Source: Phorcus lineatus (taxonomy: Eukaryota; Mollusca; Gastropoda; Trochida; Trochidae). Taken from it: a stretch of DNA of 64,000 nucleotides. Below the pieces are notes generated by a model, which did not search any database, was not told the DNA's origin, and saw only the letters and a program-made list of their open reading frames with translations. The position numbers and the translations under genes were made by a program. This document shows positions 1-64,000 of this stretch, piece after piece. The stretch's first letter is position 1. Every line of letters begins with the position of its first letter. The stretch is taken from the NCBI GenBank assembly GCA_921293015.1, contig OV121097.1, positions 33,667,929-33,731,928 on the forward strand. The letters run 5' to 3'.

Positions 1-26
1 TTCGAGCTTAAACAGGTCCAGATAGC

Positions 27-44
27 CGATTTTGACCAAAATCG
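27..44. other. Dyad CGATTTTG-AC-CAAAATCG, repeated in nearly every monomer
   Basis: Two 8-bp arms pair perfectly around a 2-bp centre. The motif recurs at offset 27 of almost every monomer, so several hundred copies lie at 208-bp spacing. Some variants break one arm: CACAATCG (for example 1078, 3163, 4203), GCCAAATTTG (17505, 19585) and GATTTTAAAC (3988). It could be a binding site for a dimeric protein or a cruciform-forming site, but neither is shown by sequence. It forms the centre of the segment that is inverted at 25408 and 32896. Confidence 0.85.
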
Positions 45-65
45 CGGAAAAAGACTAAGTCAAAT

Positions 66-75
66 ATATGCATAT
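66..75. other. Palindrome ATATGCATAT, one per monomer
   Basis: A perfect 10-bp self-complementary sequence at offset 66 of most monomers. Variants include ATACGCATAT (for example 1737) and GCAAATT (for example 27949, 38350, 43759, 54575). It contains an NsiI-type ATGCAT core. No function is assigned. Confidence 0.8.
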
Positions 76-115
76 TGTTGTAGCGAGCGTGATAACTTTC
101 TTAAAAATGCATATT
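68..115. repeat. Short direct repeat ATGCATATT within the monomer
   Basis: ATGCATATT occurs at offsets 68-76 and 107-115, 39 bp apart, in nearly every monomer. It may be a chance AT-rich match or a trace of an older, shorter repeat unit. The surrounding sequence does not align convincingly, so the second idea is weak. Confidence 0.5.
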
Positions 116-136
116 TCTAAACCAAACTTTCATCAA

Positions 137-144
137 ATGTACAT
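137..144. other. Palindrome ATGTACAT, one per monomer
   Basis: A perfect 8-bp palindrome in the quiet core of the monomer. It is destroyed in 13 monomers by a TG-to-GT exchange (AAAGTTACAT) that travels with a particular downstream haplotype. No function is assigned. Confidence 0.75.
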
Positions 145-157
145 CACAATGTGTTCT

Positions 158-163
158 ATCGAT
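158..163. other. ATCGAT (ClaI) site, one per monomer
   Basis: ATCGAT occurs once per monomer and is rarely mutated (ACCGAT near 40310 and 51126; ATCAAT near 32822). If unmethylated, a ClaI digest would give a 208-bp ladder with occasional larger rungs. Confidence 0.85.
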
Positions 164-1456
164 TGAGCACTACGAATTTCCTGTCAGATTCTTGGTTTGG
201 GCTCCAGATTCGAGCTTAAACAGGTCCAGATAGCCGATTTTGACCAAAATCGCGGAAAAAGACTAAGTCAAATATATGCATATTGTTGTAGCGAGCGTGA
301 TAACTTTCTTAAAAATGCATATTTCTAAACCAAACTTTCATCAAATGTACATCACAATGTGTTCTATCGATTGAGCAATAAAAAATTCCTGTCAGATTCT
401 TGGTATGGGCTCCAGATTCGAGCTTAAACAGGTCCAGATAGCCGATTTTGACCAAAATCGCGGAAAAAGACTAAGTCGAAAATATGCATATTGTTGTAGC
501 GAGCGTGATAACTTTCTTAAAAATGCATATTTCTAAACCAAACTTTCATCATATGTACATCACAATGTGTTCTATCGATTGAGCAATAAAAAATTCCTGT
601 CAGATTCTTGGTATGGGCTCCCGATTCGAGCTTAAACAGGTCCAGATAGCCGATTTTGACCAAAATCGCGGAAAAAGGCTAAGTCGAATATATGCATATT
701 GTTGTAGCGAGCGTAATAACTTTCTTAAAAATGCATATTTCTAAACCAAACTTTCATCAAATGTACATCACAATGTGTTCTATCGATTGAGCAATAAAAA
801 ATTCCTGTCAGATTATTGGTATGGGCTCCAGATTCGAGCTTAAACAGGTCCAGATAGCCGATTTTGACCAAAATCGCGGAAAAAGGCTAAGTCAAATATA
901 TGCATATTGTTGTAGCGAGCGTGATAACTTTCTTAAAAATGCATATTTCTAAACCAAACTTTCATCAAATGTACATCACAATGTGTTCTATCGATTGAGC
1001 AATAAAAAATTCCTGTCAGATTCCTGGTATGGGCTCCAGATTCGAGCTTAAATAGATCCAGATAGCCGATTTTGACCACAATCGCGGAAAAAGACTAAGT
1101 CGAATATATGCATATTGTTGTAGCGAGCGTGATAACTTTCTTAAAAATGCATATTTCTGAACCAAACTTTCATCAAATGTACATCACAATGTGTTCTATC
1201 GATTGAGCAATAAACAATTCCTGTCAGATTCTTGGTATGGGCTCCAGATTCGAGCTTAAACAGGTCCACATAGCCGATTTTGACCAAAATCGCGGAAAAA
1301 GGCTAAGTCGAATATATGCATATTGTTGTAGCGAGCGTGATAACTTTCTTAAAAATGCATATTTCTAAACCAAACTTTCATCAAATGTACATCACAATGT
1401 GTTCTATCGATTGAGCAATAAAAAATTCCTGTCAGATTATTGGTATGGGCTCCAGA

Positions 1457-1670
1457 TTCGAGCTTAAACAGGTCCACATAGCCGATTTTGACCAAAATCG
1501 CAGAAAAAGACCAAGTCGAATACATGTATATGCATATTGTTGTAGCGAGCGTGATAACTTTCTTAAAAATGCATATTTCTAAACCAAACTTTCATCAAAT
1601 GTACATCACAATGTGTTCTATCGATTGAGCACTACGAATTTCCTGTCAGATTCTTGGTTTGGGCTCCAGA
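1457..1670. repeat. Lengthened monomer, 214 bp
   Basis: The only monomer found whose length is not 208 bp. It carries six extra bases at about 1523-1528, placed within TACATGTATATGCAT where other copies read TATATGCAT. The extra bases resemble an imperfect tandem copy of TATATG, consistent with slippage. All later monomers are shifted by 6 relative to the first seven. Confidence 0.93.
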
Positions 1671-2086
1671 TTTGAGCTTAAACAGGTCCAGATAGCCGAT
1701 TTTGACCAAAATCGCAGAAAAAGACTAAGTCAAATATACGCATATTGTTGTAGCGAGCGTGATAACTTTCTTAAAAATGCATATTTCTAAACCAAACTTT
1801 CATCAAATGTACATCACAATGTGTTCTATCGATTGAGCAATAAAAAATTCCTGTCAGATTCTTGGTATGGGCTCCAGATTCGAGCTTAAACAGGTCCAGA
1901 TAGCCGATTTTGACCAAAATCGCGGAAAAAGACTAAGTCGAATATATGCATATTGTTGTAGCGAGCGTGATAACTTTCTTAAAAATGCATATTTCTAAAC
2001 CAAACTTTCATCAAATGTACATCACAATGTGTTCTATCGATTGAGCAATAAAAAATTCCTGTCAGATTCTTGGTATGGGCTCCAGA

Positions 2087-3334
2087 TTCGAGCTTAAACA
2101 GGTCCAGATAGCCGATTTTGACCAAAATCGCGGAAAAAGACTAAGTCAAATATATGCATATTGTTGTAGCGAGCGTGATAACTTTCTTAAAAATGCATAT
2201 TTCTAAACCAAACTTTCATCAAATGTACATCACAATGTGTTCTATCGATTGAGCACTACGAATTTCCTGTCAGATTCTTGGTTTGGGCTCCAGATTCGAG
2301 CTTAAACAGGTCCAGATAGCCGATTTTGACCAAAATCGCGGAAAAAGACTAAGTCGAATATATGCATATTGTTGTAGCGAGCGTGATAACTTTCTTAAAA
2401 ATGCATATTTCTAAACCAAACTTTCATCAAATGTACATCACAATGTGTTCTATCGATTGAGCAATAAAAAATTCCTGTCAGATTCTTGGTATGGGCTCCA
2501 TATTCGAGCTTAAACAGGTCCAGATAGCCGATTTTGACCAAAATCGCGGAAAAAGACTAAGTCGAAAATATGCATATTGTTGTAGCGAGCGTGATAACTT
2601 TCTTAAAAATGCATATTTCTAAACCAAACTTTCATCATATGTACATCACAATGTGTTCTATCGATTGAGCAATAAAAAATTCCTGTCAGATTCTTGGTAT
2701 GGGCTCCCGATTCGAGCTTAAACAGGTCCAGATAGCCGATTTTGACCAAAATCGCGGAAAAAGGCTAAGTCGAATATATGCATATTGTTGTAGCGAGCGT
2801 GATAACTTTCTTAAAAATGCATATTTCTAAACCAAACTTTCATCAAATGTACATCACAATGTGTTCTATCGATTGAGCAATAAAAAATTCCTGTCAGATT
2901 ATTGGTATGGGCTCCAGATTCGAGCTTAAACAGGTCCACATAGCCGATTTTGACCAAAATCGCGGAAAAAGGCTAAGTCAAATATATGCATATTGTTGTA
3001 GCGAGCGTGATAACTTTCTTAAAAATGCATATTTCTAAACCAAACTTTCATCAAATGTACATCACAATGTGTTCTATCGATTGAGCAATAAAAAATTCCT
3101 GTCAGATTCTTGGTATAGGCTCCAGATTCGAGCTTAAACAGGTCCAGATAGCCGATTTTGACCACAATCGCGGAAAAAGACTAAGTCGAATATATGCATA
3201 TTGTTGTAGCGAGCGTGATAACTTTCTTAAAAATGCATATTTCTGAACCAAACTTTCATCAAATGTACATCACAATGTGTTCTATCGATTGAGCAATAAA
3301 CAATTCCTGTCAGATTCTTGGTATGGGCTCCAGA
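2087..3334. repeat. Six-monomer block, copy 2 (of 1-1248)
   Basis: Second copy of the block at 1-1248, recognised by the same series of rare variants. Its last monomer (3127) is also the first monomer of the five-monomer tandem pair that follows, so successive duplications overlap. Confidence 0.85.
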
Positions 3335-5206
3335 TTCGAGCTTAAACAGGTCCACATAGCCGATTTTGACCAAAATCGCAGAAAAAGACCAAGTCGAATA
3401 TATGCATATTGTTGTAGCGAGCGGGATAACTTTCTTAAAAATGCATATTTCTAAACCAAACTTTCATCAAATGTACATCACAATGTGTTCTATCGATTGA
3501 GCACTACGAATTTCCTGTCAGATTCTTGGTTTGGGCTCCAGATTTGAGCTTAAACAGGTCCAGATAGCCGATTTTGACCAAAATCGCGGAAAAAGACTAA
3601 GTCGAATATATGCATATTGTTGTAGCGAGCGTGATAACTTTCTTAAAAATGCATATTTCTAAACCAAACTTTCATCAAATGTACATCACAATGTGTTCTA
3701 TCGATTGAGCAATAAAAAAATCCTGTCAGATTATTGGTATGGGCTCCAGATTCGAGCTTAAACAGGTCCAGATAGCCGATTTTGACCAAAATCGCGGAAA
3801 AAGGCTAAGTCGAATATATTCATATTGTTGTAGCGAGCGTGATAACTTTCTTAAAAATGCATATTTCTAAACCAAACTTTCATCAAATGTACATCACAAT
3901 GTGTTCTATCGATTGAGCAATAAAAAATTCCTGTCAGATTCTTGGTTTGGGCTCCAGATTCGAGCTTAAACAGGTCCAGATAGCCGATTTTAAACAAAAT
4001 CGCGGAAAAAGGCTAAGTCAAATATATGCATATTGTTGTAGCGAGCGTGATAACTTTCTTAAAAATGCATATTTCTAAACCAAACTTTCATCAAATGTAC
4101 ATCACAATGTGTTCTATCGATTGAGCAATAAAAAATTCCTGTCAGATTCTTGGTATGGGCTCCAGATTCGAGCTTAAACAGGTCCAGATAGCCGATTTTG
4201 ACCACAATCGCGGAAAAAGACTAAGTCGAATATATGCATATTGTTGTAGCGAGCGTGATAACTTTCTTAAAAATGCATATTTCTGAACCAAACTTTCATC
4301 AAATGTACATCACAATGTGTTCTATCGATTGAGCAATAAACAATTCCTGTCAGATTCTTGGTATGGGCTCCAGATTCGAGCTTAAACAGGTCCACATAGC
4401 CGATTTTGACCAAAATCGCAGAAAAAGACCAAGTCGAATATATGCATATTGTTGTAGCGAGCGTGATAACTTTCTTAAAAATGCATATTTCTAAACCAAA
4501 CTTTCATCAAATGTACATCACAATGTGTTCTATCGATTGAACACTACGAATTTCCTGTCAGATTCTTGGTTTGGGCTCCAGATTTGAGCTTAAACAGGTC
4601 CAGATAGCCGATTTTGACTAAAATCGCGGAAAAAGACTAAGTCGAATATATGCATATTGTTGTAGCGAGCGTGATAACTTTCTTAAAAATGCATATTTCT
4701 AAACCAAACTTTCATCAAATGTACATCACAATGTGTTCTATCGATTGAGCAATAAAAAATTCCTGTCAGATTATTGGTATGGGCTCCAGATTCGAGCTTA
4801 AACAGGTCCAGATAGCCGATTTTGACCAAAATCGCGGAAAAAGGCTAAGTCGAATATATGCATATTGTTGTAGCGAGCGTGATAACTTTCTTAAAAATGC
4901 ATATTTCTAAACCAAACTTTCATCAAATGTACATCACAATGTGTTCTATCGATTGAGCAATAAAAAATTCCTGTCAGATTATTGGTATGGGCTCCAGATT
5001 CGAGCTTAAACAGGTCCAGATAGCCGATTTTGACCAAAATCGCGGAAAAAGGCTAAGTCGAATATATGCATATTGTTGTAGCGAGCGTGATAACTTTCTT
5101 AAAAATGCATATTTCTAAACCAAACTTTCATCAAATGTACATCACAATGTGTTCTATCGATTGAGCAATAAAAAATTCCTGTCAGATTCTTGGTATGGGC
5201 TCCAGA
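3127..5206. repeat. Five-monomer higher-order repeat, two tandem copies
   Basis: Monomers 3127, 3335, 3543, 3751 and 3959 match 4167, 4375, 4583, 4791 and 4999. Shared marks in order are CCACAATCGCGG with CTGAACC; CCACATAGCC with GACCAAGTCG; TTTGAGC; and two monomers with AAGGCTAAG. The unit is 1040 bp. Private changes (GCGGGATAAC near 3424, GATTTTAAAC near 3988, GAACACTACG near 4540) show the copies have diverged. Confidence 0.85.
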
Positions 5207-6454
5207 TTCGAGCTTAAACAGGTTCACATAGCCGATTTTGACCAAAATCGCAGAAAAAGACCAAGTCGAATATATGCATATTGTTGTAGCGAGCGTGATA
5301 ACTTTCTTAAAAATGCATATTTCTAAACCAAACTTTCATCAAATGTACATCACAATGTGTTCTATCGATTGAGCACTACGAATTTCCTGTCAGATTCTTG
5401 GTTTGGGCTCCAGATTTGAGCTTAAACAGGTCCAGATAGCCGATTTTGACCAAAATCGCAGAAAAAGACTAAGTCAAATATACGCATATTGTTGTAGCGA
5501 GCGTGATAACTTTCTTAAAAATGCATATTTCTAAACCAAACTTTCATCAAATGTACATCACAATGTGTTCTATCGATTGAGCAATAAAAAATTCCTGTCA
5601 GATTCTTGGTATGGGCTCCAGATTCGAGCTTAAACAGGTCCAGATAGCCGATTTTAACCAAAATCGCGGAAAAAGACTAAGTCGAATATATGCATATTGT
5701 TGTAGCGAGCGTGATAACTTTCTTAAAAATGCATATTTCTAAACCAAACTTTCATCAAATGTACATCACAATGTGTTCTATCGATTGAGCAATAAAAAAT
5801 TCCTGTCAGATTCTTGGTATGGGCTCCAGATTCGAGCTTAAACAGGTCCAGATAGCCGATTTTGACCAAAATCGCGGAAAAAGACTAGGTCAAATATATG
5901 CATATTGTTGTAGCGAGCGTGATAACTTTCTTAAAAATGCATATTTCTAAACCAAACTTTCATCAAATGTACATCACAATGTGTTCTATCGATTGAGCAC
6001 TACGAATTTCCTGTCAGATTCTTGGTTTGGGCTCCAGATTCGAGCTTAAACAGGTCCAGATAGCCGATTTTGACCAAAATCGCGGAAAAAGACTAAGTCA
6101 AATATATGCATATTGTTGTAGCGAGCGTGATAACATTCTTAAAAATGCATATTTCTAAACCAAACTTTCATCAAATGTACATCACAATGTGTTCTATCGA
6201 TTGAGCAATAAAAAATTCCTGTCAGATTCTTGGTATGGGCTCCAGATTCGAGCTTAAACAGGTCCAGATAGCCGATTTTGACCAAAATCGCGGAAAAAGA
6301 CTAAGTCGAAAATATGCATATTGTTGTAGCGAGCGTGATACCTTTCTTAAAAATGCATATTTCTAAACCAAACTTTCATCATATGTACATCACAATGTGT
6401 TCTATCGATTGAGCAATAAAAAATTCCTGTCAGATTCTTGGTATGGGCTCCAGA
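5207..6454. repeat. Mixed satellite monomers
   Basis: Six monomers of the same 208-bp satellite. The first (GGTTCACATAGCC, GACCAAGTCG) extends the pattern of the previous block. The monomers at 5831-6454 resemble 1-624, including GTCGAAAAT with CATCATATG near 6309-6384. No gene or foreign sequence is seen. Confidence 0.85.
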
Positions 6455-9400
6455 TTCGAGCTTAAACAGGTCCAGATAGCCGATTTTGACCAAAATCGCG
6501 GAAAAAGACTAAGTCGAATATATGCATATTGTTGTAGCGAGCGTGATAACTTTCTTAAAAATGCATATTTCTGAACCAAACTTTCATCAAAGGTACATCA
6601 CAATGTGTTCTATCGATTGAGCAATAAACAATTCCTGTCAGATTCTTGGTATGGGCTCCAGATTCGAGCTTAAACAGGTCCACATAGCCGATTTTGACCA
6701 AAATCGCAGAAAAAGACCAAGTCGAATATATGCATATTGTTGTAGCGAGCGGGATAACTTTCTTAAAAATGCATATTTCTAAACCAAACTTTCATCAAAT
6801 GTACATCACAATGTGTTCTATCGATTGAGCACTACGAATTTCCTGTCAGATTCTTGGTTTGGGCTCCAGATTTGAGCTTAAACAGGTCCAGATAGCCGAT
6901 TTTGACCAAAATCGCAGAAAAAGACTAAGTCAAATATACGCATATTGTTGTAGCGAGCGTGATAACTTTCTTAAAAATGCATATTTCTAAACCAAACTTT
7001 CATCAAATGTACATCACAATGTGTTCTATCGATTGAGCAATAAAAAATTCCTGTCAGATTCTTGGTATGGGCTCCAGATTCGAGCTTAAACAGGTCCAGA
7101 TAGCCGATTTTGACCAAAATCGCGGAAAAAGACTAAGTCGAATATATGCATATTGTTGTAGCGAGCGTGATAACTTTCTTAAAAATGCATATTTCTAAAC
7201 CAAACTTTCATCAAATGTACATCACAATGTGTTCTATCGATTGAGCAATAAAAAATTCCTGTCAGATTCTTGGTATGGGCTCCAGATTCGAGCTTAAACA
7301 GGTCCAGATAGCCGATTTTGACCAAAATCGCGGAAAAAGACTAAGTCGAATATATGCATATTGTTGTAGCGAGCGTGATAACTTTCTTAAAAATGCATAT
7401 TTCTAAACCAAACTTTCATCAAATGTACATCACAATGTGTTCTATCGATTGAGCAATAAACAATTCCTGTCAGATTATTGGTATGGGCTCCAGATTCGAG
7501 CTTAAACAGGTCCAGATAGCCGATTTTGACCAAAATCGCGGAAAAAGACTAAGTCGAATATATGCATATTGTTGTAGCGAGCGTGATAACTTTCTTAAAA
7601 ATGCATATTTCTAAACCAAACTTTCATCAAATGTACATCACAATGTGTTCTATCGATTGAGCACTACGAATTTCCTGTCAGATTCTTGGTTTGGGCTCCA
7701 GATTCGAGCTTAAACAGGTCCAGATAGCCGATTTTGACCAAAATCGCGGAAAAAGACTAAGTCAAATATATGCATATTGTTGTAGCGAGCGTGATAACTT
7801 TCTTAAAAATGCATATTTCTAAACCAAACTTTCATCAAATGTACATCACAATGTGTTCTATCGATTGAGCAATAAAAAATTCCTGTCAGATTCTTGGTAT
7901 GGGCTCCAGATTCGAGCTTAAACAGGTCCAGATAGCCGATTTTGACCAAAATCGCGGAAAAAGACTAAGTCGAATATATGCATATTGTTGTAGCGAGCGT
8001 GATAACTTTCTTAAAAATGCATATTTCTAAACCAAACTTTCATCAAATGTACATCACAATGTGTTCTATCGATTGAGCAATAAAAAATTCCTGTCAGATT
8101 CTTGGTATGGGCTCCAGATTCGAGCTTAAACAGGTCCACATAGCCGATTTTGACCACAATCGCGGAAAAAGACTAAGTCGAATATATGCATATTGTTGTA
8201 GCGAGCGTGATAACTTTCTTAAAAATGCATATTTCTGAACCAAACTTTCATCAAATGTACATCACAATGTGTTCTATCGATTGAGCAATAAACAATTCCT
8301 GTCAGATTCTTGGTATGGGCTCCAGATTCGAGCTTAAACAGGTCCACATAGCCGATTTTGACCAAAATCGCAGAAAAAGACCAAGTCGAATATATGCATA
8401 TTGTTGTAGCGAGCGTGATAACTTTCTTAAAAATGCATATTTCTAAACCAAACTTTCATCAAATGTACATCACAATGTGTTCTATCGATTGAGCAATACG
8501 AATTTCCTGTCAGATTCTTGGTTTGGGCTCCAGATTTGAGCTTAAACAGGTCCAGATAGCCGATTTTGACCAAAATCGCGGAAAAAGACTAAGTCAAATA
8601 TACGCATATTGTTGTAGCGAGCGTGATAACTTTCTTAAAAATGCATATTTCTAAACCAAACTTTCATCAAATGTACATCACAATGTGTTCTATCGATTGA
8701 GCAATAAAAAATTCCTGTCAGATTCTTGGTATGGGCTCCAGATTCGAGCTTAAACAGGTCCAGATAGCCGATTTTGACCAAAATCGCGGAAAAAGACTAA
8801 GTCGAATATATGCATATTGTTGTAGCGAGCGTGATAACTTTCTTAAAAATGCATATTTCTAAACCAAACTTTCATCAAATGTACATCACAATGTGTTCTA
8901 TCGATTGAGCAATAAAAAATTCCTGTCAGATTCTTGGTATGGGCTCCAGATTCGAGCTTAAACAGGTCCAGATAGCCGATTTTGACCAAAATCGCGGAAA
9001 AAGACTAAGTCGAATATATGCATATTGTTGTAGCGAGCGTGATAACTTTCTTAAAAATGCATAATTCTAAACCAAACTTTCATCAAATGTACATCACAAT
9101 GTGTTCTATCGATTGAGCAATAAACAATTCCTGTCAGATTATTGGTATGGGCTCCAGATTCGAGCTTAAACAGGTCCAGATAGCCGATTTTGACCAAAAT
9201 CGCGGAAAAAGACTAAGTCGAATATATGCATATTGTTGTAGCGAGCGTGATAACTTTCTTAAAAATGCATATTTCTAAACCAAACTTTCATCAAATGTAC
9301 ATCACAATGTGTTCTATCGATTGAGCACTACGAATTTCCTGTCAGATTCTTGGTTTGGGCTCCAGATTCGAGCTTAAACAGGTCCAGATAGCCGATTTTG

Positions 9401-9782
9401 ACCAAAATCGCGGAAAAAGACTAAGTCAAATATATGCATATTGTTGTAGCGAGCGTGATAACTTTCTTAAAAATGCATATTTCTAAACCAAACTTTCATC
9501 AAATGTACATCACAATGTGTTCTATCGATTGAGCAATAAAAAATTCCTGTCAGATTCTTGGTATGGGCTCCAGATTCGAGCTTAAACAGGTCCAGATAGC
9601 CGATTTTGACCAAAATCGCGGAAAAAGACTAAGTCGAATATATGCATATTGTTGTAGCGAGCGTGATAACTTTCTTAAAAATGCATATTTCTAAACCAAA
9701 CTTTCATCAAATGTACATCACAATGTGTTCTATCGATTGAGCAATAAAAAATTCCTGTCAGATTCTTGGTATGGGCTCCAGA
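6455..9782. repeat. Eight-monomer higher-order repeat, two tandem copies
   Basis: Monomers 6455-8118 match 8119-9782 in order at an offset of 1664 bp. Shared marks are CTGAACC with CAATAAACAATT; GACCAAGTCG; TTTGAGC with GTCAAATATACGC; CAATAAACAATT followed by ATTATTGG (7457 and 9121); and the CACTACGAATTT monomer that follows. Private changes include AAAGGTACAT near 6589 and GCATAATTCT near 9059. Confidence 0.88.
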
Positions 9783-12070
9783 TTCGAGCTTAAACAGGTC
9801 CAGATAGCCGATTTTGACCAAAATCGCGGAAAAAGACTAAGTCGAATATATGCATATTGTTGTAGCGAGCGTGATAACTTTCTTAAAAATGCATATTTCT
9901 AAACCAAACTTTCATCAAATGTACATCACAATGTGTTCTATCGATTGAGCAATAAAAAATTCCTGTCAGATTCTTGGTATGGGCTCCAGATTCGAGCTTA
10001 AACAGGTCCAGATAGCCGATTTTGACCAAAATCGCGGAAAAAGGCTAAGTCGAATATATGCATATTGTTGTAGCGAGCGTGATAACTTTCTTAAAAATGC
10101 ATATTTCTAAACCAAACTTTCATCAAATGTACATCACAATGTGTTCTATCGATTGAGCACTACGAATTTCCTGTCAGATTCTTGGTTTGGGCTCCAGATT
10201 CGAGCTTAAACAGGTCCAGATAGCCGATTTTGACCAAAATCGCGGAAAAAGACTAAGTCAAATATATGCATATTGTTGTAGCGAGCGGGATAACTTTCTT
10301 AAAAATGCATATTTCTAAACCAAACTTTCATCAAATGTACATCACAATGTGTTCTATCGATTGAGCAATAAAAAATTCCTGTCAGATTCTTGGTATGGGC
10401 TCCAGATTCGAGCTTAAACAGGTCCAGATAGCCGATTTTGACCAAAATCGCGGAAAAAGACTAAGTCGAATATATGCATATTGTTGTAGCGAGCGTGATA
10501 ACTTTCTTAAAAATGCATATTTCTAAACCAAACTTTCATCAAATGTACATCACAATGTGTTCTATCGATTGAGCAATAAAAAATTCCTGTCAGATTCTTG
10601 GTATGGGCTCCAGATTCGAGCTTAAACAGGTCCAGATAGCCGATTTTGACCACAATCGCGGAAAAAGACTAAGTCGAATATATGCATATTGTTGTAGCGA
10701 GCGTGATAACTTTCTTAAAAATGCATATTTCTAAACCAAACTTTCATCAAATGTACATCACAATGTGTTCTATCGATTGAGCAATACGAATTTCCTGTCA
10801 GATTCTTGGTATGGGCTCCAGATTCGAGCTTAAACAGGTCCAGATAGCCGATTTTGACCAAAATCGCGGAAAAAGACTAAGTCGAAAATATGCATATTGT
10901 TGTAGCGAGCGTGATAACTTTCTTAAAAATGCATATTTCTAAACCAAACTTTCATCATATGTACATCACAATGTGTTCTATCGATTGAGCAATAAAAAAT
11001 TCCTGTCAGATTCTTGGTATGGGCTCCAGATTCGAGCTTAAACAGGTCCAGATAGCCGATTTTGACCAAAATCGCAGAAAAAGACTAAGTCAAATATATG
11101 CATATTGTTGTAGCGAGCGTGATAACTTTCTTAAAAATGCATATTTCTGAACCAAACTTTCATCAAATGTACATCACAATGTGTTCTATCGATTGAGCAA
11201 TAAAAAATTCCTGTCAGATTCTTAATATGGGATCCAGATTCGAGCTTAAACAGGTCCAGATAGCCGATTTTGACCAAAATCGCGGAAAAAGACTAAGTCG
11301 AATATATGCATATTGTTGTAGCGAGCGTGATAACTTTCTTAAAAATGCATATTTCTAAACCAAACTTTCATCAAATGTACATCACAATGTGTTCTATCGA
11401 TTGAGCAATAAAAAATTCCTGTCAGATTCTTGGTATGGGCTCCAGATTCGAGCTTAAACAGGTCCAGATAGCCGATTTTGACCAAAATCGCAGAAAAAGA
11501 CTAAGTCAAATATATGCATATTGTTGTAGCGAGCGTGATAACTTTCTTAAAAATGCATATTTCTGAACCAAACTTTCATCAAATGTACATCACAATGTGT
11601 TCTATCGATTGAGCAATAAAAAATTCCTGTCAGATTCTTGGTATGGGCTCCAGATTCGAGCTTAAACAGGTCCAGATAGCCGATTTTGACCAAAATCGCG
11701 GAAAAAGACTAAGTCGAATATATGCATATTGTTGTAGCGAGCGTGATAACTTTCTTAAAAATGCATATTTCTAAACCAAACTTTCATCAAATGTACATCA
11801 CAATGTGTTCTATCGATTGAGCAATAAAAAATTCCTGTCAGATTCTTGGTATGGGCTCCAGATTCGAGCTTAAACAGGTCCAGATAGCCGATTTTGACCA
11901 AAATCGCGGAAAAAGACTAAGTCGAATATATGCATATTGTTGTAGCGAGCGTGATAACTTTCTTAAAAATGCATATTTCTAAACCAAACTTTCATCAAAT
12001 GTACATCACAATGTGTTCTATCGATTGAGCAATAAAAAATTCCTGTCAGATTCTTGGTATGGGCTCCAGA
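9783..12070. repeat. Mixed satellite monomers
   Basis: Eleven monomers without one clear long unit. Copies with CGCAGAAAAAG, GTCAAAT and CTGAACC (11031, 11447, then 12071) alternate irregularly with majority-type copies. A private GGGATCC near 11228 adds a BamHI site. No gene or foreign sequence is seen. Confidence 0.85.
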
Positions 12071-13526
12071 TTCGAGCTTAAACAGGTCCAGATAGCCGAT
12101 TTTGACCAAAATCGCAGAAAAAGACTAAGTCAAATATATGCATATTGTTGTAGCGAGCGTGATAACTTTCTTAAAAATGCATATTTCTGAACCAAACTTT
12201 CATCAAATGTACATCACAATGTGTTCTATCGATTGAGCAATAAAACATTCCTGTCAGATTCTTAATATGGGCTCCAGATTCGAGCTTAAACAGGTCCAGA
12301 TAGCCGATTTTGACCAAAATCGCAGAAAAAGACCAAGTCGAATATATGCATATTGTTGTAGCGAGCGTGATAACTTTCTTAAAAATGCATATTTCTAAAC
12401 CAAACTTTCATCAAATGTACATCACAATGTGTTCTATCGATTGAGCACTACGAATTTCCTGTCAGATTCTTGGTTTGGGCTCCAGATTTGAGCTTAAACA
12501 GGTCCAGATAGCCGATTTTGACCAAAATCGCAGAAAAAGACTAAGTCAAATAAATGCATATTGTTGTAGCGAGCGTGATAACTTTCTTAAAAATGCATAT
12601 TTCTAAACCAAACTTTCATCAAATGTACATCACAATGTGTTCTATCGATTGAGCAATAAAAAATTCCTGTCAGATTCTTGGTATGGGCTCCAGATTCGAG
12701 CTTAAACAGGTCCAGATAGCCGATTTTGACCAAAATCGCGGAAAAAGACTAAGTCGAATATATGCATATTGTTGTAGCGAGCGTGATAACTTTCTTAAAA
12801 ATGCATATTTCTAAACCAAACTTTCATCAAATGTACATCACAGTGTGTTCTATCGATTGAGCAATAAAAAATTCCTGTCAGATTCTTGGTATGGGCTCCA
12901 GATTCGAGCTTAAACAGGTCCAGATAGCCGATTTTGACCAAAATCGCAGAAAAAGACTAAGTCAAATATATGCATATTGTTGTAGCGAGCGTGATAACTT
13001 TCTTAAAAATGCATATTTCTGAACCAAACTTTCATCAAATGTACATCACAATGTGTTCTATCGATTAAGCAATAAAACATTCCTGTCAGATTCTTAATAT
13101 GGGCTCCAGATTCGAGCTTAAACAGGTCCAGATAGCCGATTTTGACCAAAATCGCAGAAAAAGACCAAGTCGAATATATGCATATTGTTGTAGCGAGCGT
13201 GATAACTTTCTTAAAAATGCATATTTCTAAACCAAACTTTCATCAAATGTACATCACAATGTGTTCTATCGATTGAGCACTACGAATTTCCTATCAGATT
13301 CTTGGTTTGGGCTCCAGATTTGAGCTTAAACAGGTCCAGATAGCCGATTTTGACCAAAATCGCAGAAAAAGACTAAGTCAAATAAATGCATATTGTTGTA
13401 GCAAGCGTGATAACTTTCTTAAAAATGCATATTTCTAAACCAAACTTTCATCAAATGTACATTACAATGTGTACTATCGATTGAGCAATACGAATTTCCT
13501 GTCAGATTCTTGGTATGGGCTCCAGA
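12071..13526. repeat. Four-monomer higher-order repeat, 1.75 copies
   Basis: Monomers 12071, 12279 and 12487 match 12903, 13111 and 13319 at 832 bp. Marks in order: CTGAACC with CAATAAAACATT and CTTAATATGGG; GACCAAGTCG with CACTACGAATTT; TTTGAGC with GTCAAATAAATGC. The fourth monomer (12695) has no matching partner at 13527, so the second copy is cut short there. Confidence 0.85.
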
Positions 13527-13639
13527 TTCGAGCTTAAACAGGTCCAGATAGCCGATTTTGACCACAATCGCGGAAAAAGGCTAAGTCGAATATATGCATA
13601 TTGTTGTAGCGAGCGTGATAACTTTCTTAAAAATGCATA

Positions 13640-15870
13640 TTTCTGAACCAAACTTTCATCAAATGTACATCACAATGTGTTCTATCGATTGAGCAATAAA
13701 CAATTCCTGTCAGATTCTTGGTATGGGCTCCAGATTCGAGCTTAAACAGGTCCACATAGCCGATTTTGACCAAAATCGCAGAAAAAGACCAAGTCGAATA
13801 TATGCATATTGTTGTAGCGAGCGTGATAACTTTCTTAAAAATGCATATTTCTAAACCAAACTTTCATCAAATGTACATCACAATGTGTTCTATCGATTGA
13901 GCAATACGAATTTCCTGTCAGATTCTTGGTTTGGGCTCCAGATTTGAGCTTAAACAGGTCCAGATAGCCGATTTTGACCAAAATCGCAGAAAAAGACTAA
14001 GTCAAATAAATGCATATTGTTGTAGCGAGCGTGATAACTTTCTTAAAAATGCATATTTCTGAACCAAACTTTCATCAAATGTACATCACAATGTGTTCTA
14101 TCGATTGAGCAATAAAAAATTCCTGTCAGATTCTTAATATGGGCTCCAGATTCGAGCTTAAACAGGTCCAGATAGCCGATTTTGACCAAAATCGCGGAAA
14201 AAGACTAAGTCGAATATATGCATATTGTTGTAGCGAGCGTGATAACTTTCTTAAAAATGCATATTTCTAAACCAAACTTTCATCAAATGTACATCACAAT
14301 GTGTTCTATCGATTGAGCAATAAAAAATTCCTGTCAGATTATTGGTATGGGCTCCAGATTCGAGCTTAAACAGGTCCACATAGCCGATTTTGACCAAAAT
14401 CGCGGAAAAAGACTAAGTCGAATATATGCATATTGTTGTAGCGAGCGTGATAACTTTCTTAAAAATGCATATTTCTAAACCAAACTTTCATCAAATGTAC
14501 ATCACAATGTGTTCTATCGATTGAGCAATAAAAAATTCCTGTCAGATTCTTGGTATGGGCTCCAGATTCGAGCTTAAACAGGTCCAGATAGCCGATTTTG
14601 ACCAAAATCGCAGAAAAAGACTAAGTCGAATATATGCATATTGTTGTAGCGAGCGTGATAACTTTCTTAAATATGCATATTTCTAAACCAAACTTTCATC
14701 AAATGTACATCACAATGTGTTCTATCGATTGAGCAATAAAAAATTCCTGTCAGATTCTTGGTATGGGCTCCAGATTCGAGCTTAAACAGGTCCAGATAGC
14801 CGATTTTGACCACAATCGCGGAAAAAGACTAAGTCGAATATATGCATATTGTTGTAGCAAGCGTGATAACTTTCTTAAAAATGGATATTTCTGAACCAAA
14901 CTTTCATCAAATGTACATCACAATGTGTTCTATCGATTGAGCAATAAACAATTCCTGTCAGATTCTTGGTATGGGCTCCAGATTCGAGCTTAAACAGGTC
15001 CACATAGCCGATTTTGACCAAAATCGCAGAAAAAGACTAAGTCGAATATATGCATATTGTTGTAGCGAGCGTGATAACTTTCTTGAAAATGCATATTTCT
15101 AAACCAAACTTTCATCAAATGTACATCACAATGTGTTCTATCGATTGAGCAATAAACAATTCCTGTCAGATTCTTGGTATGGGCTCCAGATTCGAGCTTA
15201 AACAGGTCCACATAGCCGATTTTGACCAAAATCGCGGAAAAAGACTAAGTCGAATATATGCATATTGTTGTAGCGAGCGTGATAACTTTCTTAAAAATGC
15301 ATATTTCTAAACCAAACTTTCATCAAATGTACATCACAATGTGTTCTATCGATTGAGCAATAAAAAATTCCTGTCAGATTCTTGGTATGGGCTCCAGATT
15401 CGAGCTTAAACAGGTCCAGATAGCCGATTTTGACCACAATCGCGGAAAAAGACTAAGTCGAAAATATGCATATTGTTGTAGCGAGCGTGATAACTTTCTT
15501 AAAAATGCATATTTCTAAACCAAACTTTCATCAAATGTACATTACAATGTGTTCTATCGATTGAGCAATAAACAATTCCTGTCAGATTCTTGGTATGGGC
15601 TCCAGATTCGAGCTTAAACAGGTCCACATAGCCGATTTTGACCAAAATCGCAGAAAAAGACTAAGTCAAATATATGCATATTGTTGTAGCGAGCGTGATA
15701 ACTTTCTTAAAAATGCATATTTCTAAACCAAACTTTCATCAAAGTTACATCACAATGTGTTCTATCGATTGAGCACTACGAATTTCCTGTCAGATTCTTG
15801 GTTTGGGCTCCAGATTCGAGCTTAAACAGGTCCACATAGCCGATTTTGACCAAAATCGCAGAAAAAGACT
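13640..15870. repeat. Large block, copy 1 (related to 19672-22110)
   Basis: About 2.2 kb shares an ordered set of rare variants with 19672-22110: GTCAAATAAATGC with CTGAACC and CTTAATATGGG; CTTAAATATGC (14669 and 20701); ATGGATATT with AAGCGTG (14881 and 20913); CTTGAAAATG (15083 and 21323); GTCGAAAAT with ATTACAATG; and AAAGTTACAT (15741 and 21981). The offset is 29 monomers (6032 bp) up to about 14982 and 30 monomers (6240 bp) from about 15070. Ends are approximate. Confidence 0.82.
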
Positions 15871-16290
15871 AAGTCGAATATATGCATATTGTTGTAGCGA
15901 GCGTGATAACTTTCTTAAAAATGCATATTTCTAAACCAAACTTTCATCAAATGTACATTACAATGTGTTCTATCGATTGAGCAATAAACAATTCCTGTCA
16001 GATTCTTGGTATGGGCTCCAGATTCGAGCTTAAACAGGTCCACATAGCCGATTTTGACCAAAATCGCAGAAAAAGACTAAGTCAAATATATGCATATTGT
16101 TGTAGCGAGCGTGATAACTTTCTTAAAAATGCATATTTCTAAACCAAACTTTCATCAAAGTTACATCACAATGTGTTCTATCGATTGAGCACTACAAATT
16201 TCCTGTCAGATTCTTGGTTTGGGCTCCAGATTCGAGCTTAAACAGGTCCAGATAGCCGATTTTGACCAAAATCGCAGAAAAAGACTAAGT

Positions 16291-17651
16291 CAAATATATG
16301 CATATTGTTGTAGCGAGCGTGATAACTTTCTTAAAAATGCATATTTCTAAACCAAACTTTCATCAAATGTACATCACAATGTGTTCTATCGATTGAGCAA
16401 TAAAAAATTCCTGTCAGATTCTTGGTATGGGCTCCAGATTCGAGCTTAAACAGGTCCACATAGCCGATTTTGACCAAAATCGCAGAAAAAGACTAAGTCG
16501 AATATATGCATATTGTTGTAGCGAGCGTGATAACTTTCTTAAAAATGCATATTTCTAAACCAAACTTTCATCAAATGTACATCACAATGTGTTCTATCGA
16601 TTGAGCAATAAAAAATTCCTGTCATATTTTTGGTATGGGCTCCAGATTCGAGCTTAAACAGGTCCACATAGCCGATTTTGACCAAAATCGCAGAAAAAGA
16701 CTAAGTCAAATATATGCATATTGTTGTAGCGAGCGTGATAACTTTCTTAAAAATGCATATTTCTGAACCAAACTTTCATCAAATGTACATCACAATGTGT
16801 TCTATCGATTGAGCAATAAAAAATTCCTGTCAGATTATTGGTATGGGCTCCAGATTCGAGCTTAAACAGGTCCACATAGCCGATTTTGACCAAAATCGCG
16901 GAAAAAGACTAAGTCGAATATATGCATATTGTTGTAGCGAGCGTGATAACTTTCTTAAAAATGCATATTTCTAAACCAAACTTTCATCAAATGTACATCA
17001 CAGTGTGTTCTATCGATTGAGCAATAAAAAATTCCTGTCAGATTCTTAATATGGGCTCCAGATTCGAGCTTAAACAGGTCCAGATAGCCGATTTTGACCA
17101 AAATCGCGGAAAAAGACTAAGTCGAATATATGCATATTGTTGTAGCGAGCGTGATAACTTTCTTAAAAATGCATATTTCTAAACCAAACTTTCATCAAAT
17201 GTACATCACAATGTGTTCTATCGATTGAGCAATAAAAAATTCCTGTCAGATTATTGGTATGGGCTCCAGATTCGAGCTTAAACAGGTCCACATAGCCGAT
17301 TTTGACCAAAATCGCGGAAAAAGACTAAGTCGAATATATGCATATTGTTGTAGCGAGCGTGATAACTTTCTTAAAAATGCATATTTCTAAACCAAACTTT
17401 CATCAAATGTACATCACAGTGTGTTCTATCGATTGAGCAATAAAAAATTCCTGTCAGATTCTTGGTATGGGCTCCAGATTCGAGCTTAAACAGGTCCAGA
17501 TAGCCAAATTTGACCAAAATCGCAGAAAAAGACTAAGTCAAATATATGCATATTGTTGTAGCGAGCGTGATAACTTTCTTAAAAATGCATATTTCTGAAC
17601 CAAACTTTCATCAAATGTACATCACAATGTGTTCTATCGATTGAGCAATAA
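16291..17651. repeat. 1.36-kb block, copy 1 (repeated at 18371-19731)
   Basis: Matches 18371-19731 at an offset of 2080 bp (ten monomers). Marks include GTCATATTTTTGG (16621 and 18701), CAGTGTGTTC twice, CTTAATATGGG and GCCAAATTTG (17505 and 19585). Left limit: GTCA at 16290 against GTCG. Right limit: CAATAAAAAATT at 17652 against CAATAAACAATT. Confidence 0.87.
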
Positions 17652-18370
17652 AAAATTCCTGTCAGATTCTTGGTATGGGCTCCAGATTCGAGCTTAAACA
17701 GGTCCAGATAGCCGATTTTGACCACAATCGCGGAAAAAGACTAAGTCGAATATATGCATATTGTTGTAGCGAGCGTGATAACTTTCTTAAAAATGCATAT
17801 TTCTAAACCAAACTTTCATCAAATGTACATCACAATGTGTTCTATCGATTGAGCAATACGAATTTCCTGTCAGATTCTTGGTTTGGGCTCCAGATTCGAG
17901 CTTAAACAGGTCCAGATAGCCGATTTTGACCAAAATCGCGGAAAAAGACTAAGTCGAATATATGCATATTGTTGTAGCGAGCGTGATAACTTTCTTAAAA
18001 ATGCATATTTCTAAACCAAACTTTCATCAAATGTACATCACAATGTGTTCTATCGATTGAGCAATACGAATTTCCTGTCAGATTATTGGTATGGGCTCCA
18101 GATTCGAGCTTAAACAGGTCCACATAACCGATTTTGACCAAAATCGCGGAAAAAGACTAAGTCGAATATATGCATATTGTTGTAGCGAGCGTGATAACTT
18201 TCTTAAAAATGCATATTTCTAAACCAAACTTTCATCAAATGTACATCACAATGTGTTCTATCGATTGAGCAATAAAAAATTCCTGTCAGATTCTTGGTAT
18301 GGGCTCCAGATTCGAGCTTAAACAGGTCCAGATAGCCGATTTTGACCAAAATCGCGGAAAAAGACTAAGT
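17652..18370. repeat. Mixed satellite monomers between two block copies
   Basis: About 3.5 monomers separating the two copies of the 1.36-kb block. They include two CAATACGAATTT copies (near 17860 and 18061), one followed by TTTGGGC and the other by TATGGGC, which look like recombinants of the two main haplotypes. Nothing else is seen. Confidence 0.8.
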
Positions 18371-19731
18371 CGAATATATGCATATTGTTGTAGCGAGCGT
18401 GATAACTTTCTTAAAAATGCATATTTCTAAACCAAACTTTCATCAAATGTACATCACAATGTGTTCTATCGATTGAGCAATAAAAAATTCCTGTCAGATT
18501 CTTGGTATGGGCTCCAGATTCGAGCTTAAACAGGTCCACATAGCCGATTTTGACCAAAATCGCAGAAAAAGACTAAGTCGAATATATGCATATTGTTGTA
18601 GCGAGCGTGATAACTTTCTTAAAAATGCATATTTCTAAACCAAACTTTCATCAAATGTACATCACAATGTGTTCTATCGATTGAGCAATAAAAAATTCCT
18701 GTCATATTTTTGGTATGGGCTCCAGATTCGAGCTTAAACAGGTCCACATAGCCGATTTTGACCAAAATCGCAGAAAAAGACTAAGTCAAATATATGCATA
18801 TTGTTGTAGCGAGCGTGATAACTTTCTTAAAAATGCATATTTCTGAACCAAACTTTCATCAAATGTACATCACAATGTGTTCTATCGATTGAGCAATAAA
18901 AAATTCCTGTCAGATTATTGGTATGGGCTCCAGATTCGAGCTTAAACAGGTCCACATAGCCGATTTTGACCAAAATCGCGGAAAAAGACTAAGTCGAATA
19001 TATGCATATTGTTGTAGCGAGCGTGATAACTTTCTTAAAAATGCATATTTCTAAACCAAACTTTCATCAAATGTACATCACAGTGTGTTCTATCGATTGA
19101 GCAATAAAAAATTCCTGTCAGATTCTTAATATGGGCTCCAGATTCGAGCTTAAACAGGTCCAGATAGCCGATTTTGACCAAAATCGCGGAAAAAGACTAA
19201 GTCGAATATATGCATATTGTTGTAGCGAGCGTGATAACTTTCTTAAAAATGCATATTTCTAAACCAAACTTTCATCAAATGTACATCACAATGTGTTCTA
19301 TCGATTGAGCAATAAAAAATTCCTGTCAGATTATTGGTATGGGCTCCAGATTCGAGCTTAAACAGGTCCACATAGCCGATTTTGACCAAAATCGCGGAAA
19401 AAGACTAAGTCGAATATATGCATATTGTTGTAGCGAGCGTGATAACTTTCTTAAAAATGCATATTTCTAAACCAAACTTTCATCAAATGTACATCACAGT
19501 GTGTTCTATCGATTGAGCAATAAAAAATTCCTGTCAGATTCTTGGTATGGGCTCCAGATTCGAGCTTAAACAGGTCCAGATAGCCAAATTTGACCAAAAT
19601 CGCAGAAAAAGACTAAGTCAAATATATGCATATTGTTGTAGCGAGCGTGATAACTTTCTTAAAAATGCATATTTCTGAACCAAACTTTCATCAAATGTAC
19701 ATCACAATGTGTTCTATCGATTGAGCAATAA
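18371..19731. repeat. 1.36-kb block, copy 2 (of 16291-17651)
   Basis: Second copy of the block at 16291-17651; I saw no substitution between the copies at any mark compared. It runs directly into the second copy of the larger 13640-15870 block, so duplications of different ages are interleaved. Confidence 0.87.
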
Positions 19732-22110
19732 ACAATTCCTGTCAGATTCTTGGTATGGGCTCCAGATTCGAGCTTAAACAGGTCCACATAGCCGATTTTG
19801 ACCAAAATCGCAGAAAAAGACCAAGTCGAATATATGCATATTGTTGTAGCGAGCGTGATAACTTTCTTAAAAATGCATATTTCTAAACCAAACTTTCATC
19901 AAATGTACATTACAATGTGTTCTATCGATTGAGCAATACGAATTTCCTGTCAGATTCTTGGTTTGGGCTCCAGATTTGAGCTTAAACAGGTCCAGATAGC
20001 CGATTTTGACCAAAATCGCAGAAAAAGACTAAGTCAAATAAATGCATATTGTTGTAGCGAGCGTGATAACTTTCTTAAAAATGCATATTTCTGAACCAAA
20101 CTTTCATCAAATGTACATCACAATGTGTTCTATCGATTGAGCAATAAAAAATTCCTGTCAGATTCTTAATATGGGCTCCAGATTCGAGCTTAAACAGGTC
20201 CAGATAGCCGATTTTGACCAAAATCGCGGAAAAAGACTAAGTCGAATATATGCATATTGTTGTAGCGAGCGTGATAACTTTCTTAAAAATGCATATTTCT
20301 AAACCAAACTTTCATCAAATGTACATCACAATGTGTTCTATCGATTGAGCAATACGAATTTCCTGTCAGATTATTGGTATGGGCTCCAGATTCGAGCTTA
20401 AACAGGTCCACATAACCGATTTTGACCAAAATCGCGGAAAAAGACTAAGTCGAATATATGCATATTGTTGTAGCGAGCGTGATAACTTTCTTAAAAATGC
20501 ATATTTCTAAACCAAACTTTCATCAAATGTACATCACAATGTGTTCTATCGATTGAGCAATAAAAAATTCCTGTCAGATTCTTGGTATGGGCTCCAGATT
20601 CGAGCTTAAACAGGTCCAGATAGCCGATTTTGACCAAAATCGCGGAAAAAGACTAAGTCGAATATATGCATATTGTTGTAGCGAGCGTGATAACTTTCTT
20701 AAATATGCATATTTCTAAACCAAACTTTCATCAAATGTACATCACAATGTGTTCTATCGATTGAGCAATAAAAAATTCCTGTCAGATTCTTGGTATGGGC
20801 TCCAGATTCGAGCTTAAACAGGTCCAGATAGCCGATTTTGACCACAATCGCGGAAAAAGACTAAGTCGAATATATGCATATTGTTGTAGCAAGCGTGATA
20901 ACTTTCTTAAAAATGGATATTTCTGAACCAAACTTTCATCAAATGTACATCACAATGTGTTCTATCGATTGAGCAATAAACAATTCCTGTCAGATTATTG
21001 GTATGGGCTCCAGATTCGAGCTTAAACAGGTCCACATAGCCGATTTTGACCAAAATCGCAGAAAAAGACTAAGTCGAATATATGCATATTGTTGTAGCGA
21101 GCGTGATAACTTTCTTAAAAATGCATATTTCTAAACCAAACTTTCATCAAATGTACATCACAATGTGTTCTATCGATTTAGCACTACGAATTTCCTGTCA
21201 GATTCTTGGTTTGGGCTCCAGATTCGAGCTTAAACAGGTCCACATAGCCGATTTTGACCAAAATCGCAGAAAAAGACTAAGTCAAATATATGCATATTGT
21301 TGTAGCGAGCGTGATAACTTTCTTGAAAATGCATATTTCTAAACCAAACTTTCATCAAATGTACATCACAATGTGTTCTATCGATTGAGCAATAAACAAT
21401 TCCTGTCAGATTATTGGTATGGGCTCCAGATTCGAGCTTAAACAGGTCCACATAGCCGATTTTGACCAAAATCGCGGAAAAAGACTAAGTCGAATATATG
21501 CATATTGTTGTAGCGAGCGTGATAACTTTCTTAAAAATGCATATTTCTAAACCAAACTTTCATCAAATGTACATCACAATGTGTTCTATCGATTGAGCAA
21601 TAAAAAATTCCTGTCAGATTCTTGGTATGGGCTCCAGATTCGAGCTTAAACAGGTCCAGATAGCCGATTTTGACCAAAATCGCGGAAAAAGACTAAGTCG
21701 AAAATATGCATATTGTTGTAGCGAGCGTGATAACTTTCTTAAAAATGCATATTTCTAAACCAAACTTTCATCAAATGTACATTACAATGTGTTCTATCGA
21801 TTGAGCAATAAACAATTCCTGTCAGATTCTTGGTATGGGCTCCAGATTCGAGCTTAAACAGGTCCACATAGCCGATTTTGACCAAAATCGCAGAAAAAGA
21901 CTAAGTCAAATATATGCATATTGTTGTAGCGAGCGTGATAACTTTCTTAAAAATGCATATTTCTAAACCAAACTTTCATCAAAGTTACATCACAATGTGT
22001 TCTATCGATTGAGCACTACGAATTTCCTGTCAGATTCTTGGTTTGGGCTCCAGATTCGAGCTTAAACAGGTCCACATAGCCGATTTTGACCAAAATCGCA
22101 GAAAAAGACT
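19672..22110. repeat. Large block, copy 2 (of 13640-15870)
   Basis: Second copy of the block at 13640-15870, one monomer longer. Its monomers 21015 and 21223 correspond to the single monomer 14983: the left part of 14983 (CGCAG, GTCGAAT) resembles 21015, and its right part (CTTGAAAATG, CAATAAACAATT) resembles 21223. Confidence 0.82.
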
Positions 22111-22470
22111 AAGTCAAATATATGCATATTGTTGTAGCGAGCGTGATAACTTTCTTAAAAATGCATATTTCTAAACCAAACTTTCATCAAATGTACATCA
22201 CAATGTGTTCTATCGATTGAGCAATAAAAAATTCCTGTCAGATTCTTGGTATGGGCTCCAGATTCGAGCTTAAACAGGTCCAGATAGCCGATTTTGACCA
22301 AAATCGCAGAAAAAGGCTAAGTCGAATATATGCATATTGTTGTAGCGAGCGTGATAACTTTCTTAAAAATGCATATTTCTAAACCAAACTTTCATCAAAT
22401 GTACATCACAATGTGTTCTATCGATTGAGCAATAAAAAATTCCTGTCAGATTCTTGGTATGGGCTCCAGA

Positions 22471-24342
22471 TTCGAGCTTAAACAGGTCCACATAGCCGAT
22501 TTTGACCAAAATCGTGGAAAAAGACTAAGTCGGATATATGCATATTGTTGTAGCGAGCGTGATAACTTTCTTAAAAATGCATATTTCTAAACCAAACTTT
22601 CATCAAATGTACATTACAATGTGTTCTATCGATTGAGCAATACGAATTTCCTGTCAGATTCTTGGTATGGGCTCCAGATTCGAGCTTAAACAGGTCCACA
22701 TAGCCGATTTTGACCAAAATCGCAGAAAAAGACTAAGTCAAATATATGCATATTGTTGTAGCGAGCGTGATAACTTTCTTAAAAATGCATATTTCTAAAC
22801 CAAACTTTCATCAAAGTTACATCACAATGTGTTCTATCGATTGAGCACTACGAATTTCCTGTCAGATTCTTGGTTTGGGCTCCAGATTCGAGCTTAAACA
22901 GGTCCACATAGCCAATTTTGACCAAAATCGCAGAAAAAGACTAAGTCAAATATATGCATATTGTTGTAGCGAGCGTGATAACTTTCTTAAAAATGCATAT
23001 TTCTAAACCAAACTTTCATCAAATGTACATCACAATGTGTTCTATCGATTGAGCAATAAAAAATTCCTGTCAGATTCTTGGTATGGGCTCCAGATTCGAG
23101 CTTAAACAGGTCCTGATAGCCGATTTTGACCAAAATCGCGGAAAAAGACTAAGTCGAAAATATGCATATTGTTGTAGCGAGCGTGATAACTTTCTTAAAA
23201 ATGCATATTTCTAAACCAAACTTTCATCAAATGTACATTACAATGTGTTCTATCGATTGAGCAATAAACAATTCCTGTCAGATTCTTGGTATGGGCTCCA
23301 GATTCGAGCTTAAACAGGTCCACATAGCCGATTTTGACCAAAATCGCAGAAAAAGACTAAGTCAAATATATGCATATTGTTGTAGCGAGCGTGATAACTT
23401 TCTTAAAAATGCATATTTCTAAACCAAACTTTCATCAAAGTTACATCACAATGTGTTCTATCGATTGAGCACTACGAATTTCCTGTCAGATTCTTGGTTT
23501 GGGCTCCAGATTCGAGCTTAAACAGGTCCACATAGCCGATTTTGACCAAAATCGCAGAAAAAGACTAAGTCAAATATATGCATATTGTTGTAGCGAGCGT
23601 GATAACTTTCTTAAAAATGCATATTTCTAAACCAAACTTTCATCAAATGTACATCACAATGTGTTCTATCGATTGAGCAATAAAAAATTCCTGTCAGATT
23701 CTTGGTATGGGCTCCAGATTCGAGCTTAAACAGGTCCAGATAGCCGATTTTGACCAAAATCGCGGAAAAAGACTAAGTCGAAAATATGCATATTGTTGTA
23801 GCGAGCGTGATAACTTTCTTAAAAATGCATATTTCTAAACCAAACTTTCATCAAATGTACATTACAATGTGTTCTATCGATTGAGCAATAAACAATTCCT
23901 GTCAGATTCTTGGTATAGGCTCCAGATTCGAGCTTAAACAGGTCCACATAGCCGATTTTGACCAAAATCGCAGAAAAAGACTAAGTCAAATATATGCATA
24001 TTGTTGTAGCGAGCGTGATAACTTTCTTAAAAATGCATATTTCTAAACCAAACTTTCATCAAAGTTACATCACAATGTGTTCTATCGATTGAGCACTACG
24101 AATTTCCTGTTAGATTCTTGGTTTGGGCTCCAGATTCGAGCTTAAACAGGTCCACATAGCCGATTTTGACCAAAATCGCAGAAAAAGACTAAGTCAAATA
24201 TATGCATATTGTTGTAGCGAGCGTTATAACTTTCTTAAAAATGCATATTTCTAAACCAAACTTTCATCAAATGTACATCACAATGTGTTCTATCGATTGA
24301 GCAATAAAAAATTCCTGTCAGATTCTTGGTATGGGCTCCAGA
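22471..24342. repeat. Three-monomer higher-order repeat, three copies
   Basis: Trimers begin at 22471, 23095 and 23719, each 624 bp. First monomer: CGCGG or CGTGG, usually GTCGAAAAT, with ATTACAATG. Second: CCACATAGCC, CGCAG, GTCAAAT, AAAGTTACAT, then CACTACGAATTT. Third: CCACATAGCC, CGCAG, GTCAAAT with majority downstream. AAAGTTACAT falls at 22813, 23437 and 24061. The first trimer is the most diverged (GTCGGATAT near 22530, GCCAATTTTG near 22914). The same cassette recurs singly near 21639, 33495, 39735, 40983 and their duplicates. Confidence 0.87.
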
Positions 24343-27300
24343 TTCGAGCTTAAACAGGTCCAGATAGCCGATTTTGACCAAACTCGCGGAAAAAGACTAA
24401 GTCGAAAATATGCATATTGTTGTAGCGAGCGTGATAACTTTCTTAAAAATGCATATTTCTAAACCAAACTTTCATCAAATGTACATCACAATGTGTTCTA
24501 TCGATTGAGCAATAAAAAATTCCTGTCAGATTCTTGGTATGGGCTCCAGATTCGAGCTTAAACAGGTCCACATAGCCGATTTTGACCAAAATCGCAGAAA
24601 AAGACTAAGTCGAATATATGCATATTGTTGTAGCGAGCGTGATAACTTTCTTAAAAATGCATATTTCTAAACCAAACTTTCATCAAATGTACATCACAAT
24701 GTGTTCTATCGATTGAGCAATACAAAATTCCTGTCATATTTTTGGTATGGGCTCCAGATTCGAGCTTAAACAGGTCCACATAGCCGATTTTGACCAAAAT
24801 CGCAGAAAAAGACTAAGTCAAATATATGCATATTGTTGTAGCGAGCGTGATAACTTTCTTAAAAATGCATATTTCTGAACTAAACTTTCATCAAATGTAC
24901 ATCACAATGTGTTCTATCGATTGAGCAATAAAAAATTCCTGTCAGATTCTTAATATGGGCTCCAGATTCGAGCTTAAACAGGTCCAGATAGCCTATTTTG
25001 ACCAAAATCGCGGAAAAAGACTAAGTCGAATATATGCATATTGTTGTAGCGAGCGTGATAACTTTCTTAAAAATGCATATTTCTAAACCAAACTTTCATC
25101 AAATGTACATCACAATGTGTTCTATCGATTGAGCAATAAAAAATTCCTGTCAGATTATTGGTATGGGCTCCAGATTCGAGCTTAAACAGGTCCACATAGC
25201 CGATTTTGACCAAAATCGCAGAAAAAGACTAAGTCGAATATATGCATATTGTTGTAGCGAGCGTGATAACTTTCTTAAAAATGCATATTTCTAAACCAAA
25301 CTTTCATCAAATGTACATCACAATGTGTTCTATCGATTGAGCAATAAAAAATTCCTGTCAGATTCTTGGTATGGGCTCCAGATTCGAGCTTAAACAGGTC
25401 CAGATAGTCTTTTTCCGCGATTTTGGTCAAAATCGGCTAAGTCGAATATATGCATATTGTTGTTGCGAGCGTGATAACTTTCTTAAAAATGCATATTTCT
25501 AAACCAAACTTTCATCAAATATACATCACAATGTGTTCTATCGATTGAGCAATAAAAAATTCCTGTCAGATTCTTGGTATTGGCTCCAGATTCGAGCTTA
25601 AACAGGTCCACATAGCCGATTTTGACCAAAATCGCAGAAAAAGACTAAGTCGAATATATGCATATTGTTGTAGCGAGCGTGATAACTTTCTTAAAAATGC
25701 ATATTTCTAAACCAAACTTTCATCAAATGTACATCACAATGTGTTCTATCGATTGAGCACTACGAATTTCCTGTCAGATTCTTGGTTTGGGCTCCAGATT
25801 CGAGCTTAAACAGGTCCACATAGCCGATTTTGACCAAAATCGCAGAAAAAGACTAAGTCAAATATATGCATATTGTTGTAGCGAGCGTGATAACTTTCTT
25901 GAAAATGCATATTTCTAAACCAAACTTTCATCAAATGTACATCACAATGTGTTCTATCGATTGAGCAATAAACAATTCCTGTCAGATTCTTGGTATGGGC
26001 TCCAGATTCGAGCTTAAACAGGTCCACATAGCCGATTTTGACCAAAATCGCGGAAAAAGACTAAGTCGAATATATGCATATTGTTGTAGCGAGCGTGATA
26101 ACTTTCTTAAAAATGCATATTTCTAAACCAAACTTTCATCAAATGTACATCACAATGTGTTCTATCGATTGAGCAATAAAAAATTCCTGTCAGATTCTTG
26201 GTATGGGCTCCAGATTCGAGCTTAAACAGGTCCAGATAGCCGATTTTGACCAAAATCGCGGAAAAAGACTAAGTCGAATATATGCATATTGTTGTAGCGA
26301 GCGTGATAACTTTCTTAAAAATGCATATTTCTAAACCAAACTTTCATCAAATGTACATCACAATGTGTTCTATCGATTGAGCAATAAAAAATTCCTGTCA
26401 GATTCTTGGTATGGGCTCCAGATTCGAGCTTAAACAGGTCCAGATAGCCGATTTTGACCAAAATCGCGGAAAAAGACTAAGTCGAATATATGCATATTGT
26501 TGTAGCGAGCGTGATAACTTTCTTAAAAATGCATATTTCTGAACCAAACTTTCATCAAATGTACATCACAATGTGTTCTATCGATTGAGCAATAAAAAAT
26601 TCCTGTCAGATTCTTAATATGGGCTCCAGATTCGAGCTTAAACAGGTCCAGATAGCCGATTTTGACCAAAATCGCGGAAAAAGACTAAGTCGAATATATG
26701 CATATTGTTGTAGCGAGCGTGATAACTTTCTTAAAAATGCATATTTCTAAACCAAACTTTCATCAAATGTACATCACAATGTGTTCTATCGATTGAGCAA
26801 TAAAAAATTCCTGTCAGATTCTTGGTATGGGCTCCAGATTCGAGCTTAAACAGGTCCAGATAGCCGATTTTGACCAAAATCGCGGAAAAAGACTAAGTCG
26901 AATATATGCATATTGTTGTAGAGAGCGTGATAACTTTCTTAAAAATGCATATTTCTAAACCAAACTTTCATCAAATGTACATCACAATGTGTTCTATCGA
27001 TTGAGCAATAAAAAATTCCTGTCAGATTCTTGGTATGGGCTCCAGATTCGAGCTTAAACAGGTCCAGATAGCCGATTTTGACCAAAATCGCGGAACAAGA
27101 CTAAGTCGAATATATGCATATTGTTGTAGCAAGCGTGATAACTTTCTTAAAAATGCATATTTCTAAACCAAACTTTCATCAAATGTACATCACAATGTGT
27201 TCTATCGATTGAGCAATAAAAAATTCCTGTCAGATTCTTGGTATGGGCTCCAGATTCGAGCTTAAACAGGTCCAGATAGCCGATTTTGACCAAAATCGCG

Positions 27301-27670
27301 GAAAAAGACTAAGTCGAAAATATGCATATTGTTGTAGCGAGCGTGATAACTTTCTTAAAAATGCATATTTCTAAACCAAACTTTCATCAAATGTACATCA
27401 CAATGTGTTCTATCGATTGAGCAATAAACAATTCCTGTCAGATTATTGGTATGGGCTCCAGATTCGAGCTTAAACAGGTCCACATAGCCGATTTTGACCA
27501 AAATCGCGGAAAAAGACTAAGTCGAATATATGCATATTGTTGTAGCGAGCGTGATAACTTTCTTAAAAATGCATATTTCTAAACCAAACTTTCATCAAAT
27601 GTACATCACAATGTGTTCTATCGATTGAGCAATAAACAATTCCTGTCAGATTCTTGGTATGGGCTCCAGA
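24343..27670. repeat. Mixed satellite monomers including an inverted segment
   Basis: Sixteen monomers of the same family. The stretch 24759-25590 resembles 32247-33078 at a 36-monomer offset and includes the micro-inversion. Monomer 25799 carries CTTGAAAATG. Private changes include ACTCGCGG near 24383, GCCTATTTTG near 24992, GTTGTTGCG near 25460 and TATTGGCTCC near 25578. No gene is present. Confidence 0.85.
25408..25436 (-). other. 29-bp micro-inversion within a monomer, copy 1
   Basis: Other monomers read GATAG, then a segment starting CCGATTTTG and ending GAAAAAGA, then CTAAG. Here the 29 bases between GATAG and CTAAG are the exact reverse complement, starting TCTTTTTCCGCG and ending CAAAATCGG. 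Monomer length is unchanged. The breakpoints sit at a 3-bp inverted repeat (TAG/CTA), and the centre of the segment is the 18-bp dyad. Confidence 0.95.
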
Positions 27671-28502
27671 TTCGAGCTTAAACAGGTCCAGATAGCCGAT
27701 TTTGACCAAAATCGCGGAAAAAGACTAAGTCGAAAATATGCATATTGTTGTAGCGAGCGTGATAACTTTCTTAAAAATGCATATTTCTAAACCAAACTTT
27801 CATCAAATGTACATCACAATGTGTTCTATCGATTGAGCAATAAAAAAGTCCTGTCAGATTCTTGGTATGGGCTCCAGATTCGAGCTTAAACAGGTCCAGA
27901 TAGCCGATTTTGACCAAAATCGCAGAAAAAGACTAAGTCAAATATATGCAAATTGTTGTAGCGAGCGTGATAACTTTCTTAAAAATGCATATTTCTAAAC
28001 CAAACTTTCATCAAATGTACATCACAATGTGTTCTATCGATTGAGCAATAAACAATTCCTGTCAGATTCTTGGTATGGGCTCCAGATTCGAGCTTAAACA
28101 GGTCCAGATAGCCGATTTTGACCAAAATCGCGGAAAAAGACTAAGTCGAAAATATGCATATTGTTGTAGCGAGCGTGATAACTTTCTTAAAAATGCATAT
28201 TTCTAAACCAAACTTTCATCAAATGTACATCACAATGTGTTCTATCGATTGAGCAATAAAAAAGTCCTGTCAGATTCTTGGTATGGGCTCCAGATTCGAG
28301 CTTAAACAGGTCCACATAGCCGATTTTGACCAAAATCGCAGAAAAAGACTAAGTCAAATATATGCAAATTGTTGTAGCGAGCGTGATAACTTTCTTAAAA
28401 ATGCATATTTCTAAACCAAACTTTCATCAAATGTACATCACAATGTGTTCTATCGATTGAGCAATAAAAAATTCCTGTCAGATTCTTGGTATGGGCTCCA
28501 GA
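27671..28502. repeat. Two-monomer repeat, two tandem copies
   Basis: Monomers 27671 and 27879 repeat at 28087 and 28295 (416-bp unit). The first of each pair has GTCGAAAAT and CAATAAAAAAGTCC; the second has CGCAG, GTCAAAT and the unusual GCAAATTG. The copies differ at offset 21 of the second monomer (CCAGAT at 27879, CCACAT at 28295). Confidence 0.85.
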
Positions 28503-31351
28503 TTCGAGCTTAAACAGGTCCAGATAGCCGATTTTGACCAAAATCGCGGAAAAAGACTAAGTCGAAAATATGCATATTGTTGTAGCGAGCGTGATAACTT
28601 TCTTAAAAATGCATATTTCTAAACCAAACGTTTATCAAATGTACATTACAATGTGTTCTATCGATTGAGCAATAAATAATTCCTGTCAGATTCTTGGTAT
28701 GGGCTCCAGATTCGAGCTTAAACAGGTCCACATAGCCGATTTTGACCAAAATCGCAGAAAAAGACCAAGTCGAATATATGCATATTGTTGTAGCGAGCGT
28801 GATAACTTTCTTAAAAATGCATATTTCTAAACCAAACTTTCATCAAATGTACATCACAATGTGTTCTATCGATTGAGCACTACGAATGTCCTGTCAGATT
28901 CTTGGTTTGGGCTCCAGATTTGAGCTTAAACAGGTCCAGATAGCCGATTTTGACCAAAATCGCAGAAAAAGACTAAGTCGAATATATGCATATTGTTGTA
29001 GCAAGCGTGATAACTTTCTTAAAAATGCATATTTCTGAACCAAACTTTCATCAAATGTACATCACAATGTGTTCTATCGATTGAGCAATAAACAATTCCT
29101 GTCAGATTCTTGGTATGGGCTCCAGATTCGAGCTTAAACAGGTCTACATAGCCGATTTTGACCAAAATCGCGGAAAAAGACTAAGTCGAAAATATGCATA
29201 TTGTTGTAGCGAGCGTGATAACTTTCTTAAAAATGCATATTTCTAAACCAAACTTTCATCAAATGTACATCACAATGTGTTCTATCGATTGAGCACTACG
29301 AATTTCCTGTCAGATTCTTGGTTTGGGCTCCAGATTCGAGCTTAAACAGGTCCACATAGCCGATTTTGACCAAAATCGCAGAAAAAGACTAAGTCAAATA
29401 TATGCATATTGTTGTAGCGAGCGTGATAACTTTCTTGAAAATGCATATTTCTAAACCAAACTTTCATCAAATGTACATCACAATGTGTTCTATCGATTGA
29501 GCAATAAACAATTCCTGTCAGATTCTTGGTATGGGCTCCAGATTCGAGCTTAAACAGGTACACATAGCCGATTTTGACCAAAATCGCGGAAAAAGACTAA
29601 GTCGAATATATGCATATTGTTGTAGCGAGCGTGATAACTTTCTTAAAAATGCATATTTCTAAACCAAACTTTCATCAAATGTACATCACAATGTGTTCTA
29701 TCGATTGAGCAATAAAAAATTCCTGTCAGATTCTTGGTATGGGCTCCAGATTCGAGCTTAAACAGGTCCAGATAGCCGATTTTGACCAAAATCGCGGAAA
29801 AAGACTAAGTCGAAAATATGCATATTGTTGTAGCGAGCGTGATAACTTTCTTAAAAATGCATATTTCTAAACCAAACTTTCATCAAATGTACATTACAAT
29901 GTGTTCTATCGATTGAGCAATAAAAAATTCCTGTCAGATTCTTGGTATGGGCTCCAGATTCGAGCTTAAACAGGTCCAGATAGCCGATTTTGACCAAAAT
30001 CGCGGAAAAAGACTAAGTCGAAAATATGCATATTGTTGTAGCGAGCGTGATAACTTTCTTAAAAATGCATATTTCTAAACCAAACGTTTATCAAATGTAC
30101 ATTACAATGTGTTCTATCGATTGAGCAATAAATAATTCCTGTCAGATTCTTGGTATGGGCTCCAGATTCGAGCTTAAACAGGTCCACATAGCCGATTTTG
30201 ACCAAAATCGCAGAAAAAGACCAAGTCGAATATATGCATATTGTTGTAGCGAGCGTGATAACTTTCTTAAAAATGCATATTTCTAAACCAAACTTTCATC
30301 AAATGTACATCACAATGTGTTCTATCGATTGAGCACTACGAATGTCCTGTCAGATTCTTGGTTTGGGCTCCAGATTTGAGCTTAAACAGGTCCAGATAGC
30401 CGATTTTGACCAAAATCGCAGAAAAAGACTAAGTCGAATATATGCATATTGTTGTAGCAAGCGTGATAACTTTCTTAAAAATGCATATTTCTGAACCAAA
30501 CTTTCATCAAATGTACATCACAATGTGTTCTATCGATTGAGCAATAAACAATTCCTGTCAGATTCTTGGTATGGGCTCCAGATTCGAGCTTAAACAGGTC
30601 TACATAGCCGATTTTGACCAAAATCGCGGAAAAAGACTAAGTCGAAAATATGCATATTGTTGTAGCGAGCGTGATAACTTTCTTAAAAATGCATATTTCT
30701 AAACCAAACTTTCATCAAATGTACATCACAATGTGTTCTATCGATTGAGCACTACGAATTTCCTGTCAGATTCTTGGTTTGGGCTCCAGATTCGAGCTTA
30801 AACAGGTCCACATAGCCGATTTTGACCAAAATCGCAGAAAAAGACTAAGTCAAATATATGCATATTGTTGTAGCGAGCGTGATAACTTTCTTGAAAATGC
30901 ATATTTCTAAACCAAACTTTCATCAAATGTACATCACAATGTGTTCTATCGATTGAGCAATAAACAATTCCTGTCAGATTCTTGGTATGGGCTCCAGATT
31001 CGAGCTTAAACAGGTACACATAGCCGATTTTGACCAAAATCGCGGAAAAAGACTAAGTCGAATATATGCATATTGTTGTAGCGAGCGTGATAACTTTCTT
31101 AAAAATGCATATTTCTAAACCAAACTTTCATCAAATGTACATCACAATGTGTTCTATCGATTGAGCAATAAAAAATTCCTGTCAGATTCTTGGTATGGGC
31201 TCCAGATTCGAGCTTAAACAGGTCCAGATAGCCGATTTTGACCAAAATCGCGGAAAAAGACTAAGTCGAAAATATGCATATTGTTGTAGCGAGCGTGATA
31301 ACTTTCTTAAAAATGCATATTTCTAAACCAAACTTTCATCAAATGTACATT
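28440..31351. repeat. Seven-monomer higher-order repeat, two tandem copies
   Basis: Copy 1 is 28440-29895 and copy 2 is 29896-31351, 1456 bp each. Rare marks repeat exactly: CCAAACGTTTATC (28625 and 30081), CAATAAATAATT, CTACGAATGTCC, GGTCTACATAGCC (29141 and 30597), CTTGAAAATG and GGTACACATAGCC (29557 and 31013). I saw no difference at compared sites. Left limit: ACATCAC against ACATTAC at 28439 and 29895. Similarity continues about 29 bp past the right end. Confidence 0.9.
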
Positions 31352-32943
31352 ACAATGTGTTCTATCGATTGAGCAATAAACAATTCCTGTCAGATTCTTG
31401 GTTTGGGCTCCAGATTCGAGCTTAAACAGGTCCACATAGCCGATTTTGACCAAAATCGCAGAAAAAGACTAAGTCAAATATATGCATATTGTTGTAGCGA
31501 GCGTGATAACTTTCTTAAAAATGCATATTTCTAAACCAAACTTTCATCAAAGTTACATCACAATGTGTTCTATCGATTGAGCACTACGAATTTCCTGTCA
31601 GATTCTTGGTTTGGGCTCCAGATTCGAGCTTAAACAGGTCCACATAGCCGATTTTGACCAAAATCGCGGAAAAAGACTAAGTCAAATATATGCATATTGT
31701 TGTAGCGAGCGTGATAACTTTCTTAAAAATGCATATTTCTAAACCAAACTTTCATCAAATGTACATCACAATGTGTTCTATCGATTGAGCAATAAAAAAT
31801 TCCTGTCAGATTCTTGGTATGGGCTCCAGATTCGAGCTTAAACAGGTCCACATAGCCGATTTTGACCAAAATCGCGGAAAAAGACTAAGTCGAATATATG
31901 CATATTGTTGTAGCGAGCGTGATAACTTTCTTAAAAATGCATATTTCTAAACCAAACTTTCATCAAATGTACATCACAATGTGTTCTATCGATTGAGCAA
32001 TAAAAAATTCCTGTCAGATTCTTGGTATGGGCTCCAGATTCGAGCTTAAACAGGTCCAGATAGCCGATTTTGACCAAAATCGCGGAAAAAGACTAAGTCG
32101 AAAATATGCATATTGTTGTAGCGAGCGTGATAACTTTCTTAAAGATGCATATTTCTAAACCAAACTTTCATCAAATGTACATTACAATGTGTTCTATCGA
32201 TTGAGCAATAAAAAATTCCTGTCAGATTCTTGGTATGGGCTCCAGATTCGAGCTTAAACAGGTCCACATAGCCGATTTTGACCAAAATCGCAGAAAAAGA
32301 CTAAGTCAAATATATGCATATTGTTGTAGCGAGCGTGATAACTTTCTTAAAAATGCATATTTCTGAACCAAACTTTCATCAAATGTACATCACAATGTGT
32401 TCTATCGATTGAGCAATAAAAAATTCCTGTCAGATTCTTAATATGGGCTCCAGATTCGAGCTTAAACAGGTCCAGATAGCCGATTTTGACCAAAATCGCG
32501 GAAAAAGACTAAGTCGAATATATGCATATTGTTGTAGCGAGCGTGATAACTTTCTTAAAAATGCATATTTCTAAACCAAACTTTCATCAAATGTACATCA
32601 CAATGTGTTCTATCGATTGAGCAATAAAAAATTCCTGTCAGATTCTTGGTATGGGCTCCAGATTCGAGCTTAAACAGGTCCACATAGCCGATTTTGACCA
32701 AAATCGCGGAAAAAGACTAAGTCGAATATATGCATATTGTTGTAGCGAGCGTGATAACTTTCTTAAAAATGCATATTTCTAAACCAAACTTTCATCAAAT
32801 GTACATCACAATGTGTTCTATCAATTGAGCAATAAAAAATTCCTGTCAGATTCTTGGTATGGGCTCCAGATTCGAGCTTAAACAGGTCCAGATAGTCTTT
32901 TTCCGCGATTTTGGTCAAAATCGGCTAAGTCGAATATATGCAT
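31352..32943. repeat. Mixed satellite monomers before the 52-monomer duplication
   Basis: About 7.5 monomers. They include the AAAGTTACAT type (31549), a CTTAAAGATGC change near 32141, CTGAACC with CTTAATATGGG (32247), an ATCAATTGAG change near 32821 and the second micro-inversion. No gene or foreign DNA is seen. Confidence 0.85.
32896..32924 (-). other. 29-bp micro-inversion within a monomer, copy 2
   Basis: Same 29-bp inversion with the same breakpoints as at 25408-25436, exactly 7488 bp (36 monomers) away. Similar neighbours on the left (CTGAACC monomer, then CTTAATATGGG) point to one inversion event later copied. It ends 19 bp before the left limit of the 52-monomer duplication, so it is absent from the second copy of that unit. 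Confidence 0.95.
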
Positions 32944-35900
32944 ATTGTTGTAGCGAGCGTGATAACTTTCTTAAAAATGCATATTTCTAAACCAAACTTT
33001 CATCAAATGTACATCACAATGTGTTCTATCGATTGAGCACTACGAATTTCCTGTCAGATTCTTGGTTTGGGCTCCAGATTCGAGCTTAAACAGGTCCACA
33101 TAGCCGATTTTGACCAAAATCGCAGAAAAAGACTAAGTCAAATATATGCATATTGTTGTAGCGAGCGTGATAACTTTCTTGAAAATGCATATTTCTAAAC
33201 CAAACTTTCATCAAATGTACATCACAATGTGTTCTATCGATTGAGCAATAAACAATTCCTGTCAGATTCTTGGTATGGGCTCCAGATTCGAGCTTAAACA
33301 GGTACACATAGCCGATTTTGACCAAAATCGCGGAAAAAGACTAAGTCGAATATATGCATATTGTTGTAGCGAGCGTGATAACTTTCTTAAAAATGCATAT
33401 TTCTAAACCAAACTTTCATCAAATGTACATCACAATGTGTTCTATCGATTGAGCAATAAAAAAATCCTGTCAGATTCTTGGTATGGGCTCCAGATTCGAG
33501 CTTAAACAGGTCCAGATAGCCGATTTTGACCAAAATCGCGGAAAAAGACTAAGTCGAAAATATGCATATTGTTGTAGCGAGCGTGATAACTTTCTTAAAA
33601 ATGCATATTTCTAAACAAAACTTTCATCAAATGTACATTACAATGTGTTCTATCGATTGAGCAATAAACAATTCCTGTCAGATTCTTGGTATGGGCTCCA
33701 GATTCGAGCTTAAACAGGTCCACATAGCCGATTTTGACCAAAATCGCAGAAAAAGACTAAGTCAAATATATGCATATTGTTGTAGCGAGCGTGATAACTT
33801 TCTTAAAAATGCATATTTCTAAACCAAACTTTCATCAAAGTTACATCACAATGTGTTCTATCGATTGAGCACTACGAATTTCCTGTCAGATTCTTGGTTT
33901 GGGCTCCAGATTCGAGCTTAAACAGGTTCACATAGCCGATTTTGACCAAAATCGCAGAAAAAGACTAAGTCAAATATATGCATATTGTTGTAGCGAGCGT
34001 GATAACCTTCTTAAAAATGCATATTTCTAAACCAAACTTTCATCAAATGTACATCACAATGTGTTCTATCGATTGAGCAATAAAAAATTCCTGTCAGATT
34101 CTTGGTATGGGCTCCAGATTCGAGCTTAAACAGGTCCAGATAGCCGATTTTGACCAAAATCGCGGAAAAAGACTAAGTCGAAAATATGCATATTGTTGTA
34201 GCGAGCGTGATAACTTTCTTAAAAATGCATATTTCTAAACCAAACTTTCATCAAATGTACATCACAATGTGTTCTATCGATTGAGCAATAAAAAATTCCT
34301 GTCAGATTCTTGGTATGGGCTCCAGATTCGAGCTTAAACAGGTCCACATAGCCGATTTTGACCAAAATCGCAGAAAAAGACTAAGTCGAATATATGCATA
34401 TTGTTGTAGCGAGCGTGATAACTTTCTTAAAAATGCATATTTCTAAACCAAACTTTCATCAAATGTACATCACAATGTGTTCTATCGATTGAGCAATAAA
34501 AAAATCCTGTCAGATTCTTGGTATGGGCTCCAGATTCGAGCTTAAACAGGTCCAGATAGCCGATTTTGACCAAAATCGCGGAAAAAGACTAAGTCGAAAA
34601 TATGCATATTGTTGTAGCGAGCGTGATAACTTTCTTAAAAATGCATATTTCTAAACCAAACTTTCATCAAATGTACATTACAATGTGTTCTATCGATTGA
34701 GCAATAAAAAATTCCTGTCAGATTCTTGGTATGGGCTCCAGATTCGAGCTTAAACAGGTCCACATAGCCGATTTTGACCAAAATCGCAGAAAAAGACTAA
34801 GTCAAATATATGCATATTGTTGTAGCGAGCGTGATAACTTTCTTAAAAATGCATATTTCTGAACCAAACTTTCATCAAATGTACATCACAATGTGTTCTA
34901 TCGATTGAGCAATAAAAAATTCCTGTCAGATTCTTAATATGGGCTCCAGATTCGAGCTTAAACAGGTCCAGATAGCCGATTTTGACCAAAATCGCGGAAA
35001 AAGACTAAGTCGAATATATGCATATTGTTGTAGCGAGCGTGATAACTTTCTTAAAAATGCATATTTCTAAACCAAACTTTCATCAAATGTACATCACAAT
35101 GTGTTCTATCGATTGAGCAATATAAAATTCCTGTCAGATTCTTGGTATGGGCTCCAGATTCGAGCTTAAACAGGTCCAGATAGCCGATTTTGACCAAAAT
35201 CGCGGAACAAGACTAAGTCGAATATATGCATATTGTTGTAGCAAGCGTGATAACTTTCTTAAAAATGAATATTTCTAAACCAAACTTTCATCAAATGTAC
35301 ATCACAATGTGTTCTATCGATTGAGCAATAAACAATTCCTGTCAGATTCTTGGTATGGGCTCCAGATTCGAGCTTAAACAGGTCCACATAGCCGATTTTG
35401 ACCAAAATCGCGGAACAAGACTAAGTCGAATATATGCATATTGTTGTAGCAAGCGTGATAACTTTCTTAAAAATGCATATTTCTAAACCAAACTTTCATC
35501 AAATGTACATCACAATGTGTTCTATCGATTGAGCAATAAACAATTCCTGTCAGATTCTTGGTATGGGCTCCAGATTCGAGCTTAAACAGGTCCACATAGC
35601 CGATTTTGACCAAAATCGCAGAAAAAGACTAAGTCAAATATATGCATATTGTTGTAGCGAGCGTGATAACTTTCTTAAAAATGCATATTTCTAAACCAAA
35701 CTTTCATCAAATGTACATCACAATGTGTTCTATCGATTGAGCAATAAAAAATTCCTGTCAGATTCTTGGTATGGGCTCCAGATTCGAGCTTAAACAGGTC
35801 CACATAGCCGATTTTGACCAAAATCGCAGAAAAAGACTAAGTCAAATATATGCATATTGTTGTAGCGAGCGTGATAACTTTCTTAAAAATGCATATTTCT

Positions 35901-37238
35901 AAACCAAACTTTCATCAAATGTACATCACAATGTGTTCTATCGATTGAGCAATAAAAAATTCCTGTCAGATTCTTGGTATGGGCTCCAGATTCGAGCTTA
36001 AACAGGTCCAGATAGCCGATTTTGACCAAAATCGCGGAAAAAGACTAAGTCGAATATATGCATATTGTTGTAGCGAGCGTGATAACTTTCTTAAAAATGC
36101 ATATTTCTAAACCAAACTTTCATCAAATGTACATCACAATGTGTTCTATCGATTGAGCAATAAAAAATTCCTGTCAGATTCTTGGTATGGGCTCCAGATT
36201 CGAGCTTAAACAGGTCCACATAGCCGATTTTGACCAAAATCGCAGAAAAAGACTAAGTCGAATATATGCATATTGTTGTAGCGAGCGTGATAACTTTCTT
36301 AAAAATGCATATTTCTAAACCAAACTTTCATCAAATGTACATCACAATGTGTTCTATCGATTGAGCAATAAACAATTCCTGTCAGATTCTTGGTATGGGC
36401 TCCAGATTCGAGCTTAAACAGGTCCCCATAGCCGATTTTGACCAAAATCGCGGAAAAAGACTAAGTCGAAAATATGCATATTGTTGTAGCGAGCGTGATA
36501 ACTTTCTTAAAAATGCATATTTCTAAACCAAACTTTCATCAAATGTACATTACAATGTGTTCTATCGATTGAGCAATAAAAAATTCCTGTCAGATTCTTG
36601 GTATGGGCTCCAGATTCGAGCTTAAACAGGTCCACATAGCCGATTTTGACCAAAATCGCAGAAAAAGACTAAGTCAAATATATGCATATTGTTGTAGCGA
36701 GCGTGATAACTTTCTTAAAAATGCATATTTCTGAACCAAACTTTCATCAAATGTACATCACAATGTGTTCTATCGATTGAGCAATAAAAAATTCCTGTCA
36801 GATTCTTAATATGGGCTCCAGATTCGAGCTTAAACAGGTCCACATAGCCGATTTTGACCAAAATCGCAGAAAAAGACTAAGTCAAATATATGCATATTGT
36901 TGTAGCGAGCGTGATAACTTTCTTAAAAATGCATATTTCTGAACCAAACTTTCATCAAATGTACATCACAATGTGTTCTATCGATTGAGCAATAAAAAAT
37001 TCCTGTCAGATTCTTAATATGGGCTCCAGATTCGAGCTTAAACAGGTCCAGATAGCCGATTTTGACCAAAATCGCGGAAAAAGACTAAGTCGAATATATG
37101 CATATTGTTGTAGCGAGCGTGATAACTTTCTTAAAAATGCATATTTCTAAACCAAACTTTCATCAAATGTACATCACAATGTGTTCTATCGATTGAGCAA
37201 TAAAAAATTCCTGTCAGATTCTTGGTATGGGCTCCAGA

Positions 37239-39318
37239 TTCGAGCTTAAACAGGTCCAGATAGCCGATTTTGACCAAAATCGCGGAACAAGACTAAGTCG
37301 AATATATGCATATTGTTGTAGCAAGCGTGATAACTTTCTTAAAAATGCATATTTCTAAACCAAACTTTCATCAAATGTACATCACAATGTGTTCTATCGA
37401 TTGAGCAATAAACAATTCCTGTCAGATTCTTGGTATGGGCTCCAGATTCGAGCTTAAACAGGTCCACATAGCCGATTTTGACCAAAATCGCAGAAAAAGA
37501 CTAAGTCAAATATATGCATATTGTTGTAGCGAGCGTGATAACTTTCTTAAAAATGCATATTTCTAAACCAAACTTTCATCAAATGTACATCACAATGTGT
37601 TCTATCGATTGAGCAATAAACAATTCCTGTCAGATTATTGGTATGGGCTCCAGATTCGAGCTTAAACAGGTCCAGATAGCCGATTTTGACCAAAATCGCG
37701 GAAAAAGACTAAGTCGAATATATGCATATTGTTGTAGCGAGCGTGATAACTTTCTTAAAAATGCATATTTCTAAACCAAACTTTCATCAAATGTACATCA
37801 CAATGTGTTCTATCGATTGAGCAATAAACAATTCCTGTCAGATTCTTGGTATGGGCTCCAGATTCGAGCTTAAACAGGTCCAGATAGCCGATTTTGACCA
37901 AAATCGCGGAAAAAGACTAAGTCGAATATATGCATATTGTTGTAGCGAGCGTGATAACTTTCTTAAAAATGCATATTTCTAAACCAAACTTTCATCAAAT
38001 GTACATCACAATGTGTTCTATCGATTGAGCAATAAACAATTCCTGTCAGATTATTGGTATGGGCTCCAGATTCGAGCTTAAACAGGTCCAGATAGCCGAT
38101 TTTGACCAAAATCGCGGAAAAAGACTAAGTCGAAAATATGCATATTGTTGTAGCGAGCGTGATAACTTTCTTAAAAATGCATATTTCTAAACCAAACTTT
38201 CATCAAATGTACATCACAATGTGTTCTATCGATTGAGCAATAAAAAATTCCTGTCAGATTCTTGGTATGGGCTCCAGATTCGAGCTTAAACAGGTCCACA
38301 TAGCCGATTTTGACCAAAATCGCAGAAAAAGACTAAGTCAAATATATGCAAATTGTTGTAGCGAGCGTGATAACTTTCTTAAAAATGCATATTTCTAAAC
38401 CAAACTTTCATCAAATGTACATCACAATGTGTTCTATCGATTGAGCAATAAAAAATTCCTGTCAGATTCTTGGTATGGGCTCCAGATTCGAGCTTAAACA
38501 GGTCCAGATAGCCGATTTTGACCAAAATCGCGGAACAAGACTAAGTCGAATATATGCATATTGTTGTAGCGAGCGTGATAACTTTCTTAAAAATGCATAT
38601 TTCTAAACCAAACTTTCATCAAATGTACATCACAATGTGTTCTATCGATTGAGCAATAAACAATTCCTGTCAGATTCTTGGTATGGGCTCCAGATTCGAG
38701 CTTAAACAGGTCCACATAGCCGATTTTGACCAAAATCGCAGAAAAAGACTAAGTCAAATATATGCATATTGTTGTAGCGAGCGTGATAACTTTCTTAAAA
38801 ATGCATATTTCTAAACCAAACTTTCATCAAATGTACATCACAATGTGTTCTATCGATTGAGCAATAAACAATTCCTGTCAGATTATTGGTATGGGCTCCA
38901 GATTCGAGCTTAAACAGGTCCAGATAGCCGATTTTGACCAAAATCGCGGAAAAAGACTAAGTCGAATATATGCATATTGTTGTAGCGAGCGTGATAACTT
39001 TCTTAAAAATGCATATTTCTAAACCAAACTTTCATCAAATGTACATCACAATGTGTTCTATCGATTGAGCAATAAACAATTCCTGTCAGATTCTTGGTAT
39101 GGGCTCCAGATTCGAGCTTAAACAGGTCCAGATAGCCGATTTTGACCAAAATCGCGGAAAAAGACTAAGTCGAATATATGCATATTGTTGTAGCGAGCGT
39201 GATAACTTTCTTAAAAATGCATATTTCTAAACCAAACTTTCATCAAATGTACATCACAATGTGTTCTATCGATTGAGCAATAAACAATTCCTGTCAGATT
39301 CTTGGTATGGGCTCCAGA
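37239..39318. repeat. Six-monomer-offset repeat inside the 52-monomer unit
   Basis: Monomers 37239-38070 resemble 38487-39318 at 1248 bp. Marks are GGAACAAG; GTCAAAT with CAATAAACAATT and ATTATTGG; and two CAATAAACAATT copies. Differences include AAGCGTG against GAGCGTG in the first monomer. The same pair appears at 48055-50134 in the second 52-monomer copy, so it predates that duplication. Confidence 0.78.
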
Positions 39319-39734
39319 TTCGAGCTTAAACAGGTCCACATAGCCGATTTTGACCAAAATCGCGGAACAAGACTAAGTCGAATATATGCATATTGTTGTA
39401 GCAAGCGTGATAACTTTCTTAAAAATGCATATTTCTAAACCAAACTTTCATCAAATGTACATCACAATGTGTTCTATCGATTGAGCAATAAACAATTCCT
39501 GTCAGATTCTTGGTATGGGCTCCAGATTCGAGCTTAAACAGGTCCACATAGCCGATTTTGACCAAAATCGCAGAAAAAGACTAAGTCAAATATATGCATA
39601 TTGTTGTAGCGAGCGTGATAACTTTCTTAAAAATGCATATTTCTAAACCAAACTTTCATCAAATGTACATCACAATGTGTTCTATCGATTGAGCAATAAA
39701 AAATTCCTGTCAGATTCTTGGTATGGGCTCCAGA

Positions 39735-41814
39735 TTCGAGCTTAAACAGGTCCAGATAGCCGATTTTGACCAAAATCGCGGAAAAAGACTAAGTCGAAAA
39801 TATGCATATTGTTGTAGCGAGCGTGATAACTTTCTTAAAAATGCATATTTCTAAACCAAACTTTCATCAAATGTACATTACAATGTGTTCTATCGATTGA
39901 GCAATAAAAAATTCCTGTCAGATTCTTGGTATGGGCTCCAGATTCGAGCTTAAACAGGTCCACATAGCCGATTTTGACCAAAATCGCAGAAAAAGACTAA
40001 GTCAAATATATGCATATTGTTGTAGCGAGCGTGATAACTTTCTTAAAAATGCATATTTCTAAACCAAACTTTCATCAAAGTTACATCACAATGTGTTCTA
40101 TCGATTGAGCACTACGAATTTCCTGTCAGATTCTTGGTTTGGGCTCCAGATTCGAGCTTAAACAGGTCCACATAGCCGATTTTGACCAAAATCGCAGAAA
40201 AAGACTAAGTCAAATATATGCATATTGTTGTAGCGAGCGTGATAACTTTCTTAAAAATGCATATTTCTAAACCAAACTTTCATCAAATGTACATCACAAT
40301 GTGTTCTACCGATTGAGCAATAAAAAATTCCTGTCAGATTCTTGGTATGGGCTCCAGATTCGAGCTTAAACAGGTCCAGATAGCCGATTTTGACCAAAAT
40401 CGCGGAAAAAGACTAAGTCGAATATATGCATATTGTTGTAGCGAGCGTGATAACTTTCTTAAAAATGCATATTTCTAAACCAAACTTTCATCAAATGTAC
40501 ATCACAATGTGTTCTATCGATTGAGCAATAAAAAATTCCTGTCAGATTCTTGGTATGGGCTCCAGATTCGAGCTTAAACAGGTCCACATAGCCGATTTTG
40601 ACCAAAATCGCGGAAAAAGACTAAGTCGAAAATATGCATATTGTTGTAGCGAGCGTGATAACTTTCTTAAAAATGCATATTTCTAAACCAAACTTTCATC
40701 AAATGTACATCACAATGTGTTCTATCGATTGAGCAATAAACAATTCCTGTCAGATTCTTGGTATGGGCTCCAGATTCGAGCTTAAACAGGTCCACATAGC
40801 CGATTTTGACCAAAATCGCAGAAAAAGACTAAGTCAAATATATGCATATTGTTGTAGCGAGCGTGATAACTTTCTTAAAAATGCATATTTCTAAACCAAA
40901 CTTTCATCAAATGTACATCACAATGTGTTCTATCGATTGAGCAATAAAAAATTCCTGTCAGATTCTTGGTATGGGCTCCAGATTCGAGCTTAAACAGGTC
41001 CAGATAGCCGATTTTGACCAAAATCGCGGAAAAAGACTAAGTCGAAAATATGCATATTGTTGTAGCGAGCGTGATAACTTTCTTAAAAATGCATATTTCT
41101 AAACCAAACTTTCATCAAATGTACATTACAATGTGTTCTATCGATTGAGCAATAAAAAATTCCTGTCAGATTCTTGGTATGGGCTCCAGATTCGAGCTTA
41201 AACAGGTCCACATAGCCGATTTTGACCAAAATCGCAGAAAAAGACTAAGTCAAATATATGCATATTGTTGTAGCGAGCGTGATAACTTTCTTAAAAATGC
41301 ATATTTCTAAACCAAACTTTCATCAAAGTTACATCACAATGTGTTCTATCGATTGAGCACTACGAATTTCCTGTCAGATTCTTGGTTTGGGCTCCAGATT
41401 CGAGCTTAAACAGGTCCACATAGCCGATTTTGACCAAAATCGCAGAAAAAGACTAAGTCAAATATATGCATATTGTTGTAGCGAGCGTGATAACTTTCTT
41501 AAAAATGCATATTTCTAAACCAAACTTTCATCAAATGTACATCACAATGTGTTCTATCGATTGAGCAATAAAAAATTCCTGTCAGATTCTTGGTATGGGC
41601 TCCAGATTCGAGCTTAAACAGGTCCAGATAGCCGATTTTGACCAAAATCGCGGAAAAAGACTAAGTCGAATATATGCATATTGTTGTAGCGAGCGTGATA
41701 ACTTTCTTAAAAATGCATATTTCTAAACCAAACTTTCATCAAATGTACATCACAATGTGTTCTATCGATTGAGCAATAAAAAATTCCTGTCAGATTCTTG
41801 GTATGGGCTCCAGA
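39735..41814. repeat. Second six-monomer-offset repeat inside the 52-monomer unit
   Basis: Monomers 39735-40566 match 40983-41814 at 1248 bp: GTCGAAAAT with ATTACAATG, then AAAGTTACAT with CACTACGAATTT (40077 and 41325), then two further monomers. A private CTACCGATT near 40310 marks the first copy. It is carried over to 50551-52630. Confidence 0.8.
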
Positions 41815-43759
41815 TTCGAGCTTAAACAGGTCCACATAGCCGATTTTGACCAAAATCGCAGAAAAAGACTAAGTCGAATATATGCATATTGTTGTAGCGA
41901 GCGTGATAACTTTCTTAAAAATGCATATTTCTGAACCAAACTTTCATCAAATGTACATCACAATGTGTTCTATCGATTGAGCAATAAAAAATTCCTGTCA
42001 GATTCTTGGTATGGGCTCCAGATTCGAGCTTAAACAGGTCCAGATAGCCGATTTTGACCAAAATCGCGGAAAAAGACTAAGTCGAAAATATGCATATTGT
42101 TGTAGCGAGCGTGATAACTTTCTTAAAAATGCATATTTCTAAACCAAACTTTCATCAAATGTACATTACAATGTGTTCTATCGATTGAGCAATAAAAAAT
42201 TCCTGTCAGATTCTTGGTATGGGCTCCAGATTCGAGCTTAAACAGGTCCACATAGCCGATTTTGACCAAAATCGCAGAAAAAGACTAAGTCAAATATATG
42301 CATATTGTTGTAGCGAGCGTGATAACTTTCTTAAAAATGCATATTTCTAAACCAAACTTTCATCAAATGTACATCACAATGTGTTCTATCGATTGAGCAA
42401 TAAACAATTCCTGTCAGATTCTTAATATGGGCTCCAGATTCGAGCTTAAACAGGTCCAGATAGCCGATTTTGACCAAAATCGCGGAAAAAGACTAAGTCG
42501 AATATATGCATATTGTTGTAGCGAGCGTGATAACTTTCTTAAAAATGCATATTTCTAAACCAAACTTTCATCAAATGTACATTACAATGTGTTCTATCGA
42601 TTGAGCAATAAAAAATTCCTGTCAGATTCTTGGTATGGGCTCCAGATTCGAGCTTAAACAGGTCCAGATAGCCGATTTTGACCAAAATCGCGGAACAAGA
42701 CTAAGTCGAATATATGCATATTGTTGTAGCAAGCGTGATAACTTTCTTAAAAATGCATATTTCTGAACCAAACTTTCATCAAATGTACATCACAATGTGT
42801 TCTATCGATTGAGCAATAAACAATTCCTGTCAGATTCTTGGTATGGGCTCCAGATTCGAGCTTAAACAGGTCCACATAGCCGATTTTGACCAAAATCGCA
42901 GAAAAAGACTAAGTCAAATATATGCATATTGTTGTAGCGAGCGTGATAACTTTCTTAAAAATGCATATTTCTAAACCAAACTTTCATCAAATGTACATCA
43001 CAATGTGTTCTATCGATTGAGCAATAAACAATTCCTGTCAGATTATTGGTATGGGCTCCAGATTCGAGCTTAAACAGGTCCACATAGCCGATTTTGACCA
43101 AAATCGCGGAAAAAGACTAAGTCGAATATATGCATATTGTTGTAGCGAGCGTGATAACTTTCTTAAAAATGCATATTTCTAAACCAAACTTTCATCAAAT
43201 GTACATCACAATGTGTTCTATCGATTGAGCAATAAACAATTCCTGTCAGATTCTTGGTATGGGCTCCAGATTCGAGCTTAAACAGGTCCAGATAGCCGAT
43301 TTTGACCAAAATCGCGGAAAAAGACTAAGTCGAATATATGCATATTGTTGTAGCGAGCGTGATAACTTTCTTAAAAATGCATATTTCTAAACCAAACTTT
43401 CATCAAATGTACATCACAATGTGTTCTATCGATTGAGCAATAAACAATTCCTGTCAGATTATTGGTATGGGCTCCAGATTCGAGCTTAAACAGGTCCAGA
43501 TAGCCGATTTTGACCAAAATCGCGGAAAAAGACTAAGTCGAAAATATGCATATTGTTGTAGCGAGCGTGATAACTTTCTTAAAAATGCATATTTCTAAAC
43601 CAAACTTTCATCAAATGTACATCACAATGTGTTCTATCGATTGAGCAATAAAACATTCCTGTCAGATTCTTGGTATGGGCTCCAGATTCGAGCTTAAACA
43701 GGTCCACATAGCCGATTTTGACCAAAATCGCGGAAAAAGACTAAGTCAAATATATGCAA

Positions 43760-46700
43760 ATTGTTGTAGCGAGCGTGATAACTTTCTTAAAAATGCATAT
43801 TTCTAAACCAAACTTTCATCAAATGTACATCACAATGTGTTCTATCGATTGAGCACTACGAATTTCCTGTCAGATTCTTGGTTTGGGCTCCAGATTCGAG
43901 CTTAAACAGGTCCACATAGCCGATTTTGACCAAAATCGCAGAAAAAGACTAAGTCAAATATATGCATATTGTTGTAGCGAGCGTGATAACTTTCTTGAAA
44001 ATGCATATTTCTAAACCAAACTTTCATCAAATGTACATCACAATGTGTTCTATCGATTGAGCAATAAACAATTCCTGTCAGATTCTTGGTATGGGCTCCA
44101 GATTCGAGCTTAAACAGGTACACATAGCCGATTTTGACCAAAATCGCGGAAAAAGACTAAGTCGAATATATGCATATTGTTGTAGCGAGCGTGATAACTT
44201 TCTTAAAAATGCATATTTCTAAACCAAACTTTCATCAAATGTACATCACAATGTGTTCTATCGATTGAGCAATAAAAAAATCCTGTCAGATTCTTGGTAT
44301 GGGCTCCAGATTCGAGCTTAAACAGGTCCAGATAGCCGATTTTGACCAAAATCGCGGAAAAAGACTAAGTCGAAAATATGCATATTGTTGTAGCGAGCGT
44401 GATAACTTTCTTAAAAATGCATATTTCTAAACAAAACTTTCATCAAATGTACATTACAATGTGTTCTATCGATTGAGCAATAAACAATTCCTGTCAGATT
44501 CTTGGTATGGGCTCCAGATTCGAGCTTAAACAGGTCCACATAGCCGATTTTGACCAAAATCGCAGAAAAAGACTAAGTCAAATATATGCATATTGTTGTA
44601 GCGAGCGTGATAACTTTCTTAAAAATGCATATTTCTAAACCAAACTTTCATCAAAGTTACATCACAATGTGTTCTATCGATTGAGCACTACGAATTTCCT
44701 GTCAGATTCTTGGTTTGGGCTCCAGATTCGAGCTTAAACAGGTTCACATAGCCGATTTTGACCAAAATCGCAGAAAAAGACTAAGTCAAATATATGCATA
44801 TTGTTGTAGCGAGCGTGATAACCTTCTTAAAAATGCATATTTCTAAACCAAACTTTCATCAAATGTACATCACAATGTGTTCTATCGATTGAGCAATAAA
44901 AAATTCCTGTCAGATTCTTGGTATGGGCTCCAGATTCGAGCTTAAACAGGTCCAGATAGCCGATTTTGACCAAAATCGCGGAAAAAGACTAAGTCGAAAA
45001 TATGCATATTGTTGTAGCGAGCGTGATAACTTTCTTAAAAATGCATATTTCTAAACCAAACTTTCATCAAATGTACATCACAATGTGTTCTATCGATTGA
45101 GCAATAAAAAATTCCTGTCAGATTCTTGGTATGGGCTCCAGATTCGAGCTTAAACAGGTCCACATAGCCGATTTTGACCAAAATCGCAGAAAAAGACTAA
45201 GTCGAATATATGCATATTGTTGTAGCGAGCGTGATAACTTTCTTAAAAATGCATATTTCTAAACCAAACTTTCATCAAATGTACATCACAATGTGTTCTA
45301 TCGATTGAGCAATAAAAAAATCCTGTCAGATTCTTGGTATGGGCTCCAGATTCGAGCTTAAACAGGTCCAGATAGCCGATTTTGACCAAAATCGCGGAAA
45401 AAGACTAAGTCGAAAATATGCATATTGTTGTAGCGAGCGTGATAACTTTCTTAAAAATGCATATTTCTAAACCAAACTTTCATCAAATGTACATTACAAT
45501 GTGTTCTATCGATTGAGCAATAAAAAATTCCTGTCAGATTCTTGGTATGGGCTCCAGATTCGAGCTTAAACAGGTCCACATAGCCGATTTTGACCAAAAT
45601 CGCAGAAAAAGACTAAGTCAAATATATGCATATTGTTGTAGCGAGCGTGATAACTTTCTTAAAAATGCATATTTCTGAACCAAACTTTCATCAAATGTAC
45701 ATCACAATGTGTTCTATCGATTGAGCAATAAAAAATTCCTGTCAGATTCTTAATATGGGCTCCAGATTCGAGCTTAAACAGGTCCAGATAGCCGATTTTG
45801 ACCAAAATCGCGGAAAAAGACTAAGTCGAATATATGCATATTGTTGTAGCGAGCGTGATAACTTTCTTAAAAATGCATATTTCTAAACCAAACTTTCATC
45901 AAATGTACATCACAATGTGTTCTATCGATTGAGCAATATAAAATTCCTGTCAGATTCTTGGTATGGGCTCCAGATTCGAGCTTAAACAGGTCCAGATAGC
46001 CGATTTTGACCAAAATCGCGGAACAAGACTAAGTCGAATATATGCATATTGTTGTAGCAAGCGTGATAACTTTCTTAAAAATGAATATTTCTAAACCAAA
46101 CTTTCATCAAATGTACATCACAATGTGTTCTATCGATTGAGCAATAAACAATTCCTGTCAGATTCTTGGTATGGGCTCCAGATTCGAGCTTAAACAGGTC
46201 CACATAGCCGATTTTGACCAAAATCGCGGAACAAGACTAAGTCGAATATATGCATATTGTTGTAGCAAGCGTGATAACTTTCTTAAAAATGCATATTTCT
46301 AAACCAAACTTTCATCAAATGTACATCACAATGTGTTCTATCGATTGAGCAATAAACAATTCCTGTCAGATTCTTGGTATGGGCTCCAGATTCGAGCTTA
46401 AACAGGTCCACATAGCCGATTTTGACCAAAATCGCAGAAAAAGACTAAGTCAAATATATGCATATTGTTGTAGCGAGCGTGATAACTTTCTTAAAAATGC
46501 ATATTTCTAAACCAAACTTTCATCAAATGTACATCACAATGTGTTCTATCGATTGAGCAATAAAAAATTCCTGTCAGATTCTTGGTATGGGCTCCAGATT
46601 CGAGCTTAAACAGGTCCACATAGCCGATTTTGACCAAAATCGCAGAAAAAGACTAAGTCAAATATATGCATATTGTTGTAGCGAGCGTGATAACTTTCTT

Positions 46701-49700
46701 AAAAATGCATATTTCTAAACCAAACTTTCATCAAATGTACATCACAATGTGTTCTATCGATTGAGCAATAAAAAATTCCTGTCAGATTCTTGGTATGGGC
46801 TCCAGATTCGAGCTTAAACAGGTCCAGATAGCCGATTTTGACCAAAATCGCGGAAAAAGACTAAGTCGAATATATGCATATTGTTGTAGCGAGCGTGATA
46901 ACTTTCTTAAAAATGCATATTTCTAAACCAAACTTTCATCAAATGTACATCACAATGTGTTCTATCGATTGAGCAATAAAAAATTCCTGTCAGATTCTTG
47001 GTATGGGCTCCAGATTCGAGCTTAAACAGGTCCACATAGCCGATTTTGACCAAAATCGCAGAAAAAGACTAAGTCGAATATATGCATATTGTTGTAGCGA
47101 GCGTGATAACTTTCTTAAAAATGCATATTTCTAAACCAAACTTTCATCAAATGTACATCACAATGTGTTCTATCGATTGAGCAATAAACAATTCCTGTCA
47201 GATTCTTGGTATGGGCTCCAGATTCGAGCTTAAACAGGTCCCCATAGCCGATTTTGACCAAAATCGCGGAAAAAGACTAAGTCGAAAATATGCATATTGT
47301 TGTAGCGAGCGTGATAACTTTCTTAAAAATGCATATTTCTAAACCAAACTTTCATCAAATGTACATTACAATGTGTTCTATCGATTGAGCAATAAAAAAT
47401 TCCTGTCAGATTCTTGGTATGGGCTCCAGATTCGAGCTTAAACAGGTCCACATAGCCGATTTTGACCAAAATCGCAGAAAAAGACTAAGTCAAATATATG
47501 CATATTGTTGTAGCGAGCGTGATAACTTTCTTAAAAATGCATATTTCTGAACCAAACTTTCATCAAATGTACATCACAATGTGTTCTATCGATTGAGCAA
47601 TAAAAAATTCCTGTCAGATTCTTAATATGGGCTCCAGATTCGAGCTTAAACAGGTCCACATAGCCGATTTTGACCAAAATCGCAGAAAAAGACTAAGTCA
47701 AATATATGCATATTGTTGTAGCGAGCGTGATAACTTTCTTAAAAATGCATATTTCTGAACCAAACTTTCATCAAATGTACATCACAATGTGTTCTATCGA
47801 TTGAGCAATAAAAAATTCCTGTCAGATTCTTAATATGGGCTCCAGATTCGAGCTTAAACAGGTCCAGATAGCCGATTTTGACCAAAATCGCGGAAAAAGA
47901 CTAAGTCGAATATATGCATATTGTTGTAGCGAGCGTGATAACTTTCTTAAAAATGCATATTTCTAAACCAAACTTTCATCAAATGTACATCACAATGTGT
48001 TCTATCGATTGAGCAATAAAAAATTCCTGTCAGATTCTTGGTATGGGCTCCAGATTCGAGCTTAAACAGGTCCAGATAGCCGATTTTGACCAAAATCGCG
48101 GAACAAGACTAAGTCGAATATATGCATATTGTTGTAGCAAGCGTGATAACTTTCTTAAAAATGCATATTTCTAAACCAAACTTTCATCAAATGTACATCA
48201 CAATGTGTTCTATCGATTGAGCAATAAACAATTCCTGTCAGATTCTTGGTATGGGCTCCAGATTCGAGCTTAAACAGGTCCACATAGCCGATTTTGACCA
48301 AAATCGCAGAAAAAGACTAAGTCAAATATATGCATATTGTTGTAGCGAGCGTGATAACTTTCTTAAAAATGCATATTTCTAAACCAAACTTTCATCAAAT
48401 GTACATCACAATGTGTTCTATCGATTGAGCAATAAACAATTCCTGTCAGATTATTGGTATGGGCTCCAGATTCGAGCTTAAACAGGTCCAGATAGCCGAT
48501 TTTGACCAAAATCGCGGAAAAAGACTAAGTCGAATATATGCATATTGTTGTAGCGAGCGTGATAACTTTCTTAAAAATGCATATTTCTAAACCAAACTTT
48601 CATCAAATGTACATCACAATGTGTTCTATCGATTGAGCAATAAACAATTCCTGTCAGATTCTTGGTATGGGCTCCAGATTCGAGCTTAAACAGGTCCAGA
48701 TAGCCGATTTTGACCAAAATCGCGGAAAAAGACTAAGTCGAATATATGCATATTGTTGTAGCGAGCGTGATAACTTTCTTAAAAATGCATATTTCTAAAC
48801 CAAACTTTCATCAAATGTACATCACAATGTGTTCTATCGATTGAGCAATAAACAATTCCTGTCAGATTATTGGTATGGGCTCCAGATTCGAGCTTAAACA
48901 GGTCCAGATAGCCGATTTTGACCAAAATCGCGGAAAAAGACTAAGTCGAAAATATGCATATTGTTGTAGCGAGCGTGATAACTTTCTTAAAAATGCATAT
49001 TTCTAAACCAAACTTTCATCAAATGTACATCACAATGTGTTCTATCGATTGAGCAATAAAAAATTCCTGTCAGATTCTTGGTATGGGCTCCAGATTCGAG
49101 CTTAAACAGGTCCACATAGCCGATTTTGACCAAAATCGCAGAAAAAGACTAAGTCAAATATATGCAAATTGTTGTAGCGAGCGTGATAACTTTCTTAAAA
49201 ATGCATATTTCTAAACCAAACTTTCATCAAATGTACATCACAATGTGTTCTATCGATTGAGCAATAAAAAATTCCTGTCAGATTCTTGGTATGGGCTCCA
49301 GATTCGAGCTTAAACAGGTCCAGATAGCCGATTTTGACCAAAATCGCGGAACAAGACTAAGTCGAATATATGCATATTGTTGTAGCGAGCGTGATAACTT
49401 TCTTAAAAATGCATATTTCTAAACCAAACTTTCATCAAATGTACATCACAATGTGTTCTATCGATTGAGCAATAAACAATTCCTGTCAGATTCTTGGTAT
49501 GGGCTCCAGATTCGAGCTTAAACAGGTCCACATAGCCGATTTTGACCAAAATCGCAGAAAAAGACTAAGTCAAATATATGCATATTGTTGTAGCGAGCGT
49601 GATAACTTTCTTAAAAATGCATATTTCTAAACCAAACTTTCATCAAATGTACATCACAATGTGTTCTATCGATTGAGCAATAAACAATTCCTGTCAGATT

Positions 49701-52700
49701 ATTGGTATGGGCTCCAGATTCGAGCTTAAACAGGTCCAGATAGCCGATTTTGACCAAAATCGCGGAAAAAGACTAAGTCGAATATATGCATATTGTTGTA
49801 GCGAGCGTGATAACTTTCTTAAAAATGCATATTTCTAAACCAAACTTTCATCAAATGTACATCACAATGTGTTCTATCGATTGAGCAATAAACAATTCCT
49901 GTCAGATTCTTGGTATGGGCTCCAGATTCGAGCTTAAACAGGTCCAGATAGCCGATTTTGACCAAAATCGCGGAAAAAGACTAAGTCGAATATATGCATA
50001 TTGTTGTAGCGAGCGTGATAACTTTCTTAAAAATGCATATTTCTAAACCAAACTTTCATCAAATGTACATCACAATGTGTTCTATCGATTGAGCAATAAA
50101 CAATTCCTGTCAGATTCTTGGTATGGGCTCCAGATTCGAGCTTAAACAGGTCCACATAGCCGATTTTGACCAAAATCGCGGAACAAGACTAAGTCGAATA
50201 TATGCATATTGTTGTAGCAAGCGTGATAACTTTCTTAAAAATGCATATTTCTAAACCAAACTTTCATCAAATGTACATCACAATGTGTTCTATCGATTGA
50301 GCAATAAACAATTCCTGTCAGATTCTTGGTATGGGCTCCAGATTCGAGCTTAAACAGGTCCACATAGCCGATTTTGACCAAAATAGCAGAAAAAGACTAA
50401 GTCAAATATATGCATATTGTTGTAGCGAGCGTGATAACTTTCTTAAAAATGCATATTTCTAAACCAAACTTTCATCAAATGTACATCACAATGTGTTCTA
50501 TCGATTGAGCAATAAAAAATTCCTGTCAGATTCTTGGTATGGGCTCCAGATTCGAGCTTAAACAGGTCCAGATAGCCGATTTTGACCAAAATCGCGGAAA
50601 AAGACTAAGTCGAAAATATGCATATTGTTGTAGCGAGCGTGATAACTTTCTTAAAAATGCATATTTCTAAACCAAACTTTCATCAAATGTACATTACAAT
50701 GTGTTCTATCGATTGAGCAATAAAAAATTCCTGTCAGATTCTTGGTATGGGCTCCAGATTCGAGCTTAAACAGGTCCACATAGCCGATTTTGACCAAAAT
50801 CGCAGAAAAAGACTAAGTCAAATATATGCATATTGTTGTAGCGAGCGTGATAACTTTCTTAAAAATGCATATTTCTAAACCAAACTTTCATCAAAGTTAC
50901 ATCACAATGTGTTCTATCGATTGAGCACTACGAATTTCCTGTCAGATTCTTGGTTTGGGCTCCAGATTCGAGCTTAAACAGGTCCACATAGCCGATTTTG
51001 ACCAAAATCGCAGAAAAAGACTAAGTCAAATATATGCATATTGTTGTAGCGAGCGTGATAACTTTCTTAAAAATGCATATTTCTAAACCAAACTTTCATC
51101 AAATGTACATCACAATGTGTTCTACCGATTGAGCAATAAAAAATTCCTGTCAGATTCTTGGTATGGGCTCCAGATTCGAGCTTAAACAGGTCCAGATAGC
51201 CGATTTTGACCAAAATCGCGGAAAAAGACTAAGTCGAATATATGCATATTGTTGTAGCGAGCGTGATAACTTTCTTAAAAATGCATATTTCTAAACCAAA
51301 CTTTCATCAAATGTACATCACAATGTGTTCTATCGATTGAGCAATAAAAAATTCCTGTCAGATTCTTGGTATGGGCTCCAGATTCGAGCTTAAACAGGTC
51401 CACATAGCCGATTTTGACCAAAATCGCGGAAAAAGACTAAGTCGAAAATATGCATATTGTTGTAGCGAGCGTGATAACTTTCTTAAAAATGCATATTTCT
51501 AAACCAAACTTTCATCAAATGTACATCACAATGTGTTCTATCGATTGAGCAATAAACAATTCCTGTCAGATTCTTGGTATGGGCTCCAGATTCGAGCTTA
51601 AACAGGTCCACATAGCCGATTTTGACCAAAATCGCAGAAAAAGACTAAGTCAAATATATGCATATTGTTGTAGCGAGCGTGATAACTTTCTTAAAAATGC
51701 ATATTTCTAAACCAAACTTTCATCAAATGTACATCACAATGTGTTCTATCGATTGAGCAATAAAAAATTCCTGTCAGATTCTTGGTATGGGCTCCAGATT
51801 CGAGCTTAAACAGGTCCAGATAGCCGATTTTGACCAAAATCGCGGAAAAAGACTAAGTCGAAAATATGCATATTGTTGTAGCGAGCGTGATAACTTTCTT
51901 AAAAATGCATATTTCTAAACCAAACTTTCATCAAATGTACATTACAATGTGTTCTATCGATTGAGCAATAAAAAATTCCTGTCAGATTCTTGGTATGGGC
52001 TCCAGATTCGAGCTTAAACAGGTCCACATAGCCGATTTTGACCAAAATCGCAGAAAAAGACTAAGTCAAATATATGCATATTGTTGTAGCGAGCGTGATA
52101 ACTTTCTTAAAAATGCATATTTCTAAACCAAACTTTCATCAAAGTTACATCACAATGTGTTCTATCGATTGAGCACTACGAATTTCCTGTCAGATTCTTG
52201 GTTTGGGCTCCAGATTCGAGCTTAAACAGGTCCACATAGCCGATTTTGACCAAAATCGCAGAAAAAGACTAAGTCAAATATATGCATATTGTTGTAGCGA
52301 GCGTGATAACTTTCTTAAAAATGCATATTTCTAAACCAAACTTTCATCAAATGTACATCACAATGTGTTCTATCGATTGAGCAATAAAAAATTCCTGTCA
52401 GATTCTTGGTATGGGCTCCAGATTCGAGCTTAAACAGGTCCAGATAGCCGATTTTGACCAAAATCGCGGAAAAAGACTAAGTCGAATATATGCATATTGT
52501 TGTAGCGAGCGTGATAACTTTCTTAAAAATGCATATTTCTAAACCAAACTTTCATCAAATGTACATCACAATGTGTTCTATCGATTGAGCAATAAAAAAT
52601 TCCTGTCAGATTCTTGGTATGGGCTCCAGATTCGAGCTTAAACAGGTCCACATAGCCGATTTTGACCAAAATCGCAGAAAAAGACTAAGTCGAATATATG

Positions 52701-54575
52701 CATATTGTTGTAGCGAGCGTGATAACTTTCTTAAAAATGCATATTTCTGAACCAAACTTTCATCAAATGTACATCACAATGTGTTCTATCGATTGAGCAA
52801 TAAAAAATTCCTGTCAGATTCTTGGTATGGGCTCCAGATTCGAGCTTAAACAGGTCCAGATAGCCGATTTTGACCAAAATCGCGGAAAAAGACTAAGTCG
52901 AAAATATGCATATTGTTGTAGCGAGCGTGATAACTTTCTTAAAAATGCATATTTCTAAACCAAACTTTCATCAAATGTACATTACAATGTGTTCTATCGA
53001 TTGAGCAATAAAAAATTCCTGTCAGATTCTTGGTATGGGCTCCAGATTCGAGCTTAAACAGGTCCACATAGCCGATTTTGACCAAAATCGCAGAAAAAGA
53101 CTAAGTCAAATATATGCATATTGTTGTAGCGAGCGTGATAACTTTCTTAAAAATGCATATTTCTAAACCAAACTTTCATCAAATGTACATCACAATGTGT
53201 TCTATCGATTGAGCAATAAACAATTCCTGTCAGATTCTTAATATGGGCTCCAGATTCGAGCTTAAACAGGTCCAGATAGCCGATTTTGACCAAAATCGCG
53301 GAAAAAGACTAAGTCGAATATATGCATATTGTTGTAGCGAGCGTGATAACTTTCTTAAAAATGCATATTTCTAAACCAAACTTTCATCAAATGTACATTA
53401 CAATGTGTTCTATCGATTGAGCAATAAAAAATTCCTGTCAGATTCTTGGTATGGGCTCCAGATTCGAGCTTAAACAGGTCCAGATAGCCGATTTTGACCA
53501 AAATCGCGGAACAAGACTAAGTCGAATATATGCATATTGTTGTAGCAAGCGTGATAACTTTCTTAAAAATGCATATTTCTGAACCAAACTTTCATCAAAT
53601 GTACATCACAATGTGTTCTATCGATTGAGCAATAAACAATTCCTGTCAGATTCTTGGTATGGGCTCCAGATTCGAGCTTAAACAGGTCCACATAGCCGAT
53701 TTTGACCAAAATCGCAGAAAAAGACTAAGTCAAATATATGCATATTGTTGTAGCGAGCGTGATAACTTTCTTAAAAATGCATATTTCTAAACCAAACTTT
53801 CATCAAATGTACATCACAATGTGTTCTATCGATTGAGCAATAAACAATTCCTGTCAGATTATTGGTATGGGCTCCAGATTCGAGCTTAAACAGGTCCACA
53901 TAGCCGATTTTGACCAAAATCGCGGAAAAAGACTAAGTCGAATATATGCATATTGTTGTAGCGAGCGTGATAACTTTCTTAAAAATGCATATTTCTAAAC
54001 CAAACTTTCATCAAATGTACATCACAATGTGTTCTATCGATTGAGCAATAAACAATTCCTGTCAGATTCTTGGTATGGGCTCCAGATTCGAGCTTAAACA
54101 GGTCCAGATAGCCGATTTTGACCAAAATCGCGGAAAAAGACTAAGTCGAATATATGCATATTGTTGTAGCGAGCGTGATAACTTTCTTAAAAATGCATAT
54201 TTCTAAACCAAACTTTCATCAAATGTACATCACAATGTGTTCTATCGATTGAGCAATAAACAATTCCTGTCAGATTATTGGTATGGGCTCCAGATTCGAG
54301 CTTAAACAGGTCCAGATAGCCGATTTTGACCAAAATCGCGGAAAAAGACTAAGTCGAAAATATGCATATTGTTGTAGCGAGCGTGATAACTTTCTTAAAA
54401 ATGCATATTTCTAAACCAAACTTTCATCAAATGTACATCACAATGTGTTCTATCGATTGAGCAATAAAACATTCCTGTCAGATTCTTGGTATGGGCTCCA
54501 GATTCGAGCTTAAACAGGTCCACATAGCCGATTTTGACCAAAATCGCGGAAAAAGACTAAGTCAAATATATGCAA
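43760..54575. repeat. 52-monomer segment (10,816 bp), tandem copy 2
   Basis: Directly adjacent second copy of 32944-43759. The right limit is GCAAATT at 54575, the partner of 43759. Past it, similarity to the start of the unit lasts only about 95 bp, until CAATAAAAAATT replaces CACTACGAATTT. Near-identity suggests a very recent unequal exchange, or an assembly duplication; sequence alone cannot tell these apart. Confidence 0.95.
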
Positions 54576-57500
54576 ATTGTTGTAGCGAGCGTGATAACTT
54601 TCTTAAAAATGCATATTTCTAAACCAAACTTTCATCAAATGTACATCACAATGTGTTCTATCGATTGAGCAATAAAAAATTCCTGTCAGATTCTTGGTAT
54701 GGGCTCCAGATTCGAGCTTAAACAGGTCCAGATAGCCGATTTTGACCAAAATCGCGGAAAAAGACTAAGTCGAAAATATGCATATTGTTGTAGCGAGCGT
54801 GATAACTTTCTTAAAAATGCATATTTCTAAACCAAACTTTTATCAAATGTACATTACAATGTGTTCTATCGATTGAGCAATAAAAAATTCCTGTCAGATT
54901 ATTGGTATGGGCTCCAGATTCGAGCTTAAACAGGTCCAGATAGCCGATTTTGACCAAAATCGCAGAAAAAGACTAAGTCGAATATATGCATATTGTTGTA
55001 GAGAGCGTGATAACTTTCTTAAAAATGCATATTTCTAAACCAAACTTTCATCAAATGTACATCACAATGTGTTCTATCGATTGAGCACTACGAATTTCCT
55101 GTCAGATTCTTGGTTTGGGCTCCAGATTTGAGCTTAAACAGGTCCAGATAGCCGATTTTGACCAAAATCGCAGAAAAAGACTAAGTCGAATATATGCATA
55201 TTGTTGTAGAGAGCGTGATAACTTTTTTAAAAATGCATATTTCTAAACCAAACTTTCATCAAATGTACATCACAATGTGTTCTATCGATTGAGCAATAAA
55301 AAATTCCTGTCAGATTCTTGGTATGGGGTCCAGATTCGAGCTTAAACAGGTCCAGATAGCCGATTTTGACCACAATCGCGGAAAAAGACTTAGTCGAAAA
55401 TATGCATATTGTTGTAGCGAGCGTGATAACTTTCTTAAAAATGCATATTTCTAAACCAAACTTTCATCAAATGTACATCATAATGTGTTCTATCGATTGA
55501 GCAATAAAAAATTCCTGTCAGATTCTTGGTATGGGCTCCAGATTCGAGCTTAAACAGGTCCAGATAGCCGATTTTGACCAAAATCGCAGAAAAAGACTAA
55601 GTCAAATATATGCATATTGTTGTAGCGAGCGTGATAACTTTCTTAAAAATGCATATTTCTAAACCAAACTTTCATCAAATGTACATCACAATGTGTTCTA
55701 TCGATTGAGCAATAAAAAATTCCTGTCAGATTCTTGGTATGGGCTCCAGATTCGAGCTTAAACAGGTCCAGATAGCCAATTTTGACCAAAATCGCGGAAA
55801 AAGACTAAGTCGAATATATGCATATTGTTGTAGCAAGCGTGATAACTTTCTTAAAAATGCATATTTCTAAACCAAACTTTCATCAAATGTACATCACAAT
55901 GTGTTCTATCGATTGAGCAATAAAAAATTCCTGTCAGATTCTTGGTATGGGCTCCAGATTCGAGCTTAAACAGGTCCAGATAGCCGATTTTGACCAAAAT
56001 CGCGGAAAAAGACTAAGTCGAATATATGCATATTGTTGTAGCGAGCGTGATAACTTTCTTAAAAATGCATATTTCTAAACCAAACTTTCATCAAATGTAC
56101 ATCACAATGTGTTCTATCGATTGAGCAATAAAAAATTCCTGTCAGATTCTTGGTATGGGCTCCAGATTCGAGCTTAAACAGGTCCACATAGCCGATTTTG
56201 ACCAAAATCGCAGAAAAAGACTAAGTCAAATATATGCATATTGTTGTAGCGAGCGTGATAACTTTCTTAAAAATGCATATTTCTAAACCAAACTTTCATC
56301 AAATGTACATCACAATGTGTTCTATCGATTGAGCAATAAACAATTCCTGTCAGATTCTTGGTATGGGCTCCAGATTCGAGCTTAAACAGGTCCAGATAGC
56401 CGATTTTGACCAAAATCGCGGAAAAAGACTAAGTCGAATATATGCATATTGTTGTAGCGAGCGTGATAACTTTCTTAAAAATGCATATTTCTAAACCAAA
56501 CTTTCATCAAATGTACATCACAATGTGTTCTATCGATTGAGCAATAAAAAATTCCTGTCAGATTCTTGGTATGGGCTCCAGATTCGAGCTTAAACAGGTC
56601 CACATAGCCGATTTTGACCAAAATCGCAGAAAAAGACTAAGTCAAATATATGCATATTGTTGTAGCGAGCGTGATAACTTTCTTAAAAATGCATATTTCT
56701 AAACCAAACTTTCATCAAATGTACATCACAATGTGTTCTATCGATAGAGCAATAAAAAATTCCTGTCAGATTATTAATATGGGCTCCAGATTCGAGCTTA
56801 AACAGGTCCAGATAGCCGATTTTGACCAAAATCGCGGAAAAAGACTAAGTCGAATATATGCATATTGTTGTAGCGAGCGTGATAACTTTCTTAAAAATGC
56901 ATATTTCTGAACCAAACTTTCATCAAATGTACATCACAATGTGTTCTATCGATTGAGCACTACGAATTTCCTGTCAGATTCTTGGTTTGGGCTCCAGATT
57001 TGAGCTTAAACAGGTCCAGATAGCCGATTTTGACCAAAATCGCAGAAAAAGACTAAGTCGAATATATGCATATTGTTGTAGAGAGCGTGATAACTTTCTT
57101 AAAAATGCATATTTCTAAACCAAACTTTCATCAAATGTACATCACAATGTGTTCTATCGATTGAGCAATAAAAAATTCCTGTCAGATTCTTGGTATGGGG
57201 TCCAGATTCGAGCTTAAACAGGTCCAGATAGCCGATTTTGACCAAAATCGCAGAAAAAGACTAAGTCGAATATATGCATATTGTTGTAGCGAGCGTGATA
57301 ACTTTCTTAAAAATGCATATTTCTAAACCAAACTTTCATCAAATGTACATCACAATGTGTTCTATCGATTGAGCAATAAAAAATTCCTGTCAGATTCTTG
57401 GTATGGGCTCCAGATTCGAGCTTAAACAGGTCCAGATAGCCGATTTTGACCAAAATCGCGGAAAAAGACTAAGTCGAATATATGCATATTGTTGTAGCGA

Positions 57501-58246
57501 GCGTGATAACTTTCTTAAAAATGCATATTTCTAAACCAAACTTTCATCAAATGTACATCACAATGTGTTCTATCGATTGAGCAATAAAAAATTCCTGTCA
57601 GATTCTTGGTATGGGCTCCAGATTCGAGCTTAAACAGGTCCAGATAGCCGATTTTGACCAAAATCGCAGAAAAAGACTAAGTCAAATATATGCATATTGT
57701 TGTAGCGAGCGTGATAACTTTCTTAAAAATGCATATTTCTAAACCAAACTTTCATCAAATGTACATCACAATGTGTTCTATCGATTGAGCAATAAAAAAT
57801 TCCTGTCAGATTCTTGGTATGGGCTCCAGATTCGAGCTTAAACAGGTCCAGATAGCCAATTTTGACCAAAATCGCAGAAAAAGACTAAGTCAAATATATG
57901 CATATTGTTGTAGCGAGCGTGATAACTTTCTTAAAAATGCATATTTCTAAACCAAACTTTCATCAAATGTACATCACAATGTGTTCTATCGATTGAGCAA
58001 TAAAAAATTCCTGTCAGATTCTTGGTATGGGCTCCAGATTCGAGCTTAAACAGGTCCACATAGCCGATTTTGACCAAAATCGCAGAAAAAGACTAAGTCA
58101 AATATATGCATATTGTTGTAGCGAGCGTGATAACTTTCTTAAAAATGCATATTTCTAAACCAAACTTTCATCAAATGTACATCACAATGTGTTCTATCGA
58201 TTGAGCAATAAACAATTCCTGTCAGATTCTTGGTATGGGCTCCAGA
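54576..58246. repeat. Mixed satellite monomers after the 52-monomer duplication
   Basis: About 17.6 monomers. GAGAGCG copies lie near 54999, 55207 and 57079. The stretch 55335-56166 carries GACTTAGTCGAAAAT with CATAATGTG, matching the later four-monomer repeat at 61367. The stretch 56375-56940 is a partial member of the nine-monomer series (ATTATTAATATGGG at 56771). A TATGGGGTCC change occurs near 55325 and 57197. No gene is seen. Confidence 0.83.
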
Positions 58247-61200
58247 TTCGAGCTTAAACAGGTCCAGATAGCCGATTTTGACCAAAATCGCGGAAAAAGA
58301 CTAAGTCGAATATATGCATATTGTTGTAGCGAGCGTGATAACTTTCTTAAAAATGCATATTTCTAAACCAAACTTTCATCAAATGTACATCACAATGTGT
58401 TCTATCGATTGAGCAATAAAAAATTCCTGTCAGATTCTTGGTATGGGCTCCAGATTCGAGCTTAAACAGGTCCACATAGCCGATTTTGACCAAAATCGCA
58501 GAAAAAGACTAAGTCAAATATATGCATATTGTTGTAGCGAGCGTGATAACTTTCTTAAAAATGCATATTTCTAAACCAAACTTTCATCAAATGTACATCA
58601 CAATGTGTTCTATCGATTGAGCAATAAAAAATTCCTGTCAGATTATTAATATGGGCTCCAGATTCGAGCTTAAACAGGTCCAGATAGCCGATTTTGACCA
58701 AAATCGCGGAAAAAGACTAAGTCGAATATATGCATATTGTTGTAGCGAGCGTGATAACTTTCTTAAAAATGCATATTTCTGAACCAAACTTTCATCAAAT
58801 GTACATCACAATGTGTTCTATCGATTGAGCAATAAAAAATTCCTGTCAGATTCTTAATATGGGCTCCAGATTCGAGCTTAAACAGGTCCAGATAGCCGAT
58901 TTTGACCAAAATCGCGGAAAAAGACTAAGTCGAATATATGCATATTGTTGTAGCGAGCGTGATAACTTTCTTAAAAATGCATATTTCTAAACCAAACTTT
59001 CATCAAATGTACATCACAATGTGTTCTATCGATTGAGCAATAAAAAATTCCTGTCAGATTCTTGGTATGGGCTCCAGATTCGAGCTTAAACAGGTCCAGA
59101 TAGCCGATTTTGACCAAAATCGCGGAAAAAGACTAAGTCGAATATATGCATATTGTTGTAGCGAGCGTGATAACTTTCTTAAAAATGCATATTTCTAAAC
59201 CAAACTTTCATCAAATGTACATCACAATGTGTTCTATCGATTGAGCAATAAAAAATTCCTGTCAGATTCTTGGTATGGGCTCCAGATTCGAGCTTAAACA
59301 GGTCCAGATAGCCGATTTTGACCAAAATCGCGGAACAAGACTAAGTCGAATATATACATATTGTTGTAGCAAGCGTGATAACTTTCTTAAAAATGCATAT
59401 TTCTAAACCAAACTTTCATCAAATGTACATCACAATGTGTTCTATCGATTGAGCAATAAACAATTCCTGTCAGATTCTTGGTATGGGCTCCAGATTCGAG
59501 CTTAAACAGGTCCACATGGCCGATTTTGACCAAAATCGCAGAAAAAGACTAAGTCGAATATATGCATATTGTTGTAGCAAGCGTGATAACTTTCTTAAAA
59601 ATGCATATTTCTAAACCAAACTTTCATCAAATGTACATCACAATGTGTTCTATCGATTGAGCAATAAAAAATTCCTGTCAGATTCTTGGTATGGGCTCCA
59701 GATTCGAGCTTAAACAGGTCCAGATAGCCGATTTTGACCAAAATCGCGGAAAAAGAGTAAGTCGAATATATGCATATTGTTGTAGCGAGCGTGATAACTT
59801 TCTTAAAAATGCATATTTCTAAACCAAACTTTCATCAAATGTACATCACAATGTGTTCTATCGATTGAGCAATAAACAATTCCTGTCAGATTCTTGGTAT
59901 GGGCTCCAGATTCGAGCTTAAACAGGTCCACATGGCCGATTTTGACCAAAATCGCAGAAAAAGACTAAGTCGAATATATGCATATTGTTGTAGCAAGCGT
60001 GATAACTTTCTTAAAAATGCATATTTCTAAACCAAACTTTCATCAAATGTACATCACAATGTGTTCTATCGATTGAGCAATAAAAAATTCCTGTCAGATT
60101 CTTGGTATGGGCTCCAGATTCGAGCTTAAACAGGTCCAGATAGCCGATTTTGACCAAAATCGCGGAAAAAGACTAAGTCGAATATATGCATATTGTTGTA
60201 GCGAGCGTGATAACTTTCTTAAAAATGCATATTTCTAAACCAAACTTTCATCAAATGTACATCACAATGTGTTCTATCGATTGAGCAATAAAAAATTCCT
60301 GTCAGATTCTTGGTATGGGCTCCAGATTCGAGCTTAAACAGGTCCACATAGCCGATTTTGACCAAAATCGCAGAAAAAGACTAAGTCAAATATATGCATA
60401 TTGTTGTAGCGAGCGTGATAACTTTCTTAAAAATGCATATTTCTAAACCAAACTTTCATCAAATGTACATCACAATGTGTTCTATCGATTGAGCAATAAA
60501 AAATTCCTGTCAGATTATTAATATGGGCTCCAGATTCGAGCTTAAACAGGTCCAGATAGCCGATTTTGACCAAAATCGCGGAAAAAGACTAAGTCGAATA
60601 TATGCATATTGTTGTAGCGAGCGTGATAACTTTCTTAAAAATGCATATTTCTGAACCAAACTTTCATCAAATGTACATCACAATGTGTTCTATCGATTGA
60701 GCAATAAAAAATTCCTGTCAGATTCTTAATATGGGCTCCAGATTCGAGCTTAAACAGGTCCAGATAGCCGATTTTGACCAAAATCGCGGAAAAAGACTAA
60801 GTCGAATATATGCATATTGTTGTAGCGAGCGTGATAACTTTCTTAAAAATGCATATTTCTAAACCAAACTTTCATCAAATGTACATCACAATGTGTTCTA
60901 TCGATTGAGCAATAAAAAATTCCTGTCAGATTCTTGGTATGGGCTCCAGATTCGAGCTTAAACAGGTCCAGATAGCCGATTTTGACCAAAATCGCGGAAA
61001 AAGACTAAGTCGAATATATGCATATTGTTGTAGAGAGCGTGATAACTTTCTTAAAAATGCATATTTCTAAACCAAACTTTCATCAAATGTACATCACAAT
61101 GTGTTCTATCGATTGAGCAATAAAAAATTCCTGTCAGATTCTTGGTATGGGCTCCAGATTCGAGCTTAAACAGGTCCAGATAGCCGATTTTGACCAAAAT

Positions 61201-61366
61201 CGCGGAACAAGACTAAGTCGAATATATACATATTGTTGTAGCAAGCGTGATAACTTTCTTAAAAATGCATATTTCTAAACCAAACTTTCATCAAATGTAC
61301 ATCACAATGTGTTCTATCGATTGAGCAATAAACAATTCCTGTCAGATTATTGGTATGGGCTCCAGA
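58247..61366. repeat. Nine-monomer-offset repeat (1872 bp)
   Basis: The stretch 58247-59494 resembles 60119-61366 at 1872 bp: ATTATTAATATGGG (58641 and 60513), CTGAACC with CTTAATATGGG, and GGAACAAG with ATATACATATT (59341 and 61213). An earlier partial member has ATTATTAATATGGG at 56769. Between the copies, monomers 59495 and 59911 share the rare CACATGGCC with AAGCGTG, a two-monomer repeat. Confidence 0.82.
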
Positions 61367-63030
61367 TTCGAGCTTAAACAGGTCCAGATAGCCGATTTTG
61401 ACCAAAATCGCGGAAAAAGACTTAGTCGAAAATATGCATATTGTTGTAGCGAGCGTGATAACTTTCTTAAAAATGCATATTTCTAAACCAAACTTTCATC
61501 AAATGTACATCATAATGTGTTCTATCGATTGAGCAATAAAAAATTCCTGTCAGATTCTTGGTATGGGCTCCAGATTCGAGCTTAAACAGGTCCAGATAGC
61601 CGATTTTGACCAAAATCGCAGAAAAAGACTAAGTCAAATATATGCATATTGTTGTAGCGAGCGTGATAACTTTCTTAAAAATGCATATTTCTAAACCAAA
61701 CTTTCATCAAATGTACATCACAATGTGTTCTATCGATTGAGCAATAAAAAATTCCTGTCAGATTCTTGGTATGGGCTCCAGATTCGAGCTTAAACAGGTC
61801 CAGATAGCCGATTTTGACCAAAATCGCGGAAAAAGACTAAGTCGAATATATGCATATTGTTGTAGCAAGCGTGATAACTTTCTTAAAAATGCATATTTCT
61901 AAACCAAACTTTCATCAAATGTACATCACAATGTGTTCTATCGATTGAGCAATAAAAAATTCCTGTCAGATTCTTGGTATGGGCTCTAGATTCGAGCTTA
62001 AACAGGTCCAGATAGCCGATTTTGACCAAAATCGCGGAAAAAGACTAAGTCGAATATATGCATATTGTTGTAGCGAGCGTGATAACTTTCTTAAAAATGC
62101 ATATTTCTAAACCAAACTTTCATCAAATGTACATCACAATGTGTTCTATCGATTGAGCAATAAACAATTCCTGTCAGATTATTGGTATGGGCTCCAGATT
62201 CGAGCTTAAACAGGTCCAGATAGCCGATTTTGACCAAAATCGCGGAAAAAGACTTAGTCGAAAATATGCATATTGTTGTAGCGAGCGTGATAACTTTCTT
62301 AAAAATGCATATTTCTAAACCAAACTTTCATCAAATGTACATCATAATGTGTTCTATCGATTGAGCAATAAAAAATTCCTGTCAGATTCTTGGTATGGGC
62401 TCCAGATTCGAGCTTAAACAGGTCCAGATAGCCGATTTTGACCAAAATCGCAGAAAAAGACTAAGTCAAATATATGCATATTGTTGTAGCGAGCGTGATA
62501 ACTTTCTTAAAAATGCATATTTCTAAACCAAACTTTCATCAAATGTACATCACAATGTGTTCTATCGATTGAGCAATAAAAAATTCCTGTCAGATTCTTG
62601 GTATGGGCTCCAGATTCGAGCTTAAACAGGTCCAGATAGCCGATTTTGACCAAAATCGCGGAAAAAGACTAAGTCGAATATATGCATATTGTTGTAGCAA
62701 GCGTGATAACTTTCTTAAAAATGCATATTTCTAAACCAAACTTTCATCAAATGTACATCACAATGTGTTCTATCGATTGAGCAATAAAAAATTCCTGTCA
62801 GATTATTGGTATGGGCTCCAGATTCGAGCTTAAACAGGTCCAGATAGCCGATTTTGACCAAAATCGCGGAAAAAGACTAAGTCGAATATATGCATATTGT
62901 TGTAGCGAGCGTGATAACTTTCTTAAAAATGCATATTTCTAAACCAAACTTTCATCAAATGTACATCACAATGTGTTCTATCGATTGAGCAATAAAAAAT
63001 TCCTGTCAGATTCTTGGTATGGGCTCCAGA
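61367..63030. repeat. Four-monomer higher-order repeat, two tandem copies
   Basis: Monomers 61367, 61575, 61783 and 61991 match 62199, 62407, 62615 and 62823 at 832 bp. Marks are GACTTAGTCGAAAAT with CATAATGTG (61513 and 62345), then CGCAG with GTCAAAT, then AAGCGTG. A private GGCTCTAGATTC near 61983 adds an XbaI site. A related block lies at 55335-56166. Confidence 0.84.
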
Positions 63031-63862
63031 TTCGAGCTTAAACAGGTCCACATAGCCGATTTTGACCAAAATCGCAGAAAAAGACTAAGTCAAATATATG
63101 CATATTGTTGTAGCGAGCGTGATAACTTTCTTAAAAATGCATATTTCTAAACCAAACTTTCATCAAATGTACATCACAATGTGTTCTATCGATTGAGCAA
63201 TAAAAAATTCCTGTCAGATTCTTGGTATGGGCTCCAGATTCGAGCTTAAACAGGTCCAGATAGCCGATTTTGACCAAAATCGCGGAACAAGACTAAATCG
63301 AATATATACATATTGTTGTAGCAAGCGTGATAACTTTCTTAAAAATGCATATTTCTAAACCAAACTTTCATCAAATGTACATCACAATGTGTTCTATCGA
63401 TTGAGCAATAAACAATTCCTGTCAGATTCTTGGTATGGGCTCCAGATTCGAGCTTAAACAGGTCCACATAGCCGATTTTGACCAAAATCGCAGAAAAAGA
63501 CTAAGTCAAATATATGCATATTGTTGTAGCGAGCGTGATAACTTTCTTAAAAATGCATATTTCTAAACCAAACTTTCATCAAATGTACATCACAATGTGT
63601 TCTATCGATTGAGCAATAAACAATTCCTGTCAGATTATTGGTATGGGCTCCAGATTCGAGCTTAAACAGGTCCAGATAGCCGATTTTGACCAAAATCGCG
63701 GAAAAAGACTAAGTCGAATATATGCATATTGTTGTAGCGAGCGTGATAACTTTCTTAAAAATGCATATTTCTAAACCAAACTTTCATCAAATGTACATCA
63801 CAATGTGTTCTATCGATTGAGCAATAAAAAATTCCTGTCAGATTCTTGGTATGGGCTCCAGA
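63031..63862. repeat. Last four complete monomers
   Basis: Ordinary copies of the satellite. Monomer 63239 has GGAACAAG with ATATACATATT and AAGCGTG, as at 59287 and 61159, plus a private CTAAATCG. The array has not ended here. Confidence 0.85.
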
Positions 63863-64000
63863 TTCGAGCTTAAACAGGTCCACATAGCCGATTTTGACCA
63901 AAATCGCAGAAAAAGACTAAGTCAAATATATGCATATTGTTGTAGCGAGCGTGATAACTTTCTTAAAAATACATATTTCTAAACCAAACTTTCATCAAAT
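63863..64000. repeat. Partial monomer cut by the window edge
   Basis: The first 138 bases of a 208-bp monomer with CCACATAGCC, CGCAG, GTCAAAT and a private AAATACATATT change. The array continues beyond the window. The left edge begins exactly at the chosen monomer start, so the array very probably extends that way too. Confidence 0.95.

Follow-up and report, generated by a model that had tools for sequence, protein, structure and literature searches.

Fifty-two monomers of a satellite array have probably been duplicated, in tandem and in register, at a recent date. The stretch of DNA analyzed here (the window; 64,000 bp, C39:33667929–33731928) contains two adjacent head-to-tail segments, each of 10,816 bp or exactly 52 × 208 bp and both in register with the 208-bp repeat unit, that differ at just one of 10,816 sites (Table 1). 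The original prediction had described these two segments and their one difference, C at 39569 against A at 50385, and direct alignment bore it out in full. The accepted picture of how satellites grow is unchanged by this finding; rather, an ordinary mode of growth appears to have been caught at a fresh stage, with parent monomers that can still be read and an exchange that the joint places to within 96 bp. In this way, the array offers a view of segment-by-segment growth in a little-studied animal.

Table 1. Features of the satellite array. Positions are those of the window except where contig C39 is named.
Position	Strand	Feature	Basis or remark
1..64000	+	208-bp satellite, inner part of a larger array	307.7 copies; array at about 33.37–33.87 Mb of C39
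32944..43759	+	Copy 1 of the 52-monomer (10,816-bp) segment	Direct comparison of the copies
43760..54575	+	Copy 2 of the 52-monomer (10,816-bp) segment	Direct comparison of the copies
43760..43855	+	Probable exchange interval, 96 bp, identical in both parent monomers	Match extent and parent comparison
43697..43904	+	Joint monomer; left part equals 54513–54575, right part equals 32944–33088	Parent comparison
32881..33088	+	Left parent monomer, carries the microinversion	Parent comparison
54513..54720	+	Right parent monomer	Parent comparison
32896..32924	-	29-bp microinversion bounded by TAG/CTA; ends 19 bp left of copy 1	Parent comparison, motif search
25408..25436	-	Same 29-bp microinversion in another monomer	Motif search
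39569	.	C, probable ancestral state of the sole difference	Copy comparison and monomer column
50385	.	A, probably derived in copy 2 since the duplication, or else a consensus error	Copy comparison and monomer column
C39: 33737911 (199 bp), 33741438 (199 bp), 33742677 (217 bp)		Odd-length inverted-repeat monomers	9 bp shorter or longer than the unit

The satellite and its near-identical segments

The window is a single satellite array whose monomers, arranged head to tail, match their consensus at 96%. It lies on a 44.39-Mb contig of a 957.8-Mb genome assembled in 74 contigs. COX1 is located on contig C74 and has 13 TGA codons; translated with the invertebrate mitochondrial code, the genes there follow the order ND3-ND2-COX1-COX2-ATP6 (all but COX1 identified by eye), which suggests a mollusc or a close relative of molluscs. 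A chitin-binding family was likewise looked for, but neither this genome nor any control had a match, so that this says nothing about the lineage. Point samples and search matches put the left edge of the array at 33.3703–33.3756 Mb and the right edge at 33.8703–33.8750 Mb, a span of about 0.5 Mb. A single monomer of the window departs from the 208-bp length: that at 1339–1552 measures 214 bp and has about six additional bases near 1520–1535. The end of the contig (44389000–44389871) consists of a different tandem repeat (TTTTAGTCGCTCCGTAACC...), and no telomere repeat was seen by eye in its last 400 bases.

Genome-wide, a 33-mer of the unit occurs in 21,022 exact copies (12,796 forward and 8,226 reverse), and among the matches listed, some of them to rare variants, the satellite is present on at least ten contigs (C2, C3, C5, C11, C13, C19, C29, C37, C39 and C53). 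It is therefore abundant and widespread, as a centromeric satellite should be, with the proviso that the contigs are not assigned to chromosomes. Among the matches listed, C29 carries the satellite at two sites 32 Mb apart (6.85–7.09 and 38.94–39.23 Mb), so that one array per centromere is not shown. A literature text search with six short pieces of the monomer, some of them on both strands, gave no match, and no title about this repeat was found among the matches listed for "208 bp" combined with satellite, centromere and bivalve terms. The text of one paper on Cannabis repeats has "208 bp" three times (PMC9183113).

When the window is compared with itself at a shift of 10,816 bp, the match is uninterrupted, save for the one SNV, from 32944 to 43855 (10,912 bp), with bounding mismatches at 32943 and 43856. 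Inside the duplication, 51 of the 52 monomer pairs at this lag are identical and the remaining pair has one difference. Elsewhere in the window the pairs at lag 52 (n = 201) have a mean of 6.3 differences, ranging from 0 to 32, and the same shift outside the duplication gives 94–99% identity in 1-kb blocks from 2001 onward. The first two blocks, at 29% and 62%, fit a shift of register by the 214-bp monomer near 1.5 kb.

How unusual is such a segment? All monomers of 33.400–33.600 and 33.668–33.782 Mb (1507 monomers, 314 kb) were compared with one another, while 33.600–33.668 and 33.782–33.870 Mb were covered by point samples only. A block was defined as at least 6 monomers with at most 1 difference per monomer, and the count omits one of the 1507 monomers, at the right edge of the window. 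There were 95 such blocks across three regions (81, 4 and 10); when the order of the monomers was shuffled (20 times in each of the three regions), none was obtained. At 0.09 differences per kb, the 52-monomer block exceeds all other near-identical blocks of the 314 kb in length. Next come one at lag 32, with 29 monomers and 0.83 differences per kb, and one at lag 19, with 21 monomers and 1.37 differences per kb. Shorter blocks of 13 monomers at lag 16 and of 11 monomers at lag 22 are free of differences altogether, so the 52-monomer duplication is not the sole young event. Its unit had been predicted to be far longer than the repeats elsewhere, put at 3 to 10 monomers, which holds within the window, where the three other blocks have lags of 7, 9 and 10. 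It does not hold for the array at large, whose left 200 kb has lags from 4 to 62 monomers (5th to 95th percentile by monomer), with a maximum of 132. Near-identical blocks are frequent at lags from 4 to more than 60, and the 52-monomer duplication is extreme in length, not in kind.

Other large segments of this sort, with different lags and divergences, are found on this contig and beyond. The stretch 33752047–33759950 of C39 is nearly identical to that from 33762653 to about 33771000. Over the 38 monomers from 33752047 the lag is 51, 53 or 54, with at most 2 differences in 36 of the 38, and the changes of lag would mark later insertions or deletions. On C19, 36593801–36595900 and 37066336–37068435 differ at 2 of 2,100 sites although they are 472,535 bp apart, and three rare-variant markers have the same 472.5-kb spacing. 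By comparison, C19 stretches at shifts of 1 to 4 monomers have 46 to 76 differences (of 1,268 to 1,892), and a shift of 5 gives 12 of 1,060. This pattern suggests that C19 holds a much larger duplication. Copying of segments thus looks common in this satellite, with the 52-monomer event as a long, fresh example.

The joint and the single difference

To analyze the joint, the 1 kb around it was set against the matching register of its two parents, one where copy 1 begins on the left and the other where copy 2 ends on the right. The parents are distinguished by 44 sites, of which 26 lie to the left of the 96-bp tract (17 of them inside a microinversion, described below) and 18 to the right. The joint has the state of the right-end parent at 26 of 26 sites on the left and that of the left-end parent at 18 of 18 sites on the right. 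This agreement is largely a consequence of the duplication itself. Homologous exchange is independently supported only by the fact that the joint keeps register inside 96 bp of sequence shared by both parents. It had also been predicted that the junctions share one point in the monomer. This is true but carries no independent weight, since it follows from the 52 × 208 spacing; furthermore, the match continues to 43855, and the joint is therefore placed only to within 96 bp and could be anywhere in 43760–43855.

The shared tract corresponds to consensus positions of about 191 to 78, across the chosen origin of the unit, and is a conserved part of the monomer. Non-consensus bases average 0.5–1.0% in the 50-bp windows that start at 180–200 and at 0–30 and reach up to 2.6% elsewhere, and one other 50-bp window (start 110) is as low as the tract. 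A 201-bp piece of the joint (43660–43860) that contains markers of both parents is present at three places in the 314 kb, the others being 33754010 and 33764616, which means that this combination of markers is not unique to the joint. A 138-bp piece (43735–43872) with more of the right-hand markers was found once in the 314 kb.

These comparisons bear on whether the second copy is real. An assembly artefact, by which one 10.8-kb segment, perhaps as two alleles with one SNV, was laid down twice, is unlikely, even though two alleles placed in tandem would likewise show one difference and assembly breaks do occur in this satellite (contig C3 starts inside an array). The surroundings of the parents differ at 44 of 1,000 sites (27 outside the microinversion), and overlaps between accurate reads are normally rejected at such divergence, so the joint would most likely come from a real read. 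The longest exact repeat in the window, 6,625 bp (10,912 bp should the SNV prove false), is shorter than common long-read lengths, and the joint is in register. On the other hand, part of the marker combination of the joint exists elsewhere in the array, and the 201-bp piece at two other places, together with the 17 of 44 differences that fall in the microinversion, slightly lowers the confidence in a duplication and slightly raises that in an artefact. On balance, the assembly is probably faithful here, and a real duplication is the preferred reading.

If the duplication is real, the sole difference presumably arose after it. All of the monomers listed as identical to the copy-1 monomer (10, itself included) have C, and the same column of the 1507 monomers has C in 1488 and A in 5, the other four with A being about 230 kb away. 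Given that every listed monomer identical to the copy-1 monomer carries C, the SNV most likely arose by a recent substitution in copy 2, although it could be a consensus error. A divergence of 1 in 10,912 bp, or 9e-5 (95% interval 2e-6 to 5e-4), would correspond to an age of about 15,000 years (400 to 85,000) if a rate of 3e-9 changes per site per year is assumed. Gene conversion, by keeping the copies alike, may make the event seem younger and reset the clock.

Origin of the duplication

How could 52 monomers be copied at once? Two monomers separated by 52 units, one on each sister chromatid (or homologue), would pair in register and exchange within their 96-bp identical tract, and one of the exchange products would thereby gain 52 monomers. 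Copy 2 would later have acquired its one C-to-A change. The pathway could be either unequal crossover or break-induced replication, in which a strand re-invades behind a broken replication fork. The original prediction, a recent in-register crossover or segmental copy, is well supported as regards a recent event in register, both by the joint in the 96-bp identical tract and by the SNV that is probably derived in copy 2. A strict unequal crossover, by contrast, is inseparable from break-induced replication because the same sequence is left by both.

Unequal exchange (Smith 1976) and break-induced replication are both models of satellite array growth, reviewed in PMC8997354. As in those models, out-of-register homologous exchange would here have led to a head-to-tail duplication of multiple monomers with the joint in shared identity. 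As the models are presented there, the present case does not differ from them in kind, although its segment, at 52 monomers, is long and also fresh. In a human three-generation pedigree, reported in a preprint, germline insertions in centromeres were mostly about 1.2–7.5 kb, and one of 56 kb was largely a tandem duplication, with 62 repeats (PMC12746033). Those changes were seen in transmission and involve human alpha-satellite HORs, whereas the one described here is in an invertebrate array and is deduced from one assembly.

Joining of broken ends would also give adjacent copies, and in maize centromeres microhomology-mediated end joining has been held responsible for adjacent duplications (PMC8997354). 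Such an unguided joint would usually be out of register in a 208-bp unit, whereas the joint found here keeps the exact register across 96 bp of identity, which makes end joining or microhomology-mediated joining a very improbable source of the duplication. That the two segments are what remains of a true 52-monomer higher-order repeat, once amplified to many copies, is hardly credible: blocks at lags of 50–54 do exist at about 33.400, 33.562 and 33.752–33.760 Mb, but the unit is not reiterated many times, only two copies being present in the 314 kb (33.600–33.668 and 33.782–33.870 Mb were only point-sampled), the flanking monomers at lag 52 are ordinary, no ungapped block of at least 6 monomers (at most 1 difference each) joins the left 200 kb to the rest, and the block of lag 50 near 33.400 Mb, where lags of 18 and 32 also occur, may be a composite. 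In-register exchange between monomers thus fits the joint best.

A 29-bp microinversion at the inverted repeat of the unit

The microinversion carried by the left parent is located at a short inverted repeat of the 208-bp unit. Genome-wide, the inverted form has 4 exact copies of 39 bases, always on C39 (33693331–33745982), and the canonical form has 2,158 exact copies (1,587 + 571). With up to 4 substitutions allowed, the inverted form is matched by 7 of the 1507 monomers and the canonical form by 1496. Among the 7 is a monomer of 217 bp in which two 18-bp arms, with 2 bp between them, form an inverted repeat, and two further monomers, of 199 bp, have a shortened form with 8- or 9-bp arms. 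It is as if the canonical and inverted forms had given rise to these odd-length monomers by exchange or by template switching. Folded as single strands, the long form would reach -22.1 kcal/mol and the canonical form -4.7.

Template switching at imperfect inverted repeats has been studied in yeast coding genes (PMC8604942). The outcomes described there and those seen here are alike in that the arms of the inverted repeat are homogenised and the intervening stretch is inverted, giving in our case the microinversion and the extended-repeat monomers. That work concerns coding genes of yeast, whereas here the monomers are those of a satellite and the mechanism is a putative one.

Does the inverted repeat have anything to do with the duplication? 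It is conceivable, though quite doubtful, that it acts as a trouble spot for replication, where fold-back would produce the microinverted and extended-repeat monomers and where the collapse of a fork would have seeded the 52-monomer duplication. With 7 inverted monomers in a total of 1507, a parent of the exchange, here the left one, would belong to them by chance in about 1–3% of cases (for two parents, at 7/1507, or 7/547 in the right part), a value calculated after the fact. The microinversion in this parent, itself noticed after the fact, is thus a suggestive hint of a link to the exchange. Further cases of the microinversion are found on the same contig between 33740398 and 33746014.
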